A stretch of DNA of 64,000 bases from Candidatus Brocadia sp. WS118 (GTDB taxonomy: Bacteria > Planctomycetota > Brocadiia > Brocadiales > Brocadiaceae). The stretch covers positions 1 to 64,000 of the forward strand of contig PHFX01000153.1 in the NCBI GenBank assembly GCA_007618135.1, given 5' to 3'. The translations under genes were made by a program, and so were the position numbers. Shown piece by piece: positions 1 to 64,000 of this stretch (position 1 is the first letter of the stretch; each line of letters starts with the position of its first letter). Under the pieces are notes generated by a model. That model was not told the DNA's origin and ran no database searches. It worked only from the letters and a program-made list of their open reading frames with translations.

Positions 1-103
1 CTTTCAAGCTAAATTCTCAGGGCGTGAGGGTTGTTTACATCAGTCAGGACTTCAGTATGTAACTGGGCTCCTCCAGCAACTGTTCCCCATGATACATGTA
101 AAG
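1..103. other. Unassigned flank left of the IS3 element
   Basis: This is non-annotatable DNA at the window edge. A plus-strand frame is open from base 2 and runs into the insertion sequence, ending at 142, so it could be the 3' remainder of a gene cut by the insertion. The 46 codons show no family signature that I recognise. The bases do not resemble the missing 5' part of the IS630 transposase found on the other side of the IS3 element. Confidence 0.25.
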
Positions 104-126
104 TGGACGGGTTTGTCAAGACCAAT
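104..126 (+). repeat. IS3 left terminal inverted repeat
   Basis: This sequence begins TGGACGGG and ends GACCAAT. It matches the reverse complement of 1432-1454 at 16 of 23 bases. It marks the 3' end of the element relative to its transposase. Confidence 0.75.
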
Positions 127-258
127 TTTTGCTAATATTTAGATGCATTAATTTATTAATAACCGTGTGCAGAAGGGTAACGGAAAGAGCCCGTAGGGCG
201 ACTGGAGTTACCCTTCTGCACACTCCACAATTTTTCGCCACTCCTCGCCGTCTTTTCC

Positions 259-1104
259 TTATTCGTTCCCGTAAGGAACTCCAAAATGAACTTCATACGG
301 TGTTTTATACTCCAGGGATTGATGATACCTCCGATTGTTATAAAATGAAAAATACTTCTCCAATCCCTCACGCGCATCACGACAAACCTCATAATCCTTT
401 AGATAAACTTCCTCGTATTTTACGCTCCTCCAAAGCCGTTCCGTAAAAATGTTATCAAATGCACGACCACGACCATCCATACTGATTGCGATCTCTTTGT
501 CTAAGAGTATTCCCGTAAAATCATTACTCGTAAACTGAGAACCCTGATCACTATTGAATATCTCCGGACGTCCCTTTCCCAAGGCTTCCTCCAAAGCCTC
601 TCTGCAAAAGGAAACATCCATTGCATTGCTTATACGCCACGACAACACATAGCGACTATACCAATCCATTATCGCTACAAGGTACACAAATCCACGCCTC
701 AGCCTCAGGTATGTTATGTCGCTCGCCCATACCTGATTTGGACGAATGATTTCTCTGTCTGTTAAAAGATACGGGTATATCTTGTGGCCAGGTTGCCTCT
801 TACTCATATTCCCTCTCGGATATATGGCGCGCAACCCCATTTGCCTCATGCACCCCTGCACCCATTCTCGCCCTACCCCAAAACCCTCACGCCTCAATGC
901 CTCTCGTATCCGACGACTCCCGTAAAATGGATATTCCGTAAATATCTCATCTACCCGATTCATCAGCCTCAATGTCTCCTCTGATACCTCTGCCGGTGTA
1001 TAGTACCAGTTCGATCTCCTCACCCCTACCAGCTCACATTGCCGCCGAATACTTAATTCCTTATTTCCCCTTTCTATTAACCCCCTTTTCTCCTCAACGC
1101 TCAA
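259..1104 (-). CDS. IS3-family transposase OrfB (DDE integrase core)
   Basis: This is the catalytic part of an IS3 transposase, which in this family is made as an OrfAB fusion by programmed -1 frameshifting. It is 281 residues from a TTG codon. An HTH_21-like N-terminal part (residues 1-100) is followed by an rve integrase core. The DDE triad is visible in WASDITY, NSDQGSQFT and FTERLWRSVKYEEVY, so the catalytic domain looks intact. It overlaps orfA by 11 bp. A run of nine A residues on the coding strand (1115-1123) just before the overlap is a natural slippery site. The separate TTG start is probably not used. Confidence 0.92.
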   Translation of the reverse strand: MSVEEKRGLIERGNKELSIRRQCELVGVRRSNWYYTPAEVSEETLRLMNRVDEIFTEYPFYGSRRIREALRREGFGVGREWVQGCMRQMGLRAIYPRGNMSKRQPGHKIYPYLLTDREIIRPNQVWASDITYLRLRRGFVYLVAIMDWYSRYVLSWRISNAMDVSFCREALEEALGKGRPEIFNSDQGSQFTSNDFTGILLDKEIAISMDGRGRAFDNIFTERLWRSVKYEEVYLKDYEVCRDAREGLEKYFSFYNNRRYHQSLEYKTPYEVHFGVPYGNE

Positions 1105-1378
1105 TCTGTCGAGATTTTTTTTTAAGCCATTCGTTCTCCACCTTCAATTGCCCTATCTGCTTATACAACTCATCTATTACCTTCTCCTTCTCTTCTGCTA
1201 TTCCTCCCCCTTTCCCCTGAAATATCCCTGCCAATCCTTCTAACGCCCGCTTTCGCCATTTTGTTATTTGTGTCCGGTGTACCTCGTACTGCGACGACAA
1301 CTCCGCTATCGTCTTTTCCTCCTTCAGCGCTTCCAATGCCACCCTCGCCATAAATTCTTTATCAAAACTCTTTCTCAT
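1094..1378 (-). CDS. IS3-family transposase OrfA (helix-turn-helix)
   Basis: This 94-residue HTH_8/InsE-type protein recognises the terminal repeats and regulates transposition. The N-terminus holds the helix-turn-helix (residues about 10-50, ending in ITKWRKRAL). The C-terminus is a leucine-zipper-like helix (KVIDELYKQIGQLKVENEWL). A GGAGGGGGG ribosome-binding site precedes the ATG. The last codons contain the A9 run that would shift ribosomes into orfB. Confidence 0.9.
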   Translation of the reverse strand: MRKSFDKEFMARVALEALKEEKTIAELSSQYEVHRTQITKWRKRALEGLAGIFQGKGGGIAEEKEKVIDELYKQIGQLKVENEWLKKKSRQIER

Positions 1379-1431
1379 TTTTCAGACCCCCCTCCTTATC
1401 CTACTCTATCTTACCAAAATGCATCTTAACT

Positions 1432-1454
1432 ACTGGTCTGAAAATGCCAGTCCA
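1432..1454 (-). repeat. IS3 right terminal inverted repeat
   Basis: Read on the minus strand it begins TGGACTGG and ends GACCAGT. It lies 54 bp upstream of the orfA start codon, where the transposase promoter is expected in IS3 elements. Confidence 0.75.
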
Positions 1455-1460
1455 TTATAA

Positions 1461-1862
1461 TTCCTGCGGCGGTTGGACCGGGAGTTTCCTGGGGAGCAGC
1501 AACTGCATCTGGTGCTGGACAATTACGGCACGCACAAGACACCGCAGGTGCAAGCCTGGCTGAAAACCCATCGGCGGTTTGTGCCCCACTTCATTCCCAC
1601 CAGTTCGAGTTGGCTGAACCTGGTGGAGCGGTGGTTTGGGGAGTTAACAGAGAAAGCGATCCGGCGTGGTGCTTTTGTCAGCGTTCCAGAATTGGTGCAG
1701 GCCATCGAAACCTTTCTCGCCGCCTGGAATGCCAACCCGCAGCCGTTTGTCTGGACGGCCAAGTTGGAGGACATCCTCCGTAAGATCGAGCGGGCTCGGG
1801 CCAAGCTGGAGTCCATCCAGCCTGGTTGCACGCAGCCACGGCGCCAAAAACGGGAAGAGTAA
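1461..1862 (+). pseudogene. IS630-family transposase, 3' remnant
   Basis: This is the C-terminal DDE half of an IS630/Tc1-type transposase of about 130 residues. The second catalytic Asp is in HLVLDNYGTH and the Glu in WLNLVERWFGELT. The N-terminal half, including the HTH and first Asp, is absent. The reading frame opens at 1461 after an in-frame stop at 1458, only 6 bp beyond the IS3 end, so the IS3 insertion or a linked deletion removed the 5' part. Sequence just after the stop (about 1866-1893, with GTTATTTACGGGACACTACG) may be the IS630 terminal repeat. The GC content is higher than in the neighbours. It is not expected to be active. Confidence 0.88.
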
Positions 1863-2057
1863 TATGTCTAGTTATTTACGGGACACTACGCTAGCTTCTT
1901 TTTTCACGGACAATTTATACCATTTCACCAAACACTATTTCTTGAAACCAGCGCCATCAAAGAAAATGATCTTGCTGTTCTTCGCTCATGCATATTCCTT
2001 GACAAAAACATCTTATTCATACATATTCTAAATCATATTTTGTTAGGAGGCAATTTC

Positions 2058-2255
2058 ATGAGAACAACAATAAACATAGATGACACGTTGCTCGATAAGG
2101 CAGCAATGTTAACCGGTATTGTGGAAAATACATCACTCGTGAGACACGCTCTCGAAGCGCTCATCGCAAGAGAAAGCGTCAGGAGGCTTGCTAAATTGGA
2201 AGGCACGGAAAAGAAACTGGAGACGATACCATGCAGAAGGGTAACAGGCACGTAA
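2058..2255 (+). CDS. vapB: VapB-type antitoxin (DUF2191 / ribbon-helix-helix)
   Basis: The product is a 65-residue antitoxin of the VapB/DUF2191 class. The N-terminal MRTTINIDDTLLDKA is the beta-strand and helix of a ribbon-helix-helix DNA-binding fold. The C-terminal tail, which would wrap the toxin, ends in ETIPCRRV. The ATG at 2058 is chosen because an AGGAGG box sits 7 bp upstream; an in-frame TTG at 2040 lies before that box. Its stop codon touches an ATG that opens a vapC frame, but that frame dies after 11 codons. The antitoxin is therefore now without its cognate toxin. Confidence 0.82.
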   Translation: MRTTINIDDTLLDKAAMLTGIVENTSLVRHALEALIARESVRRLAKLEGTEKKLETIPCRRVTGT

Positions 2256-2288
2256 ATGGTTCTTGTTGACACTTCTCTATTTCTTTAA
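2256..2288 (+). pseudogene. vapC: vapC toxin stub (collapsed after 10 residues)
   Basis: The ATG directly follows the vapB stop. The first residues, MVLVDTSLFL, match the start of VapC PIN-domain toxins, where the first catalytic Asp lies in VDTS. A TAA then ends the frame. In another frame the text continues through FFKPGDRVLIICDG before a stop at about 2340, so a small indel plus loss of the remainder is likely. No later PIN-domain motif is visible. Toxin function is lost. Confidence 0.6.
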
Positions 2289-2421
2289 ACCTGGGGATAG
2301 GGTATTAATCATTTGCGATGGACTTGTCCTATTGGGTTAATAGGCGGGAAAACTAAAAATCAATAAGCATATTTCTCAGATTATCAATGAGTTGAGTCAT
2401 ATTTGTAAATAATAAAGATTT

Positions 2422-2431
2422 GACACCTAGC
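2422..2431 (-). other. Degenerate attC-type end (GCTAGGTGTC)
   Basis: On the minus strand this decamer differs at one base from GTTAGGTGTC at 2748-2757, the boundary between the two preceding integron cassettes. It overlaps the stop codon of the truncated GNAT frame. It may be the worn-out far end of the last cassette. No partner half of a palindromic attC is visible, so this is tentative. Confidence 0.3.
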
Positions 2432-2702
2432 CCTGCCCGGTAATGAGGCCAAGCCCGGCAATCGCGGAGCGCTCGTCCATGACGTTGCTCACCACGATGC
2501 GGTCATCCGCTTCGGTGACAACCGTGTAAAAGCCTGAATGCCAAAGACACAGGCTCAGGCTCAGGAGCTCGACGGCCACCTCTCGCAAAGAGAAGTCTGG
2601 TGGAAAGTTGTATTGGATCGCGATCGCCTTGAACGCCTCATAGCAGATCGCACCGCAAGTGGTGGTATCTTCTGGCCTGCCTGGCCGCAGCGTAATATCC
2701 AT
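2427..2702 (-). pseudogene. GNAT N-acetyltransferase, N-terminal fragment (integron cassette C)
   Basis: Ninety-one residues are left of a protein of a size expected to be about 200 or more. MDITLRPGRPED is the usual GNAT opening. VTEADDRIVVSNVMDERSAIAGLG corresponds to the central beta-strands just before the acetyl-CoA loop (Q/RxxGxG/A), which is missing. A stretch near residues 50-56 (SLSLCLW) coincides with a CAGGCT repeat and looks like a small insertion or slippage. The start ATG has GGGGGA upstream. It sits in a cassette whose start junction is GTTAGGTGTC at 2757-2748. The active site cannot form, so I call it a pseudogene. Confidence 0.65.
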
Positions 2703-2747
2703 AAGCTATTCCCCCTTACGATCTTTTCATGTTTCGCCATTGTGCAA

Positions 2748-2790
2748 GACACCTAACGCTCGCGTTCACCGGGCCGCTGCCACCCGAATA
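2748..2790 (-). other. attC-like half site between cassettes B and C
   Basis: Read on the minus strand, the sequence ends CCGGTGAACGCGAGCGTTAGGTGTC, which is the typical right half of an attC (L' and R' boxes, GTTRRRY core). The complementary left half that would fold it into a hairpin is not found within about 100 bp. The site is therefore either damaged or was formed by a fusion of cassettes. Confidence 0.5.
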
Positions 2791-2858
2791 ATTCACAATA
2801 AAATACCGGCAGAACCGGCGCAATGCACATTTGGGTGTGTGCCAAAAGATTGCATTGA

Positions 2859-3305
2859 TCAAGGTAAGTGTTCAAGGTCGTCCAAGTCTTTATAACGTCC
2901 ACTTGCTTTTTTATTGATCTTTAAATGTTTCAGGCTGATCAAATTTACGGGAATTCCATCTATTACATCGTTAATTCTTTCTGCATAGCATTCGGAAAAC
3001 TTAACTCCTGATATTTCAACCAACACTTCTATCTGCATCGGCAGCATACCCAGGCGGATCATTCGGTCTTTTTGCAAAAATAATTCCGATGATAACTCTG
3101 GTGTATCAAACCCAAATTCTTTCAGAACCTTCATCATCTTACCTGCATTTTCCTGATTCATCGCTATCCATATATCAATGTCATTCGTTGCTCTTGGATA
3201 ACCATGATAGCCAACGGCATATCCTCCGATTAGGAGATATTCAACACCATTCGCATTCAGTAATATGAAGAATTCTTTGAAGTCGTTCGGTAGCCCTATC
3301 GCCAT
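2859..3305 (-). CDS. Nucleotidyltransferase-fold protein (DUF6036/AbiEii-like), integron cassette B
   Basis: A 148-residue nucleotidyltransferase-superfamily protein. The motif GGYAVGYHGYPRATNDIDIWI (residues 27-47) contains the GG and DxD-type signature (NDIDIW) that binds metal and nucleotide. The C-terminal helices end in KHLKINKKASGRYKDLDDLEHL, a hallmark of this family. Such proteins are common in integron cassettes and near toxin-antitoxin genes; the substrate is unknown. Its ATG lies inside the 3' end of the upstream gene, with a 65-bp overlap, so the two are translationally linked. The frame is intact. Confidence 0.72.
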   Translation of the reverse strand: MAIGLPNDFKEFFILLNANGVEYLLIGGYAVGYHGYPRATNDIDIWIAMNQENAGKMMKVLKEFGFDTPELSSELFLQKDRMIRLGMLPMQIEVLVEISGVKFSECYAERINDVIDGIPVNLISLKHLKINKKASGRYKDLDDLEHLP

Positions 3306-3456
3306 AATTTATCTGTCGGAGGATTTCAATTTGATTAATTCGAGCCTGCGGGCTTTGAGCGAGCCAAAAGGCCTTATCCGCTGACTTATCAAACAGCGGA
3401 ACCGTCGAAAAGGCCTTCTTATCGAGCTTAATCTCTTTTACATTAATGTTTTCCAT
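3241..3456 (-). CDS. Small conserved protein partnered with the nucleotidyltransferase, cassette B
   Basis: A 71-residue protein resembling the small proteins encoded just before nucleotidyltransferase genes, with the pattern FWLAQSPQARINQIEILRQINYG followed by RLQRIL. The ATG at 3456 is preferred over an upstream TTG because it has GGGGA upstream and begins with the expected MENINVKEIKLDKKAF. Its last 21 codons are shared, in another frame, with the start of the nucleotidyltransferase. Function is unknown. The constant pairing suggests the two proteins act together, for example as a toxin-antitoxin-like pair, but that is inference. Confidence 0.62.
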   Translation of the reverse strand: MENINVKEIKLDKKAFSTVPLFDKSADKAFWLAQSPQARINQIEILRQINYGDRATERLQRILHITECEWC

Positions 3457-3518
3457 ACCAAATTTTCCCCGACACAGCAGACTATACGAAAATTTTATGA
3501 GAGGCAGCTTTTCCAGCA

Positions 3519-3577
3519 CACCTAACGTCCGAAATCAGCGGCGTGCGTAACGCGTCTGCTGGATTGAGATGTTAGCC
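3519..3577 (-). other. Integron attC recombination site (between cassettes A and B)
   Basis: On the minus strand the site starts with GGCTAAC (R'') and ends with GTTAGGTGT (R'). The inner arms ATCTCAATCCAGCAGACG and CGCCGCTGATTTCGGAC pair imperfectly around a short centre, with unpaired bases of the kind that orient attC hairpins. Length is about 59 bp, normal for an attC. The stop codon of the cassette A gene lies 2 bp before it, as expected for gene cassettes. This is the best-preserved integron site in the window. Confidence 0.85.
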
Positions 3578-3578
3578 A

Positions 3579-4053
3579 TCACTGCAACGGCTCCAGCAAG
3601 CGCGAGAAGTTGCGGCAAACATATTTTTTGTAGCGCTCTTTGACATACTCCTCTCTCGCGCCCGTTTTCTTGTTGCTCTTTGTGCCGTTGAACCAGATAC
3701 TACGCTTACCGACGTTCTTGCCGCTTTGTTTTGCACGGATTCCGCAATAAACTCAGCAGACGACATGACCCACATGGTGTCAAGCCGCTCGGAAAAAAAC
3801 ACAAACCAATAGTTGTTGCGATGCTCGTGTGGTATAGCCGCAAACTGCGCGCCACGCCGGGTATGACGGTTTTTGACCACGCCTTGATCTGTACTTCGAT
3901 GAAGCTGTCATCGGGACGCTTCACCACTGCGTCGATCGCGTCGTCATCAACAAGGGGGAAATAAACATCCAGCCATTCCCTGAGCATGAGGCCAACGACC
4001 CAATACTCAATGCGCTTTCCGAAGCCTGCAGAATGTCTGAATGTTCCGCTCAT
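3579..4053 (-). pseudogene. PD-(D/E)XK nuclease-like cassette gene with two frameshifts (cassette A)
   Basis: Reading across three frames restores one protein of about 158 residues. The first segment, MSGTFRHSAGFGKRIEYWVVGLML to IEVQIKAWSKTV, contains a D-x(n)-E-x-Q-x-K pattern like PD-(D/E)XK nucleases and DUF4365 proteins. The second frame continues AAIPHEHRNNYWFVFFSER to AEFIAESVQ. The third gives GKRSIWFNGTKSNKKTGAREEYVKERYKKYVCRNF to the TGA at 3579-3581. Frameshifts lie near 3870 and 3735. The start ATG is 11 bp after a GTTAGCC integron junction and the stop abuts an attC, so it fills exactly one cassette. Some indels could be assembly errors. Confidence 0.7.
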
Positions 4054-4063
4054 GGTCTGTGAC

Positions 4064-4070
4064 GGCTAAC
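4064..4070 (-). other. attI-like junction (GTTAGCC)
   Basis: The minus-strand GTTAGCC lies between the end of the intI remnant (28 bp away) and the first cassette gene. This is the position of an attI recombination point in an integron whose integrase reads towards the array. It is followed by cassette A. Confidence 0.55.
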
Positions 4071-4075
4071 ACGAT

Positions 4076-4090
4076 TATACAGTCTGTATA
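4076..4090. promoter_or_regulatory. 15-bp palindrome next to attI
   Basis: TATACAG, one central base, then CTGTATA form a perfect 7-bp inverted repeat just downstream of the intI stop and 5 bp from the attI-like core. It could be an integrase-binding pair within attI or an operator. LexA control of integrons is known, but this spacing does not fit the E. coli LexA box. Confidence 0.4.
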
Positions 4091-4097
4091 AACCGCC

Positions 4098-4430
4098 CTA
4101 TAACCTATCGACTGGACTTCGGACACCGTGACCGCCTTTGTTCAAGACATGGATGCAAGGCCATCGTAGTGCTGATGTCTTTATGGCCAAGAAGTTCCTG
4201 GATGGTATGAATGTCATAACCGGCCACAAGCACATGTGTAACAAAGGAGTGACGGAAAGTGTGGTACCAGCATGCCTGAAAACACGCACTTTGTGGACTA
4301 CTTACCTATTGACCCTATGAAGAATCATCTCATAAGTATGATGCGTCCTTCTTCACCGGTCGTTTTGTTCTTCCATCGGTTTTTTGCGGGAAGACCCATT
4401 GCCAGCCCCATTCGTTCAGACTTCACAGTC
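4098..4430 (-). pseudogene. intI: Integron integrase IntI, decayed C-terminal part
   Basis: The minus strand, read with frame changes, yields [57 protein letters not shown] and [18 protein letters not shown], then TAG at 4100-4098. These are the hallmarks of IntI-type tyrosine recombinases: the IntI-specific W-x-W-Q-W-V-F-P patch, the H-x-x-R box (HTFRH), the GHKD helix and the C-terminal [12 protein letters not shown]. At least three frameshifts or stops are present. The catalytic Tyr region (normally TTMIYTHVLN) is replaced by shifted sequence, so it cannot be active. Nothing recognisable remains upstream of about 4430. It points towards the cassettes rather than away from them. Confidence 0.85.
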
Positions 4431-4519
4431 CACCACATTAGCACAGAGGAAAATATAAAAGTGATATACTATTTTGAAATGTGCAGCTACAACGCCCTTG
4501 TTATCCTGCGACACAAAGA

Positions 4520-4819
4520 CTACCGTCTGGAATTATTAATCTCACGCACCATCCTGGATATTAACTTTTCATACGACTGGAGGAGCTTTCCCTGATCCTT
4601 CTTTTCAAAGGACTTTATGGGCCTGACCTCTATTTCACTCATTATGCCGTCGATTTTCCTTGCCAATGACAAGGCAGGATCCATGGCTTCACCGGACTTT
4701 GTCTGCATATCTGGTTGTTTTAATTTTTCTTTTTGTGGTTTTTTATCGGGCGGTTTCTGTCCGGATACCGATTTCTTTGAAGACTGGCCTTCGGCATTGA
4801 TATTTTTTGCTTCATTCAT
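4520..4819 (-). CDS. Small charged hypothetical protein
   Basis: This is a 99-residue soluble protein that I do not recognise. The N-terminal half is rich in Lys, Pro and Gln and likely disordered (KPPDKKPQKEKLKQPD). The C-terminal half (residues 48-99) is predicted helical, with heptad-like spacing in LARKIDGIMSEIEVRPIKSFEKKDQGKLLQSYEKLISRMV. There is no signal peptide. An AAGGAG ribosome-binding site 8 bp before the ATG supports it as a gene. It follows the coiled-coil gene at 4867-5355 by 47 bp on the same strand, so they may be one operon. Confidence 0.6.
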   Translation of the reverse strand: MNEAKNINAEGQSSKKSVSGQKPPDKKPQKEKLKQPDMQTKSGEAMDPALSLARKIDGIMSEIEVRPIKSFEKKDQGKLLQSYEKLISRMVREINNSRR

Positions 4820-4866
4820 AATTTTTACTCCTTATCGAGAAGAACGAACCCCTCCACAAAATATTT

Positions 4867-5355
4867 TTACAATATCTCTTCCTCTTCTAAAGAATCTTGT
4901 ATCTGTTCCGCAATGTCTAATACATCCTCATTGGTGTCTTCCATGTCAGAAATAACATCCCCCATGGAATCCATGCCTGATTTTATCACTTCCAGATTCT
5001 TTTCAATGTCATGTACTTTTTTTACTACATCATCCATACCCTTACTCCTGGCCACCAGATCTTTCAACCCGGATTCGATTCTTTTCCCTGTTTCCAGGAA
5101 ATTTTTTAATGCAGCCTCCGCCTGTTTCTTGTTTGCCAGCAGGGCTTTTTCCGAAGAAGCCGATAGCTTTTCCACCGCCTCTATGCGCTTTCCCAGGGTA
5201 TCGATTTTTTTTGCAACAGCATCAAAAGATTTCTGCAGAGGAGCAAAGCCCGACGCGAAGGCCTTGATTTGCTTCTCAATGTCTTTCAACCCTTTCTCTT
5301 TCGATACCGCAACTTTTAGTTGATTGGATATTTGTTTTGCATTCGTTTTTTTCAT
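4867..5355 (-). CDS. Coiled-coil hypothetical protein
   Basis: A 162-residue, almost wholly helical protein with long heptad repeats, such as DAVAKKIDTLGKRIEAVEKLSASSEKALLANKKQAEAALKNF, and a very acidic tail (EDTNEDVLDIAEQIQDSLEEEEIL). There are no membrane segments or known domains. It resembles phasin-like or structural coiled coils only in general character. The ATG at 5355 was chosen; an in-frame GTG at 5382 has AAGGG directly against it, too close to be a good site. It lies upstream of the small charged protein on the same strand. Confidence 0.6.
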   Translation of the reverse strand: MKKTNAKQISNQLKVAVSKEKGLKDIEKQIKAFASGFAPLQKSFDAVAKKIDTLGKRIEAVEKLSASSEKALLANKKQAEAALKNFLETGKRIESGLKDLVARSKGMDDVVKKVHDIEKNLEVIKSGMDSMGDVISDMEDTNEDVLDIAEQIQDSLEEEEIL

Positions 5356-5382
5356 ATTTTTTATGGCAAAAACTTTTACCAC

Positions 5383-5761
5383 CCTTTACGTAAATTTTCA
5401 AAAACCGCACTATTACAAAGGAATTTTGCCTAACTGATCCCCTGTTGCATTGATAACATACGTTATGTATACAGTTATTCATAATCAAAATCAATAATAT
5501 TTTTTAAATTGACTTCCGGATAATGCGTGTAGAAGAAACGCGAAAAGAACTTTGTCATTGCAAGGAACTACGAAGCAATCCCTGCCATGAGACTTTGTCG
5601 TGAGTTCAGTGTAAACTCCGCAAATGTGCTCACCATGATAAATTCATGCCAACTTATTTGCCAGGATAAAAAGATTGAGAATGCCAAACAGATGCTTTAT
5701 AATTTTAATTACTTTGGACGAATGCGTTTTGTGCCAGTTAACCGCAATAATACGGTGATCC
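5383..5761. other. Intergenic region, 379 bp
   Basis: This AT-rich region separates the leftward coiled-coil gene from the rightward glycan locus and must hold divergent promoters. The only structure noted is a short ATTGC/GCAAT palindromic repeat at 5554-5580. No reading frame shows coding character. Confidence 0.5.
5551..5586 (+). repeat. Short palindromic intergenic repeat, copy 1
   Basis: TCATTGCAAGGAACTACGAAGCAATCC has ATTGC and GCAAT arms and resembles the widespread TCATTGCGAGGAACGAAGCAATCT-type intergenic repeat. A related copy lies at 8841-8862 on the other strand. Both are in non-coding gaps flanking the glycan locus. Confidence 0.45.
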
Positions 5762-6628
5762 ATGACAGAAGAAGCAAGCATTATCATTCCCACGTATAAT
5801 GAAAGGGAAGGAATATTCCACGTAATTGAATCATTGCAATCATTGAAAAAACGACATGGCAACCGATGGGAAATTATTGTTGTAGATGATGGCTCTACTG
5901 ATGGGACATCTGAAATGATAAGGAATACCCCGGAAATTGTGTTGATCAAACACTTCTTCAACCGGGGTTACGGAGCTGCCATTAAAACCGGTATCCGGCA
6001 TGCAACCTATAATACTCTTGTTATATCAGATGCGGATGGGACATACCCCATACAGGATATTCCGAGACTTCTCACACCCTTAGCAAAGAATGAGATGGTC
6101 GTTGGGGCAAGGGGAAACAATGATGCAAATATCCCATTCGTGAGAAGGCCTGCAAAGTGGCTTTTGAATAAGCTGGCCAATTATCTGACCGGGATACAGA
6201 TTCCAGACCTCAACTCAGGCTTCCGGGCAATGAAAAAAGAGGTCGTCATGAAATTTATCCATCTCCTGCCAGACGGTTTTTCTTTCACCACAACGATTAC
6301 CCTTGCCATGCTCACGAACGACTATGCAGTTGAATTCATCCCGATCGAATATCACAAACGTTCGGGAAGATCAAAGATCCGCCCCATCCGGGATACCCTG
6401 AACTTTATTCAACTTATCATACGGACGGTCTTATATTTTGATCCGCTTAAGATATTTTTACCAATCAGTGCATTTTTCTTTATTGCAAGCATCACCGTCC
6501 TTATCCTAAGCTATCTTTTCACCCCTAAGATTATGGACATTACCACCGTCATTCTTTTTATCTCCGGAGTACAAATCCTTGCCATTGGCATGATTGCCGA
6601 CCTTATCGATAAAAGAAGCCAGCCATGA
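5762..6628 (+). CDS. GT2 glycosyltransferase (polyprenyl-phosphate sugar transferase type)
   Basis: The 288-residue protein is like DPM1/GtrB enzymes, which move a sugar from a nucleotide donor to polyprenyl phosphate at the inner membrane face. The GT-A domain opens with ASIIIPTYNEREGI; VVDDGSTDGT and the DADGTYP metal site (DxD) are intact. QSGRS-like acceptor motif residues appear in HKRSGRSKIRP. Two membrane helices at about 229-251 and 257-280 anchor the C-terminus. Its stop overlaps the next start (ATGA), so it is coupled to the radical SAM gene. It probably supplies a lipid-linked sugar to the GT-C enzymes downstream. The exact sugar cannot be told. Confidence 0.88.
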   Translation: MTEEASIIIPTYNEREGIFHVIESLQSLKKRHGNRWEIIVVDDGSTDGTSEMIRNTPEIVLIKHFFNRGYGAAIKTGIRHATYNTLVISDADGTYPIQDIPRLLTPLAKNEMVVGARGNNDANIPFVRRPAKWLLNKLANYLTGIQIPDLNSGFRAMKKEVVMKFIHLLPDGFSFTTTITLAMLTNDYAVEFIPIEYHKRSGRSKIRPIRDTLNFIQLIIRTVLYFDPLKIFLPISAFFFIASITVLILSYLFTPKIMDITTVILFISGVQILAIGMIADLIDKRSQP

Positions 6629-8043
6629 AGGTTCTTTTCATTAATCCACCTGCCGAAAACGAATTGCTCGGCAACAACCCCAGCATTATCGAAGAAGAAC
6701 GCGGTTACAATCCGCCCCTGGGTCTCTTGTACATCGCTGCATATCTGGAAAGGCATACAAACTTCGACGTAGCGGTGCTGGATACCCAGGCGGAGGAGAT
6801 TGGATATGACCGTTTAGAGGACATCGTTCGGTCAAAATTACCGGATATCGTTGGTATTACCTCTATGACCTTCACCCTGATAGACGTCATAAAGGTCGTT
6901 GATCTGGTGAAATCGGTCCGTCGGGAAATAACGGTAGTACTGGGAGGTCCCCACGTACACATCTACCCCGAAGAAACGATCACAATCCCCGGCGTCGATT
7001 TTCTTGTCCTGGGCGAGGGGGAAATTACCTTTAAAGAGCTTGCAGAAAATATCGGGAATAAGACCCGGTTAAAAAACATTCCCGGTTTAGTGTTTCAAGA
7101 AAACGGCAGGATTGTTAATACCGGCACCCGGCCGCTGAACGATGACCTCGATAGCCTGCCTTTTCCAGCCAGACACATGACTCCGATCAAGAAATACAGT
7201 TCCCTCATGGCAAAGAGAACCCCTATTACTACCATGTTTACCAGCCGGGGCTGTCCCTACCGGTGCACCTTTTGCGACCGGCCTCATTTGGGCAAGAGTT
7301 TTCGGGCACGGTCTGCCTTGAACGTGGTAGACGAAATGGAGGCGTGTGTAAAGCTGGGCATCCGGGAATTCCTGATCTATGACGACACCTTTACGATAGA
7401 CAAACAGCGCGTAATAGATGTCTGTAATGAGATTGTACGAAGAAGACTTAATATCGGATGGGACATAAGGGCGCGGGTAAATAACGTTGACAGAGACCTG
7501 TTAAAAAAACTGAAAGAGGCAAACTGCGAACGCATCCATTTCGGTGTAGAATCGGGCAATCCGGAAATACTCAAGGTATTAAATAAGGGAATCACCGTGG
7601 AACGGGTGAGGACAACGTTCAAAGAAACGAAAGAAGCAGGGATATCTGTCCTTGCGTATTTCATGATCGGATGCCCAAAAGAAACAAGAAAAGAAATCAT
7701 GGAAACGATTGCGTTCGCCAGGGAGTTAAAGCCCGATTTTGTACATATCACCATATTCACACCGTTTCCTGCCACAGAGATATATAAGACGGGCCTGAAG
7801 GACGGTATTATCAAAACTGATTTCTGGAAGGAGTTTGCCAAAAATCCCACAAAAGATTTTCAACCACGGTGCTGGGAAGAACATTTTACCCGTGAAGAGC
7901 TTCAGGAATTAATTGTGTATGCCTACAAGAGCTTTTATACCCGACCCTCCTACATCCTGAAGAGACTCACCCATGTACGGTCAATCGGCGAATTCAAGAG
8001 GATGGCGCGGGCGGGACTCAAGGTCTTCGGGATGCAGTCATGA
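6625..8043 (+). CDS. B12-binding-domain radical SAM protein
   Basis: 472 residues. A cobalamin-binding-like domain (residues 1-145, KVLFINPP to LVLGEGEITFKEL) is followed by a radical SAM domain with the cluster motif C210-PYR-C214-TF-C217, and a C-terminal extension of about 100 residues. Family members do radical methylations, ring contractions or similar steps on lipids, sugars and cofactors; the substrate cannot be read from sequence. It is overlapped by the GT2 gene before and by the methyltransferase after (ATGA), so all three form one operon. The setting suggests modification of a glycan or its lipid carrier. It is full length for its class. Confidence 0.88.
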   Translation: MKVLFINPPAENELLGNNPSIIEEERGYNPPLGLLYIAAYLERHTNFDVAVLDTQAEEIGYDRLEDIVRSKLPDIVGITSMTFTLIDVIKVVDLVKSVRREITVVLGGPHVHIYPEETITIPGVDFLVLGEGEITFKELAENIGNKTRLKNIPGLVFQENGRIVNTGTRPLNDDLDSLPFPARHMTPIKKYSSLMAKRTPITTMFTSRGCPYRCTFCDRPHLGKSFRARSALNVVDEMEACVKLGIREFLIYDDTFTIDKQRVIDVCNEIVRRRLNIGWDIRARVNNVDRDLLKKLKEANCERIHFGVESGNPEILKVLNKGITVERVRTTFKETKEAGISVLAYFMIGCPKETRKEIMETIAFARELKPDFVHITIFTPFPATEIYKTGLKDGIIKTDFWKEFAKNPTKDFQPRCWEEHFTREELQELIVYAYKSFYTRPSYILKRLTHVRSIGEFKRMARAGLKVFGMQS

Positions 8044-8723
8044 GAGGCGTTTTGGATAAAGAATATGCTATTGCACGACAGACAAAACGCTCTCATATGT
8101 ATCGACTAAAAAGAAGAACCTTTGAGGTGATAAAAGGTATAGAGCAATTCCATCAGGAAAAACCGAGGTTAATCGTAGATATTGGAGCTGCGGATGGCCT
8201 CATGCTAAATAATTTACAAGAGGCATTTCCCCATTCAAACTGCGTAGGGATTGAATATGCCAGCGACTTGATTTCATGCAATGACAGCGAAAATATTCAT
8301 CTGATAAGAGGAAACGCTTTAGTTTTGCCTTTCAAAGACAATGTTGCTGATGTTGCTGTTGCAACTGCAATCATCGAACACGTTTCAGATCCAATTCAAT
8401 TAGTCCATGAAGCCTTTCGGGTCCTTCGGAAAAATGGCATATTCATTGTGACGACCCCTCATCCATTCTGGGAAAAGTTTGCTACACATATAGGCCATTT
8501 AAAAGAAGAGGAACATAACGAACTTATTACGCTTCGTGAATTAACCTCTGTATTCGGCGACACAGGATTTGAAGTCGTAAAAGCACAGCAATTCATGATC
8601 TCACCTGTCGGCATACCCTTTGAGTTGACGCTAGAAAGATTTCTAAAACTATGCGGATTGAAATTCTTATTATTGAATCAAATACTCATCGGAAGAAAAT
8701 TGGAAATAAATATTAAGCATTGA
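8040..8723 (+). CDS. Class I SAM-dependent methyltransferase
   Basis: A 227-residue Methyltransf_11-type enzyme. Motif I is VDIGAADG (residues 42-49), the acidic residue of motif II is in CVGIEYASDL, and NALVLPFKDNVADVAVATAIIEHVSDP gives motifs III-IV. The C-terminal part is hydrophobic and may touch the membrane. It is translationally coupled to the radical SAM gene by a 4-bp overlap. It probably methylates a sugar or lipid made by this locus. Target unknown. Confidence 0.85.
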   Translation: MRGVLDKEYAIARQTKRSHMYRLKRRTFEVIKGIEQFHQEKPRLIVDIGAADGLMLNNLQEAFPHSNCVGIEYASDLISCNDSENIHLIRGNALVLPFKDNVADVAVATAIIEHVSDPIQLVHEAFRVLRKNGIFIVTTPHPFWEKFATHIGHLKEEEHNELITLRELTSVFGDTGFEVVKAQQFMISPVGIPFELTLERFLKLCGLKFLLLNQILIGRKLEINIKH

Positions 8724-8948
8724 TCGTTTAAAATCAGCATTCTTATCTGTCACTCCCAAAAAATTTATCGTAAACGGAATAAACAAATACCAAGCACGTG
8801 TCTTGCGGGGTCAAAAGCCCAAAGCAGCTTCTCGGGCTTGGATTGCTTCGTTCTCAATAACACCCTTTCATTATGCGGTTACTATAGTATTGCATATCAT
8901 AAGAACTTTTCTTAATTACGGTTTTTTAATTCGTCGTTCTTCATGATC
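8724..8948. other. Convergent intergenic region, 225 bp
   Basis: The region lies between the convergent methyltransferase and PA14-glycosyltransferase genes. An AAGCCC...GGGCTT inverted repeat near 8817-8839 could end transcription, though it has no T-run. A copy of the ATTGC-type repeat follows at 8841-8862. Confidence 0.4.
8841..8862 (-). repeat. Short palindromic intergenic repeat, copy 2
   Basis: On the minus strand, TTATTGAGAACGAAGCAATCC matches the copy at 5551-5586 apart from a short deletion in the middle. It sits in the convergent gap. Confidence 0.4.
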
Positions 8949-11486
8949 TCACCTTTTGAACGGATCATAGAGATCAGGCAGGCGGTATACGATGTAGATA
9001 TTCATTATGATAAAAAGAAAAAGGTACGTATAACATGCCGCCTTTGCAATTGCAGCGGTAATCCGATGTTTAAAAAAATCACATGCTAAAAAAGGGATAA
9101 TACCTATGGCGAGGTAATACCGGTAGAGCCATGGTGACTTGTATACATTGACGGGAAGGATCTCTTTTAACGGAACGGCGATAAGGATTAAGAGAATCAG
9201 GAGCGCCTTAGCAGTGTCGGGTTTTGAGATTGCATCCCGTACAAAAAGACCCCCGGCAATTGCCATAAACGGATATATCGGCATAAGAAACCAGCCAAAC
9301 GGAAGGGTATCCGTTGACAGGGCGCTGATTGTCATGAGCAGAATAAATGCCGTTACCGGAATGGTCAAATCTCGCTTTCCCATAGAATATACCAACACAA
9401 ACCAAAACCACCAGTAATAGCCAGTTCCAAAATGAGCGTAGTTTATGGTAATTCTGAAATCCCTCAGATATTTCATTACCATATCGAATACGGCACTTTG
9501 GTGCTTATCGCGTAATGACATCATTTTGGAAAAAGCCTCTGGATTTATCAGATAGCAATACAAAAAATAACTCATAGCAATGGCAAAACCAATTCCGGCT
9601 GCCGCGCCGGCTTCTTTTCTGAAACCTTTATGACCCAATAATAATGGGATAATACCGATTGCGCAGATACCCATTTCCTTACTCCAGAATGATATCCCTG
9701 CCAGGAATCCGGCGACGATTACATACACTCTTTTCCTCGATTCTGCGTATTGTAAGACACACCATACCCCCGAAATAAGGACGAGTGCAAGGAGGCCGTC
9801 TCCTTTGGCGATTCGGCCGGCAGCAACAAAGATCGGGACCGCAGCGTAAAGCAAACTTGCGATTATGGATGTTGAATAAGAGTGGTAGATTTTATAAGAA
9901 ACAGAAAATACCAGCAGGATAATAAGCGTAGAGAAAAAAATCGGTGTTATATTGATTGTTGTGAATCTGCAATCCAAATACTCCTTTGCACCGCATATTG
10001 TTGGTGGAATACCTGCAAAGATGGAAAACAGGGGCGGATGGGCAATGTAACGTTTTACTATCGTAAAACTGTCCCCAAACCATTGAAGAGATTTCTTATC
10101 CTCGTTTTTATACGCCGATACAAAATATGTACCTTCCCATGACTTAGGCCCTTCACCATGGAGGATATGATAACCATTCCAGGCCTCCTGATAGACATCC
10201 ATGGTATCCCCATGAGGCGGAATTACACTATAATGGTCAAGTCTGAGAACGGCGCCGAGAATTACAATAAAAATCAAGGCCACCACCGGCCAATTCTGTT
10301 GGGTATACGCAACGTACCTTTGAAAATAACATTTTCTTTTATTTTTCCGTAAGAGAAACACAACAACACCAAGAGATACAGATACCGATGCAACAAGAAA
10401 TCCTATTGCACACCACCATCTGGCCGTCCCAAAGCCCCCCCTGTTTTCTGAAGGCAGTAAATAGCGTGATGGAATATTTACAAGCCTGTTATCTCCCGGT
10501 TTCTGCCAGCACAGATTCAGTTTTGCATATTTGGCGATATTCACATAATTGATCTGTATCGGCTTCCAACCCTCTTCAAGATGGGTCTCTCTTGATGAAT
10601 CACCTCCGGCACGGTATCTCATGACAGGCTTTGAACCAATGAACAAGACCATTTCTCCATTCGTATCTGCATGAAATGTGTACATGCCGTCTTTTGGTAT
10701 CCAAACAAAACCCCTCCAGACAATATTATATACAGGAACACGCGCTGGTGGTTGAAACCGCTGGTTATCCCAGTAATTCACGTAATAGGTTCTCAGTATT
10801 CCGAAATTCCGGAAGGCTATGGTAGGGTCGTTCTTTCTGAATACGATACTATTTTCGTCGATTGCGCTCTCAGGCTCTATTTGCAGGGTATAAGGCATGG
10901 AGGCATCAACCGCATTTATATCACGGCTTGCTGCTCCATGATAAAATTGAGATAATGGTATTATGGTCTCACGTGCATTCGGCGCTTTCCACTTGAGGTA
11001 AAATGCAGCCCCACCTCCAACGTCAAAATATCGCACGTGAAAACGATAAAATCCTGGCTCAAGGAATAGTGTTTTCGTTTTTTTCACGATTCCATGCTGA
11101 CCTCCGTTATCAATCACCTTTCTGTCGTTCAGAAAGAGTTCTGACCCGTCATCCGAACCCAAGATAAAAGTATAGTCACCATGAACCTCTATTTTTAAAA
11201 AACCACCCCATTCAATGGTAAAGGGTGATTTATAGGCTTTTTGCGACTCAGAAGGCCAGTTAAAATTCAGAGATTCGTATTCACTGGCTTCTTTGATAAG
11301 CGTTTTTTTGGGGTGGCCTTCATAGACCTTTTTCCTGAGGCCGGAAGCCATCTCGGATGAAGATACCTTTACAGGATGGAGTGAAATAGATTCTGCTTTT
11401 GATTCCGTTTCCGAAAAATACAAGTAATATCCCGTCAATCCGCGATTGGGCAGGAGCAATTGAATGCCTGTATACATACCACCCAT
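8949..11486 (-). CDS. GT-C (GT39-like) membrane glycosyltransferase with two N-terminal PA14 domains
   Basis: 845 residues. Residues 16-184 form a clear PA14 domain (GLTGYYLYF, SDDGSELFLN at 111-120, HVRYFDVGGGAAFYLKW). Residues 229-344 form a second, more divergent PA14-like domain. A membrane helix at 357-379 leads to a multi-pass GT39/ArnT-like region (about 399-835) with DHYSVIPPHGDT as the likely first-loop acidic site. PA14 domains bind carbohydrate outside the membrane, so the enzyme may recognise the glycan it extends. The start is uncertain. Upstream in the same frame lies a hydrophobic stretch (GLLITLLIILL) that would make a good signal anchor, but no ATG, GTG or TTG precedes it. 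Confidence 0.82.
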   Translation of the reverse strand: MGGMYTGIQLLLPNRGLTGYYLYFSETESKAESISLHPVKVSSSEMASGLRKKVYEGHPKKTLIKEASEYESLNFNWPSESQKAYKSPFTIEWGGFLKIEVHGDYTFILGSDDGSELFLNDRKVIDNGGQHGIVKKTKTLFLEPGFYRFHVRYFDVGGGAAFYLKWKAPNARETIIPLSQFYHGAASRDINAVDASMPYTLQIEPESAIDENSIVFRKNDPTIAFRNFGILRTYYVNYWDNQRFQPPARVPVYNIVWRGFVWIPKDGMYTFHADTNGEMVLFIGSKPVMRYRAGGDSSRETHLEEGWKPIQINYVNIAKYAKLNLCWQKPGDNRLVNIPSRYLLPSENRGGFGTARWWCAIGFLVASVSVSLGVVVFLLRKNKRKCYFQRYVAYTQQNWPVVALIFIVILGAVLRLDHYSVIPPHGDTMDVYQEAWNGYHILHGEGPKSWEGTYFVSAYKNEDKKSLQWFGDSFTIVKRYIAHPPLFSIFAGIPPTICGAKEYLDCRFTTINITPIFFSTLIILLVFSVSYKIYHSYSTSIIASLLYAAVPIFVAAGRIAKGDGLLALVLISGVWCVLQYAESRKRVYVIVAGFLAGISFWSKEMGICAIGIIPLLLGHKGFRKEAGAAAGIGFAIAMSYFLYCYLINPEAFSKMMSLRDKHQSAVFDMVMKYLRDFRITINYAHFGTGYYWWFWFVLVYSMGKRDLTIPVTAFILLMTISALSTDTLPFGWFLMPIYPFMAIAGGLFVRDAISKPDTAKALLILLILIAVPLKEILPVNVYKSPWLYRYYLAIGIIPFLACDFFKHRITAAIAKAACYTYLFLFIIMNIYIVYRLPDLYDPFKR

Positions 11487-11809
11487 GAGCAGGATGATAA
11501 GAAGGGTTATTAAAAGTCCCTTTGATTTTGTGAATTGTTCCGTAGAGATTGCTAATTTCCTTAATTCAATAAAGAGGGAGACTACCGATTCTCTATTTTT
11601 TTGAAATTATATTCTTCTATAGACTATTTGTAAAGAAATCAAACAATTTGTATGTTGTATTGAAAAAAAACCCGAAAGGGTGTATATTTTGGAGAATTGT
11701 AACCATAAAAATTACAGAATGCCAGTCGGACTACGCAAGCAAAACATTGTAATAAAAACAATTGACTCGATTTTGAGAGATAAAGAGAGAAAAAAAACCA
11801 TCAGCAATA
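11487..11809. other. Divergent intergenic region, 323 bp
   Basis: An AT-rich gap lies between two outward-facing PA14-glycosyltransferase genes, so it should hold promoters for both. Bases 11487-11560 stay open in the frame of the leftward gene and encode a hydrophobic helix. The rest shows no coding signal or strong repeat. Confidence 0.45.
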
Positions 11810-14215
11810 ATGACATATTCGATTTTTTTTATCATCATTTCCATTGTAACCGGATTTCTCCTTACCTATCTACTGTCATCAAGATACTCCATCTTTGAAA
11901 GAGTTGCCTATGGAGTAACTCTAGGATTCGGACTTCATACCTGGCTTGTTTACCTCTTTTCCCTGCTTTGGAGACTTCAGTTCAAATGCATTTATCTTTC
12001 AACCAGCGTGCTTATTCTTTTTTGTTCACTCTTTCTTTGGATCAAATGGATATCCCTGAAAGATAAAATCCTGCATGAAGCACGGGAGATAAAAAATAAT
12101 TTTCTTGCCGATAAGGCATCCTGTGCTGTGCATCTTGCAGTATTTTCTTTTTTCACTACCATATTCTGGCGTCTTTTCTCCAGAACAATCCTCTTCAAGG
12201 AAGACGGGCTGTATGTTGGCTTAACGAATAATTATGGCGACCTTCCTCTGCATATGGCCTACATCACCTCTTTTGTCTGGGGTAATAATATCCCTCCCCA
12301 GGACCCATCTTTTGCCGGCGAGAAGCTGGTTTATCCATTCCTCTCCGACTTTCTCTCTGCTATCTTTCTCGAGTTGGGTTTAAATTTCAGAGACATCCTC
12401 TTCATTCCTGGCTTATTGCTCACGGTTTCACTCTATGGCGTCCTCTATTCCTTTACCTATCGTTTGACGAGAAAAAGGCTTGCTGCAATTATTTCGACCT
12501 TTCTTTTCTTTTTTTCCGGGGGGTTTGGTTTCTATTACTTCTTTCATGATCTTGTAAATACATCTCATACGCTCTGGTCATTTCTCATGCACATACCCCG
12601 TGATTACACAAAAATTCTACCGCTGAATTACCAATGGATTACTCCCCTGACATGCCTCAATGTACCGCAACGGGCTTTTCTCTTCGGTTTTCCGATCACC
12701 CTCTTAATCTTTTCTCTCCTCAGCACCGGCATTACCTATAAACAGTGGCGGGAATTCCTGTTTGCAGGCATCCTTGCCGGGACATTGCCGTTCTTTCACT
12801 CACACAGTTTTTTGGCAATGCTCATGGTAACCATACCCCTGGGTCTTATATTTTGGGACTGGCGAAAGTGGTTTCTGTTCTTTATGCCGGCCTTTACCCT
12901 GTCACTGCCACAGGTGGTGTATCTTTCAGGACACGTGGGTGGCGGAAGTTTCTTCAAACCAAATTTTGGCTGGACGGCAGGAAACGAAAACGTTCTTTGG
13001 TTCTGGCTAAAAAATACCGGACTTTTCTGTCCTTTGATCATAACCGGATTCACAACAATTTTTATTTTTCGCAGGGGCACGGATCACCGTGCATCTACAC
13101 GTCTTGGATTATTTTCATTGCCGTTCCTGATACTTTTTCTGGTTCCTAATCTCGTACTCTTTGCGCCCTGGAATTGGGACAATATAAAAATATTCATTTA
13201 TTGGTTTTTGGGAATGACCCCTGTAGCAGCATGTGCAATGGTCCGTTTGTATGAAAATCCCTGTTATAAGATTCCCTCAAGGGTATGCTTTTTCATCGTT
13301 ATGTTTTTCCTCACCTTTGCAGGAAGTATAGATGTGTTTAAGTATGCCATTGTCCCGGTTACCGGATGGAAGGAATTCAGCACGGAGGAAATGGAGCTTG
13401 CCAGACGCATTTCCCTTGAAACCCCGCCAGATGCTATATTTTTAAGCGCACCAATATTTAACCATCCGGTTTTTTTGTCAGGGAGAAAATCATTGATGGG
13501 GCATCCGGCCCATATATGGAGTCATGGTTACCATGGCGCTCAGAGGCGTGAACGGGACATTCAAAAGATGCTCAAAGGGAAACCCAACATTCTGTCACTA
13601 ATAAATACCTATAAACCTTCTTACGCTACGATTGGCCCGCACGAGAAGCGCATGGGTGCAAACAAGGGATTTTTTGATAACAACTGCCCCATCATTATTA
13701 CTACAAAAAATTACACCGTTTATGACCTTACCAGGTTGTCAGAAGACCAAACCATTGTTTCTGAAGCGATCAAGAAAATAGATTTGACCGGCCAAAAGTA
13801 TGGATTGCATATGCGGTATTATGATAATATACTTTGGGAGAATGAACCAGAACATGAGGAGATTGCTGAACATATTGGATTCAGTTGGGCTGATGAAGAA
13901 AAAAAGCCGGTTTCAAGCCCTTTTGGTGTTATCCTGGAAGGTTTTATCGATATTCATATTCCAGGCTTATACACCTTTAAAATACTATCAGATGATGGTT
14001 CCTGGCTTTTTTTAGATAATGCATTGATAATAGACAATGGCGGCCGTCATGCAATAAAGTCTGCAAGCGGCACCCTTACCATGGAAAAAGGGACACATAA
14101 AATAATGATCAAATATTTTGATGCAGGCGGTGGAGCTATCCTTAGGCTCCTGTGGGTACCACCCGGAGGTGTGGAATCACAAATTCCAAAGGAACAATTA
14201 AAAATGAAAGAGTGA
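11810..14215 (+). CDS. Multi-pass membrane protein with C-terminal PA14 domain (putative GT-C)
   Basis: 801 residues. About a dozen hydrophobic helices in residues 1-510 are followed by a soluble region and a PA14 domain at 664-798 (LHMRYYDN, LSDDGSWLFLDNALIIDNGGRHA, IKYFDAGGGAILRLLWVPPGG). The membrane part resembles GT-C or YfhO/DUF2298-like proteins, with loop residues NYGDLPLHMAYI as the probable first-loop catalytic region; the family is not certain. The PA14 domain is at the opposite end from that of the leftward neighbour but is clearly related. The next gene starts 7 bp after the stop, so the pair is one operon. Confidence 0.78.
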   Translation: MTYSIFFIIISIVTGFLLTYLLSSRYSIFERVAYGVTLGFGLHTWLVYLFSLLWRLQFKCIYLSTSVLILFCSLFLWIKWISLKDKILHEAREIKNNFLADKASCAVHLAVFSFFTTIFWRLFSRTILFKEDGLYVGLTNNYGDLPLHMAYITSFVWGNNIPPQDPSFAGEKLVYPFLSDFLSAIFLELGLNFRDILFIPGLLLTVSLYGVLYSFTYRLTRKRLAAIISTFLFFFSGGFGFYYFFHDLVNTSHTLWSFLMHIPRDYTKILPLNYQWITPLTCLNVPQRAFLFGFPITLLIFSLLSTGITYKQWREFLFAGILAGTLPFFHSHSFLAMLMVTIPLGLIFWDWRKWFLFFMPAFTLSLPQVVYLSGHVGGGSFFKPNFGWTAGNENVLWFWLKNTGLFCPLIITGFTTIFIFRRGTDHRASTRLGLFSLPFLILFLVPNLVLFAPWNWDNIKIFIYWFLGMTPVAACAMVRLYENPCYKIPSRVCFFIVMFFLTFAGSIDVFKYAIVPVTGWKEFSTEEMELARRISLETPPDAIFLSAPIFNHPVFLSGRKSLMGHPAHIWSHGYHGAQRRERDIQKMLKGKPNILSLINTYKPSYATIGPHEKRMGANKGFFDNNCPIIITTKNYTVYDLTRLSEDQTIVSEAIKKIDLTGQKYGLHMRYYDNILWENEPEHEEIAEHIGFSWADEEKKPVSSPFGVILEGFIDIHIPGLYTFKILSDDGSWLFLDNALIIDNGGRHAIKSASGTLTMEKGTHKIMIKYFDAGGGAILRLLWVPPGGVESQIPKEQLKMKE

Positions 14216-14222
14216 AGAAACT

Positions 14223-16214
14223 ATGAAAGCACAGCAAAAACAAGGTATTCTCTTATTTGTAGCCTTTTTTCTCCCCATCGTAACAGCATCATTGCTCCGT
14301 TTCTGGGACTTGGGTCTCAGGCCATTTCACTCAGACGAAGGGGTAAATAGTTTCTTCTTGCTCAATTTATACAACAAGAACTATTACCACTACGATCCTG
14401 CCAATTATCATGGTCCCTTCCTTTATTATATTGGTTTAATCCCCTTTTACCTCTTTGGCATTTCCGATTTTACCTTCCGGCTTATGCCGGTTTTGTTCGG
14501 AATTATGGGTGTGGCTTTGTTCTATCCGCTGCGGCGACGATTGGGCACAATGGGTCTCCTGACCACAGGATTATTGGTTGCCTTCTCTCCTGCAAATTCT
14601 TTTTTCTCAAGGGATACCATCCACGAAATTTATCTGGTATTCTTTTCTCTTGCCGTTGTCGTTGCCTTTTTTCTTTACGCCGAGACAAGGAAATCACGGT
14701 ACCTCTATTTTGCCGGGGCAAGTATTGCCTTTGTTATCACGATAAAAGAAACGTACATACTGACTTTTGCCGTGTACGCATTGTCTTTAGCTACAGCGTA
14801 TTGTTACGAAGTGGTTTTTCTCAGGAAAGGTGACAGATATCAATGCGGCAAAACTATCCTTGCCACATTTGCTGGTGATTGCAAAAAAAACAAATATGCC
14901 ATAGGAATAAGCGTCGGAATATTTTTCCTCATTACCTTCTTATTGTATTCATCGTTTTTGACATACTATGCTGGTATCAAAGGCATTTTAACTACCCTTA
15001 AGATATGGACAAAAACAGGCACACACAGTAGCGGACATGCCAAACCGTTTTTCTATTACTGGAAAATCCTTTACAAATTCGAACTCCCTATCCTGGTCCT
15101 GGGAATTGCTGGATTTTATTATTCATTTCGGCGTGGAAACAAATTTACTGTTTTTGTTGCATCGTGGGCCATCCTCATCTACCTCGTGTATTCCTTCATT
15201 CCCTACAAGACACCCTGGTTGATTTTAAACATCTTGCTCCCGCTTTCTCTTTTGGGAGGAATTTTTGTAAACACTGTCTTTTCACTATGTACAAGGGGAT
15301 GGCAGCATGCAATCTTTTATCCCCTCTGCGTTGGTATTTTCGGTTTTTCCTGTTATCAGTCTCTTATGCTGAACTTCAACAATTACGACGACGAACGGTA
15401 CGAACTTGTCTATGTACAAACCAAACGGGATATTTATAATTTATTAGACAGATTAGAATCCCTTTCAAATGCGTATGGAAACGACATGACCGTTAATGTC
15501 GTTTCGAGAGAATACTGGCCATTACCATGGTATCTCAGAGAATACAAAAATGCGAAATTCTGGGGCAACCTTATTGAAAAGCCTGACGCTCCGGTTATTT
15601 TGGTAGATAAAAAAGGAGAAACAGAACTGAGCAAAAAATTAAAGGGAGAGTACAAGAAGGAACGGTTCGTATTGCGGCCTGGCGTTTGGCTCACCGCATA
15701 TATCCAACAAAATCTCTATGACCAGAAATTCGATACGGAAGCAATAGCAGCAAGTACAGAATCAATTGATACGATTTCAAAAGAGGAATTAGAGGCGGGT
15801 TTAATCGCAAAATACTACTACAACATTGAATGTATTGGAAATCCTTTTCTATCGAGAGTAGAAAAAGACGCTATTTCGTTTACCTATAATGACGAGTCGA
15901 AAAAACCTTACCGATCACCCTTTGGCATTGAATGGGAGGGATATCTGTCTGTTCCGCAAAAAGGGGCATATCAATTTGCAACAAAGTCAGACGATGGTTC
16001 TTTGGTTTATCTTGATGGGAAGAAGATCGTCGACAACGACGATCTTCATGCAGCACAGTACCTTTCAGCTGTTGTATCATTAGAAGCAGGGTTCCACCGT
16101 ATTCGAATAAGATATTTTGATGCAGGCGGCGGAGCTGTTATGGAGTTTTTTTGGAGGCCTCCGGGCGGGAAAGAATCTCTTGTTCCGGGTAACGTTTTAT
16201 TTCATAAAAAGTGA
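14223..16214 (+). CDS. GT39/Agl23-like membrane glycosyltransferase with C-terminal PA14 domain
   Basis: 663 residues. The N-terminal motif RFWDLGLRPFHSDEGVNSFF (from about residue 29) and YHGPFLYYIGLIPFYLFG match the TIGR03663 (flippase activity-associated Agl23) type of GT39 proteins, where the Asp-Glu in HSDEG is the predicted catalytic site. About ten membrane helices run to residue 390. A soluble region leads to a PA14 domain at 523-660 (KSDDGSLVYLDGKKIVDN, RYFDAGGGAVMEFFWRPPGG). Members of the family work with polyprenyl-linked sugars in glycan assembly. It forms an operon with the 801-residue protein before it and converges on a GT2 gene. Confidence 0.83.
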   Translation: MKAQQKQGILLFVAFFLPIVTASLLRFWDLGLRPFHSDEGVNSFFLLNLYNKNYYHYDPANYHGPFLYYIGLIPFYLFGISDFTFRLMPVLFGIMGVALFYPLRRRLGTMGLLTTGLLVAFSPANSFFSRDTIHEIYLVFFSLAVVVAFFLYAETRKSRYLYFAGASIAFVITIKETYILTFAVYALSLATAYCYEVVFLRKGDRYQCGKTILATFAGDCKKNKYAIGISVGIFFLITFLLYSSFLTYYAGIKGILTTLKIWTKTGTHSSGHAKPFFYYWKILYKFELPILVLGIAGFYYSFRRGNKFTVFVASWAILIYLVYSFIPYKTPWLILNILLPLSLLGGIFVNTVFSLCTRGWQHAIFYPLCVGIFGFSCYQSLMLNFNNYDDERYELVYVQTKRDIYNLLDRLESLSNAYGNDMTVNVVSREYWPLPWYLREYKNAKFWGNLIEKPDAPVILVDKKGETELSKKLKGEYKKERFVLRPGVWLTAYIQQNLYDQKFDTEAIAASTESIDTISKEELEAGLIAKYYYNIECIGNPFLSRVEKDAISFTYNDESKKPYRSPFGIEWEGYLSVPQKGAYQFATKSDDGSLVYLDGKKIVDNDDLHAAQYLSAVVSLEAGFHRIRIRYFDAGGGAVMEFFWRPPGGKESLVPGNVLFHKK

Positions 16215-16216
16215 AT

Positions 16217-16945
16217 TCACTGATAACATCCTTTGAAATCCTTTATTTTTATGATGAACAAGTCCCTCAACATCTGAAGGGAATGCCGAACTGGTTTTAC
16301 CTTACTCAATGCAGAATTTTCCCATCGAATTGGAATTTCCTTTATTTTATAATTGAATTTCCTCGATATATATAACGCTTCCACGTCAAAAGAAAAACCA
16401 TTGATAACGCACCTGCTAAAGACCTTGTTTACCACATCCTTTTTGAACCCTTTAAAGCCACATTGCGTATCAATGATCCCCTTCAGTAACACCAGATTTA
16501 CAATAAAATTGAAGATTTTACCCATCTTCTCCCGATACCAGGGTTGACGAACGGTAATTTCAGAATCAGACATGCTTCGCGACCCAACGACAACATCATA
16601 ACCACCAGTAAGATGCGGCAGGCACTTTTCTATTTCCTCAATAGGGGTAGAGAGGTCTGCATCAGTAAAAAAGATATAGTCTCCTCTTGCAGACAACATA
16701 CCTTTTCTCACGGAATAACCCTTGCCATAATTCCGGTCATTTGCCAAAACAACAATGTGGTCATTTGAACTTGCACATTTATTTATCATTTGCAAGGTGT
16801 TATCTGTGGAACCATCATCCACCACAATAATTTCGTAAGGGAATCCTCCATGAGAAAGGTATGAGCAAATTTTGTTGATGGTCGTTAATAATCTCTTTTC
16901 CTCGTTATAAGCAGGAATGGCTATTGACAGGAAACATTCACTCAT
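16217..16945 (-). CDS. GT2 glycosyltransferase, dolichyl-phosphate beta-glucosyltransferase-like
   Basis: 242 residues. SIAIPAYNEEKRL opens the GT-A fold, VVDDGSTDNT and TDADLSTP (DxD) form the donor and metal site, and DTQCGFKGFKK is a conserved ALG5/DPG synthase motif. There is no clear C-terminal membrane helix. It would make polyprenyl-phosphate-glucose or a similar donor on the cytosolic face, a plausible supply for the GT-C enzymes next door. Its stop is 2 bp from the convergent PA14 gene. On the other side it follows gspF by 11 bp on the same strand and may be read through from the secretion operon. Confidence 0.87.
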   Translation of the reverse strand: MSECFLSIAIPAYNEEKRLLTTINKICSYLSHGGFPYEIIVVDDGSTDNTLQMINKCASSNDHIVVLANDRNYGKGYSVRKGMLSARGDYIFFTDADLSTPIEEIEKCLPHLTGGYDVVVGSRSMSDSEITVRQPWYREKMGKIFNFIVNLVLLKGIIDTQCGFKGFKKDVVNKVFSRCVINGFSFDVEALYISRKFNYKIKEIPIRWENSALSKVKPVRHSLQMLRDLFIIKIKDFKGCYQ

Positions 16946-16956
16946 CGATACGTTCT

Positions 16957-18159
16957 TTAAAAGCGGAGATCGTTCACACTCAAAATTGCCGTTAGCATAG
17001 AAATTACAATTATCCCGATAACAGCGCCCATCAGCAATATGAGTACTGGTTCAACCATGGTCACCAGCCGCTTCATCCGGTGCTCGACATCGGCATCAAA
17101 ATTATCTGCCACTTTTAAAAGCATTTGATCCAAATTTCCTGTTTCTTCGCCTACTTTCAGCAAATGGACTGCAATTTCCGGCAAGAAGTCTCTTTTTGCA
17201 AGTGATATCGTAAGGCCGTCTCCTTCCTTTACGTTTGCTTTTACACTTCCCAAAATATCAGCAAGATACCGATTAGACAATACGTCCTTCACAATATCCA
17301 TCGATTTTAGCAATGGAACGCCATTTTCTAATAGGGTACCAAGCGTTCTAGCAAATCTTGATACCTGCATTTTCCATAAAAGATTACCAATAAGCGGCAA
17401 CCGTAACTTCTTTCGGTCTAATTTTATGGAGGTATCGTTATCCTTCATTGCTTTTTTATATGAAAAGAATGCAATGAGGGCAGCAAGAATTATAACCCAA
17501 CCGTATCGAATAGAATACTGGCTCATACCCATGAGTATCATGGTCGAGAAAGGGAGAGAAATGCCCATGCCATCGAAGATCTGCGCAAACTTGGGAATAA
17601 CATATACAATAAGCGCTCCCACACATACGAGACCCGTGCTGCTCAGCAAGAGGGGATAAATCATCGCGGAAATAATCTCGCTCCTGACTTTTTGCAGTCT
17701 TTCTTGAAAAGCCCCCAATCTCTTGAGTACCTGCGGCAACACCCCGCCTTCTTCTCCGGCACGCACCATGTTTATATAAACATTGGAAAAAAGTTTGACA
17801 TGATTCGTGAGTGCTTTAGCAAAGGATTTTCCTGACTTAATTCCATTCAGCAAATCCTCAATAACGTCTTTGATCGCATTTTTATCTTGACCGGACAGCA
17901 AAATGGACAAACTCTTGTCAAGAGGAATACCACCCTCAAGCAATGTAGCAAGTTCTTGGGTAAAAGGCAGGATAGCTTTTTTATTCAACCGGTTTAGGAA
18001 AAATCCAAATTTTTTATTGTTATCTGCCTGTTGAATATGTAAAACAATGTGGCCTGATTTGCGGAGTTCATTAATCAGGTCTGTCCTACTCAGTGCTTCT
18101 TTTTCTCCTTCCACAACCCCACTGGATGCTGTTAATAATTTGTATCGAAAGGTACTCAT
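16957..18159 (-). CDS. gspF: Type II secretion inner-membrane platform protein GspF
   Basis: 400 residues, the standard GspF/PilC length. It has two repeated cytoplasmic T2SSF domains (FTQELATLLEGGIPLDKSLSILLSG and ARTLGTLLENGVPLLKSMDIVKDVL) and membrane helices near 168-192, 218-238 and 370-392. It transmits ATPase motion to the pseudopilus. It is the last secretion gene in this block. The ATPase GspE, which it would contact, is not in the window. Confidence 0.93.
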   Translation of the reverse strand: MSTFRYKLLTASSGVVEGEKEALSRTDLINELRKSGHIVLHIQQADNNKKFGFFLNRLNKKAILPFTQELATLLEGGIPLDKSLSILLSGQDKNAIKDVIEDLLNGIKSGKSFAKALTNHVKLFSNVYINMVRAGEEGGVLPQVLKRLGAFQERLQKVRSEIISAMIYPLLLSSTGLVCVGALIVYVIPKFAQIFDGMGISLPFSTMILMGMSQYSIRYGWVIILAALIAFFSYKKAMKDNDTSIKLDRKKLRLPLIGNLLWKMQVSRFARTLGTLLENGVPLLKSMDIVKDVLSNRYLADILGSVKANVKEGDGLTISLAKRDFLPEIAVHLLKVGEETGNLDQMLLKVADNFDADVEHRMKRLVTMVEPVLILLMGAVIGIIVISMLTAILSVNDLRF

Positions 18160-18165
18160 AAACCT

Positions 18166-18780
18166 CTATTTTTTTATGTTCGATCTCATGACAACAATCT
18201 GTTCTTCACCATACCAATCAAGCCTCACTTGATCCGGTTCTATATTTTTTACCTTATATTCTGCAATTTCTTCACCTTCTTCAATAAAGATAAACGGTTT
18301 TTTATTTGATGTCTGATCCGGGTTTTCGATAAGAGCCTTTCTGGTGTTTCCGAGAATCAAGATTCCCCGTAAGGTAATTTTTTTCGGTGTTCCCCTTGGT
18401 TTGTGTTGATTTTCCACCGGTTGTACAACTCCTTCTTCATGTTGTTTTGGTTCTGTCTTTGCTCCCAGCGGAGCCCAAACAGTACGATTCGGAGAAAAAG
18501 GGTTGTTTGACAATATGAGTTCATAATTCTGTATTGGTTTCATATCAGACTGAAGAGAAGGCAACAGGTTATTCTTCAACGGTATGCCTTCTTCTCCCTT
18601 ATCTGGCTTCATGCTAATTTCAGGCGGGTAATACACTAACAACACGCAAATAACGGCAAGACTTATAACACCTGTGAATAAAAAAAGATTTATGATCGGC
18701 AGATAATGCTTCCATTGTTTTATCTTTTTAACGAAGGGTTCAACTGCAACCCGCAATAATTTTATCTTAAGAGACTTCAT
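18166..18780 (-). CDS. gspC: GspC/PilP-like type II secretion protein
   Basis: 204 residues: a short cytoplasmic N-terminus, one membrane helix (about 28-50), a flexible linker, and a C-terminal HR-type domain. The conserved NYELILSNNPFSPNR precedes the domain ITLRGILILGNTRKALIENP, which resembles the GspC HR fold that contacts the secretin N0 domain. There is no PDZ domain, so it is a short PilP-like form. It lies between the gspM-like and gspF genes, the usual inner-membrane assembly group. Confidence 0.72.
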   Translation of the reverse strand: MKSLKIKLLRVAVEPFVKKIKQWKHYLPIINLFLFTGVISLAVICVLLVYYPPEISMKPDKGEEGIPLKNNLLPSLQSDMKPIQNYELILSNNPFSPNRTVWAPLGAKTEPKQHEEGVVQPVENQHKPRGTPKKITLRGILILGNTRKALIENPDQTSNKKPFIFIEEGEEIAEYKVKNIEPDQVRLDWYGEEQIVVMRSNIKK

Positions 18781-18784
18781 ACTA

Positions 18785-19387
18785 TTACGACTTCTTTTCT
18801 ATGGAGACAATAGCCGTCAAACTCGAAGAAATAGTAGCACCTTTTACAACATTTAACCCTAAAGTTTTTATTTTGAGATTATCGAGAAAAAGCAGTTTTT
18901 CATTGCTATATTCTATGTCATATAAAAAATTTTGTAGTTTTTGAGAATTATCCAAATTACTGATTTCGAAATTGATTGATAGTTCAATAAGATATGGTTT
19001 TTTGTTCAGTATCTCTTTTTTTAAAGCCGTACTCCGTGATACAACAAGTCCATTCTTGGTAGCTAGATTGTTTATTATTTCCTGTAATTTTGCAGAGGCA
19101 AGTTCTTCCGTTTCCTCGGAAAGGAATTTCCCTTGATATTCAGAATAATATCGTTCAAGATCACTTAATCTGGTCTCATATTGTTTTTTGTTAGCTATAA
19201 ACGAATAGTATTTTTTCAGGAGTTGCTTTTGTGTCTCAAGCCTCTCTTTTGTCTCATTGATAGATTTAAAAAAGGGCGTAATCATAGCCTTATCAATACC
19301 TATATACAAGAGAACGATAATGGCGACAATCAAAAGTACCCGCTCTCTCCACTTGAATTTATGAAATAGCTCCGGAAATTTTCCCAT
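18785..19387 (-). CDS. gspM: GspM/PilO-like inner-membrane assembly protein
   Basis: 200 residues. One N-terminal membrane helix (RVLLIVAIIVLLYIGIDKAM, 15-34) is followed by a long coiled coil (about 40-105) and a ferredoxin-like periplasmic domain ending in LTAIVSIEKKS. This is the layout of GspM and PilO, which pair with GspL/PilN in the inner-membrane platform. It starts 7 bp after the gspL-like stop, supporting the partnership. Named by architecture and position more than by sequence. Confidence 0.75.
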   Translation of the reverse strand: MGKFPELFHKFKWRERVLLIVAIIVLLYIGIDKAMITPFFKSINETKERLETQKQLLKKYYSFIANKKQYETRLSDLERYYSEYQGKFLSEETEELASAKLQEIINNLATKNGLVVSRSTALKKEILNKKPYLIELSINFEISNLDNSQKLQNFLYDIEYSNEKLLFLDNLKIKTLGLNVVKGATISSSLTAIVSIEKKS

Positions 19388-19393
19388 ATCGTG

Positions 19394-20656
19394 TTATCTT
19401 TGAATATTCCCTTTTATCCGAAATTTTTCCCTGCCACTTTGTGTTTTTGTAACAGGAGAAACTAACCCCACCCCTGAAAAAAGTGGTGAATTTTCTAAAA
19501 TTGGTATTAAATTCGTGGAAGATACCGCATCGCCTTCTACTTCAAAAGTGTTATCTACAATGGTAATAGCCTTTGCCCACGCGTCATTCGGGAGTACCTT
19601 TGCCAATTCCAGAATGACATCAATCCTCGGAATGTAACTTCCTTTCACTTCATTAATATTACTAACGGCTTTATCCAGGACTGCAGTACGCTCCTGGATC
19701 TTCTCAACAACAGAAACATCTTTTTTTATCGCTTTAATCTGAGCATTTATTGTTTTTAATATCGCCAGATTATTCAACTTTTGTATGTAAGGAATAAGAA
19801 ATACAAAACAGATGAGGAATCCTATGAAAAAAAACATTACGCCGGTTTGGGCGTTTAGCCTCCTTTTGGATGAGCTAATGAGGCTCAGATTGCACGGATA
19901 TTCTGACAAACCATACAGCGCTGCACCGTACGACTCTAAATGTTCATCCAATAATTGAGCGGGAATTTTGCTTTCATTTGGTACAATGTCATTACTGACA
20001 TTTGCCCACAGTATTTCGCCCGGAAGGTTCGTTTTAATCTGGTTGGTTAATTCTGCCTCTGTTTTTATCATCGATGATAATATCAGATGGTTATTCTCAA
20101 ACAGATTGTAACTGTAATTTTTTGCATTTTTACTGACCAAAGCAACAGGACCTTTTTTTTCTCCCAGAATAGGCAGGAAGGCAAAAGGAGAGATAATCAC
20201 CCGGGAGGGAGTAATACCAATAGCTTGTAATTTTGTCAATATATTATCCAATTCCATCTTTTTCATAGCAACAATAAGTACCTTCGTATCTTGTCTGCTG
20301 TGAGATAATGCATGAATGTCAAAATAAACATCTTCATTACTAAACGGGATAAAACTATCCAGTTGATATGCAAGCGCATCCCGTAACTCCTTCAGATTCG
20401 AATGGGGATACTCTATTTCCCTGATAATGGAAAATTCTCTCGGCAAGGAAAGGATAATATCTCCCGCAAATTTCCCTTTTTCCAAGGATGCAGGTTTTAA
20501 TTGCAAAGGATCCTTGAGCATAAAATCTTTAATTTTGACAGTCTCATGCGAATAGGCAATTAACTTTTTCCAAATGGTCGTTATAATAAGGTCGTTTCCA
20601 CACAGAGACAAGCCCATAGCCCTTTGAGAAAACATATTGATGAAGGGTATTTTCAT
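19394..20656 (-). CDS. gspL: GspL/PilM-PilN-like type II secretion protein
   Basis: 420 residues. The N-terminal actin-like cytoplasmic domain (1-250; IILSLPREFSIIREIEYP and AYQLDSFIPFSNEDVYFD match PilM/GspL) is followed by one membrane helix near 270-290 (GVMFFFIGFLICFVFLIPYI) and a periplasmic coiled coil with a PilN-like domain. GspL links the ATPase to the periplasmic platform. As a fused PilM-PilN form it accounts for both functions. It lies between gspK and gspM. Confidence 0.82.
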   Translation of the reverse strand: MKIPFINMFSQRAMGLSLCGNDLIITTIWKKLIAYSHETVKIKDFMLKDPLQLKPASLEKGKFAGDIILSLPREFSIIREIEYPHSNLKELRDALAYQLDSFIPFSNEDVYFDIHALSHSRQDTKVLIVAMKKMELDNILTKLQAIGITPSRVIISPFAFLPILGEKKGPVALVSKNAKNYSYNLFENNHLILSSMIKTEAELTNQIKTNLPGEILWANVSNDIVPNESKIPAQLLDEHLESYGAALYGLSEYPCNLSLISSSKRRLNAQTGVMFFFIGFLICFVFLIPYIQKLNNLAILKTINAQIKAIKKDVSVVEKIQERTAVLDKAVSNINEVKGSYIPRIDVILELAKVLPNDAWAKAITIVDNTFEVEGDAVSSTNLIPILENSPLFSGVGLVSPVTKTQSGREKFRIKGNIQR

Positions 20657-20676
20657 AATTACGGAATTTCAGTACT

Positions 20677-21750
20677 CTATTCTGGATACGCTGCAAGAAT
20701 TTTACAATGTCCCGCACTTTTTAGCACAAGCAATCTATATTCATTTTTTATTGTCCCTGAAGAAGCAATCGAATTGATCAAAATATAATTCGAATTATCT
20801 AGCGTTAAATACTTCATGACCTCTTCATAATCCTTTCCAATAACGCCAAAATGCCTGAATATTTCTTTTAAGGTATCAAGTTTTTTAATTTTCCCCCGTT
20901 TTTTTCTCAATTGAATTATGGCATCTGCAATTTCGTCAGTAATCGTGGGTACATAGAGGAGAACTTCCTTCGATGCAAAGTTCACGTTGACCTTCCCTGA
21001 CCCGTAAATCGTCAAATGATCACGTAACAAATCAAATATTTGTGGTGTGACCCCTTTTACTAAGGTCAGTTCTTCAATGGACTCGAATGGTCCATTCTTC
21101 GGCTCATAGGGATCTGATAATGTGGCATAATAATCTTTTTCTGCACCATTGACATGATGTAATTCATCCTCATCTAACCAATCCAGTATCGAATCTGTTA
21201 TGGTTTCTGCGACGAGTTCTTTTAGCTTATATGCTTTAAGAACTTTGGTAAAACTCACTCTCATATCATCGGTTATCTTGTTTACATTTATTTTCCCACT
21301 TTCATCGCTGATCGACACTTCACAATCTCTATCCCCTATACGAATTGAATAGGGACTATTGCTTGGCATCCATGAACTGCTATTCTTAATTTTTTTCCGA
21401 TCATCTGAATCTTTTTCTGCGCCTCTCTTCTTTTTTAGCTCTGCAATCTTACTGGTTTTCGCATCTTTTTCCTGGTTCTTTGATTGCAATAGTTTTTGTG
21501 TCGCATACATACAGGCGCCACGTGCTGCATAAATATTTTTTATACGCTCCGTAAACGTAATTTCCGTTTTAATAGCAATACTGGTATTCCTGGTGAAACT
21601 CACTGCTATAAACCCTAAAATCACGATTGCCCAGAGGCTAAAAATTAATGCATAGCCATGATTGGTGATATAAGCTCTTGTTCCTTTCCGTGTTTTGACA
21701 CCAATAATTTTATTGCCAGAGGGACTTTCTTCTTCACTTCTTCTTTCCAT
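20677..21750 (-). CDS. gspK: Minor pseudopilin GspK
   Basis: 357 residues. A hydrophobic N-terminal helix (NHGYALIFSLWAIVILGFIAVSF, residues 30-52) has the pseudopilin pattern, though the usual GF cleavage pair is replaced by NHG-Y. The large domain includes the GspK SAM-like part (DWLDEDELHHVNGAEKDYY, FESIEELTLVKGVTP) and a helix-hairpin-helix near the C-terminus. GspK caps the pseudopilus tip with GspI and GspJ. The ATG at 21750 gives a 106-bp overlap with gspJ; no start codon occurs between there and the hydrophobic helix, so the overlap seems real. Confidence 0.85.
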   Translation of the reverse strand: MERRSEEESPSGNKIIGVKTRKGTRAYITNHGYALIFSLWAIVILGFIAVSFTRNTSIAIKTEITFTERIKNIYAARGACMYATQKLLQSKNQEKDAKTSKIAELKKKRGAEKDSDDRKKIKNSSSWMPSNSPYSIRIGDRDCEVSISDESGKINVNKITDDMRVSFTKVLKAYKLKELVAETITDSILDWLDEDELHHVNGAEKDYYATLSDPYEPKNGPFESIEELTLVKGVTPQIFDLLRDHLTIYGSGKVNVNFASKEVLLYVPTITDEIADAIIQLRKKRGKIKKLDTLKEIFRHFGVIGKDYEEVMKYLTLDNSNYILINSIASSGTIKNEYRLLVLKSAGHCKILAAYPE

Positions 21751-22412
21751 TGTAAGTCTGTACCTTCGATAACGTCTTCATTCTGTACCTTTCCATGAAT
21801 GTCTCCTTTCGTATCATCAGGTTTTTTCGCTTCCCCATCAACTTCTTCTTCATTTTCACGCTCATCACCCGCGTCATCAAGATAAGCAAATGAAATTTTA
21901 TCACAATCTTTGAGAAATACGACAGAATCCTTATCTGCTCGTAGCCGACTTTCCGATTCTTCAGATAAAGTAATTAATACCATAGGGTTAACCCTCAGTT
22001 CTGAGTACATAAGATCCCACAAACCTTTATCATTCGCCTTAATTCTATAATTGGCAATTATCAATCCCTGGCCATAATGTCTTGTAAAGGAAAGGGGCGA
22101 TACAAAGGTAAGAAAATCTCTTTCCCCATTGAAATAGAGGAGTTTCGTTTTTTTAAGATTTTTGTTTTCTTCAGTCTCCCCAATATTTTTCTTTGGTACC
22201 TTCTGAATACGCAGCGAAGAGGCCTGTTGCCAGAAGAAATCGTAAACGGCTTTTTCCTTTGTTGATTCATTAAACCACAGCTCTTCCCTTTCCATAGAAA
22301 ACAAACCAACCCGTATTGCATAAGCGCCGGACATAATCAAAAGGGTCCCTATGAAAAGAGCTATAAGTAATTCAAATAGAGTAAAGCCTTCTTTCTGTTT
22401 CATTTGTTTCAT
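21645..22412 (-). CDS. gspJ: Minor pseudopilin GspJ
   Basis: 255 residues. MKQMKQKEGFTLFELLIALFIG is a classic prepilin leader with cleavage after the Gly and a Glu at +5. The rest is a beta-rich GspJ domain with an acidic insertion (DDAGDERENEEEVDGEAKKPDD, residues 174-195) just before the C-terminus. It works with GspI and GspK at the pseudopilus tip. The 3' end overlaps gspK by 106 bp. A prepilin peptidase would be needed and is not in this window. Confidence 0.87.
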   Translation of the reverse strand: MKQMKQKEGFTLFELLIALFIGTLLIMSGAYAIRVGLFSMEREELWFNESTKEKAVYDFFWQQASSLRIQKVPKKNIGETEENKNLKKTKLLYFNGERDFLTFVSPLSFTRHYGQGLIIANYRIKANDKGLWDLMYSELRVNPMVLITLSEESESRLRADKDSVVFLKDCDKISFAYLDDAGDERENEEEVDGEAKKPDDTKGDIHGKVQNEDVIEGTDLQWKEEVKKKVPLAIKLLVSKHGKEQELISPIMAMH

Positions 22413-22429
22413 TTTACGATGAAAAATAT

Positions 22430-22933
22430 CTATTCCACTGTATCCTCCTCTTCTTCACGAACTTCCCTTTCGGATGATTCAGAGAAGGCATCAGATTCTT
22501 GAGAGAAGAAAATTGTTTCGATACGTATCCCTCCCACCAGGGTGCTCAGCAAAGTAGTTCCTTTTGGTGGAACCTCTATGGAGCCTTCATCGGCAACCTC
22601 CTTAGAGAAATCGATTTTATCCACGGCTTCTTTATATTTATTAACCTCTGATACCTTCCACTGCACCCCATCCTTTGTTACACCTTCAAAAGTTTTTTCT
22701 TTATCTCTCTTTTCATGTTTTTTCCCAAGTATCCCTAACAAAGCCTCTTCCGTTTTTGTTCTGGCAAGAAGTAATAATTCTGCGTGTCGATCAATTTTTT
22801 CTCTTAACCTTGCTGAATTCCCAATCAAACTAAAAAAAATCCCAATGGAAATTCCCACGATTGCCAGCGCAACCATAACCTCCAGGATAGTAAACCCTTT
22901 TTTCCCCTCGATTTTAGTATTTCTCAATTTCAT
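22430..22933 (-). CDS. gspI: Minor pseudopilin GspI
   Basis: 167 residues. The leader EGKKGFTILEVMVALAIVGISIGIF has the prepilin cleavage site (G-F) and Glu at +5, as in GspI and GspV. The soluble domain is short and ends in an acidic tail (SSEREVREEEEDTVE). Its start overlaps the last 20 bp of gspD, so expression is coupled to the secretin gene. Confidence 0.85.
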   Translation of the reverse strand: MKLRNTKIEGKKGFTILEVMVALAIVGISIGIFFSLIGNSARLREKIDRHAELLLLARTKTEEALLGILGKKHEKRDKEKTFEGVTKDGVQWKVSEVNKYKEAVDKIDFSKEVADEGSIEVPPKGTTLLSTLVGGIRIETIFFSQESDAFSESSEREVREEEEDTVE

Positions 22934-24947
22934 CTACCTTTTGTGTTATGAGCGGTTCTATTTCCTTTAGTTTTTTCTGGAAGGCATTTGTTAATGCATC
23001 TGCCTCTTCCGCGTCATTTGCGATATATGGAGTTATGAGCATCAACAATTCACGCCTCACATTTTTAATTGAGGTAGATTTAAATAGATTACCCAAATAA
23101 GGAATATCTCCCAGTAGCGGTACTTTACTAATACTTTTTTCATCGCTTTGCTGGATGATACCACCCAGACTTATGGTATGGCTGCTCTTTATCACAAGGG
23201 AGGTTTCTGCATTGCGAGTAGTAAAGGTTGGCGAATTATTCACTCCTGTTTCAGTTACATTAGCATTACTCACTTCTTGCTTTATGTCCAGGGTAATATA
23301 ATCATTTTCTGCAATGTGTGGCGTAACCGTGAGAATGATGCCGGTATCACGGTACTGTATCTGTTCAAAAGTAACCGTCGTACCCTGCTGTTGGCCAGCA
23401 GAAGTTTTAATAGGCACCTCTTCACCAACCTGGATATGTGCCGGCTGTTCATCCCGTACGAGGATATGTGGCGCTGATAATAATCGTACTTTTTTATTTG
23501 AGGCAAGGATATCCATGAGGAGTGAAAAGTTACCCTTGTTATATACTAACGTGGGTTTACCAGCCGTTCTTGTAAGATCATTTTGTTCAGGGGTAAACAA
23601 TTGAAATAATTTCAAGCTCCCCGCGTCCAACGTCCATTCTGACTTGTATTCTAAACTGTCGTCAAGATCGATTTCCAAGATAAGCGCCTCTAAAAATACC
23701 TGTTGTGGTGTAGCATCCACGGCCTCTATGATCGACCTTATCGCACGATAATCAGTCGGCAATGCCTTCACAACAATCGTATTGGTTTTTGGATCAGCGA
23801 CAACCTTCATTGCCTCAGGCTGTTTTTTTCCTGTTACCTTAGGCTGTGCAGCCATTTTTTCGCTGTAAATTTGTGTGAGCACCGGCACAATCGTTTCGGC
23901 CTTTTGGTGTTGTACTTTATATACATACACCTTGGTGTCCTCTTCCAACTCTGATAGAGGAACGTCAATGTTTTTCATCCAAAGGTCGATTTTTGGCAGG
24001 AGTTCAGGTAACTTTGTAACAACCAATATTTTATTGGAGTCAGAAAATGGGACGAAGCTAACTTCTCCCTCAGCGCCTGCCTTTGCCCCCAACGATTGAG
24101 CAAGGGTAGTAAGATCTTTTGCCACGTTTTTCCCATCGGCATATTTTAAATCATAAAATTTCATGGCCTTGCCTGAAAAAAAAGGCATATCAAAGGTTTT
24201 TATTAAGGTGAGCAGCTTTTCCATGTTTGATGCAGCTTCGACAATTATGATAAAGGGGGCGTCACCGTGGGTAACAATATTCCCCACACTCGTCATAAAT
24301 GGCCTTAAAGTCGCATTTAAATTTTTCGGAATTTCATACTGAAGCGGCACAATTTGGATCATGATATTTTTATCGTACGGCGGAATTTTATCTCCGTAAA
24401 CCACAATATTCGTCTCAGGACGAGTTTCTGCCTTGGGCAGTATTCGGTATAAATCACCATCTTTCATGATCGCAAAATCATATACATACAGTAAAGTATT
24501 AAGCATGGAAATGAGTTCTTCTTTGTAAACCTTCCCGGTGGCATGGAGATTGATTGTGCCTGCCACTCGTTTGTCCAAAATATAATTCACATTCAGAATT
24601 TCACCCAAGATAATCTGTAAAACATCTTTTAATTCCGCATTATCAAAATTAAAGGCAATATCGATTTTCTCTCCCGTGTATTCAGATTTGCGAATCGAAG
24701 GCTCAGGTTTCTTCGTCTCCTGTTTATAGAGAAATTCATCCGGGATTCCTTCTTGCTTCTCAACCGGGACATCCTCTTTCGGAGATATTTCAAATTCCCA
24801 GGGCTTTCTTTCTACTTCTTCAGTTGTTGTAGAAAGAGTAACCGGCGCTTTAAACGGTATAAAATCAGATTGCCTTATCTGTGTTTCTTTACAACCACAG
24901 AAAAACAGCAGAATAATTGCCTCTGCGAGGAACACGCATTTGTTCAT
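22914..24947 (-). CDS. gspD: Type II secretion outer-membrane secretin GspD
   Basis: 677 residues. The ATG at 24947 is chosen because a GGGGGA box sits upstream and the protein then opens with a lipoprotein-type signal (MNKCVFLAEAIILLFFCGC). N0 domain (IDIAFNFDNAELKDVLQIILGEILNVNYIL), N1-N3 repeats (APFIIIVEAASNMEKLL, VYVYKVQHQKAETIVPVL) and the secretin core (QVFLEALILEID to LLMLITPYI, with VPLLGDIPYLGNLFKS) follow in order. It forms the exit ring. A Cys near the signal end suggests lipidation, which could remove the need for a pilotin. It is the first gene of the block. Confidence 0.93.
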   Translation of the reverse strand: MNKCVFLAEAIILLFFCGCKETQIRQSDFIPFKAPVTLSTTTEEVERKPWEFEISPKEDVPVEKQEGIPDEFLYKQETKKPEPSIRKSEYTGEKIDIAFNFDNAELKDVLQIILGEILNVNYILDKRVAGTINLHATGKVYKEELISMLNTLLYVYDFAIMKDGDLYRILPKAETRPETNIVVYGDKIPPYDKNIMIQIVPLQYEIPKNLNATLRPFMTSVGNIVTHGDAPFIIIVEAASNMEKLLTLIKTFDMPFFSGKAMKFYDLKYADGKNVAKDLTTLAQSLGAKAGAEGEVSFVPFSDSNKILVVTKLPELLPKIDLWMKNIDVPLSELEEDTKVYVYKVQHQKAETIVPVLTQIYSEKMAAQPKVTGKKQPEAMKVVADPKTNTIVVKALPTDYRAIRSIIEAVDATPQQVFLEALILEIDLDDSLEYKSEWTLDAGSLKLFQLFTPEQNDLTRTAGKPTLVYNKGNFSLLMDILASNKKVRLLSAPHILVRDEQPAHIQVGEEVPIKTSAGQQQGTTVTFEQIQYRDTGIILTVTPHIAENDYITLDIKQEVSNANVTETGVNNSPTFTTRNAETSLVIKSSHTISLGGIIQQSDEKSISKVPLLGDIPYLGNLFKSTSIKNVRRELLMLITPYIANDAEEADALTNAFQKKLKEIEPLITQKVDEIEKY

Positions 24948-25098
24948 CAATAAATCCCCCCATGAATGGGTAAATCTACCTTCGTTCATACCGCTCTCAT
25001 TTTATCTGTGCCATACATTATCCTGGGAATGCAGCCAATATGAGTTTTTCATTATGTAATATGTTGGATCTAATTACTACTGGTGGGTGAACACAAAG

Positions 25099-25187
25099 TG
25101 GTGCGGAAGGGGGGACTTGAACCCCCACGTCGTTTTATTGACACTAGCCCCTCAAACTAGCGCGTCTGCCGATTCCGCCACTTCCGC
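25099..25187 (-). tRNA. tRNA-Leu (anticodon GAG)
   Basis: The minus strand folds as a class II tRNA. The 7-bp acceptor stem is GCGGAAG/CTTCCGC, the D arm contains TGGCGGAATCGGCAGACGC, and the anticodon stem CTAGT/GCTAG has loop TTGAGGG (anticodon GAG, for CUC and CUU). A long variable arm and a T arm GGGGGTTCAAGTCCCCC follow. The 3' CCA is encoded (25101-25099). It lies between ftsQ and gspD, where ftsA and ftsZ stand in many bacteria. Confidence 0.95.
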
Positions 25188-25379
25188 TATTTATCGGATT
25201 GATCCTATCTGATTTAAACAAAGACACTTGCTAATTCTAACATCACACCAGAAAAAGTCAAAATAATTTTCATCCCTTTTCCGGAATGCTCATTGGGGAT
25301 GCACAAGCAGAGGATTAGTCAATGAGAAAGGCAGAACTGTTGTCTGGAATACCAGGAATCTTAATTTATCAAACCTATG

Positions 25380-26297
25380 TTAAGGTTCTTCAGCTACATC
25401 GTTCATCTTTGCCCATCGTTTGCCCGAGGGTTTTTTCCAGCGAACGTCGACATATTCCATCAATTTTAGATTTGTGCCTTCTGTTTTTGCAATGCTTAGG
25501 AGGTTTTGCAATTTCTCTTCATTGGAAAGTTCATTCTGTTCATTACACAAAGGAGAACATCCCCAGCGTATCTGGGTATTGTTTTCCGTCCATAAAATGA
25601 TATCACTCTTACCGGTAGAACGTCTTTTACATACGTTTGACACATCAACTGCTACAACTTTAAAAAGGTTATGAATATTATTTGCCCTGAGGAATTTCAC
25701 CAGCTCTATTCCCGCCTTAATGCCTTTATCGTTCCATTCAGTTCCGTATAACGGCAATCTTGCAAGCTTACTACTCTGGATATAAGGACTATCATATTCT
25801 GTATTTTTTAATGCATAATATTCTTTCGGCAAGAAGACGCCTTCGTGATCCACGAGATAGGTGTTGTTTCTATTTTTGACAATAGCCATCGGTTTTCGGA
25901 GCTCGAGTTTAATGGCTAGCTTGTTAGGGAAAATCCTTTTGACCGAGTCCACGTTCTTCACGAGAACAACGCTCCCATAAATGTCTGCTATCTTTTGAGT
26001 CAAATTATTTTCATACATGCCGTATTGATCGCTCAAGGTCGCGATACGTTTTATATCATCAGCAAAATGATCGTTCATCCATGAGGGGGTGTGGAAAGAA
26101 AAAGTGGCGGGACTCACTTTGAAAATATTCAACTCTGTTAGGGAATACCATACCTTTTGTATCCCCCACAGAATAAGAATTATTATCGATGAAAATACGG
26201 CGAAACGGAAAAAAAAAGGATACAGCGTCCTTCTGAATGCGTGTATTTTAACCGTAATAGTATTCACAAACACTGTAAGAGTGGAGAACTGAAACAT
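25380..26297 (-). CDS. ftsQ: Cell division protein FtsQ
   Basis: 305 residues. A cytoplasmic N-terminus and one membrane helix (about 30-48, RFAVFSSIIILILWGIQKVW) are followed by a POTRA domain in which SVVLVKNVDSVKRIFPNKLAIKLELRKPMAIV is diagnostic, and by the FtsQ beta domain. It links early and late division proteins at the septum. It is the last gene of the dcw cluster here, 9 bp after ddl; ftsA and ftsZ do not follow. An acidic and Lys-rich C-terminal tail (KPSGKRWAKMNDVAEEP) is a little longer than usual. Confidence 0.85.
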   Translation of the reverse strand: MFQFSTLTVFVNTITVKIHAFRRTLYPFFFRFAVFSSIIILILWGIQKVWYSLTELNIFKVSPATFSFHTPSWMNDHFADDIKRIATLSDQYGMYENNLTQKIADIYGSVVLVKNVDSVKRIFPNKLAIKLELRKPMAIVKNRNNTYLVDHEGVFLPKEYYALKNTEYDSPYIQSSKLARLPLYGTEWNDKGIKAGIELVKFLRANNIHNLFKVVAVDVSNVCKRRSTGKSDIILWTENNTQIRWGCSPLCNEQNELSNEEKLQNLLSIAKTEGTNLKLMEYVDVRWKKPSGKRWAKMNDVAEEP

Positions 26298-26306
26298 AGA
26301 GAGGCA

Positions 26307-27311
26307 TTAATTTTGTATTGTTTCATTCACACTGACAAGCGCGCTCTGAAAGGCAAGATCAACAATTTTTCCACATAATGCGGAGAAAGAAATACCGGCT
26401 GCCTTTGCCGCCTTTGGCAATAAGCTTTTTTCGGTAAAACCGGGAATTGTATTTACTTCCAACAAATAAAATTCATTCTTTCCGTCAAACAACATGTCCA
26501 CTCTTGAAAATCCTTTACACCCAAGCACCCTATGAGCGTGCAGAGCCAGTTCTTGTGCCTCAGCATAGAGAGAAGATGGAAGAACACCTATCTTGAGGAG
26601 TGAATTACCCGACTCATTACCGTCTTCCTCCGCAGTTTTTTCTACAATCAGATATTCTGTCCTGTTGTCCTTGTATTTAGCATCATAATTAAAAAATTCC
26701 ATTGCCGGCTTAACCTCAATTACAGGCAATGCTCTGTCCTCTAATATACCAACAGTCAATTCACGCCCCTTTATATATTTCTCTATAAGCACCTCGTAAC
26801 CAAATTCAAATGCTTTTTTCAAACCCAGTTGAAGGGTACTGATATCTTTCACTATTGATATACCAATGCTGGAACCGTTCCGTATGGGTTTTAAAACGAC
26901 CGGCAATCCAAGCCTCATGATTTCGTATTGTATCTCATTTAATTCTTGGAATTCCGTCGCGGTGATATAATCTGGTGTTTTAAGACCGGCTTCGACAAAG
27001 CAGTTTTTTGTCGCTAATTTATCCATCGCAAGCTTGCTGGCAGTAATCCCCGAACCCGTATAGGGAATACCCTTTGATTCTAAGAGTTGTTGCACACCCC
27101 CGTCTTCACCAAAATACCCATGTAAAGCAATAAAAACAACGTCTTTTTCTTTCTGATCTAGTTCCTCAATCTTCTCATCTTTCACATCAATGCAGGAAAC
27201 AGTAAACCCCGCATCCCCTAATGCCTTTGCCACTGCATTGCCAGAACGCAGTGAAATTTCACGCTCAGGAGATACTCCACCCATCAATACCACCACATGT
27301 TTTGGCTTCAT
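26307..27311 (-). CDS. ddl: D-alanine-D-alanine ligase
   Basis: 334 residues, ATP-grasp enzyme making D-Ala-D-Ala for peptidoglycan. Visible motifs: LMGGVSPEREISLRSG at the N-terminus, ALHGYFGEDGGVQQLLES, YTGSGITASKLAMDK, PIRNGSSIGISIV and the metal-binding C-terminal LLEVNTIPGFTEKSLLPKAA. In Ddl the residue pattern around KYKDNRTEYLI sets dipeptide specificity; it has an acidic-to-Asn change from some homologues but the family is clear. An AAAAGGGGGAG ribosome-binding region precedes the ATG. It follows murC directly; murB, often placed between them, is absent. Confidence 0.95.
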   Translation of the reverse strand: MKPKHVVVLMGGVSPEREISLRSGNAVAKALGDAGFTVSCIDVKDEKIEELDQKEKDVVFIALHGYFGEDGGVQQLLESKGIPYTGSGITASKLAMDKLATKNCFVEAGLKTPDYITATEFQELNEIQYEIMRLGLPVVLKPIRNGSSIGISIVKDISTLQLGLKKAFEFGYEVLIEKYIKGRELTVGILEDRALPVIEVKPAMEFFNYDAKYKDNRTEYLIVEKTAEEDGNESGNSLLKIGVLPSSLYAEAQELALHAHRVLGCKGFSRVDMLFDGKNEFYLLEVNTIPGFTEKSLLPKAAKAAGISFSALCGKIVDLAFQSALVSVNETIQN

Positions 27312-27326
27312 CCGACACTCCCCCTT

Positions 27327-28769
27327 TTAGAATCTTGAAACTAAATCATAAGCAACTTTCCAAACATCACCAGCGCCCATGGTCATGACAATATCTCCCG
27401 GCCTTACCCTTGAGTAAAGCACATTTACAATATCGCCCAATTGTGGAATATATTGGATATCCATACCCGCATTACGGGTTTCTTCATATAACTTCATAGC
27501 ATTCATAACGGTTTTTTCGTAATCATTATCCCGCGTTGCATAAATATCTGCAAGAATTACCCTGTTTGCATTTTGAAAAGATCGTGCAAATTCCTTCAAT
27601 AAATGACGCGTTCTGCTATATTGATGGGGTTGAAATATACACCATATTTTTTTTTCAGGATACAGTTCCCGCGCCGCTCTCAGGGTAACACGTATCTCGG
27701 TTGGATGGTGTGCGTAATCGTCAATTACCGTAATACCATCCCGCGTACCAATAATTTGGAACCGTCGGTTTGCTCCATGAAAAGAGGACAATGCGGTTTT
27801 AATAGAATCCTTATCCACTCCAATAAAGGTACACACGGCAGTAGCCGCCAACGCATTCAATACATTATGAGAACCCGGTATTTGTAACGAAATTTCATCA
27901 AAAAATTTATCTTTATTAAAGACCCTAAATCTTTTTAGACCACTGCCACCGGAAAGGACTTCGCCATACCAATCAGAAGAGTTGTCAAGAGAATATGTTT
28001 CTACCTTACAATTTGCTTTTTGCATGGCAACGGCTATATTGTTGTCGTTGTCATTTACAACCAACAAACCGTCTTTTGAAATCGAGGATGCGAAGTCACC
28101 AAAGGCAAGAATTATTTTTTCAATGTTTTCGTAATAATCAAGATGGTCTTCTTCAATATTCGTAATAACTCCCACTTGTGGTGCAAGATTTAAAAACGAC
28201 CGGTCATATTCACAGGCCTCCGCTACAAATAAATTTCCCTTCCCCAGATGTGCATTGCCACCAATGTCAGGCACCTCTCCACCGATAACAAAGGTTGGAT
28301 CCAGTCCCGCCGTTTTCAGTATTGTGGAGATCATTGCACTTGTCGTTGTCTTTCCATGCGTACCACTGATCGCGATACCACGTTTTTCTTTCATTAATGA
28401 ACCAAGAATTTGTGAGTATTTCACCACTTTTATACCCATTTTACGGGCAGTTTTCAGGTCCAGATTATCTTCAGAAATCGATGCCGATACTACTACCATG
28501 TCTGTTTCTGACGACACAAAACTCCCATCCTGCTTGGTATTAATCTTGGCCCCCATTCCTTCAAGCGTTGAAGTTAACGGAGATGTCCGTAAATCAGAAC
28601 CAGCAACAATACAACCTTCATGAATAAGGATACGGGCAACGGCACTCATCCCAATACCACCAATCCCAATAAAGTATACGCAATGCCCCCGCAATGGCCG
28701 ACAATCAAATTGAGTTTCTAACAACGATGCTGATACCGGTGCCATTTTTCCACGCTCTGATGAATTCAT
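27327..28769 (-). CDS. murC: UDP-N-acetylmuramate-L-alanine ligase
   Basis: 480 residues. The Rossmann motif YFIGIGGIGMSAVARIL (residues 32-48) binds UDP-MurNAc. The ATP loop GTHGKTTTSAM is at about 134-144, and FQPHQYSRT with TMGAGDVWKV closes the C-terminal domain. It adds L-Ala to UDP-MurNAc in the cytosol. The N-terminus is about 25 residues longer than in most MurC, with a possible internal start at MAPVSASL. It is separated from murG by 115 bp without a gene. Confidence 0.95.
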   Translation of the reverse strand: MNSSERGKMAPVSASLLETQFDCRPLRGHCVYFIGIGGIGMSAVARILIHEGCIVAGSDLRTSPLTSTLEGMGAKINTKQDGSFVSSETDMVVVSASISEDNLDLKTARKMGIKVVKYSQILGSLMKEKRGIAISGTHGKTTTSAMISTILKTAGLDPTFVIGGEVPDIGGNAHLGKGNLFVAEACEYDRSFLNLAPQVGVITNIEEDHLDYYENIEKIILAFGDFASSISKDGLLVVNDNDNNIAVAMQKANCKVETYSLDNSSDWYGEVLSGGSGLKRFRVFNKDKFFDEISLQIPGSHNVLNALAATAVCTFIGVDKDSIKTALSSFHGANRRFQIIGTRDGITVIDDYAHHPTEIRVTLRAARELYPEKKIWCIFQPHQYSRTRHLLKEFARSFQNANRVILADIYATRDNDYEKTVMNAMKLYEETRNAGMDIQYIPQLGDIVNVLYSRVRPGDIVMTMGAGDVWKVAYDLVSRF

Positions 28770-28884
28770 AACGCAATTCTCTCTGTTAGTCTAAAATAAG
28801 TTGTATTATTGGAAATGAGTTCCTTGTTTCCTATCCGTACCTCTATTTTCATTTTGTGCAAAAGCACATCGTTCACCAGTAAAA

Positions 28885-30009
28885 TTAGCCAACAATCAGC
28901 GCAAATTGTGCACTCTTTAGACCAATCAACCTGCAAATATTATCCACCACATTCGAAGCCGCATTCGGAATCCCCATTCCCTTGCTAAACATCCTCATCC
29001 TATCATACTTCTCTTCATTATCAAGGATGTCTGTAATAAGTTCTATGATTTTCTCCGGCGTTAAGTCAAGCTGCTGTAATAAATACCCTCCTCCGTTACT
29101 TATGAGCTCCATTGCATTCCAATATTGATGGTTGTCTGCCGCGTACGGATATGGTATTAAGATAGCAGGAATACCCACTGCGGTAATCTCCGCAATGGTA
29201 GTTGCACCAGCCCTGCAAATAATTATATCTGCCATACTAAAAGCGGCACCCATATCATCGAGAAAACTACAAACAAAAACATTCATCTTCGTTTGTTTAT
29301 ATGCGGCCTTTGCCATCTCATAACCGTATTCACCAGTACAGTGGATAATCTGCAAATCGTTCTGCAAAGATTCTAATCTGGGCAAACATCTTAAAAACGT
29401 TTCGTTGATTGCCTGTGCACCCTGACTGCCGCCAGTAATCAGTATCGTTTTTTTAGAAGCGCTCAAACCAAACTTTTCAACAGAGCGCATTTTTTTACTC
29501 GACACAATACCCTTCCGAATCGGCGTCCCTGTTACGCGAACAACCTTTGCTTTGTTAAACCACTTGAGCGGTCCACGCCAATGGCAATACACTTCATCAA
29601 CCCATCTGGACAAAAACCGGTTTGCTTTTCCCGGAATTACATTTTGTTCAAGTAATACAGAAGGTATACCGAGCAATTTTGCTGCAATAACCGGAGCAAC
29701 GGACGCATATCCCCCTAAACCAACCACAACATCAGGGCAAAAATTTCTTACCGCACAGAGTGAGTCAAAAATGCCAAGTAACGTTGTACCAACACAGGTA
29801 ACCATATGCTTAAGCGATTTCCCCCATTTTTCTGCCCGTACATGGCGATACTGGAACCCTTTCTGTTCCACACATCGTCGTTCAAATTTCTTATCAGATC
29901 CAAAAAACACAATCTCTGCTTCGGGAAATCTGGAACGAATTTCTTCTGCTGTACTCAGTCCTGCCATTAAATGCCCACCTGTACCACCCCCCGCAAAAAT
30001 TATTTTCAT
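28885..30009 (-). CDS. murG: UDP-GlcNAc:lipid I transferase MurG
   Basis: 374 residues, GT28 fold. GGGTGGHLMAGLSTAEEI is the N-terminal lipid- and sugar-binding loop, VVGLGGYASVAPVIAA the second G-loop, and ITGGSQGAQAINE and CRAGATTIAEITAVGIPAILIPYPYAADNHQ the UDP-GlcNAc site. It makes lipid II on the inner membrane. A GGGG ribosome-binding site precedes the ATG. It lies between ftsW and murC as in most dcw clusters. Confidence 0.96.
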   Translation of the reverse strand: MKIIFAGGGTGGHLMAGLSTAEEIRSRFPEAEIVFFGSDKKFERRCVEQKGFQYRHVRAEKWGKSLKHMVTCVGTTLLGIFDSLCAVRNFCPDVVVGLGGYASVAPVIAAKLLGIPSVLLEQNVIPGKANRFLSRWVDEVYCHWRGPLKWFNKAKVVRVTGTPIRKGIVSSKKMRSVEKFGLSASKKTILITGGSQGAQAINETFLRCLPRLESLQNDLQIIHCTGEYGYEMAKAAYKQTKMNVFVCSFLDDMGAAFSMADIIICRAGATTIAEITAVGIPAILIPYPYAADNHQYWNAMELISNGGGYLLQQLDLTPEKIIELITDILDNEEKYDRMRMFSKGMGIPNAASNVVDNICRLIGLKSAQFALIVG

Positions 30010-30131
30010 TTTTTATACCCCTTTTTTCTCTACAAAATGCGGTACAAAAAGTAAACATTCATGACGCATTATGGAACTATAATGCGTTTAATATTTACAC
30101 AGAATCCCCCGCTAGACAACTGATTTTCTAC

Positions 30132-31331
30132 TTACCAAGAAAAGCCTGCTACCTTAGATGTCATCTTAGACCAAACCCTGAGAGGCAATATTCTATCGAG
30201 CTTGTTTTCCGATAGATATTCTTTATCCGTTGGCAAGCTTATTGTTTCACATGCGGAGGATTGTTTGGCTATATTGACTAGTATACCAATCCCAATCATG
30301 GAGAAGAGCAAAGAGGACCCGCCGGAGCTAATAAAAGGCAACGGAATACCTTTTGTCGGTACTGCACCTGAGACAACAGCAATGTTAAGCATCGCCTGCA
30401 ATCCAAACATCACCGTAATTCCAAGCCCTAAAAAAAAGCCAAACACATCTTTCGCTGTATGCACAATCTTTAATCCCTGCCATAATAATAACAAGAACAG
30501 TCCGATAACAACCATCACCCCAAGAAAACCAAACTCCTCTCCTATGATGGTAAATATAAAATCACTATTACTTTCCGGTAAAAAAAGGAGTTTTTGTTTA
30601 CTACCTCCCAGCCCTAATCCTGTCAAACCTCCGGAACCAAGAGCAATCCATGATTGAATTATCTGATATCCCGTACCAGAGGGGTCTTTCCAAGGATCGA
30701 GGAAGGCCAACAACCTGTCTCTTCTAAACTGAACATCAAACAACATCTTGTATATAGCTGGTGTAATAGCCATGGCGGTAAAAGAGACAAAAATAATTCT
30801 TGTCCCGCCAACAATAAGCATAATCATCGACAGTATTGCAATGAATGCGGCAGTCCCGAAATCCGGCTCCTTCAGCACCAGAGCACTTATTGCAGCAGTA
30901 ACGCCCATAGGAATGACGAAACCACAGGTAAACTGAGACATCCGGCCCTGGTTTTTTGCAATGTAATTCGCAATAAAAATAAGCATCGCCAATTTCGCGA
31001 ATTCTGACGGCTGGATGCCCAAAACGCGGTTAAGACGAATCCATCTCCGGGCACCATTGGTAACTGTTCCTATGCCCGGTAATAATACCATCACGAGCAG
31101 AATAAAAGACACGACAAGGATAGGAACACTTAATTTCTGCAAGTGATGATAATCAATCTTTGACATTGTCACCAAGAATAAGGAACCTATACCAATCCAT
31201 AGAATATGCTTTATGAATTGATAACCAGTTCCGCCGGCGCCTGAAGTTGTCATATCTGTACTATATACCGTAACAATACTAAACCCCAACAGGACAACCA
31301 CAATATAGATAATAACGTGCCACGGCTTCAC
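30132..31331 (-). CDS. ftsW: Septal peptidoglycan glycosyltransferase FtsW
   Basis: 399 residues with about ten membrane helices. SEDS motifs are present: GARRWIRLNRVLGIQPSEFAKLAM, EPDFGTA (catalytic Asp) and KGIPLPFISSGGSSLLFSM. It polymerises lipid II at the septum with FtsI. The start is GTG with AAGGGG upstream. The C-terminus has an extra cytosolic tail (CETISLPTDKEYLSENKLDRILPLR). It follows mraY by 13 bp; murD, which usually lies between them, is missing. Confidence 0.95.
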   Translation of the reverse strand: MKPWHVIIYIVVVLLGFSIVTVYSTDMTTSGAGGTGYQFIKHILWIGIGSLFLVTMSKIDYHHLQKLSVPILVVSFILLVMVLLPGIGTVTNGARRWIRLNRVLGIQPSEFAKLAMLIFIANYIAKNQGRMSQFTCGFVIPMGVTAAISALVLKEPDFGTAAFIAILSMIMLIVGGTRIIFVSFTAMAITPAIYKMLFDVQFRRDRLLAFLDPWKDPSGTGYQIIQSWIALGSGGLTGLGLGGSKQKLLFLPESNSDFIFTIIGEEFGFLGVMVVIGLFLLLLWQGLKIVHTAKDVFGFFLGLGITVMFGLQAMLNIAVVSGAVPTKGIPLPFISSGGSSLLFSMIGIGILVNIAKQSSACETISLPTDKEYLSENKLDRILPLRVWSKMTSKVAGFSW

Positions 31332-31344
31332 TGATAGTTCCCCT

Positions 31345-32421
31345 TTATAATAACATAAGGCTACATACCGCCAGCAAGGCTGCGGTTACCCAAAACCTGA
31401 CGGTGACTTTCGCCTCATGCCAGCCTTTAAACTGGAAGTGATGATGCAGGGGTGCACAACGGAAAATTCTTTTCTTCGTCATCTTATAGAAGGACACCTG
31501 CATGAGCACTGATACTGCCTCCGCAATAAAGATGCCACCAATAACAATCATCAACACTTCTTGTTTTACAATAATCGCAACTAATCCTAGCACACCTCCC
31601 AGGGTTAATGACCCTGTATCCCCCATAAAAACTTGCGCCGGAAAACAATTGTACCACAAGAACCCCAGACCTCCTCCTGCAAGTGCCGAGCAAAAAACAC
31701 TCAATTCCCCACTACCGGGAACATATGGAATTCTTACGTAATTACTCAAATCTACCCTACCTGAAACATAGGCAATAACTGCAAAGGCTATCCCCGCAAT
31801 TATGCCGCATCCTATTGCCAGGCCATCCAATCCATCCGTAAGATTTACGGCATTTGACATCCCTACAATAAAAAAAGCCACCACGATAATGTAAAAAGGT
31901 CCTAAATCAGGCTGAAAGCCCTTCACTACAGGGATGATAAGGTGTGTGCCCCAGGTAAATTTTTTCATGTGAAAATATAATATCAATCCTAAAATAAGCC
32001 CCAATGCTGATTGAAACAATAACTTTGAAATGTCCGTCAAACCTGCGGCCTTCGACTGTGTCAGCTTGATGTAATCATCGATAAAGCCCAGGACGCCAAA
32101 CCATATCAACGTAAACATGAGTAAAAGGATATATTCATTGTACATATTGCACCAAAGGAGGGTCGAAATTAAAATAGACGCAATAACAATAATTCCCCCC
32201 ATGGTTGGAGTATTTTTTTTGTCGGAGTGCATACGCCTGAGTTCTTCTGAGTCAGTTTTTGTGGTATCTTCACCAACCTTTAAAGCCCGAAGCCTTTTGA
32301 TGAACCAGTGACCAAAAAACATGCTGATAAAAAATGCTGTAAAAGCCGCCAAACATGAACGAGAAGATATGTGTCTGAGAATTTCCAGCGAATGTACCGA
32401 AGAAAACCAATTGTATAACAA
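31345..32421 (-). CDS. mraY: Phospho-N-acetylmuramoyl-pentapeptide transferase MraY
   Basis: 358 residues, ten membrane helices. Motifs: KKNTPTMGGIIVI, GFIDDYIKLTQ (the catalytic Asp pair), NAVNLTDGLDGLAIG and FMGDTGSLTLGG, with the HHHFQFKGW sequence near the C-terminus. It makes lipid I from UDP-MurNAc-pentapeptide and undecaprenyl phosphate. Translation begins at a TTG with AAAAGGG upstream. It follows murF by 81 bp. Confidence 0.96.
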   Translation of the reverse strand: MLYNWFSSVHSLEILRHISSRSCLAAFTAFFISMFFGHWFIKRLRALKVGEDTTKTDSEELRRMHSDKKNTPTMGGIIVIASILISTLLWCNMYNEYILLLMFTLIWFGVLGFIDDYIKLTQSKAAGLTDISKLLFQSALGLILGLILYFHMKKFTWGTHLIIPVVKGFQPDLGPFYIIVVAFFIVGMSNAVNLTDGLDGLAIGCGIIAGIAFAVIAYVSGRVDLSNYVRIPYVPGSGELSVFCSALAGGGLGFLWYNCFPAQVFMGDTGSLTLGGVLGLVAIIVKQEVLMIVIGGIFIAEAVSVLMQVSFYKMTKKRIFRCAPLHHHFQFKGWHEAKVTVRFWVTAALLAVCSLMLL

Positions 32422-32502
32422 AGCCCTTTTACCTTTTTTAAAAGAATCTTAACCCATCAAATCCCAGTCAAAGTAAAGTACTCGAACGGATGAATGCACG
32501 CT

Positions 32503-33879
32503 TTATCCGTAGTTTCTGAACTTCTCAAGAATATTTTCCATGCGCATCCCCCTGGAACCCTTGATTAACACCGTATCATTCTCTCTGAATTCGCTCATTT
32601 CAGAGGCTGCAATGTCAGCTACATCTTTAAAGCTGACGACCCGTCTGTCAGGCATGCCGGCCAATTTTGCTGCCTTTGCAATTTCCGCAGCATAATTTCC
32701 CACCGCCCACAACAAATCAATGCCAAGATGAGCCACCGTCTCACCTATTTCCCTGTGTAATTGAACTGCGTCACTTCCCAATTCTAACATGTCTCCACAA
32801 ATAAACACCTTTCTGCCCTTTGTATTAATCTCATGAAGATACGCCAGCGCTGCCCGAACAGATTCTGGATTTGCATTGTACGCATCATTAATAAAGGTAA
32901 TATTTCCAATACGCTGATGCTCAATTCTCATCTGAGGAAGTTTGAAGGAAGAAAAGACCTCTTTTAGATGGTAAATATTGTGGCCTAATGCATGACAAAC
33001 TGCAAAAGACGCCAAACAGTTAGTGATATTATGATATCCGGGAACGGGAAGATAAATTTCAAGGCATCCGTTAATCACCAAACGATATCCTTCATCTCCT
33101 CTCTTGGCGTTCGTACATCGTATATGTGCATGAGGGCTAAACCCAAAGCCTACTTTTTTCCCTTTAAATCCATCGGCAATCTTGACACACCAGAGATTAT
33201 CAACATTATAAACAAATACCCCATCCTTGCTGAGATTTTCCAGTATTTCCCCTTTTGCCGATGCAACCCCTGCCATGCTTCCAAGACCTTCCAGATGCGT
33301 TTGGGAAACGTTTAGAATGACTGCAATATCAGGGGCGCCAATTTCAGACAGGCGCCGAATTTCCCCAGGAGCATTGGTACCCATTTCAAGCACCCCATAT
33401 TGATGCCTGTTTTCTATTTCAAATATGGTTACCGGTACGCCAATAAAATTATTAAAGCTTCTTTGTGATCTTACGACTGAGCCAAACTGAGATAGGACAT
33501 GATACGTCATTTCTTTCGTCGTTGTTTTTCCGTTACTTCCGGTAATACCAATAATTTTTGCCGTTAATTTTTGGCGGTAATACCTTGCCAAATCTCCGAG
33601 TGCCGTCACCGTGTCTTTTACTCGAATCACCGGGAAATGCTCATATCCTGAATCAATCTTTTCCACATGCGAAACCACTGCACCCACTGCCCCAGCCTTC
33701 ATTGCCGGTACGATATAGTGGTGACCGTCAACACGCTCTCCTTTGAGTGCAAAAAAAATATCACCGTTTTGAATAGTTCGGCTGTCTATCGATACACCCT
33801 TTACCTTCACATTCTTTCCGGCACATAGCATTTGTCCATTGACAGCTTCTAGAATTTCATTGAAATACAGGTATTCCAT
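32503..33879 (-). CDS. murF: UDP-MurNAc-tripeptide-D-Ala-D-Ala ligase
   Basis: 458 residues, Mur ligase. SIDSRTIQNGDIFFALKGERVDGH is the MurF uridine-binding part, GITGSNGKTTTKEM (residues 110-123) the ATP loop, GTNAPGEI the central-domain motif and FINDAYNANPESVRAAL the adenine-binding loop. It adds D-Ala-D-Ala in the cytosol. It is 20 bp after murE on the same strand. Confidence 0.95.
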   Translation of the reverse strand: MEYLYFNEILEAVNGQMLCAGKNVKVKGVSIDSRTIQNGDIFFALKGERVDGHHYIVPAMKAGAVGAVVSHVEKIDSGYEHFPVIRVKDTVTALGDLARYYRQKLTAKIIGITGSNGKTTTKEMTYHVLSQFGSVVRSQRSFNNFIGVPVTIFEIENRHQYGVLEMGTNAPGEIRRLSEIGAPDIAVILNVSQTHLEGLGSMAGVASAKGEILENLSKDGVFVYNVDNLWCVKIADGFKGKKVGFGFSPHAHIRCTNAKRGDEGYRLVINGCLEIYLPVPGYHNITNCLASFAVCHALGHNIYHLKEVFSSFKLPQMRIEHQRIGNITFINDAYNANPESVRAALAYLHEINTKGRKVFICGDMLELGSDAVQLHREIGETVAHLGIDLLWAVGNYAAEIAKAAKLAGMPDRRVVSFKDVADIAASEMSEFRENDTVLIKGSRGMRMENILEKFRNYG

Positions 33880-33899
33880 TTCGTATCTTATTTTTTACC

Positions 33900-35369
33900 C
33901 TACGATACCATACTGCCCTGTAAAATTTGCCTTGTAACCTCACGATCATCGAAAGAAATCGTGACGCCCTTTGCTATCTGATTTTGTTCATGCCCCTTTC
34001 CCGCAATGATCACAACGTCACCCTTTTTTGCTTCTGAAATAGCCTCTTGAATAGCAGTTTTTCTATCAGCTTGCACCCGGAAACAAGCTTCCTTCTTTAC
34101 TCCTTTTTGAATCTCACTGATAATGGCGATGGGATCTTCTGAACGAGGATTATCGCTTGTTATCCAGAAAAGGTCTGAATATTTTTCTGCAATATGTCCC
34201 ATCTTGGACCTTTTCTTTCGGTCTCTATCTCCACCGCATCCGAAGACCAGGATGATTCGGCCTTTCGTGACCGCCCGAAGGGTACGTAAAACTATCTGAA
34301 GCGCCTGATGCGTATGGGCAAAATCAACGTACACAGTGTAATCCTTTCCGCAGTCAATTCTTTCCAGTCGGCCGGGTACCGCTTTTAACGATTCAATACC
34401 GGTTTTTACCACATCAAGGGTAAAACCCAACGCTAACCCATTTGCAGCCGCTGCCAATGCATTATAAACATTATGCTTCCCGATCAAATTCAAATCAATC
34501 CGTATTTTACCCCAGGGGGAATTCAGTAATATTCGTGTTGTATTAACCCCTGTCTGCAGTATTTCGGCAGCCACATCTGCATTCTTTTTCTTTATGCCAT
34601 ACCAAACTACCTGAGCCTTTGTGCATTCAGCAAAATGTTTACTGGCATTATCATCCGCATTCAATATTGCAAATGAATCCGAATTCAATCCCTTTACCAG
34701 TTTGAGTTTTTCGGTTCTATAATTCCGTATATTCGCATGATAATCAAGATGCTCGACAGATAAATTCGTAAAAATTGCAGAACGAAAACAAACCCCTTCT
34801 ACACGATACTGAGAAAGTGCATGAGAAGATACCTCAATTACAGCATATCGTATGCCTGATCTGAGCATCTCAGCAAAATAACTGTGCAGTTCGACCGATT
34901 CAGGCGTTGTTTCCTGTGCAGGGATTACTCTTCTTCCTATCTGATACTGAATCGTGCCGATCAGTCCTGCTTCATTACCAGAAGCCTCGATGATTGACTT
35001 CGTAAAATAAGAAGTTGTTGTTTTGCCGTTTGTCCCTGTAATGCCAATCACGGTCATCCGTGAAGAAGGTTCTCCATAGAAACGGTTACTCATGACTGCC
35101 AGGGCAAAGCGTGTATCAATTACCATAATCTGGGGTATTCGTGGAGCCAGCTCGATCTTTTTTTCTACAATAAGGGCGACAGCCCCTTTCTCAATTGCAT
35201 TTGCAACGAAATCGTGCCCGTCTACTTTATGACCTTTAATGGCAACAAACGCGTAACCCTTTTTTACTTTCCGAGAGTCGTGGGTTATCCCATACACTTC
35301 TCTCTCCACAAAATCACAAGATTTATACTCTTTCAAGCATGAACAAAGCTCACTTAATTTCGTAACCAT
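33900..35369 (-). CDS. murE: UDP-MurNAc-tripeptide synthetase MurE
   Basis: 489 residues. ITHDSRKVKKGYAFVAIKGHKVDGHDF is the N-terminal domain, GITGTNGKTTTSYF the ATP loop and FGCGGDRDRKKRSKMG the C-terminal signature. The specificity loop reads SDNPRSEDP; DNPR is the pattern of meso-diaminopimelate-adding MurE. The peptide therefore probably carries DAP, which agrees with Gram-negative-type peptidoglycan. It begins right after the stop of a small unknown gene (TAG-ATG). Confidence 0.95.
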   Translation of the reverse strand: MVTKLSELCSCLKEYKSCDFVEREVYGITHDSRKVKKGYAFVAIKGHKVDGHDFVANAIEKGAVALIVEKKIELAPRIPQIMVIDTRFALAVMSNRFYGEPSSRMTVIGITGTNGKTTTSYFTKSIIEASGNEAGLIGTIQYQIGRRVIPAQETTPESVELHSYFAEMLRSGIRYAVIEVSSHALSQYRVEGVCFRSAIFTNLSVEHLDYHANIRNYRTEKLKLVKGLNSDSFAILNADDNASKHFAECTKAQVVWYGIKKKNADVAAEILQTGVNTTRILLNSPWGKIRIDLNLIGKHNVYNALAAAANGLALGFTLDVVKTGIESLKAVPGRLERIDCGKDYTVYVDFAHTHQALQIVLRTLRAVTKGRIILVFGCGGDRDRKKRSKMGHIAEKYSDLFWITSDNPRSEDPIAIISEIQKGVKKEACFRVQADRKTAIQEAISEAKKGDVVIIAGKGHEQNQIAKGVTISFDDREVTRQILQGSMVS

Positions 35370-35648
35370 CTACTTTGTTTTCTGCAAAATTCCACTTTTC
35401 CTTTGATCGGAGAAAAAATTTATTTTCAATGTTGCATCAAAACCTTGTGGTTTCTTACTTCCCGGTCGGATGGTTTGTTCGTCCAAGTATCTCGTTTTGT
35501 TAACTCTGTCAACTTCCCCGGCATATTCCCGTAAAAGCTTGTCCAGAATTTCCCGATTATGGGTCAGGGACACTTCAAGCTCTTTTTCCGTTTTATACCA
35601 ATTGTACCTTAAAACGAGATTCTGCTTTTCGATTCCTTTTTGCATCAT
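35370..35648 (-). CDS. Small unknown protein between ftsI and murE
   Basis: 92 residues, not recognised. It is basic and soluble, with a helical middle (KTEKELEVSLTHNREILDKLLREYAGEVDRV) and the motif RYLDEQTIRPGSKKPQG; there is no signal peptide or membrane helix. A strong GGAGGA box sits 6 bp before the ATG and its stop abuts the murE ATG, so it is very likely translated with the cluster. Standard dcw clusters have no gene here. A structural or regulatory role in septal wall synthesis is possible but unproven. Confidence 0.65.
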   Translation of the reverse strand: MMQKGIEKQNLVLRYNWYKTEKELEVSLTHNREILDKLLREYAGEVDRVNKTRYLDEQTIRPGSKKPQGFDATLKINFFSDQRKSGILQKTK

Positions 35649-35783
35649 TTTTTCCTCCTCGATTCAGCGCATATCAGGCCACTCCAAATATTTCAAATAC
35701 TGTATCAAAAAGATTCTTGCTTTTTAGTAGTCAGGACGTCTTGTCACCCCTTTCTCATACGAACAATGTATGAATCGACACAA

Positions 35784-37499
35784 TCATTGCATCGCCATTT
35801 TAAACCCAGACGGCTCCTCGCCAAGATAAACAAGTGACCGCAGAATGATTTCCCTGACAACAGGGGCTGCAACCTTGCCACCATAGTACTCACCCTTCTG
35901 AGGCTCGTTGATCATAACTAACACACAAATGCGGGGACGCTCAGCAGGTGCGTATGCAATAAAAGAACCCACATGCTTATCATGAGAATATCTTCCACCG
36001 CCATGGACTTTCTGTGATGTCCCAGTTTTTCCCGCAACATCATATTCCAGGAGGTTTGCATTCCCCCCTGTGCCATCGGTAACGACCTTCATCAAAATAG
36101 GATTCATGATTGCACGCGCAACATTTGAACTCATTACACGTTTAAGATCTTGTGCAGACTGACATTCTTCTTTTCTTTTATTGTCATTGCTTGTCGTTGC
36201 TTTAGCAATTTTTGGTTTTATCATTTGTCCGCCGTTTGGAATGCAGCAAAAAGCGGTAATAAACTGAAGAGGTGTAACTGCAATCTCATGCCCTATCGAA
36301 ATAGATATGAGAGAATATTTCTTTGACCATTGTTTCAGGGGATGAAAAACACCTCCTGTTTCACCTGGCAGTTCAATCCCTGTCTTCTCACCGAAATTGA
36401 ACTGCTTAAGGTACCGGTACATCTTTTCATTCCCCATACGCAAGCCCACTTTAGCCATTCCGATATTACTTGAATGGACAATAATATCAGAAATCGCAAG
36501 ATTTCCGTAATCGTGAGTATCGTGCAAACTTCTCCCCTCTATTACAGAAGCACCATGATCACAGGAAATAACATCGTCGGGTTTCGCCAAACCATGCTCA
36601 AAGACACCTGAAATCACGATGGGTTTTATCAATGAACCCGGCTCGTAGCTGTCCGTAATAGCTAAATTTCTCCTTGCGTAGGGAGGATATTTCTTCACAT
36701 GGTTGGGATCAAAGGTGGGATAATTGGCCATTGCCAGCACTTCACCGTTCATGGGGTTCATAACAACCGCCGTTGCAGACAATGGCTTGCATTTTTCACA
36801 AGCAATTTCAAGCTCATCTTCCGTGAGCCGCTGAATGTTAGCATCAATCGTCAGAACAACCTGATTCCCGTGCCGTGGCAATCTGATCTCTGCATCTGGT
36901 GTGATAATGTGACGCTGCAGCGCGTCTCGATTGATCAGTTTATATCCTGGTTCTCCGGACAACACATCATCGAATGATCGTTCAATACCCTCGAGTCCTC
37001 TCTCGTCAATATTGGTAAATCCAAGAACGTGACTCCCTAAACTCCCGTTAGGATAAAAACGGTGATACTCGTGTTTTACATAAACCCCTTTTAAAGATAA
37101 TTTTGTGACTGCATTACGCTCTTCATCACCTATCTTCCGTTTAATCCAAACAAATCGTTTATCCTTATTCAGAAGTTTCACCAATTTCGAAGAGTTAAGC
37201 TTTAAGACCTTGCTTAACCGGTATGCTACCGCGGGAACATCTTCAATTTCTGAGGGGTCTGCATAAACAGAGTCCACTTGCAAAGATTCTGCAAGGGTAA
37301 GCCCGTTTCTATCCAAAATCGACCCTCTTCTTGCCGGCAACTCAACCTTTTTACATTGCTGCACCCTTGCTAATTTGCTGTATTTATCATGATCAATTAA
37401 CTGAATACGCCCAAGGCGAACAGCTAAAACAAGGAATGCAATGATAAGAAGAACGCCCGTAATATTCGCCCAAAATTTATGCTTTTTCAACGACATCAC
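35784..37499 (-). CDS. ftsI: Division transpeptidase FtsI (PBP3)
   Basis: 571 residues. One N-terminal membrane helix (about 10-30), a PBP dimerisation domain (RRGSILDRNGLTLAES) and a transpeptidase domain follow in order. The active-site tetrad is YEPGSLIKP (the Ser normally in STxK, read here as SLIK), SSN in VHSSNIGMAKVG, and KTGTSQK. It cross-links septal peptidoglycan together with FtsW. It starts 138 bp downstream of ftsL, and that gap contains a strong hairpin. Confidence 0.93.
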   Translation of the reverse strand: MMSLKKHKFWANITGVLLIIAFLVLAVRLGRIQLIDHDKYSKLARVQQCKKVELPARRGSILDRNGLTLAESLQVDSVYADPSEIEDVPAVAYRLSKVLKLNSSKLVKLLNKDKRFVWIKRKIGDEERNAVTKLSLKGVYVKHEYHRFYPNGSLGSHVLGFTNIDERGLEGIERSFDDVLSGEPGYKLINRDALQRHIITPDAEIRLPRHGNQVVLTIDANIQRLTEDELEIACEKCKPLSATAVVMNPMNGEVLAMANYPTFDPNHVKKYPPYARRNLAITDSYEPGSLIKPIVISGVFEHGLAKPDDVISCDHGASVIEGRSLHDTHDYGNLAISDIIVHSSNIGMAKVGLRMGNEKMYRYLKQFNFGEKTGIELPGETGGVFHPLKQWSKKYSLISISIGHEIAVTPLQFITAFCCIPNGGQMIKPKIAKATTSNDNKRKEECQSAQDLKRVMSSNVARAIMNPILMKVVTDGTGGNANLLEYDVAGKTGTSQKVHGGGRYSHDKHVGSFIAYAPAERPRICVLVMINEPQKGEYYGGKVAAPVVREIILRSLVYLGEEPSGFKMAMQ

Positions 37500-37554
37500 G
37501 TTGGCAACCCCACAAAGATGTTCGAAACGAAATCAAAAAGGTAAAAAATTTTAC

Positions 37555-37597
37555 GGACGCTTTCGAGACAAAAAACAACTTTACCCCGAAAGCGTCC
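37555..37597 (-). terminator. Hairpin in the ftsL-ftsI gap (possible attenuator)
   Basis: GGACGCTTTCG and CGAAAGCGTCC form a perfect 11-bp stem with a 21-nt loop. On the transcribed (minus) strand the stem is followed by GTAAAATTTTTTAC, a second weak palindrome holding a T6 run. The arrangement looks like an intrinsic terminator inside the dcw operon and could lower expression of the genes from ftsI onward. Confidence 0.55.
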
Positions 37598-37637
37598 GGG
37601 AGGAGGGCTCAACATAAACCACAAAACACTCGGAATT

Positions 37638-38006
37638 CTAATTATGCAATGAACAACAATCTACCCTGGATATCTTTTGCGTAAATACATCTTTATGAAC
37701 AACCGTTTTCATCGCCTTCATTACATCCTTTTTCAGCTTTATATGCCAGGCGATCATCCCCGCTTCGTCTTCCTGGGGAACAAGAGGCAGTTTGAGAGAT
37801 TGTACCTTATAGACAATAACCTCAGGAGATTTTAACCGATCAACATAGTAATTCAGTTTTCTGTTCTTTTCCGATAACTCATCACAATTCTTTTGTAATT
37901 TCGCTACTGAGTATCCTGTTTCTATAATTTTATTTCTTTCTGATACAACAAATATTGCCATTGCGATAGTAATAGTAAACATCAATAACATTCTCGATAT
38001 GCCCAT
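37638..38006 (-). CDS. ftsL: FtsL-like division protein
   Basis: 122 residues from the ATG at 38006. That start is chosen because AAGGAG lies 6 bp upstream, overlapping the end of rsmH, and the protein then begins with a membrane helix (MGISRMLLMFTITIAMAIFVV). A coiled coil follows (IIETGYSVAKLQKNCDELSEKNRKLNYYVDRLKSPEVIVYKVQ), with the N-x-x-L pattern common to FtsL and DivIC. It is identified by position and layout since FtsL sequences diverge fast. It would join FtsQ and activate FtsWI. Confidence 0.75.
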   Translation of the reverse strand: MGISRMLLMFTITIAMAIFVVSERNKIIETGYSVAKLQKNCDELSEKNRKLNYYVDRLKSPEVIVYKVQSLKLPLVPQEDEAGMIAWHIKLKKDVMKAMKTVVHKDVFTQKISRVDCCSLHN

Positions 38007-38007
38007 A

Positions 38008-38907
38008 TTAACTCCTTTCTGCCGCTCTAAGTTTCGCACTCCTGCATCGGACATTTTTTTCCATCTCAGCATCACAGGGAGTTACCGGCTTCTTGGTAAG
38101 TATCTTAAATACCTCTTGATTCGCTCTTTCTATGAATTTTTTCTTTACTATACGATCCTCAAGGGAATGAAAACTGATAATTACGATGCGAGCCCCTGTC
38201 ATCATATAATTATGGATTTTACCTAAAAAAACCTCTAAACTCTCCAGCTCCTTATTTACCGCAATTCTCAGGGCCTGGAATACTCTTGTTGCAGGATGGA
38301 TTTTGCTCTTTCCCCGCGGAACAACCCGTTCAACGACCGCAGCCAGTTGTCGTGTTGAAGTAATCCCCGCCTCCCTTTCTTCCCTTTGTACGGCTCTTGC
38401 AATCCTTCGTGACCATCGCTCTTCACCATATTTTTTCAATACCGTTTCCAATTCACGTTCAGATAACCTCCGGATCAAATCCTGTGCAGTACCAGACGCT
38501 GATCGATCCATTCTCATATCAAGCGGCCCTTCTTTAGTGAAACTAAAGCCACGTTCTGCCTGATCAAACTGCACGGAGGATGCCCCCAAATCAAGCAACA
38601 CCCCATTAACCTTATCAACTCCTGCCTGGTGCAATACTTCATCAACTTCGGAATAATCGGCATGATAAAGTTTAAAAGTACCCTCTGTTTTTGATAGCGT
38701 TTGCTTTGCAACTTGTAATATTTCCCTATCCTTATCAATACCAATCAGCAATCCACGGGGTTGAATTTTCTCCATGATTTTCATTGCATGTCCACCGTTA
38801 CCGACAGTGCCATCTAAAATAATATGCCCTGATTGTGGTTGTAAATAATTCAGAACTTCTTCGGCTAATACCGGTATATGCACAAGACCGATTGTTGGGT
38901 ATTCCAT
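38008..38907 (-). CDS. rsmH: 16S rRNA (cytosine1402-N4)-methyltransferase RsmH
   Basis: 299 residues (MraW family). IPVLAEEVLNYLQPQSGHIILDGTVGNGGHAMKIM holds the SAM-binding loop. LLDLGASSVQFDQAERGFSF, GPLDMRMDRS and VISFHSLEDRIVKKKF are family signatures. It methylates C1402 in the ribosomal P site. It is the second gene of the dcw operon, and its last codons contain the ribosome-binding site of ftsL. Confidence 0.96.
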   Translation of the reverse strand: MEYPTIGLVHIPVLAEEVLNYLQPQSGHIILDGTVGNGGHAMKIMEKIQPRGLLIGIDKDREILQVAKQTLSKTEGTFKLYHADYSEVDEVLHQAGVDKVNGVLLDLGASSVQFDQAERGFSFTKEGPLDMRMDRSASGTAQDLIRRLSERELETVLKKYGEERWSRRIARAVQREEREAGITSTRQLAAVVERVVPRGKSKIHPATRVFQALRIAVNKELESLEVFLGKIHNYMMTGARIVIISFHSLEDRIVKKKFIERANQEVFKILTKKPVTPCDAEMEKNVRCRSAKLRAAERS

Positions 38908-38964
38908 GATATTGCAGTATTATGGAAAAGATGCATACCATTCTTGACAGAAGACTTTAGGCAT

Positions 38965-39402
38965 TCAAAATAAGCCTTCCGCAATTTCTTCATATGCTTT
39001 TCCGTATTCTGATGTAAAATCATTCCAACTTTTTTCATTCCATATCTCAATACGCTTATTTAACCCTGCAATCACAACGTTTTTTTTAATCTTTGCATAG
39101 TCTTTTAAGATCTGAGGAATTAGTATACGACCCTGTGGGTCACATTCAGGAATTTTCTGTGCAGCGGAAAAAAAAAGGCGCTGGAATTGACGCGCCTTCA
39201 TATCAGCAAACGAGTGTTGTTCTATTTTTGAAACTACGTTGTGCCATGAATTTGGTGTAAACATGAACAGGCAGCCATCAAGCCCTCGAGTTATGAAAAA
39301 CCCCTTTCCTTCCACGTTCGTATCAATACTGTCACGAAGAGGAACCGGGATGGCAAGCCTGTTTTTATCATCTATCGTGTGATGATATTCGCCGGTGAAC
39401 AT
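38965..39402 (-). CDS. mraZ: Transcriptional regulator MraZ
   Basis: 145 residues. The ATG at 39402 gives the expected MFTGEYHHTIDDKNRLAIP; a GTG two codons earlier is also in frame. Two SpoVT-AbrB-type half domains are present, the second around RILIPQILKDYAKIKKNVVIAGLNKRIEIWN. MraZ forms a ring and represses its own dcw promoter by binding tandem repeats. Such repeats stand right at its start (39401-39441), so autoregulation is strongly indicated. Confidence 0.94.
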   Translation of the reverse strand: MFTGEYHHTIDDKNRLAIPVPLRDSIDTNVEGKGFFITRGLDGCLFMFTPNSWHNVVSKIEQHSFADMKARQFQRLFFSAAQKIPECDPQGRILIPQILKDYAKIKKNVVIAGLNKRIEIWNEKSWNDFTSEYGKAYEEIAEGLF

Positions 39403-39442
39403 TTTCACTTTCTCCCACTTTTCACCACTTTACACCACTTTG
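39401..39442 (-). promoter_or_regulatory. MraZ operator: four direct repeats at 10-bp spacing
   Basis: On the minus strand AAAGTGG occurs three times at exact 10-bp steps, followed by AAAGTGA as a weaker fourth copy. Tandem TGGG/GTGG-type boxes spaced by one helical turn are the known MraZ-binding pattern. They overlap the transcription start expected from the promoter at 39448-39475 and the ribosome-binding site of mraZ, so binding would block both. Confidence 0.85.
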
Positions 39443-39447
39443 ACTAG

Positions 39448-39475
39448 ACATTAAACTTTTTTATTTATTTGTCAA
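39448..39475 (-). promoter_or_regulatory. Sigma-70-like promoter of the dcw operon
   Basis: TTGACA (39475-39470) and TAATGT (39453-39448) are separated by 16 bp and point towards mraZ. The predicted start lies at the first MraZ box. Confidence 0.6.
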
Positions 39476-39651
39476 GTAATATTTTTATACCCCTTTCGCT
39501 TGCACAATATCAAAACCTCTTTAATATACAAACTGTTGTTCTATACTTTTTGAAAGATACTACATATAACACTATTCTCAGCACGACATTTATTTGGAAA
39601 TATTTAAATATTTTAGACGTCATTTTTGAATTCGTGATGAAATTATGCGAC

Positions 39652-39680
39652 TTGATTCTCTTTTTTTGAGATGGTATCAT
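39652..39680 (+). promoter_or_regulatory. Sigma-70-like promoter of queA
   Basis: TTGATT and TATCAT are separated by 17 bp, with the queA ATG 14 bp after the -10 element, so the leader is very short. Confidence 0.45.
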
Positions 39681-39693
39681 AATTTATAAGAAT

Positions 39694-40770
39694 ATGGATT
39701 CTACCGCATCGAAACCTTTGAATTTTTATCCCAAGCTATCCGGCTACGACTACGATCTTCCCAAGGAATTGATCGCACAACAACCTTTAGAAAACCGGGA
39801 AGACGCAAGATTGTTAATCTTGTACCGGAGCACCGGAAGGATCGAACATCGCAAATTTTATGAAATTACTGAATATCTCTGCCCAGGAGATTTCCTCGTT
39901 CTCAACAACACCAAGGTTATACCGGCATTGCTCCCGGGAAAAAGGATCAGCGGCGCATCCCTTGAATTATTACTTACTGAGGAAAGGAAGGAAAACCAAT
40001 GGAAGGTGTTAATTAAATCAAACGCCAAATTAAAGATAGGCGAGGAAATTCATATTGGAGACAGCGACCTCTCTGCGAAAATCCTTAGAAAAGACGAAGA
40101 CGGTTCATGGCTTATTCAATTTGATAAGAATTGCCATATAAAAGACATGCTCGTTCGATTCGGAAAAATGCCTTTACCCCCTTATATAAAACGCACTGAA
40201 AATAATAGTTCGTTATGCTCTTCCGATAAGGAACGGTATCAGACGGTGTTTGCGCAAAATGAAGGGGCAATTGCTGCACCCACAGCGGGTTTGCACTTTA
40301 GCCAACATATTCTTGAGAAGATAAAAAAACACGGAGTAGAGATCGGATTTGTTACTCTCCATGTCGGCATGGGAACATTTTTACCCATCAAAACAGATGA
40401 TATTCAAAAACATCAGATGCAGAAAGAATACTACGAATGCCCTGGAAAAATTATGGAAAAAATAAAAGAGACAAAAGAACATCAGCATCGTGTAATCGCT
40501 GTGGGTAGCACCTCCTGCCGTGTTCTGGAGTCTGTTGCCATGAACACCATAACTCCCCAAACCTCCGGGTGGACAAATCTATTCATTTACCCTCCTTATC
40601 ATTTTCAGTATGTTGATGTTTTACTTACCAATTTTCACCTTCCCAAAACCACGTTACTGGTGCTGGTTTGCGCCTTTGCGGGAAAGGAAAACATTTTAAA
40701 CGCCTATGAAATTGCAAAAAAAGAGGGCTACCGTTTTTTTAGTTATGGTGATTGCATGATGATTGTCTAA
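39694..40770 (+). CDS. queA: tRNA preQ1-34 ribosyltransferase-isomerase QueA
   Basis: 358 residues. It moves ribose from SAM to preQ1 in tRNA to make epoxyqueuosine. Signatures: YDLPKELIAQQPLENREDARLL, FLVLNNTKVIPALL, MPLPPYIKR, YQTVFAQNEGAIAAPTAGLHFS, TLHVGMGTFLPI and TNFHLPKTTLLVLV. Length is normal. It is divergent from the dcw operon. Other queuosine genes are not in the window. Confidence 0.96.
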   Translation: MDSTASKPLNFYPKLSGYDYDLPKELIAQQPLENREDARLLILYRSTGRIEHRKFYEITEYLCPGDFLVLNNTKVIPALLPGKRISGASLELLLTEERKENQWKVLIKSNAKLKIGEEIHIGDSDLSAKILRKDEDGSWLIQFDKNCHIKDMLVRFGKMPLPPYIKRTENNSSLCSSDKERYQTVFAQNEGAIAAPTAGLHFSQHILEKIKKHGVEIGFVTLHVGMGTFLPIKTDDIQKHQMQKEYYECPGKIMEKIKETKEHQHRVIAVGSTSCRVLESVAMNTITPQTSGWTNLFIYPPYHFQYVDVLLTNFHLPKTTLLVLVCAFAGKENILNAYEIAKKEGYRFFSYGDCMMIV

Positions 40771-40864
40771 CTCACCGCCAAAATAGATTAACACGCAGGT
40801 TGTTTATGAAAAAGAGATGTGTCTTGCTTCTATCACATTCAACCTTTCATAGTTTCATAGTCTT

Positions 40865-42634
40865 ATGGCAGAAATAATTACCGTGGGAAAATCGAGCATT
40901 TCTTTATCACCAAATGCCCGATTAGTGCTTGAAAAAAGATATTTAAAAAAGGATGATTCTGGTCGCACAGTTGAATCGCCAGAGGATATGTTCCGCCGGA
41001 TTGCAAAAAATATCGCATCAGCGGATTTGTTATACAACAGAAGGGCTGACATTGTATCAAGGGAAGAACAATTTTATAACCTCTTAACCTCCCTCCGATT
41101 CCTGCCAAACTCCCCTACCCTGATGAATGCAGGAAGAGACCTGCAGCAACTATTTGGATGTTTTGTGCTTCCCCTTGAAGATTCTATCGACAGCATCTTT
41201 GATACCGTGAAACAAGCGGCCTTAATCCACAAAAGCGGAGGTGGTACAGGCTTTTCCTTTTCGCGCATTCGGCCAAAAAATGATATGGTAAGCACTTCTG
41301 GTGGTTGTGCTAGCGGTCCTGTTTCCTTCATGAAGGTCTTCAACGAGGCTACTGAAGCTATCAACCAGGGAGGTTTTCGGCGCGGAGCAAACATGGCTGT
41401 ATTGCGCATTGACCATCCCGATATCCTCGATTTCATTACAGCAAAACAGGTCGAAGGTGTATTAACAAATTTTAATATCTCCGTTGGAATCACTGATACA
41501 TTTATGCAGGCCGTAGAAAGAAACGAAGACTTTCCCTTAATTAATCCCCGAACAAAAGCCGTGGTAAAAATCTTAACCGCGAGAGAACTCTTTGAACAAA
41601 TTGTCCATTCTGCATGGGAAAACGGGGAACCAGGCATCCTGTTTCTGGATACCATTAATGCCGCTAATCCTACACCGGTTCTTGGAGAAATCGAAGGGAC
41701 AAATCCCTGCGGAGAACAACCGCTATTGCCTTTTGAGGCGTGTGTTCTGGGGTCAATCAATCTCTCCAGAATGACCATACTACAAAATGGGAAATATGAG
41801 ATTGATTGGGATTGCCTTGAAAAAACTATCCATCTGGCCGTGCGTTTTCTCGACAATACCATCGATATCAACAAATATCCTTTACCCCAGATCGAACATC
41901 TGACAAAAGGTAATCGGAAGATAGGTCTTGGAATCATGGGACTTGCTGATTTATTTATTCAACTTGGCATTTCATACAATTCCGAGAAGGCCGTTCAATG
42001 CGCCGACGAAGTCATGCGTTTCTTTTCCCAAAAGGCGAACCATGCCTCCGTCATACTTGCAGAAGAACGTGGCGCATTTCCGAACTATCAGAAAAGTATT
42101 TATGCCCAAAAGAACGGCACCCGATTTCGAAATGCAGCACGAACAACTATTGCACCAACCGGCACCATCAGTATCATTGCACATTGTTCCAGCGGCATTG
42201 AGCCTTTATTTGCCATTGCCTATACCCGGCACGTCCTGGTAGAAAGCGGATTACCGGAAATACATCCCATATTCGAACACATTGCAAAAACACGAGGTTT
42301 TTATTCAGAAAGGCTGATTGAGGACGTTTCAAGGGAAGGATCAATACAAAATATTCACGGAATACCGGAAGAGGTAAAAAAAATATTTATTACCGCTCAG
42401 GATGTTTCTCCGGAACAACATGTAAAAATACAGGCAGCCTGTCAAAAATACGTCGATAGCGGTGTATCGAAAACCATTAATTTCTCAAAAGAGTCTACCA
42501 TCGATGATGTTAAAAATGTGTTCTCCTTAGCTTATAAAAGTGGATGCAAGGGCATCACCGTGTATAGAGACAAAAGCCGCGTCTCGCAAGTTCTTTCCAT
42601 TGAATGCACCTGCACAAAACAGCTGATAAAATAA
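40865..42634 (+). CDS. nrdJ: Adenosylcobalamin-dependent ribonucleotide reductase (class II)
   Basis: 589 residues. It reduces ribonucleotides with a B12-generated radical. LPNSPTLMNAG, QLFGCFVLPLEDSI, GGGTGFSFSRIRP, GGCASGPVSFM, GANMAVLRIDHPDI, NPCGEQPLLPFEACVLGSINLSRM (active-site Cys and Glu) and RTTIAPTGTISIIAHCSSGIEP are all present. GCKGITVYRDKSR marks the C-terminal end of the core. The protein stops 17 residues later at LSIECTCTKQLIK, so the C-terminal zinc-ribbon found in many relatives is missing; the CTC may act as the redox pair. It follows queA by 94 bp. Confidence 0.94.
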   Translation: MAEIITVGKSSISLSPNARLVLEKRYLKKDDSGRTVESPEDMFRRIAKNIASADLLYNRRADIVSREEQFYNLLTSLRFLPNSPTLMNAGRDLQQLFGCFVLPLEDSIDSIFDTVKQAALIHKSGGGTGFSFSRIRPKNDMVSTSGGCASGPVSFMKVFNEATEAINQGGFRRGANMAVLRIDHPDILDFITAKQVEGVLTNFNISVGITDTFMQAVERNEDFPLINPRTKAVVKILTARELFEQIVHSAWENGEPGILFLDTINAANPTPVLGEIEGTNPCGEQPLLPFEACVLGSINLSRMTILQNGKYEIDWDCLEKTIHLAVRFLDNTIDINKYPLPQIEHLTKGNRKIGLGIMGLADLFIQLGISYNSEKAVQCADEVMRFFSQKANHASVILAEERGAFPNYQKSIYAQKNGTRFRNAARTTIAPTGTISIIAHCSSGIEPLFAIAYTRHVLVESGLPEIHPIFEHIAKTRGFYSERLIEDVSREGSIQNIHGIPEEVKKIFITAQDVSPEQHVKIQAACQKYVDSGVSKTINFSKESTIDDVKNVFSLAYKSGCKGITVYRDKSRVSQVLSIECTCTKQLIK

Positions 42635-42742
42635 ATTGTATCATCCTCTTATACTCTTTATCTTAACCATTTATCACACACAAAAAAAACTTGCACCACC
42701 CTGTTGAATCCAAGACTCAAAATTTTCCGATACAAATCCCCC

Positions 42743-43183
42743 TCAGCATTTAAGCACTTCTTTTAAATATACCTGAACCTTTTTACCATCCACTTCACCG
42801 CCATGTTTGTTCATAATAAGCTTCATTGCTACACCCATCTCCTTTGCAGTATATTTATTTGTTTCAATGACCTCATTAACGATCTTCTTGATTTCATCGT
42901 CTGACAATTGTTTCGGCAGGTATTCCTCAACAATTGAAATCTCTCCGTCTAGTTCCTTCACCTTTTCGGGCAGATGCAGCTTTTCATACTCTTCACGGGA
43001 TTTCTTCAATTTCTTGCAGTAGCCGCGAGCAACATCCACATAATCAATTTGGTCCTTAGGCTTCCCTGATGTATCAGCAATCTTAATATCCGCAAGGATC
43101 ATACGCAGAACCGATGTCCTTAATTTGTCCTGCCTCTTCATAGCACTTTTTAAGTCTTCCGTTATCCGCTCTTTCAAATTCAT
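42743..43183 (-). CDS. yqeY: YqeY/GatB-like domain protein
   Basis: 146 residues. MNLKERITEDLKSAMKRQDKLRTSVLRMILADIK and DGEISIVEEYLPKQLSDDEI, with TAKEMGVAMKLIMNKHGGEVDGKKV, are the standard YqeY pattern, related to the tail domain of GatB. The role is thought to concern tRNA-dependent amidation, but is not settled. It starts 2 bp after the stop of the zinc-ribbon gene at 43186-43473, so they are co-transcribed. Confidence 0.9.
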   Translation of the reverse strand: MNLKERITEDLKSAMKRQDKLRTSVLRMILADIKIADTSGKPKDQIDYVDVARGYCKKLKKSREEYEKLHLPEKVKELDGEISIVEEYLPKQLSDDEIKKIVNEVIETNKYTAKEMGVAMKLIMNKHGGEVDGKKVQVYLKEVLKC

Positions 43184-43185
43184 AG

Positions 43186-43473
43186 TTATTCCTCTTTAAA
43201 TGAATATCCTCCGACTTTATGCCCGCAGTTGGGACAATACAAAGGAGTACCTTCATAATATTTTCCGCAATATTTACACGGCGTCAGGATTTCTATTTGC
43301 TTAGCTTGCTTTGTTCTCATGATCAAATAAACTGGCAAAACGACAATCATGAGCAAAAAGACCCCCATCATCCAACCAATGGCTGCAGGAGTCTTATAGC
43401 CCCTTTTTTTTGCATCAGCATATACCCAGACAGCCACTGCTGCTGCAATAAGTAATCCGATAAATCTCATCAT
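43186..43473 (-). CDS. Small membrane protein with C-terminal zinc ribbon
   Basis: 95 residues. Two membrane helices (about 4-20 and 32-52) are followed by CKYCGKYYEGTPLYCPNCGHKVGG, a C-x2-C...C-x2-C zinc ribbon on the cytosolic side. No named family is recognised. It lies directly upstream of the yqeY-like gene on the same strand. Confidence 0.75.
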   Translation of the reverse strand: MMRFIGLLIAAAVAVWVYADAKKRGYKTPAAIGWMMGVFLLMIVVLPVYLIMRTKQAKQIEILTPCKYCGKYYEGTPLYCPNCGHKVGGYSFKEE

Positions 43474-43658
43474 ATAATTTGACCTTTCAAAAACATCTGT
43501 GAACTATACCACATACAATTTATCGAGTCAAATAATTATCCCACGAATATCCCTCTCAGGGGAATACGGGAAAATTACCCTTGAAAGAATTATTTCTTTT
43601 AGTACAATAACGCAACTGATTGTTTTTAGCACTTTGTTCCATCTTAGGAGACGTGTTC

Positions 43659-43850
43659 ATGATATACCTCTACACCGCAGAGAATTGTCCCAAATGTGAG
43701 TCTTTAAAGAAAAAATACCGTGCAGAAGGAATTCGTTTTGTCGAAAGGAATGCAGACCGCATTAAACAGCCTGAAGATGAAATTGATCAGGAGGCTTTAG
43801 TACAAGCTTCAATGCAAAATATGGAATTACCCGTTGAGGTAAATGCCTGA
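43659..43850 (+). CDS. Glutaredoxin-like thiol protein
   Basis: 63 residues from the ATG at 43659, which has AGGAG 9 bp upstream. MIYLYTAENCPKCESLKKKY contains a thioredoxin-fold CPKC redox site; RFVERNADRI follows the glutaredoxin pattern. The fold is shortened: the usual cis-Pro motif (TVP) may be represented by MELPVEV near the C-terminus. Likely a small disulfide or metal-handling protein. It converges on the ABC permease gene with 3 bp between the two stop codons. Confidence 0.75.
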   Translation: MIYLYTAENCPKCESLKKKYRAEGIRFVERNADRIKQPEDEIDQEALVQASMQNMELPVEVNA

Positions 43851-43853
43851 ATT

Positions 43854-44612
43854 TTAAGACTTAACCAGTCCCCAGCGTTCGCGTATATGCCTTTCCACTT
43901 TCATAAAAAACAGCCTGTCGACTAAGATACCGATCAAAATAATTACCATCATTACGGCAATGACCTGGCTCATGTCATTGAGTTCGCGCCCGATCATTAA
44001 AAGATGCCCTAATCCGAGGCATACAATTAATAATTCTCCCGCCATTAATGAACGCCAGGCAAAGGACCAGCCTTGTTTCATCCCTATAATAATATGCGGG
44101 AGGGCTGCCGGAATGATCACCTCAAGATATAATTTCCATTTTTTTGCCCCCATGGTCTTCGCAGCACGAATATAGAGCGGGGGCACATTTTTTACTCCGG
44201 AATCCGTCCCGGTAGCAATCGAAAGTACCGCACCCATAAAAACCAAAAATATAATCGCCCTGTCGTTTAAACCAAACCAAAGCAGGGAAAGAGGTAACCA
44301 GCAAATTGTCGGCAATGTCTGTAAACCGGAAATCAAAGAACCCAGGGTATCCTCAAAAATTCGGAATCTCCCAATAAGCAAACCTACAAAAATACCAACA
44401 CCAAGAGAAATTCCATAACCAATGGCAATTCTTTTCATGCTTATTGCCACTCCGATCAAAAGGCTTTGATCCTGAAATCCACGAGCCAACGTTTTACATA
44501 CTGAAACAGGAGAAGGAAGGACATATTCTGGCCATATACCTAACCAAAACAGCAGTTGCCAGAGACCTGCAAGCAAGGTAAAAAAAATTGCCCTTTTCAG
44601 CATACCGTACAT
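43854..44612 (-). CDS. ABC transporter permease, SsuC/TauC/NrtB type
   Basis: 252 residues with six membrane helices. The conserved loop (EAA-type) is in AKTMGAKKWKLYLEVIIPAALPHIIIGMKQGWSFAWRSLMAGELL, which contacts the ATPase. The family carries sulfonates, taurine, nitrate, cyanate or related small anions; sequence alone does not decide. It starts 1 bp downstream of the ATPase stop and forms an operon with it and the binding protein. Confidence 0.9.
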   Translation of the reverse strand: MYGMLKRAIFFTLLAGLWQLLFWLGIWPEYVLPSPVSVCKTLARGFQDQSLLIGVAISMKRIAIGYGISLGVGIFVGLLIGRFRIFEDTLGSLISGLQTLPTICWLPLSLLWFGLNDRAIIFLVFMGAVLSIATGTDSGVKNVPPLYIRAAKTMGAKKWKLYLEVIIPAALPHIIIGMKQGWSFAWRSLMAGELLIVCLGLGHLLMIGRELNDMSQVIAVMMVIILIGILVDRLFFMKVERHIRERWGLVKS

Positions 44613-44613
44613 G

Positions 44614-45555
44614 TTAAATGCCTCCCCCTATATCCGTTTTCGCAGGCTCTACTGATGTACATTTTATATCACATTCCACACACGAATCTGCATCCATCTC
44701 ACACCTCACCACCTTATCAATCTCGGCCTTTAATTCCTGCATGATCCTTGTGGAATATTCTGCCACATTTACATCGTTATCATCGCGGGGCCTTGGTAAA
44801 TCTATAGCAAACTCCTTCTTAATCCTGCCGGGTGAAGTAGAAAGGATAAATATACGATCTGCCAGACACACCGCCTCGCGAATATTATGGGTGACAAACA
44901 GGATCGTCTTCTTCGTCTTCATCCAGATATTCTGCAATTCGTAATGGAGTATCCATCTCGTTTGTGCATCTAACGCGGAGAAGGGTTCATCCATCAAAAG
45001 CATCTCCGGATTCATTGCAAGCGCCCTCGCAATTGCCACCCGCTGCTTCATACCACCAGAAAGTTCATGGATATGGGAGTTCTGAAATTTTGTCAGATGT
45101 ACCATCTTGAGATACTCAAGGGCAATATTTCGCCGCTCCCTGCCGCTTATGCCTTTCAGTTTTAAACCAAATTCAACATTTTTTATCACATTGAGCCAGG
45201 GAAACAGGGCTGCTTCCTGGAATATAACAACCCGGTCCGGCCCTGCGCCTTGAATTCTGCGGCCATTAGCCCATACATCACCAGAATCTGCCTTTTCCAG
45301 CCCCGCAACGATATTCATCAGGGTGGTCTTCCCACATCCCGACGGTCCGACAAGACACACGAATTCCCCCTGGTTGATTTCAAGATTTATGTCTTCCAGC
45401 ACATAAACACTTCCATTTTTTGACTGAAATGATTTCGATACATGCTGAATGCACAGATCCCGTTTTGCGCTATTTGCCTTTGATGTTCCCTGCCCACCAT
45501 CAATCTTCACATAATCCAATTCAATCAGGTTGTCAACTCCCACGCTTTCTGACAT
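44614..45555 (-). CDS. ABC transporter ATP-binding protein, SsuB/TauB type
   Basis: 313 residues. Walker A GPSGCGKTTL, Q-loop FQEAALFPW, signature LSGGMKQR, Walker B LLMDEPFSALD and the H-loop VTHNIREAV are intact. The N-terminus has about 30 extra residues. The C-terminus has a Cys-bearing tail (CEMDADSCVECDIKCTSVEP, residues 285-304) not usual for SsuB; four Cys could bind a metal or sense redox. Energises import through the permease next to it. Confidence 0.92.
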   Translation of the reverse strand: MSESVGVDNLIELDYVKIDGGQGTSKANSAKRDLCIQHVSKSFQSKNGSVYVLEDINLEINQGEFVCLVGPSGCGKTTLMNIVAGLEKADSGDVWANGRRIQGAGPDRVVIFQEAALFPWLNVIKNVEFGLKLKGISGRERRNIALEYLKMVHLTKFQNSHIHELSGGMKQRVAIARALAMNPEMLLMDEPFSALDAQTRWILHYELQNIWMKTKKTILFVTHNIREAVCLADRIFILSTSPGRIKKEFAIDLPRPRDDNDVNVAEYSTRIMQELKAEIDKVVRCEMDADSCVECDIKCTSVEPAKTDIGGGI

Positions 45556-45587
45556 TGATTCCTACCTCCAAAACCTTACATTCGTTA

Positions 45588-46622
45588 TTATTTACTTACC
45601 TGGGGCAAAGACCGCTCTTTCAGCACCTCATTGAGTAATTTCAGGTCAACCAGACCCGACAAATCGAATTTCTGACTTCCTAAAAAACCTGCATCATATG
45701 CCATTTCCGCATACGAGAACAAAGACGGAACGATGGGATCATACGTAGCTTCCAGTCTTGAGAACGCATCCTTTATAACTTCTTCAGGAAGAGATACGCC
45801 CGAAAGTGCCTTAATCTGCTCACCAATAACCTTCTTTGCCTTTCTTGGATGTTGATTCATCCATCGGGTTATCTTCACATGAGCCGCCAACCACCGTTTG
45901 ACGCGATCAGGATGGTTCTTTAAAAAATCTGTGCCTACAATCAGCAGCGTTGAACTAAACCGGCCGTCTTTCCACAAGGTCCTTTCATCAAGAAAGACCT
46001 CTCCATCTGCCTCGCTGATAATTCTTGCCCCCCAGGGTTCTTGCACCCAGGCACCATCAATTTGTTTCCTCATAAACAGGTTTAAAATATCAGGATTACG
46101 CAAGGGGAGAATATCAACCGTTCCACCCTTTTCTCTTGGCTTCAAACCGAAGTTTCTGATATATCCACGGAGGGCGATGTCCTGTGTGTTTCCAAGCTGA
46201 GGGGTTGCGATCCTCTTTCCGGCAAGATCCGTAGCCTCTTTTATATGGGAATCCTTTCTTACAACAAAGAGAGCGCCACCGCTTGCCGCGCCTGCAATTA
46301 CCTTTAACGCCTTTCCACCTGAGCGCACATAGCCGTTTATAACCGGACTCGGGCCAACACATGCAATGTCTATATCCCCGGAAAACACTGCCTCAATAAG
46401 AGACGGCCCTGCATTAAAAAGCGTCGTCTTTATCGTAACCTTTGGCCCCAGATACGCTGCAAAGGTACCCTCAGCTATTCCAACGACAGTCTGTGCATGG
46501 TTTATATTAGGAAAATATCCGATTCGGACAGTAGCATTATCGACACTTTTTGAACAGCCAACACCGCACATTATAAAAAAGAATAGTATCGACGAACTCA
46601 CCCACAGCCTTAGCATATCCAT
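45588..46622 (-). CDS. ABC transporter substrate-binding lipoprotein, SsuA/NrtA/TauA type
   Basis: 344 residues. A lipoprotein signal (LWVSSSILFFFIMCGVGCSKS, lipobox GVGC) is followed by an NMT1/SBP_bac_11-like fold: RIGYFPNINHAQTVVGIAEGTF, GDIDIACVGPSPVINGYVRSGG and DGAWVQEPWGARII. The ligand is probably a sulfonate-, nitrate- or nitrite-type anion, but this cannot be fixed from sequence. First gene of the transporter operon, 60 bp downstream of an Rrf2 regulator. Confidence 0.88.
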   Translation of the reverse strand: MDMLRLWVSSSILFFFIMCGVGCSKSVDNATVRIGYFPNINHAQTVVGIAEGTFAAYLGPKVTIKTTLFNAGPSLIEAVFSGDIDIACVGPSPVINGYVRSGGKALKVIAGAASGGALFVVRKDSHIKEATDLAGKRIATPQLGNTQDIALRGYIRNFGLKPREKGGTVDILPLRNPDILNLFMRKQIDGAWVQEPWGARIISEADGEVFLDERTLWKDGRFSSTLLIVGTDFLKNHPDRVKRWLAAHVKITRWMNQHPRKAKKVIGEQIKALSGVSLPEEVIKDAFSRLEATYDPIVPSLFSYAEMAYDAGFLGSQKFDLSGLVDLKLLNEVLKERSLPQVSK

Positions 46623-46682
46623 GACAACTCTAATTAAATATTATAAATCCTACAAGAATAGTAGATAATTATGAAAAATTTA

Positions 46683-47141
46683 TTAAATCGTATAGGTCAA
46701 CACGCCGGTTTCTTTTTTTTCCATAGAATCCTTAACACGGCTACACATATCTGCAAAAGTCATCCTATCTAATACATCCGTTATAGCATTTCGAATGTCC
46801 AACATTACACCACGGATTACACAAGTAACCTCTTCTGAACATGGCTTATATGATATTTTGCTGACGCAATCTACCGGCGCAATCGCTCCATCAAGTGCGC
46901 GAATCACCTCCCCCAAGGTAATCAAATCAGGCGAGCGCGCAAGTTCATAGCCACCATTAAGACCTATCTTGCTGTTCAAAATACCCACCTTCCTTAGGAC
47001 CAGGAGAATATTTTCTAAAAATTTTTGCGGTATCTTTTCCTTCGCAGAGATTTCCTTAATCTGGATAGCTCCTTTCTTATACTGCATCGACAGATAAATC
47101 ATTGCTCGCAGGGCATAGTCGCTCTTTTTTGAGAGTTTCAT
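46683..47141 (-). CDS. Rrf2-family transcriptional regulator with three-Cys cluster motif
   Basis: 152 residues from the ATG at 47141. A winged helix (SKKSDYALRAMIYLSMQYKKGAIQIKEISAKEKIPQKFLENILLVL) is followed by GLNGGYELARSPDLITLGEVIRALDG. Three Cys (DC-x8-C-x5-C, ending SEEVTC) match the Fe-S ligand pattern of IscR/NsrR/RsrR-type Rrf2 proteins. It probably senses Fe-S status, NO or redox. It lies directly upstream of the ABC transporter genes on the same strand and probably controls them, possibly in the same transcript. Confidence 0.88.
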   Translation of the reverse strand: MKLSKKSDYALRAMIYLSMQYKKGAIQIKEISAKEKIPQKFLENILLVLRKVGILNSKIGLNGGYELARSPDLITLGEVIRALDGAIAPVDCVSKISYKPCSEEVTCVIRGVMLDIRNAITDVLDRMTFADMCSRVKDSMEKKETGVLTYTI

Positions 47142-47230
47142 ATTTTTCAACTGCTTATATATAATCTATATAGAATTAATAGATATTTATAGAAAGAATA
47201 ACATAGTTACAAAAAATGTCAACTATTTTT

Positions 47231-48886
47231 TTACATCGTCTCTGCTGCTTTCATAATGGCTTTATCCAGCGCAGTGAATTTTTCTGCATAATCAACGCGT
47301 TCACACCTCAAATCGGAGACTTGGCCTATAATGCTATTCACATCATAAAATTTTTCCACATGATATTTGGATAAATCCATGCCATCCACAAACGCAGGCA
47401 CTTCAAGATTCCAGTATTTATCTTTGCCCCAGGTAATAGTGCCACGCACAATCCCCCTGATAATAGCCGACATCTCAGGGATTTCAATCCGTTGAACCTT
47501 GCGCTTAAATATTTTTGCACCGTTTGGCTGATTTTCAATAATCTCCCCAATACCGCCGGTATTTAACTGATAGCACCAAACTCTCCCCTCATGCCGTTTC
47601 ACAAAATCGTAAAACCAATTCCCCTCATACGCCTTATCTCCAATAATAAACGGATTGGTACCCACCTCCCGGATAGATTCCCCTGCACGTTTTGGGTCAC
47701 CTGCTGACGTCTCAATCGATTCTCCCAGCATAAAGGTAGCTGCTGCCTGTTCGGGTGTCAGTCTGGCAGCAAGAGGCACTACGGTGTGGCGACGGGTAAT
47801 AAAGGCGATAATGAGCCCATCCATATCATTGACAGGCGGCAAATTAATGCTCTGTGAAATATACGGACTCAGATCCTCTCGCATCATGATCCCTCGCCCG
47901 TTACTGGTTAAGGTATCGTCTTCAAAATAGATATTCCCTTCATAATCGATCATCACGTTCTCAAAAATAGCGTCACGGGATGTTGCGGCTTTATAAATAA
48001 TTGGCTGTGTAACAGCGTCGAGCCCTTCCGTCTTCAAATAGAATCCACGTTCAGAGCCATAAGCAGAACCATCCTTCTTGAGAAACACGACATCATCCTG
48101 GAGTATCTCAATGCCTTCATCCTTATCGTTTAAGCCATGGGTATGGCAGGTATGTGTTGTCTTCCCTGTACCGCTCATCCCAAAAATGAGCATCCCGTAT
48201 CTTCTAATCCGACCATCAGGCCCCTTTGCCTTTAAAATCTTTGATCCTGCATGCAAGCCGAGCATCCCTTTCTGCTTGGCGTTCCACATAGCCATCCTCA
48301 GGAACCCCTTCTTGGATTCACCATAATAATCAGTACCCAAAACAATGGTCGTACTGATCTCCGGAAAAACCAGAATCTGCCGTTCGCCTTCCTGCCACTC
48401 GGGGATGTACACAATATACTGTTTCGGCTCACTATCAGACCTGACAGGAAAGAGTGTCGCCCACGTCATATACGCAAGCCGGACCATCTCGGGTCTCTGG
48501 ATAGAAACAAAAATATTACAATTCGGTGAAAATTCACCATTATTCCCCATCGTTCGATTAACCAAAACCATGGGCGCCCGCTTGACATATTCTTCAAGGG
48601 CAGTTAATGTTTTGGAGAGATTATTCATGATCTCCGTTTGCTGTGGATTCAGTTTCTTCTGACTCACCGCATCGCTTCCCACATATACGGTCACCTTTGC
48701 ACTGCGATTTTTTACGGTAGAATGAACCGTTACATTTCCAAATTTTGTAAATGACGCAAATCGCTCTGCGCTGCGGCGCAGTGTCCAATCCCGGGAATGA
48801 ATAACATTCTGAGCGCCCGTTAAGCATTCTATAATCCGGTTAACTACCTGAAATTCTTTTGTGGATGAAGTCGTTGCTGACGGCAT
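47231..48886 (-). CDS. pckA: ATP-type phosphoenolpyruvate carboxykinase (divergent)
   Basis: 551 residues. It interconverts oxaloacetate and PEP with ATP. The P-loop GMSGTGKTTHTCHTHGLN, the kinase-2-like ILQDDVVFLKKDGS, FENVMIDYEGNIYFEDDTLT and TRRHTVVPLAARLTPEQAAATFMLGESIET are recognisable PckA elements. The P-loop flank (HTCHTHGL) and QDD instead of GDDEHGW differ from the E. coli enzyme, so it is a distant branch; substrate assignment is likely but not certain. The N-terminal 100 residues are also divergent. A GGGGATT ribosome-binding site precedes the ATG. Confidence 0.82.
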   Translation of the reverse strand: MPSATTSSTKEFQVVNRIIECLTGAQNVIHSRDWTLRRSAERFASFTKFGNVTVHSTVKNRSAKVTVYVGSDAVSQKKLNPQQTEIMNNLSKTLTALEEYVKRAPMVLVNRTMGNNGEFSPNCNIFVSIQRPEMVRLAYMTWATLFPVRSDSEPKQYIVYIPEWQEGERQILVFPEISTTIVLGTDYYGESKKGFLRMAMWNAKQKGMLGLHAGSKILKAKGPDGRIRRYGMLIFGMSGTGKTTHTCHTHGLNDKDEGIEILQDDVVFLKKDGSAYGSERGFYLKTEGLDAVTQPIIYKAATSRDAIFENVMIDYEGNIYFEDDTLTSNGRGIMMREDLSPYISQSINLPPVNDMDGLIIAFITRRHTVVPLAARLTPEQAAATFMLGESIETSAGDPKRAGESIREVGTNPFIIGDKAYEGNWFYDFVKRHEGRVWCYQLNTGGIGEIIENQPNGAKIFKRKVQRIEIPEMSAIIRGIVRGTITWGKDKYWNLEVPAFVDGMDLSKYHVEKFYDVNSIIGQVSDLRCERVDYAEKFTALDKAIMKAAETM

Positions 48887-49027
48887 GGTAAATCCCCTTA
48901 TCTACGGAAATGAGTATTATTCCCGATGTCTCTGAAACAAACGCTGCAAGCCTATTATAAAATTTTCTTATTATAATGGAATTAATCATTTATGCAAATA
49001 AAAATGGAGTTGTAAAGTATTTATTTC

Positions 49028-49429
49028 ATGAAGATCATGCTTGATACCAATATCTGCCTTTACCTCATCAAACATCAGTCAGAAAAAATTATAGGACAGT
49101 TACAAAAACACACCGCAGGTGAAGTGGGCATTTCTGCCATCACTCTGGCAGAACTTCAGTATGGGGCATCCAAAAGCCAGCACAAGAAGCAAAACAGAAT
49201 TGCCCTTGAAGAATTTGTTCTGCCTCTCGATATTGCCCCTTTTGATGAAAAGGCGGCAGAAGCATATGGATTAATCCGTTCACAACTTGAGAAGATTAGC
49301 AAGCCTATTGGCTCTTTGGATACCCTGATCGGTGCGCATGCCCTGAGTCTCGGCGTTGCCCTTGCCACGAACAATATCAGTGAATTTAAGCGTATCAGAA
49401 ACCTGAAGGTTGTGAACTGGACGGCCTGA
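49028..49429 (+). CDS. vapC: VapC-type PIN-domain toxin (orphan)
   Basis: 133 residues. PIN ribonuclease with acidic residues D6 (MLDTNI), E43 region (TLAELQYG), D98 (GSLDTLIGAHAL) and the D/N-rich end ATNNISEF; this resembles tRNA(fMet)-cleaving VapC. The catalytic set looks complete. No antitoxin gene is visible: the 140 bp upstream encode only a 22-residue frame and nothing of the VapB type follows. It is not close relative in sequence to the dead vapC at 2256. Either an unlinked antitoxin exists or the toxin is silenced. Confidence 0.88.
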   Translation: MKIMLDTNICLYLIKHQSEKIIGQLQKHTAGEVGISAITLAELQYGASKSQHKKQNRIALEEFVLPLDIAPFDEKAAEAYGLIRSQLEKISKPIGSLDTLIGAHALSLGVALATNNISEFKRIRNLKVVNWTA

Positions 49430-49847
49430 GAGAGAAACAATTATGATGCGAAACAAAAAGATATTATAGATACATTTTTAGTGCAAGGAGGGGGTGCAGG
49501 GAGCGATAATTGTTTTGTTGGTAAAGAAAATAGTTCCCAGTATAAGATTCTAGATTATTTAAAACATGTTTGTGATTTAAATTGAGAATTATAAGAATTA
49601 AATAGGTGACAACGCTCAGAACATCGTTCAGTAAAAACGCTGAAACATAGCAATATCACGATACCGGAAATGAGAGGATCAGACCTTGAATATAGAATAT
49701 ATCAGAAATTCGTATTTTTTTGAAAACAATATTCATGCGTGTATTGCATTTAGAGTAGGTGCAGGTTTGAAACCGTGCCCCTACACGGTGCAATAAAATA
49801 TTGTTGTGATTGAAATATTTCAAAACTAAATTGATACAGAACTTTTT
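49430..49847. other. Intergenic region, 418 bp
   Basis: No convincing gene. An AT-rich stretch holds one 30-bp palindrome (49755-49784). It lies between the orphan vapC and the end of the HAD-YvcK gene. Confidence 0.5.
49755..49784. repeat. REP-like palindrome
   Basis: GTAGGTGCAGG and CCGTGCCCCTAC pair around GTTTGAAAC, which can itself pair. The form is like the GTAGGGGCACGGTTTC-type intergenic repeats seen in many genomes. No T-run follows, so it is not an obvious terminator. Confidence 0.4.
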
Positions 49848-51545
49848 TTAATTTACCGTTAACACGGGTAAATTTGCATAGACCCTGCAAATTGAGTCAG
49901 AGAGCTTGTCAGGATCGTGCCGGAGTAAATCTTGCTTTTCCCATAAGATACGCTTCTGGTGAAGGTCTTCAACCAAGTCGGCTTTTTTGACGTTAACGTT
50001 TAAATTATAAACGCCTTCATCCATTAAAACTACCTTGGCTCCTTCTTTTTGATACTTATCCAGGATATCTCTGCGGGGAATGTTATTGTTTACAATTACA
50101 TAATCCAAAGCGCCTTGTCCAAGATATTTTGTAATAGCATTAATATGATGCGATACCTTGTAAAGGTCGGTTTGGCCAGGTTGAGTGACAATATTGCAAA
50201 TATAAATCTTGGTCGCCTTGCTGTTTCGAATGGCATCTCTGATCCCCGGAACTAATAAGTTCGTTATAATGCTGGTATAAAGGCTGCCAGGACCGATCAC
50301 AATAATGTCGGCCCTTTGAATTTCTTCTATGGCTTCTGGAGGAGAAGCGGCATTTTTATCCTTCAAGAAGACGTCCTTAATCGGCGACTTGCCCACTGCA
50401 CGCACGTTAAATTCTTCTTCCACATAGGTTCCATCTTCCAGTTCTGCACAAATATGGGTATTGGCGAGCGTTGAAGGAAGCACTTTTCCCCGGATGTTTA
50501 ATATCTTGCTTGCTCTTTTAATGGCCAGTTCAAAACTCCCTGTTATGTCCGTTAATGCCGTCATTAATAAATTCCCAAGACTCATTCCTTCCAACGAACC
50601 TCTATCAAACCGGTATTGAAACAATTGGTACAATTCCTGTTCCTGTTCTTCCGTCTCTGAAAGTGCCACCAGGCAGTTTCTTGCATCTCCCGGCGGCGGT
50701 ATTCCAAATTCTTCTCTCAAAATACCCGAACTTCTCCCCGAATCAGTGACGGTTACGACAGCGGTAAGATGTTTGCTGTATGTCTTTGAACCCTCAAGCA
50801 TGATGGGAAGGCCGGTACCACCCCCGATAGCAACGATCTTAAGCTTATCGGGTGTCTTTCCCATATTGTTGAGTTGAAGAATGGTGGGAATCTGGAAAAT
50901 GCGTTTGATCTTATAGTCTGGTCTGTCACACTCATTCACAGAAGGCTCATTCTTAAATCTTCCATGCAACATCTGGATAGTGGTCATGCCGAGTGATTTG
51001 GCAATGCGCAATTCATCCCGTACCCTGTCGCCCACCATAACGACCTCTCCCGGGCTAACATTATGTCTTCTGAAAAGATTACCCATGCAATCTTCCATGA
51101 GAAGTCCAATCTCCTGATCGTTGATTACAATCTCATCAAAGAATGGTTTTAGTCCAAGGATTTGTATCTTTTTTTCCTGACGTTCATGAACACCAACGGT
51201 GAGCAGAAAAAGTTTATACCCTTTTTCCTTTAATTCTTTAAGAGTAGAAATGACGTACGGAAATAGCCGTATCTCAGAAACTTCACTACTGTTATATGCC
51301 TTATAGGCAATATTGACTAATTTATTATCTGCATGATATTTTTTCACAATTTCGTTAAACACAAGATGATACGCTCCATGTTTTTCCGTAAGGTCCTTTT
51401 GCATTTGATAGACGTCTTCTTCGGAACATGGGAGCCCGGCCTCCACCATTGCCCTGGCAGCTCGTCTCCTGGATGCGTCGATAAGTGAGCCTGTACAATC
51501 ATATAATGTGTCGTCCAGATCAAAGATCACTGCCTTTATTTTCAT
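49848..51545 (-). CDS. Fusion of HAD hydrolase and YvcK/CofD-like gluconeogenesis factor
   Basis: 565 residues from the ATG at 51545, which has GAGGG upstream. Residues 1-225 are a HAD phosphatase of the pyrimidine 5'-nucleotidase type: VIFDLDDTLYD (motif I), LLTVG (II), Lys in KKIQIL and VGDRVRDELRIAK (IV). Residues about 235-560 are YvcK: KIVAIGGGTGLPIMLEG, TVTDSGRSSGILREEFGIPPPGDARNCLVAL, GMSLGNLLM and DIIVIGPGSLYTSIITNLLVPGI. YvcK binds UDP-sugars and supports wall synthesis and gluconeogenic growth. The two halves are joined by one frame with a short linker. Both active sites look intact. Confidence 0.88.
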   Translation of the reverse strand: MKIKAVIFDLDDTLYDCTGSLIDASRRRAARAMVEAGLPCSEEDVYQMQKDLTEKHGAYHLVFNEIVKKYHADNKLVNIAYKAYNSSEVSEIRLFPYVISTLKELKEKGYKLFLLTVGVHERQEKKIQILGLKPFFDEIVINDQEIGLLMEDCMGNLFRRHNVSPGEVVMVGDRVRDELRIAKSLGMTTIQMLHGRFKNEPSVNECDRPDYKIKRIFQIPTILQLNNMGKTPDKLKIVAIGGGTGLPIMLEGSKTYSKHLTAVVTVTDSGRSSGILREEFGIPPPGDARNCLVALSETEEQEQELYQLFQYRFDRGSLEGMSLGNLLMTALTDITGSFELAIKRASKILNIRGKVLPSTLANTHICAELEDGTYVEEEFNVRAVGKSPIKDVFLKDKNAASPPEAIEEIQRADIIVIGPGSLYTSIITNLLVPGIRDAIRNSKATKIYICNIVTQPGQTDLYKVSHHINAITKYLGQGALDYVIVNNNIPRRDILDKYQKEGAKVVLMDEGVYNLNVNVKKADLVEDLHQKRILWEKQDLLRHDPDKLSDSICRVYANLPVLTVN

Positions 51546-51670
51546 ATACAATACCCTCAATTGAATAACTATTTTTTCTTGTTCATTTAACTTTAACGAA
51601 GCACAATATCAGGGATTGGAGAAATACACACCTTGGCCTTAGATAATGACGTCTTATAATATTACTCAAC

Positions 51671-51692
51671 AAACTTCTTTTTTAGGAAGTTT
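51671..51692. terminator. Hairpin with T-run
   Basis: AAACTTC and GAAGTTT form a 7-bp stem with a T-rich loop, followed by further T on the plus strand. It lies in the 232-bp gap between the nfi stop and the HAD-YvcK start and may separate these two leftward genes. Confidence 0.4.
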
Positions 51693-51777
51693 TTGCAACC
51701 CCCTTCGTCCCTTTATTAAGGTGTATCTGGTTGCGGCTTCGTTGCACTTTGGGATAATTAGCAAAAATAATACCGTG

Positions 51778-52461
51778 TCATTTTGTCTGTTCTTTCCTTA
51801 CCCTATTTACCAATACATGGGCTTGTCGCACCGGTTCCGGGATACGATATCCACTGCATGTCTTCAACACGATGCGGATTGCAAATGCCAAATTTACTTT
51901 GTGGCCAGGAGATACAAAGACAGGATTGGTATTTATTTTCGTCCTTAATACGGCCCCGACGACTTCATGCTTGTAAAAAAGTTTAGAAGATGCACCAACG
52001 ACATTTCTTACACCCCGAAATTCGCCCACCAGACGGCTTTTTGCACACCCAATCGCCCGCCTATCAAGAATAAGCCCCAAATGTGATGCTAAACCAAAAT
52101 GACGGGGATGGGCAATTCCCTGACCATCAAAGAGGATAACATCGGGATCGTTTTTTAGTTTTTTAAATGCCTTCAGCAATATAGGAGCCTCACGAAATGA
52201 AAGAAGGCCGGGAATATACGGGAATCTCACCCGGCCAATAGCCGTAGTTTCCTCTATCCTCTCTAACTGCTTACCGATTTTATATACAACGACACCTGCA
52301 AAGAAGCAATCACGATATTTGTCATAAGAAACATCGGCTCCTGCTACCGTACAGACTTTCCCTGCAACTCTTTTGAGAATGAGCCGGTCACTTAAAGTCT
52401 CCTGAACCTGAATAGCCTTTTTATAGGTGAGATGCCATGAATGCAACTGGTTGAATTTCAT
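51778..52461 (-). CDS. nfi: Endonuclease V (deoxyinosine 3'-endonuclease)
   Basis: 227 residues. VAGADVSYDKYRD supplies the first catalytic Asp, RFPYIPGLLSFREAP the PYIP wedge and Glu, DVILFDGQGIAHPRHFGLASHLG the second Asp, and AIGCAKSRLVGEF the substrate motif. It nicks DNA next to deaminated adenine (hypoxanthine). Normal length. It follows scpB by about 160 bp on the same strand. Confidence 0.94.
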   Translation of the reverse strand: MKFNQLHSWHLTYKKAIQVQETLSDRLILKRVAGKVCTVAGADVSYDKYRDCFFAGVVVYKIGKQLERIEETTAIGRVRFPYIPGLLSFREAPILLKAFKKLKNDPDVILFDGQGIAHPRHFGLASHLGLILDRRAIGCAKSRLVGEFRGVRNVVGASSKLFYKHEVVGAVLRTKINTNPVFVSPGHKVNLAFAIRIVLKTCSGYRIPEPVRQAHVLVNRVRKEQTK

Positions 52462-52620
52462 TCTTCTTTGTGCATTTTACCGGTATGTCAATTTCATGAA
52501 TGGAAAGACCCAGGTATGGTTAAAATAGGCTGCCTTTGTGTCTTGCTAAAGAACCACGGAAATCTTAGTGCTATTCTACCCAAGCCAAATCCTTGCCCCT
52601 TATAGCCTGCATCTCCGTTA

Positions 52621-53148
52621 TTAAGGCGCTTCCAATTCTTCAATCTTCGGAAGGTCTTTAATATCCTTCAACCCGAAATACTCAAGAAATTTTTTCGTCG
52701 TGCCATAAAGTAAAGGATGCCCTAATGATTCGTCCCTTCCCACAACCTTAACCAGATCTTTTTCCATAAGCAATCTGATGAGCTGGCCTGACTGAACGCC
52801 GCGAATAGACTCCAGATTTGCGCGTAATATGGGTTGTTTATAGGCAATGATTGCAAGCGTCTCCAGGGCTGCTTGTGAGAGTTTCGTTTCCCCGGATTTT
52901 TTCCGCAACTTTGCTATCCACTCATAATATTCAGGTTTGGTAAAGAATTGATAGCCACCGGCAACCTCTTCAATCTGGAACGACCTGCCATGCATATCAT
53001 AATCATTCTTCAACTGTGTAATAGCTTCCTGAATCTGAGAACCATCAACCCCTTCGATAATGTCAGTGAGTTTACGAAGGGAAATGGGTTCTTCGGCAGC
53101 AAATATCAAGGATTCAACGATGGGTTTAATTTCTTCAATTTTTTCCAT
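52621..53148 (-). CDS. scpB: Segregation and condensation protein ScpB
   Basis: 175 residues from the ATG at 53148. Two winged helices are present: EEIKPIVESLIFAAEEPISLRKLTDIIEG and SQAALETLAIIAYKQPILRANLESIRGVQSGQLIRLLMEKDLVKVVGRDESLGHPLLYGTTKKFLEYFGL, the latter highly diagnostic. ScpB works with ScpA and SMC in chromosome compaction; scpA is not in this window. It lies just downstream of rnfG (28 bp), in the place where rnfE would be expected. Confidence 0.93.
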   Translation of the reverse strand: MEKIEEIKPIVESLIFAAEEPISLRKLTDIIEGVDGSQIQEAITQLKNDYDMHGRSFQIEEVAGGYQFFTKPEYYEWIAKLRKKSGETKLSQAALETLAIIAYKQPILRANLESIRGVQSGQLIRLLMEKDLVKVVGRDESLGHPLLYGTTKKFLEYFGLKDIKDLPKIEELEAP

Positions 53149-53176
53149 AGACCACAAAACCGTTGCTCTTCGAAAC

Positions 53177-53905
53177 CTATTTAATTTCCCAGGCGGGAGA
53201 TTGAACGATATTTTTTATTTTCTGAATAGCGTCTTGCACGGCGTTGACCACCGCCTTTGTTGATATAGTAGCCCCGGTAATGGCCGTAATCTTTTCATCA
53301 TCTTTTACCTTCGCTACAATCAGCTGATTGCAGGTTTTCTGCTTAAATTGCTGTTGAAACCACGGTTGGTTTTTTTTCTCTTTTTTCAGTAATCCAAATT
53401 TTTTCATTCTTTCTGGTTGTCTGAACATTGGCAATTGCCATGCTTCTTCACTGTCCCAATCGATTGTTGTCAGCTCTCTGCCAAATATCACACTCCACAA
53501 TGTGGATGTACTTTCGACCTCAATCATTTTCGTGCCAAGCCCTGGAGTCTCGTTCTGGGCAAGGATATTAATGCCAATAATCTTTTCAAGGTAAGGGTCC
53601 ATTCCAACCATGACCTTAATCCTGCTTGAATATCCCTGAGCTTCTCCGCATGCTGCATAACCAATAAGTTGACCTCCCGCGTCCTGTCCTTTATAAACAC
53701 GATCCTGCTCGGATACCCCTGACGGAGTTACTTCGCTGGGAGAACCTTCCAGGCCAGGCAATACCACATACAACGCCTCGGCACGCACGGCTAACTCCTT
53801 CCTTTTAATCGTATCTTTTGTAAGCAGGAAAGTTGAGGATACGCCCAGGGATGCCAAAAGGGAAACGATCATCAGGGTGATGGTATACTGTGCCTTCTTT
53901 TGCAT
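53177..53905 (-). CDS. rnfG: Rnf electron transport complex subunit G
   Basis: 242 residues. The ATG at 53905 is chosen because rnfD ends just before it with AAAAAAGG as ribosome-binding site. A single membrane helix (YTITLMIVSLLASLGVSSTFLL) is followed by a periplasmic FMN-binding domain. The covalent-flavin motif ITGATISTKAVVNAV (S/TGATxxT) and ETPGLGTKM are present. It carries electrons between RnfC/D and the membrane partners. rnfE, A and B do not follow. Confidence 0.93.
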   Translation of the reverse strand: MQKKAQYTITLMIVSLLASLGVSSTFLLTKDTIKRKELAVRAEALYVVLPGLEGSPSEVTPSGVSEQDRVYKGQDAGGQLIGYAACGEAQGYSSRIKVMVGMDPYLEKIIGINILAQNETPGLGTKMIEVESTSTLWSVIFGRELTTIDWDSEEAWQLPMFRQPERMKKFGLLKKEKKNQPWFQQQFKQKTCNQLIVAKVKDDEKITAITGATISTKAVVNAVQDAIQKIKNIVQSPAWEIK

Positions 53906-53906
53906 A

Positions 53907-54938
53907 TTAACCTTTTTTTGCCCTGGCTCCGTAAAGCTTCGGTTTTGTATACCGGTCAATGAGGGGGGTTGCCGTGTTCATAAGCAATATGGAATAACAT
54001 ACCCCTTCCGGATAACCGGAATAAAACCGAATCAGTGCCGTAAGAACGCCTGTACCAACTGCAAAGATGATAAGCCCTCGCTTTGTCAATGGAGATGTAA
54101 CCATATCGGTGGCCATAAAAAATGCACCCAGGAACAATCCCCCCGAAAAGATATGATACAAGGGGTTATTGGCCCAGGGGGTTACCATCCGCGGAGGTAA
54201 AACGATGACCATAACAAACACGGTTCCAATATAGAAAGCAGGAACGTACCACTTGATGTAACGTTTATAAATCAGATAAGCGCCACCCAGCAATAAAGCA
54301 ATCACTGAGGTCTCTCCTACACAACCGGGAACATTTCCCATAAATAATTGGGTAAGGTAATAGGTTTCAGCACCTGCTTCTTTTGCCAGCGGTGTCGCCC
54401 GCGTAACGGCATCCACCAGTTTACCTTCAGGATCGACCTTCGTAATACTGTGAACGAGATTTCCAATGCCGTGCTGCAGGATGCGCCAATCCGAGTTGAT
54501 TACGGCTGGATATGCCACCTGCAGGAACGCCCGTGCTGCCAGAGCAGGATTCCAGATATTGTTTCCCAAACCACCAAAGGAGTGCTTTACAATGGCAATG
54601 GCAAAAAATGACCCAACCACGGGAATATACCACGGCACACTCGGCGGCAACGTGTATGCCAGCAAGATACCCATTACAACCGCACTACCATCTTTTATGG
54701 TACTCAGAACCGGTTGTTTCCGTAGTAACAAGATGAATGCCTCGGTACCGACAGACGCTATGCAACAGAGAAAAATAACAGAAAGGCAATAATATCCAAA
54801 GATAAAAGCCCCTGCAATCCCTGCCGGAATCAACGAAAGCACCACGGTCCACATAATGCGTGGAATATTTTCCCCATCATAGATATGAGGGGAAGCGCTC
54901 ATAATTAAATTGTGACGATTTTCAGTTTGGTTTGACAC
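53907..54938 (-). CDS. rnfD: Rnf electron transport complex subunit D
   Basis: 343 residues, about nine membrane helices. SASPHIYDGENIPRIMWTVVLSLIPA is the usual opening, FGGLGNNIWNPALAARAFLQVAYP is strongly conserved, and DAVTRATPLA carries the Thr that holds FMN. It forms the ion-translocating membrane core with other Rnf subunits. Between rnfC and rnfG in normal order. Confidence 0.94.
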   Translation of the reverse strand: MSNQTENRHNLIMSASPHIYDGENIPRIMWTVVLSLIPAGIAGAFIFGYYCLSVIFLCCIASVGTEAFILLLRKQPVLSTIKDGSAVVMGILLAYTLPPSVPWYIPVVGSFFAIAIVKHSFGGLGNNIWNPALAARAFLQVAYPAVINSDWRILQHGIGNLVHSITKVDPEGKLVDAVTRATPLAKEAGAETYYLTQLFMGNVPGCVGETSVIALLLGGAYLIYKRYIKWYVPAFYIGTVFVMVIVLPPRMVTPWANNPLYHIFSGGLFLGAFFMATDMVTSPLTKRGLIIFAVGTGVLTALIRFYSGYPEGVCYSILLMNTATPLIDRYTKPKLYGARAKKG

Positions 54939-54969
54939 AAAAGTTATTTATATCTGCAAGGATTCCTCG

Positions 54970-56310
54970 TTATCCTTTCGTCTTGCGTTTGGCAATCTCA
55001 CTTTTTGCAAATTTGATGAGATGCACAATAGGTCTCTTCGCCGGACACACATAACTGCAACAACCACATTCCTTACATTCCATAACATTATTGTCGAGCG
55101 CCAGATCAAAATCTTTCGCTTCGCATACGATGCTTAACTCGCTGGGATTCAGTCCATAAGGACAGCTATCGACACAACGCCCGCACCGGATACATGCGTG
55201 GGACTCCCATCTTTGCGCATCGCGCAACACCAGAATACCGCCCGTCCCTTTGATAGTAACGGCGGTATCAATACTTCCTTGTGCTATACCCATCATAGGA
55301 CCGCCAAAGATAATCTTGTTGACGTCCGCGGTAAGCTTTGCCTCTTCCAGTAATTGTCTGACCGGTGTCCCCAGACGCACTAAAAAATTTTGCGGATTTT
55401 CCACACCATTTCCTGTAACCGTGACGATCCTTTCAATCAATGGCCTTTTAAATCTTACCGCTTCATACACGGCAAAAGCCGTCCCCACATTGACCACAAT
55501 CACTCCCACTTCTAAAGGCAATTGTGTTGGTTTAAATTCCCGGTTCAATAATGCCTTGATAAGTTGATGTTCTGCCCCTTGCGGATACTTTACCTCCATA
55601 AGGTCTACTTTTATAGCAGGGTCCTTTGATACAATATCCTTGAAAATGGTATAAACATCCCTTTTGTTCTCCTCAATGCCAATATGCGCCTTCTTACAGC
55701 CAATGCATCTCATCATCAGCTTCAAACCCTGTATTATCTCATTGGGTTTATCGAGCATAAGCCGGTAATCACAGGTAAGATAGGGTTCACATTCTGCACC
55801 GTTCATGACTACCGTATCAATTGTCTTATCTTTAGGCGGAGTGAGTTTTACATGCGTGGGAAAGGTAGCGCCTCCCAGACCCACAATACCGGCGGATTGG
55901 ATGCAATGCCTGATCTCTTCGGGAGAGAGATGATCGACATCCGAAGCCACGTCCAAGTCTTCCATCCACGCATCTTCCCCGGAATTCTCAATAACAACCG
56001 CAGGACACTTTACACCTGTAACAGGATGTGGCCATGGCGCAACGTCGACAACTTTACCTGAAACAGAAGCATGCACATTGGCAGAAATGAAACCTTGCGC
56101 ATCGCCAACCAATTGTCCTTTTTTGACAACATCTCCTTTTTTGACCATCGGCTTGGCCGGGGCGCCGATGTGCTGGCCCATAAGCAAATACACCGTCTTG
56201 GGAAGTGGCGCAGCGGTCTTCTGCTTGCCCAGGGTAAGGATTTTTCCATCCTCTGCCGGATGAATGCCACCGAGAAAAGTTTTTAATGGTGCTTTAACAC
56301 GTGTCATCAT
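54970..56310 (-). CDS. rnfC: Rnf electron transport complex subunit C
   Basis: 446 residues. The N-terminal barrel-sandwich part (HIGAPAKPMVKKGDVVKKGQLVG) is followed by an NADH/FMN-binding SLBB-like region (GLGGATFPTHVKL, NGAECEPYLTCDYRLML) and two 4Fe-4S motifs, CIRCGRCVDSCPYG and CKECGCCSYVCPAKRP. It is the soluble NADH- or ferredoxin-side subunit. It starts 4 bp after the aminotransferase stop, so transcription probably continues from that gene. Confidence 0.95.
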   Translation of the reverse strand: MMTRVKAPLKTFLGGIHPAEDGKILTLGKQKTAAPLPKTVYLLMGQHIGAPAKPMVKKGDVVKKGQLVGDAQGFISANVHASVSGKVVDVAPWPHPVTGVKCPAVVIENSGEDAWMEDLDVASDVDHLSPEEIRHCIQSAGIVGLGGATFPTHVKLTPPKDKTIDTVVMNGAECEPYLTCDYRLMLDKPNEIIQGLKLMMRCIGCKKAHIGIEENKRDVYTIFKDIVSKDPAIKVDLMEVKYPQGAEHQLIKALLNREFKPTQLPLEVGVIVVNVGTAFAVYEAVRFKRPLIERIVTVTGNGVENPQNFLVRLGTPVRQLLEEAKLTADVNKIIFGGPMMGIAQGSIDTAVTIKGTGGILVLRDAQRWESHACIRCGRCVDSCPYGLNPSELSIVCEAKDFDLALDNNVMECKECGCCSYVCPAKRPIVHLIKFAKSEIAKRKTKG

Positions 56311-56314
56311 AAAA

Positions 56315-57511
56315 TCAAGGCTTATCTCTCAGGGCACGATCAATCTGACGGACAGCTTGTTTGAGACGCAGTTCGTTTTCTACAATTGCCAGCCTCAAAT
56401 ACCCCTCGCCGTGCTCTCCAAAGGCTGCTCCCGGGGCAACAGACACTTCGGCATCATTCATGAGTTTATAGGCAAAGTCCACCGAACCCATCGATCGCCA
56501 TTTTTCGGGAATGGGCGCCCATACGAACATCGATGCCTTTGGTTTTTTGACATTCCAACCGATGCGGTTCAGGCCATCACACAGCACATCCCTTCTGTTC
56601 TGATAAATCTGGGCCTGTTCCCTGGTATATTTATTACATTCCCGGAGTGCAATGATTGAGGCTATCTGCACGGGTTGAAAAATACCGTAATCATAATATC
56701 CCTTCACCTTCGCCAGGGTGCTTACAATCTCTTTGTTCCCAACGCAAAAGCCTAGTCTCCATCCGGCCATGTTAAAAGATTTGGACATGGTATTAAACTC
56801 CACCCCCACTTCTTTGGCGCCTTTTATCTGTAAAAAGCTGGGCGGCTTATACCCATCAAACGCAATTCCACAGTAAGCGAAATCATGGACGATAATAATA
56901 TTATGCTTCCTGGCAAACGGTACAATCTCCTCAAAGAAACTCATTTCAACCGTTATAGCGGTAGGATTGTGCGGAAAATTCAAAATGATAATCTTGGGGA
57001 GGGGATTCAGATTTTTGGTTATCTCGATAAGGTTTGGCAAAAACTTCTCATCGTCTGTAAGCGGCACACTCACTACCGTACCGCCGGCAAGATTTACTGC
57101 ATGGATGTGAATGGGAAAGGCTGGATTGGGAACTACAACGGTATCCCCGGTTTCCAGCAACCCTAAACAGAGGTGAGATATCCCTTCCTTCGAACCAATG
57201 GTGCAAACCACTTCTTCAGGATCAAGGGTCACCGCAAATTGCTTTTCATAATATTTCGCAACCTCACGCCTGAGATTAAATATGCCATTGGCTGAAACTG
57301 TGTATCTGTGGTTCCTCGGATCCTGTACAGCCTCACACAACTTTTGAATAACCGGCTGGGGTGTCGGGTCATTCGGATTCCCCATACCAAGGTCAATCAC
57401 ATCAATATTGTTTCTTCGTTTTTCATACTTTAATGCGTTTAATCGCCCAAACAGGTACGGTGGCAACTGTTTTACCCTTTGGGCGACATTGATAACAAAC
57501 TCTTCAGGCAT
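56315..57511 (-). CDS. Class I/II aminotransferase (AlaC/DapL-like)
   Basis: 398 residues, PLP enzyme. DLGMGNPNDPTPQPVI, GSKEGISHLCLGLLETGDTVVVPNPAFP, LNFPHNPTAI, VHDFAYCGIAFDG and the PLP-Lys motif TMSKSFNMAGWRLGFCVGN are intact, ending with GAAFGEHGEGYLRLA. The pattern fits AlaC-type glutamate-pyruvate aminotransferases and LL-diaminopimelate aminotransferases; these cannot be separated by eye. A DapL role would fit the DAP-type murE of this window, but that is inference. Upstream of rnfC with a 4-bp gap. Confidence 0.85.
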   Translation of the reverse strand: MPEEFVINVAQRVKQLPPYLFGRLNALKYEKRRNNIDVIDLGMGNPNDPTPQPVIQKLCEAVQDPRNHRYTVSANGIFNLRREVAKYYEKQFAVTLDPEEVVCTIGSKEGISHLCLGLLETGDTVVVPNPAFPIHIHAVNLAGGTVVSVPLTDDEKFLPNLIEITKNLNPLPKIIILNFPHNPTAITVEMSFFEEIVPFARKHNIIIVHDFAYCGIAFDGYKPPSFLQIKGAKEVGVEFNTMSKSFNMAGWRLGFCVGNKEIVSTLAKVKGYYDYGIFQPVQIASIIALRECNKYTREQAQIYQNRRDVLCDGLNRIGWNVKKPKASMFVWAPIPEKWRSMGSVDFAYKLMNDAEVSVAPGAAFGEHGEGYLRLAIVENELRLKQAVRQIDRALRDKP

Positions 57512-57605
57512 GGTATTTTTTCTATTCTAGAGGATTAAATAATATCATTTGTAAAAGAGCCTTTGGGATTATCAGGTTATTACATGGAAAAAAACGTTTG
57601 AAAAG

Positions 57606-58562
57606 CTAATCTTTCCCCAAATTTTTAACAATCGAGGCGCTTTCTACCAAACTAATCAGCCAAGGGCCTATTCTCTCTTTGTACTGTTGATTTCTGACGA
57701 TCTTTTCCAGTTCTCCCCTGACAGACTTGAAGCTCTTACTACTCGGCGGCTTTCTGTCAGTAATTTTAATGATATGGTAGCCATAGTCTGTTTTAATAAT
57801 GTCACTGAGCTCGCCGACCTTTAAATGCGCTACTTCTGCACCCATACCGTCCTTTGGACTGAAAGGTTGCATCTTTCCCCCCTTGGCGGCAGAGTTACGG
57901 TCGGCAGATTCATTTTTTGCAAGGGTGGCAAAATCTGCGCCTGCTTGCAATTTTTTGAGCGTATCTTCAGCCGCGCTGCGGGTTCTGAATACGATCTGAC
58001 TCGCTTCAATCTTTTCACCGTACTGCTGATCGTATGCCTTTTTCAAATCTTCGTCGGTGATAGTAATGGTCTTTTCCATAAGACGATCAGCAAGCAGTTC
58101 AACCTCTGCCTGTTTTTTCATCCTTTTTGACATTTTCTCTTCTAATTGCGCAAGACTGGTACCGGCCTTGACTAATTCTTTTTCAAGGTCTGCCCGGTCT
58201 TTTATCTGATACGTGCGTAACAAACCATTAATTTCATTGTCGATAAGGGTTTTTAATTTCTTCTCCAATTCCGTGTCTGTGACCTTGATTCCCTCTTTTT
58301 CCGCTGCCTGACAAATCAATGTTCTGCGGATAAGCACATCCAATGCGTCATCTCCGTAAGTATCGATTAACAAGTTATAAAGCTCTTGCTTTGTAATCTT
58401 TTGACCATTTACCGTCGCCACAATGTTTGCATCCGTAATAACCTGTGGCTCGCTCTTTGAGGATTTGGTAGTATTCGGTGCAGCACCAATGATTGTCTGG
58501 CTAAAAAACATACCTACAGAAAGTATCAGGGAAAAAAGGGGAACTATCACAGGGCTCTTCAT
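57606..58562 (-). CDS. Parvulin-type peptidyl-prolyl isomerase (SurA/PrsA-like)
   Basis: 318 residues. Signal peptide at 1-27 (VPLFSLILSVGMFFSQTIIGAAP), SurA-like N-domain (VNGQKITKQELYNLLIDTYGDDALDVLIRRTLI), and a parvulin domain at about 190-285 (IEASQIVFRTRSAAEDTLKKLQAGADFATLAKNES to VGELSDIIKTDYGYHIIKI). It folds exported proteins in the periplasm. A single transcription unit upstream of the aminotransferase. Length normal for single-parvulin foldases. Confidence 0.92.
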   Translation of the reverse strand: MKSPVIVPLFSLILSVGMFFSQTIIGAAPNTTKSSKSEPQVITDANIVATVNGQKITKQELYNLLIDTYGDDALDVLIRRTLICQAAEKEGIKVTDTELEKKLKTLIDNEINGLLRTYQIKDRADLEKELVKAGTSLAQLEEKMSKRMKKQAEVELLADRLMEKTITITDEDLKKAYDQQYGEKIEASQIVFRTRSAAEDTLKKLQAGADFATLAKNESADRNSAAKGGKMQPFSPKDGMGAEVAHLKVGELSDIIKTDYGYHIIKITDRKPPSSKSFKSVRGELEKIVRNQQYKERIGPWLISLVESASIVKNLGKD

Positions 58563-58687
58563 AAGAGTAAAAATTCCATAAAAAGGGGTATCATCAATAA
58601 AAAAATGTATAAAATTGATTTTGGATTATATCACAGTTAAAATTACAGTGTCAATGTTTTTTGATCTGATAGAATGGGGAATATCAC

Positions 58688-59284
58688 ATGACGGCAATTA
58701 TTCTGGCGGGTGGGAAAAGCCAAAGGATGGGGTTTAATAAAGCCTTTCTTCAGTGCGGCGACAAAACGTTCATCGAACACCAAATTGACCGGCTGAAAAG
58801 AATCTTTTCTGAAATCATTATTTCTGCCAATGATGCTGACATCTATGCCCGTTTGAACTTGCCGGTCGTGTCCGATATCATGCCGGGAAAAGGTCCTCTC
58901 GGTGGTATCTGTGCAGGATTAATACGCTCTGCAAGCCACCATGCCTTTGTGGTTGCCTGTGATATGCCCTTTGTGTATGAAAACGTAATTCTCTACCTTA
59001 AGGAACAGATTGATGATTATGATGTCGTTGTGCCACAGACAAGTCGCGGGCTGGAACCTCTCCATGCCTTTTATTCCAAGAATTGCATTCAGCCGATCCA
59101 TCGCTGCCTTAACGAAGGGAAATTGCGAATCATCGATTTTTTTGCAGAAGTAAAGGTAAGGATAGTTTATGAGCAGGAATTGCAAGGACTCGACGGTTCC
59201 ACACAATCCCTTGCTAACCTGAATACTCCCGAAGAATACAGGAAATACTTCAATACTGTGATATCCGACAAAAGAAAACCATGA
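58688..59284 (+). CDS. mobA: Molybdenum cofactor guanylyltransferase MobA
   Basis: 198 residues. ILAGGKSQRMGFNKAFL is the nucleotide loop, SDIMPGKGPLGGICAGL the second motif, and VACDMPFV the Mg-binding Asp. It attaches GMP to molybdopterin to make MGD for oxidoreductases of the DMSO-reductase family. The reading frame overlaps hutI by 4 bp (ATGA), an unusual partner. Confidence 0.93.
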   Translation: MTAIILAGGKSQRMGFNKAFLQCGDKTFIEHQIDRLKRIFSEIIISANDADIYARLNLPVVSDIMPGKGPLGGICAGLIRSASHHAFVVACDMPFVYENVILYLKEQIDDYDVVVPQTSRGLEPLHAFYSKNCIQPIHRCLNEGKLRIIDFFAEVKVRIVYEQELQGLDGSTQSLANLNTPEEYRKYFNTVISDKRKP

Positions 59285-60558
59285 ACCGATTACCACAGAT
59301 ATTCATACAAAATATTGGTCAATTGGTAACCGTTGCCGGCGCATCTCAAAGGCCGAAAACTTCCCGTGAGATGGATGATATCGGGATTATCCGGAATGGG
59401 GCCGTTTTCATACAGGACGGAATTTTTCGCGATGTAGGCACAACCAAAAGACTCCGGGAAAAATATCATAATAAAAATTTGAAGATCATTGACGCGGCTG
59501 GAAAACTTGCCTTACCCGGCTTTGTGGATAGCCATACCCATACTGTCTTTGGCGGCGACCGCGCTGAAGAGTTTGTCCAACGTATTCAAGGAGAAACGTA
59601 TTTAGAAATACTAAAAAAGGGAGGAGGTATATTAAAAACCGTCCATGACACCCGCAAGATAAAATTTCAAAAGCTTGTGGAGGTATCAAGGCAACACCTT
59701 GACACGATGCTTTTCCATGGCACAACTACAGCGGAAATTAAGACTGGATACGGACTTGACATAAACAGCGAACTAAAAATCCTTAACGTTATACATCATT
59801 TACAAAAAACACATCCTATGGATCTGGTAGCTACGTTTTTAGGCGCCCATGTGGTTCCTCCGGAATATCAATATGACCCTGACGCCTACGTTGAGTTACT
59901 TTGCAACATGCTGCCAAGAGTAAAGACGTATGCAACCTTTTGCGATACTTTTTGTGATGAGGGGGCCTTTGGTATAAAACAATCGGAGAAAATTCTCAAA
60001 AAGGCTGAGTCCCTCGGATTCAAATTAAAGATACATACCAATGAATTTAAGGATATCGGTGGTGTTTCCCTGGCTATTCGTTTAAGAGTGCTATCAGCAG
60101 ACCATCTTGACAATATTAAACAACGTGATATAGTAAAGCTAAAAGAGAGTGATGTACTCTGTGTTCTTTTACCAGGTGTGCCATTTTTTTTAATGAGAGA
60201 TACCTATGCGCCGGCACTAAGAATGATAGAGCATGGATTGCCCGTCGTATTGGCAACTGATTTTAATCCCGGCACATGTCCCTGTGGAAGCATGCAGATG
60301 ATCATCACCTTAGCATGTCTTAAGATGGGCATGACACCTGCTCAGGCAATTTGTGCTGCAACGATAAACGGGGCGCACGCCCTTGGCATGGCAAATCAGG
60401 TTGGCAGCATAGAAACGGGAAAACAGGCAGATATGATAATTCTTGATCTCGTGGATTATAATCAACTACCTTATTATTTTGGCAGGAATCATGTGGTAAT
60501 GACGATAAAGCATGGCAAGATCGTGATGGAAAACAATCAGTTCATGGCTGTATCGTAA
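59281..60558 (+). CDS. hutI: Imidazolonepropionase HutI
   Basis: 425 residues, amidohydrolase. DSHTHTVFGGDRAEEFVQRIQGETYLEILKKGGGIL has the metal-binding HTH and HutI signature. GTTTAEIKTGYGLDINSELKIL, FLGAHVVPPEYQYD, LKIHTNEF, SADHLDNI and ATDFNPGTCPCGSMQMI complete the active site. It hydrolyses imidazolone propionate in histidine breakdown. The other hut genes are not nearby; the only neighbour is mobA, so its real role may differ. Full length. Confidence 0.93.
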   Translation: MNRLPQIFIQNIGQLVTVAGASQRPKTSREMDDIGIIRNGAVFIQDGIFRDVGTTKRLREKYHNKNLKIIDAAGKLALPGFVDSHTHTVFGGDRAEEFVQRIQGETYLEILKKGGGILKTVHDTRKIKFQKLVEVSRQHLDTMLFHGTTTAEIKTGYGLDINSELKILNVIHHLQKTHPMDLVATFLGAHVVPPEYQYDPDAYVELLCNMLPRVKTYATFCDTFCDEGAFGIKQSEKILKKAESLGFKLKIHTNEFKDIGGVSLAIRLRVLSADHLDNIKQRDIVKLKESDVLCVLLPGVPFFLMRDTYAPALRMIEHGLPVVLATDFNPGTCPCGSMQMIITLACLKMGMTPAQAICAATINGAHALGMANQVGSIETGKQADMIILDLVDYNQLPYYFGRNHVVMTIKHGKIVMENNQFMAVS

Positions 60559-60622
60559 GCACGATTGTCGTGTGTCCCGTGAACTCAGGTCATCATACAA
60601 AACAGTTTAGGGAGGATATTTT

Positions 60623-61069
60623 ATGAAAGTGAACCGCTTTAAAAAGGGTTGGAGAGGGCTTTTCATTCTTTTCATTTTGGTACTGCTCTCCATTGGAACA
60701 TCCAATGGTAACCCATCCAGCGAAAAGAAAAAGGCAGAAACCGTAATGACCGGAATAACCATTGTGTCGCTGGATGCACCGCTACGGGCTTCCATTGGAA
60801 GAAAGGTCTATATTGAAGTCGTTGTTGGCAATGAGAGGGCAACAAAGGCAACAACCATCCTGACCGTAACATGCCCAACAACAAAACAGCAAATCGGCAG
60901 GGAAGCGGAAACGCTCGAAGGGCTGTCTTCACAGAAAATTACTTATAGCTGGAACACCGAAGGATTAAAAGAAGGAACTTATATTATCAGGGCCGAAGTG
61001 GAAAAGTTGCCAGATGAGACCGTTCTGGACGATAATGTGCGACAGATAGAAATACTCATACAACGGTAG
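60623..61069 (+). CDS. Secreted CARDB-like domain protein
   Basis: 148 residues. A signal peptide (KGWRGLFILFILVLLSIGTSNGN, about 8-31) is followed by one immunoglobulin-like CARDB domain: ASIGRKVYIEVVVGNERATKATTILTVTCPTTKQQIGREAETLEGLSSQKITYSWNTEGLKEGTYIIRAEVEKLPDETVLDDN. Such domains mediate adhesion or act as spacers in surface proteins; alone here it may be a periplasmic or surface accessory. AGGGAGGA lies before the ATG. It follows hutI by 64 bp but may be independent. Confidence 0.75.
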   Translation: MKVNRFKKGWRGLFILFILVLLSIGTSNGNPSSEKKKAETVMTGITIVSLDAPLRASIGRKVYIEVVVGNERATKATTILTVTCPTTKQQIGREAETLEGLSSQKITYSWNTEGLKEGTYIIRAEVEKLPDETVLDDNVRQIEILIQR

Positions 61070-61111
61070 GTAATGCTGCCATACATACGCAGCATAGCCG
61101 CAATCAAATCC

Positions 61112-61127
61112 CCCTTAAAAAAGGGGC
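61112..61127. terminator. Short hairpin downstream of the CARDB gene
   Basis: CCCCTT and AAGGGG form a 6-bp stem with a four-A loop, 43 bp after the stop codon. No T-run follows on the plus strand, so it may be a weak terminator or a member of the common CCCCCTTAAAAAAGGGG intergenic repeats. Confidence 0.35.
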
Positions 61128-61260
61128 AAGGGAGTTGTAAAAACTTGCAAAATAAAGAGGTTTCTACAGGATAATACCTTAACGGAAAATTCTTATCGAT
61201 CTGCAAAGATCATAATATTTGCGGCTCTTTTTATTCTGGATTAAGGCTTTATGGCGTGTG

Positions 61261-62103
61261 CTAATTGTTTTGCCCTTTCAACCGTTCGTATTCAGCAAAT
61301 TCTCTGTCAGCGTCAGATTGCATCCCTTTCTTTTTATAAGCAAGACCCAGGTTGTAGTGAATGTTTGCCATATTCGGTTCGGCGGCTGCAACTTTCTGGA
61401 ACTCCTTTATTGCCGCGTCATACATCCCCTTTTTACCATAATCAATCCCCCTCTCGTTGATCTTTTTAATGTCTAATTCATCAACCTTTACACTTTTTAT
61501 TTCTTCAGGTTTTTTCACTTCAGTTGCTCTTGGTGGATAAGAGGGCAAAGAAGATGTGATTTCTGTCTTTTCACGGTGAGAATCTTTCTTGCCTGTTGCT
61601 GTTTTAACCGTAGTCTGTTTCTTGGCACTCGCTTTCTTTTGCGTCGTTTTTGTACCCGATTTTTTTTGAGCAACCGATTTTGTTTTTTTGGGGGTACTCG
61701 CTACCGAGACCTTGTTTGATAACTTTTTATAGGCCACTTCCAAAGATCCCGTCTTTTTCTTTAATTTGGCATGCTCCTTTTCTAAAGCAGATTGTTTTAC
61801 TCTCATTTGTGCATGCGCCTTGCTCAGTTTGTCTTTCTCAGAGGCCAGCATGTTAACCCGTCCTTCAAGGTTTTGGTTCATAGCCTCAAGATTGTCTGAT
61901 TTTTGTTCCAGTTCGACTATCGTATGATGGAGACCAGCTTGAAATCGGGAAAAAGCGCTCCTTTTTATCCTTTCCGCCTGTTTTAAATACTTATACGAAT
62001 TTTCTTCACTGAGACCTGTTTTACCTGTAAGAGAAAGCAGTAATACAACAAAAAGCATTACGACTTCAGCACGATTAAACTTCTGAAATTTTCTGATCAT
62101 CAC
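61261..62103 (-). CDS. Exported coiled-coil protein with TPR repeats
   Basis: 280 residues. Signal peptide or anchor (VVMLFVVLLLSLTGKTGL, about 14-32), a long coiled coil (50-125, HHTIVELEQKSDNLEAMNQNLEGRVNMLASEKDKLSKAHAQM), a Lys/Thr-rich basic linker (130-170, TPKKTKSVAQKKSGTKTTQKK), and a C-terminal pair of TPRs (GIDYGKKGMYDAAIKEFQKVAAAEPNMANIHYNLGLAYKKKGMQSDADREFAEYERLKG). It resembles YbgF/CpoB-like envelope scaffold proteins in layout; exact role unknown. Confidence 0.8.
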   Translation of the reverse strand: MMIRKFQKFNRAEVVMLFVVLLLSLTGKTGLSEENSYKYLKQAERIKRSAFSRFQAGLHHTIVELEQKSDNLEAMNQNLEGRVNMLASEKDKLSKAHAQMRVKQSALEKEHAKLKKKTGSLEVAYKKLSNKVSVASTPKKTKSVAQKKSGTKTTQKKASAKKQTTVKTATGKKDSHREKTEITSSLPSYPPRATEVKKPEEIKSVKVDELDIKKINERGIDYGKKGMYDAAIKEFQKVAAAEPNMANIHYNLGLAYKKKGMQSDADREFAEYERLKGQNN

Positions 62104-62416
62104 GGTATTCTTCCTCCAGGAAAAGATGGAAGGTGACTATTTTTATCTAGTGTAGTTCTTCAAATTAACACAACAGACTTACGGATATTTGAGGATATAT
62201 TACCTTTCCTAATAAATTTTGCAAGCAATTTCAACCAAATTTTAAAAAATTGGACAAGGAATCCAATTCATTAATACCTTTCTTACTAAAGAGACTTATC
62301 AGTTGTTCACGTATTATTTTTTACGTTGACTTACTCTGTATCTATTCGGTAAAATTTCATTATTCAAATTTCTATTTTCTACTAACCCTCTACTAACCCT
62401 GAAGGAGTATCAGTAG
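62104..62416. other. Intergenic region, 313 bp
   Basis: Divergent gap between the TPR gene and the small Cys protein. It holds a promoter for the latter at 62326-62355. No other feature was seen. Confidence 0.5.
62326..62355 (+). promoter_or_regulatory. Sigma-70-like promoter of the small Cys protein gene
   Basis: TTGACT and TAAAAT separated by 18 bp, 61 bp before the ATG at 62417. Confidence 0.5.
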
Positions 62417-62608
62417 ATGAAAAATAAAAAAGCGAAAAAGAGCCTTTGTTTTGGATGCAATTACGCGATTGTTTTGGATGGTAAAATCGTTTTTTGTAAC
62501 ATCCTTATGCGTGACGTGGCTTATAAGTCTTGCACTGCCTTTGAGCGCAATTGGCAGATAGATGATATAGTTCCAGAAAAGACCAAGGAAAGAAAAAAAG
62601 AGCAGTAA
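62417..62608 (+). CDS. Small four-Cys protein
   Basis: 63 residues. LCFGCNYAIVLDGKIVFCNILMRDVAYKSCTAFERNW has four Cys (C-x2-C-x13-C-x11-C), compatible with zinc or Fe-S binding. The tail is highly charged (PEKTKERKKEQ). GAAGGAG lies before the ATG, a sigma-70-like promoter is upstream, and a strong terminator follows at 62644, so it is a monocistronic gene. Family not recognised. Confidence 0.7.
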   Translation: MKNKKAKKSLCFGCNYAIVLDGKIVFCNILMRDVAYKSCTAFERNWQIDDIVPEKTKERKKEQ

Positions 62609-62643
62609 GAAAAATGTGTAAATTAATGCGATATATGCAAACA

Positions 62644-62678
62644 AAAACGGGATAGTGCATGCAACACTATCCCGTTTT
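62644..62678. terminator. Strong intrinsic terminator (14-bp perfect stem)
   Basis: AAAACGGGATAGTG and CACTATCCCGTTTT pair perfectly with a 7-nt loop, so the right arm ends in T4 and the left in A4; it works in both directions. It ends the small Cys protein transcript. Confidence 0.85.
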
Positions 62679-62839
62679 GCTTTGTGGGAATTTGTTTCGA
62701 ATTTCCATAATTCTATCAACAACCTTCTTCATCCGTTGCGACCTTTACGGTTCCTCCCACCCCTTCCTTGGTCTCCTTTTCCCTGCTTTTATTTGAATGA
62801 TACTGGTAAGGTTTTAAACTCAAATGGTCTCAAATTTTA

Positions 62840-62868
62840 TTGACTAGATTTTTATTATATGGTATATT
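62840..62868 (+). promoter_or_regulatory. Sigma-70-like promoter of the dksA-like/lspA operon
   Basis: TTGACT and TATATT are separated by 17 bp. The leader to the DksA-like ATG at 63034 is about 160 nt, long enough for regulation, though no known riboswitch is recognised in it. Confidence 0.6.
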
Positions 62869-63033
62869 TATCCGATTATTTTTCCTCAAACAGATAAAAA
62901 TAGGAAACCTTGCGACCTTTTTAACATTACCAGACCTCCCAGACTGTGTTGCCTCAAAAGCTCATATACTACATGAACGGCTATAGAGTGCTTGTAAATG
63001 TGCTATTTCGTAATTTAATTCACGGAGAACAAA

Positions 63034-63408
63034 ATGAAAGAAGAATTTGCTCAGTTTAAAAAACTCCTCCTCTCTTTAAGGGAAAAACTCGTGGGAAAAG
63101 TGGATTCTATGCAAGGGGAGGCATTAAAAAGATCCAGGCAAGATGCGTCGGGAGATTTGTCCAATGTTCCGATACACATGGCAGACGTAGGCACGGACAA
63201 TTACGAAAGAGATCTTATGATTGAGCTCATCCAAAGCGGGGAAGAAAGCGTCCGCAATATTGATACAGCATTAGAAAAAATTGAGGAAGGCACGTTTGGT
63301 GTTTGTGAATTGTGCGGGAAAAAAATAAATAAGGAACGCTTAAAGGCCGTACCATATGCAAAGCTCTGTATCGACTGTCAAAGAGAAGAGGAGACCGATA
63401 GCGTTTAA
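63034..63408 (+). CDS. DksA/TraR-family zinc-finger protein
   Basis: 124 residues. Helical coiled-coil N-terminus (FAQFKKLLLSLREKLVGKVDSMQGEALKRSRQDASGDLS) with the DksA-like tip, then NYERDLMIELIQSGEESVRNIDTALEKIEEGTFGVCELCGKKINKERLKAVPYAKLCIDCQ, a four-Cys zinc finger. Such proteins act in the RNA polymerase secondary channel with ppGpp, or as general stress factors. The start has GGAG upstream. lspA begins 10 bp after the stop. Confidence 0.92.
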   Translation: MKEEFAQFKKLLLSLREKLVGKVDSMQGEALKRSRQDASGDLSNVPIHMADVGTDNYERDLMIELIQSGEESVRNIDTALEKIEEGTFGVCELCGKKINKERLKAVPYAKLCIDCQREEETDSV

Positions 63409-63418
63409 ATTATCTTCC

Positions 63419-63895
63419 ATGAAAGCCATAGCTACCTTTGTTATTACTGCCGCAGGTGGTGTTATCCTCGACATCGTATCAAAATGGTTGGTATTCACAA
63501 AATTAAAGGAATCTGACAAAATACCGTTAATTCCCGGATTAATCGATATCGTGCAAAGCAAAAATGAAGGCGTTGTTTTTGGGATGTTTCCCGGCAAAAC
63601 CAACGCCTTTATTGTTTTTTCAATCATAGCAATTGCTATAATTATCTATCTTTACATTAAGTCAGATAAGACACCGTTTACATCGAACCTCGCTTTAGGC
63701 CTTGTGCTGGCAGGGGCTATGGGAAACCTGTGGGATAGGATATGGTATGCCTATGTAAGGGATTTTATCGATTTCCATATCGGAAATAAATACCACTGGC
63801 CTACGTTTAATATTGCCGACAGCCTGATCTGCATTGGGATATCTTTTATGGTTTTTTGTTCCTTCCCGGCTTCAAAGACCCGACCAGCTAATTAA
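63419..63895 (+). CDS. lspA: Lipoprotein signal peptidase LspA
   Basis: 158 residues from the ATG at 63419; an in-frame upstream start would overlap the DksA-like gene. Four membrane helices. SKWLVFTKL, VQSKNEGVVFGMF, GAMGNLWDRIWYAYVRDFIDFH and the catalytic Asp pair (DFIDF and NIADSLICIG) are present. It removes signal peptides from lipoproteins, of which this window encodes two likely ones (GspD, the SsuA-type protein). Its stop codon overlaps the stop of the convergent aminotransferase gene. Confidence 0.94.
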   Translation: MKAIATFVITAAGGVILDIVSKWLVFTKLKESDKIPLIPGLIDIVQSKNEGVVFGMFPGKTNAFIVFSIIAIAIIIYLYIKSDKTPFTSNLALGLVLAGAMGNLWDRIWYAYVRDFIDFHIGNKYHWPTFNIADSLICIGISFMVFCSFPASKTRPAN

Positions 63896-64000
63896 AACCC
63901 ATTTCTTGTCAGATCACGATACCATTTTAATAATTCAAGAGTAACTTTCCCAGGTTTGCCGTTTCCAATTACCCGGCCATCGATTTTCACAACGGGAATA
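63892..64000 (-). CDS. Class IV aminotransferase (BCAT-like), 3' end only
   Basis: The last 35 codons of a gene that enters from the right edge: IPVVKIDGRVIGNGKPGKVTLELLKWYRDLTRNGF. The IDGRxIGxGKPGxxT segment is the typical C-terminus of branched-chain and D-amino acid aminotransferases. The stop TAA (63894-63892) lies inside the end of lspA. Confidence 0.75.
   Translation of the reverse strand, partial: IPVVKIDGRVIGNGKPGKVTLELLKWYRDLTRNGF

Follow-up and report, generated by a model that had tools for sequence, protein, structure and literature searches.

The window analyzed here, a stretch of 64,000 nucleotides from Candidatus Brocadia sp. WS118 (contig PHFX01000153.1, positions 1 to 64,000), carries three neighboring genes, here called ORF1, ORF2 and ORF3, that each encode a polytopic membrane protein joined to PA14. 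These genes, their domains and their neighbors are as follows.

5762..8723, plus strand: GT2, B12-binding radical SAM and methyltransferase genes, recurrent neighbors
8949..11486, minus strand: ORF1, N-terminal anchor helix, two PA14 domains and a GT39-like (PMT_2) GT-C membrane half
8952..10349, minus strand: ORF1 membrane half, with PMT_2/PMT matches and a conserved HGDTMD in the first outer loop
about 10494..10793, minus strand: ORF1 PA14 domain 2, divergent, both sugar-site motifs lost in 12/12 orthologues
10956..11345, minus strand: ORF1 PA14 domain 1, with SDDGS and YFDxGGGA
11463..11519, minus strand: signal-anchor transmembrane helix of ORF1, GLLITLLIILLMGGMYTGI, running across the called ATG
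11810..14215, plus strand: ORF2, polytopic half with a weak likeness to TIGR03662 (YYY) / DUF2298, and a C-terminal PA14
13796..14194, plus strand: ORF2 PA14 domain, SDDGS invariant in 23/23 copies
14223..16214, plus strand: ORF3, Agl23 (TIGR03663) GT-C protein with a C-terminal PA14
15837..16184, plus strand: ORF3 PA14 domain, SDDGS invariant in 22/22 orthologues
16217..16945, minus strand: GT2 of the polyprenyl-phosphate-sugar synthase type, adjacent to ORF3 in most relatives, likely donor maker
16957-24989, minus strand: type II secretion operon (GspF, M, L/PilN-like, K, pseudopilins, GspD), adjoining the cluster

All three proteins are polytopic and all contain PA14 (Pfam E-values from 1e-22 to 6e-19), with PF07691 scores of 80.4 bits for ORF1 (over two stretches), 69.2 for ORF2 and 68.7 for ORF3, relative to a curated cut-off of 24 bits. 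Across the genome (5.04 Mb, 96% complete), a PF07691 search returned exactly four PA14 copies, all of them within these genes. The Pfam and genome searches thus confirm the observation, first made in a sequence-only reading of the window, that three ORFs at these positions each join a membrane protein to PA14. The GT-C label that this reading gave to all three fared less evenly against family profiles, being solid for ORF3, good for ORF1 and weak for ORF2.

ORF3 scored 255.9 bits (E = 7.4e-76) against the Agl23 profile TIGR03663, above the curated cut-off of 126.25 (also given as 126), and 42.5 bits against PMT_2 (PF13231, cut-off 26.1). The ORF3 profile also found solved ArnT (5EZM) at E = 3e-5, and on such profile matches its placement in the Agl23 family, and with it the GT-C label, appears solid. 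The membrane half matches that of Ca. B. pituitae at 89%. In a tree, the anammox Agl23 membrane half (window 14223-15722) groups with Myxococcota Agl23 and not with that of other planctomycetes (support 1.0), which suggests horizontal transfer. ORF1 exceeded the PMT_2 cut-off (40.7 bits vs 26.1), which makes a GT-C assignment good, and fell under that of Agl23 (16.1 bits vs 126.25). A sequence search found no solved relative of its membrane half, and its AlphaFold model has a mean pLDDT of 42.

The membrane half of ORF2 itself had no Pfam match, PMT_2 included. ORF2 scored 25.4 bits against TIGR03662 (chlor_Arch_YYY), below the curated cut-off of 300.25; five of its 15 orthologues matched this profile at E 0.01 or better, a distant likeness, and 3/15 matched DUF2298. 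These matches appear to tie the membrane half weakly to known GT-C-like families. Its AlphaFold model (mean pLDDT 61) is mostly under 70 in the membrane half and about 77-93 over most of the length of PA14, and the fold search, which covered the PA14 part, gave PA14 matches only. In ORF2, the match to Ca. B. pituitae, the nearest named relative of this Brocadia, is 90%. Among the orthologues, those of Ca. Kuenenia hertensis (G025:C89:34911-39792) and a relative (G028), of 978 and 947 aa, end in two tandem PA14 domains, and that of Ca. Brocadia carolinensis (G008:C24:42968-45372) is broken by frameshifts and stops, being either a pseudogene or an assembly error.

The ATG called for ORF1 (11486) lies inside the anchor helix. 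This helix is kept upstream in several ORF1 orthologues, some of which have an ATG ahead of it, and the true start of ORF1 is upstream of the called ATG. The open frame there (window 11486-11606, minus strand) holds no ATG, GTG or TTG, and an AAGGAAA stretch lies ahead of an ATC codon; ORF1 may thus use a rare start codon, or the sequence may contain an error.

In PA14 lectins, a pair of aspartates joined by a cis linkage (DcisD) coordinates the Ca2+ that binds sugar diols, and a D-x-GG loop helps (PMC8092209, PMC6650083). SDDGS lines up with the DDG of MpPA14 and MhPA14, two PA14 lectins from RTX adhesins, and was invariant in 57/57 copies of three of the Brocadia domains (12/12 for ORF1 domain 1, 23/23 for ORF2 and 22/22 for ORF3), in which the helper loop reads YFDxGGGA. 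The second ORF1 domain, which on its own scores 26.4 bits against the PF07691 cut-off of 24, instead has TNG.. and Y[FV]N..[KR]YA at these places in all 12 orthologues. The expectation that every PA14 domain would carry both motifs therefore holds for three copies and fails for ORF1 domain 2. The ORF2 PA14 model matched solved PA14 lectins with Z of 15-21, of which sugar-bound PA14 structures gave about 17 and the RsgI3 dyad from Clostridium gave 21.

Although BLASTP found no pairwise similarity between the membrane halves of ORF1 and ORF3, the PA14 domains of ORF2 and ORF3 are 43% identical over 138 residues, a combination that fits a shared ligand. The suggestion that the three enzymes share an acceptor glycan gains from this; the S-layer glycan is one possible ligand. 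As to whether the PA14 domains share one origin or were shuffled, each family formed its own clade in FastTree phylogenies, and the order among ORF1, ORF2, ORF3 and outside PA14 shifted with sampling when Myxococcota sequences were added.

Membrane topology was predicted with a home-made, admittedly crude model that uses positive-inside scoring at several settings. For ORF1, the N-terminus was placed inside and the PA14 pair outside at every setting, with the acidic first-loop motif always on the same outer side as PA14. For ORF2 and ORF3, an outside C-terminus scored best at every setting, for ORF2 by a thin margin. The model thus favors PA14 on the outer face. The periplasm-facing orientation supposed in the sequence-only reading is predicted for all three proteins, firmly for ORF1, moderately for ORF3 and marginally for ORF2, and the cytosolic placement of PA14 that would speak against it was predicted for none. 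The same crude model put the conserved GDLPLH loop of ORF2 on the cytosolic side and the first-loop DE motif of ORF3 inside, the latter placement being attributed to a false helix at residues 64-80. The AlphaFold membrane halves are too poor to place PA14 near an active site.

The order gspF-GT2-ORF3-ORF2 recurs across anammox genera of the Brocadiaceae, the gspF end of the type II secretion operon being conserved beside the cluster in relatives. ORF1 and the radical SAM/methyltransferase/GT2 group lie near that order or elsewhere in Brocadiaceae genomes, and it is synteny only that would link the group at 5762..8723 to the PA14-GT-C system. Profile searches gave ArnC and dolichol-phosphate-mannose (DPM) synthase as the nearest solved relatives of the GT2 at 16217-16945. 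Beyond the type II secretion operon come FtsQ and D-Ala-D-Ala ligase genes, where a cell-division/cell-wall cluster begins, and beside the trio we identified no genes for a polymerase, a ligase or export.

The ORF2-ORF3 pair is also present in Anammoxibacter, and anammox relatives carry at least four further PA14-membrane families. These further polytopic kinds include an ORF2 paralogue, a kind of about 700 aa whose membrane half has no Pfam match, and two PMT_2 kinds, one of about 700 aa and the other reaching about 1340 aa, the latter with one or two PA14 domains. The non-fragment PA14 proteins in the examined anammox loci are polytopic with two exceptions, both soluble and one of them bearing a peptidase M23 domain; these come from the genome presumed to be Ca. 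K. stuttgartiensis. A decayed PMT_2-PA14 remnant with several stops lies between the ORF2 paralogue and ORF1 in a relative (L041 12314-12601; G005:C1:3660343-3660729), pointing to gain and loss of such genes.

Among 392 planctomycete genomes, Agl23 homologues from outside the anammox group matched ORF3 over the membrane half only and had PA14 in none of the 14 examined, and the non-anammox planctomycete PA14 proteins examined had 0-1 transmembrane helices. A second search, with a PMT_2-PA14 query, found full-length fusions in anammox genomes only. We also searched eight non-planctomycete genomes with Agl23 for PA14, and one of them, a Deltaproteobacteria MAG that genome-wide searches place with Myxococcota MAGs, has an Agl23-PA14 protein on a 71%-GC contig, whose alignment with ORF3 spans about 640 residues at 28-29%. 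This is the sole such fusion among 379 genomes of its phylum. We rejected the idea that the fusion is unique to anammox bacteria, given that this protein aligns full length with anammox ORF3, and likewise the idea that it is an anammox contaminant, as its GC content matches that of the other Agl23 contig in its own genome. Neither its enzyme half nor its PA14 grouped with anammox ORF3 in trees, though support was weak, and the Myxococcota protein is likely, though not proved, to be a separate fusion.

Widespread fusions already described in another role would have told against the sequence-only reading. Our literature search, mostly without subscription journals, found no description of PA14 joined to a GT-C enzyme; yet the Myxococcota MAG does provide one fusion outside the phylum. 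Both parts are known, and a GT-C enzyme with a carbohydrate-binding module is a known design; we did not find PA14 described in that position, on several unrelated enzymes.

GT-C enzymes work at the outer face of the membrane, with polyprenyl-phosphate-linked sugars as donors. In the mechanism that we propose, the neighboring GT2 (16217-16945) would probably make a polyprenyl-phosphate sugar on the cytosolic side, a donor-making role suggested by its resemblance to ArnC and DPM synthase. ORF1 and ORF3, and probably ORF2, would act as GT-C glycosyltransferases that use polyprenyl-phosphate-linked sugars at the periplasmic face. On that same outer face, the PA14 domains would serve as Ca2+-dependent lectin modules, as suggested by the invariance of SDDGS and its alignment with the Ca2+/sugar site of PA14 lectins. 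By binding the acceptor glycan, they may make transfer more efficient or more selective, in the manner of the carbohydrate-binding modules on other GT-C enzymes. Such modules have precedents: that of GT136 binds the acceptor backbone (PMC11127046), that of EmbC is needed for efficient activity (PMC3044687), and human B4GALNT3 loses nearly all activity once its PA14 is deleted (PMC11254600).

We hold with moderate confidence that these proteins are GT-C transferases fed by the neighboring GT2, with PA14 as an acceptor-binding lectin. This reading draws on observed domain content, motif conservation, synteny, the ORF3 family and genome distribution, and on modeled topology; from these we infer the donor, the acceptor, the Ca2+ dependence and the division of labor. 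Counting against it are the weak enzyme identity of ORF2, the lost sugar site in ORF1 domain 2 and the ORF2 and ORF3 loops modeled inside.

One rival concerns the product. The cluster might instead make another surface polysaccharide, such as an exopolysaccharide or an O-antigen-like glycan, with PA14 holding the chain. Anammox bacteria produce much extracellular matrix, and the cluster is sometimes present where the S-layer gene is not. Among GT-C enzymes that bear carbohydrate-binding modules, the two studied best, EmbC and GT136, work on polysaccharides. The absence of identified polymerase, ligase and export genes beside the trio, which is flanked by type II secretion genes and the start of a cell-division/cell-wall cluster, argues the other way, and we regard this alternative as possible but doubtful. 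That PA14 binds protein or is structural, with no glycan ligand, would suit ORF1 domain 2, which lacks a sugar site, and some PA14 domains do have non-sugar roles; the Asp pair of the Ca2+/sugar site is nevertheless invariant in 57/57 copies of the other three domains, which makes this explanation very unlikely. ORF3 could also be mainly a flippase for lipid-linked sugars, its PA14 receiving or sensing the flipped glycan. It scores above the TIGR03663 cut-off, and archaeal Agl23 from Haloarcula hispanica has been reported as a lipid-linked-oligosaccharide flippase and not a transferase, the purified HhAgl23 translocating lipid-linked oligosaccharide (PMC11182771). ORF3 also matches the ArnT and PMT_2 transferases, however, and keeps the acidic first-loop GT-C motif, and a flippase would leave PA14 on ORF1 and ORF2 unexplained; we therefore consider it unlikely.

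If the PA14-GT-C proteins are transferases, the S-layer glycoprotein is a tentative candidate acceptor, the set building or finishing the O-glycan of a protein of the Kustd1514/BROSI_A1236 type and PA14 recognizing the shared glycan. At 13 sites, the S-layer protein of Kuenenia bears an O-glycan made up of five HexNAc and a dimethylated deoxyhexose (PMC5088730), Brocadia has a glycosylated S-layer protein, BROSI_A1236 (PMC10202920), and PA14 lectins can bind GlcNAc and fucose (PMC8092209). Methyltransferase genes lie close to the trio. With the Ca. K. hertensis homologue as query, we tested 20 genomes: 11 have both a full-length S-layer homologue and PA14-GT-C, none has the S-layer homologue only, three have PA14-GT-C only and six have neither, so that the homologue is missing from all six genomes without PA14-GT-C. 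The association is significant by genome (Fisher p = 0.002) but not by genus (p = 0.17), and Anammoxibacter genomes, which have ORF2-ORF3, and G010 (a Ca. B. sapporoensis assembly) have PA14-GT-C without a full-length S-layer homologue. The present genome, which is that of a Brocadia and not of a Kuenenia, is one of the 11; its homologue of the Kuenenia S-layer protein (C1:64938-69440, 44%) lies on a different contig from the trio.

In the genome taken to be Ca. K. stuttgartiensis, partly on account of a 1591-aa S-layer homologue, ORF1-3 are missing and a two-PA14 PMT_2 protein is present instead; the published S-layer peptide was not found there but was found in Ca. K. hertensis. Because the species with the solved S-layer glycan appears to lack ORF1-3, these genes themselves would not be needed for its S-layer glycosylation. 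The link of PA14-GT-C to the S-layer is thus suggestive, no more. Separately, a segment of ~95 residues at the C-terminus of the S-layer protein recurs in dozens of places in many other anammox proteins (e.g. G000:C25:67115-67414), one of them on the same contig just past the end of the window; it may be a domain for sorting or anchoring.

Known systems share parts of this arrangement. In mycobacterial EmbA/B/C and AftD and in GT136 (C. youngae ORF12), as in our proposal, a GT-C enzyme bears an outside beta-sandwich module that binds the acceptor, and the donor is a polyprenyl-phosphate sugar from a cytosolic synthase; in Brocadia, the module is PA14, at either end of the enzyme and on several unrelated GT-C-like families of one cluster. 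The human LacdiNAc synthases B4GALNT3 and B4GALNT4 have PA14 on the luminal (outer) side, where it is needed for activity (PMC11254600), but they are single-pass Golgi enzymes with a soluble, nucleotide-sugar-dependent catalytic domain, whereas the Brocadia proteins are polytopic. The ORF3 membrane half is an Agl23 member by the curated cut-off; PA14 was absent from the other planctomycete homologues examined, and among those examined from Myxococcota and other non-planctomycete bacteria a single one has it. The ArnT/ArnC pair, which transfers L-Ara4N to lipid A, is detected by the profiles of ORF3 and the adjacent GT2, but ORF3 carries PA14 and no Arn-pathway genes were noted. The closest solved PA14 domains, those of the Clostridium RsgI3 dyad and of RTX and yeast adhesin lectins, have the same fold and a DcisD-type motif and sit on an anti-sigma factor or adhesins, whereas those of Brocadia sit on predicted glycan-synthesis enzymes.

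The arrangement is real and conserved, and it is consistent with lectin-guided periplasmic glycosylation. In its broadest and rather improbable form, the proposal would be that anammox bacteria have a dedicated periplasmic glycosylation system in which a PA14 lectin was placed on at least seven GT-C-like families of differing chemistry that act on a surface glycan they have in common, probably the one on the S-layer. Anammox surface proteins shape the granular sludge of wastewater treatment, and the genes described here are candidates for their unexplained glycosylation. The occurrence of PA14 on several unrelated enzymes in one lineage, apparently through a separate fusion on a Myxococcota Agl23, and on the human LacdiNAc synthases suggests that PA14 lectins have been added repeatedly to supply membrane sugar transferases with their acceptor.
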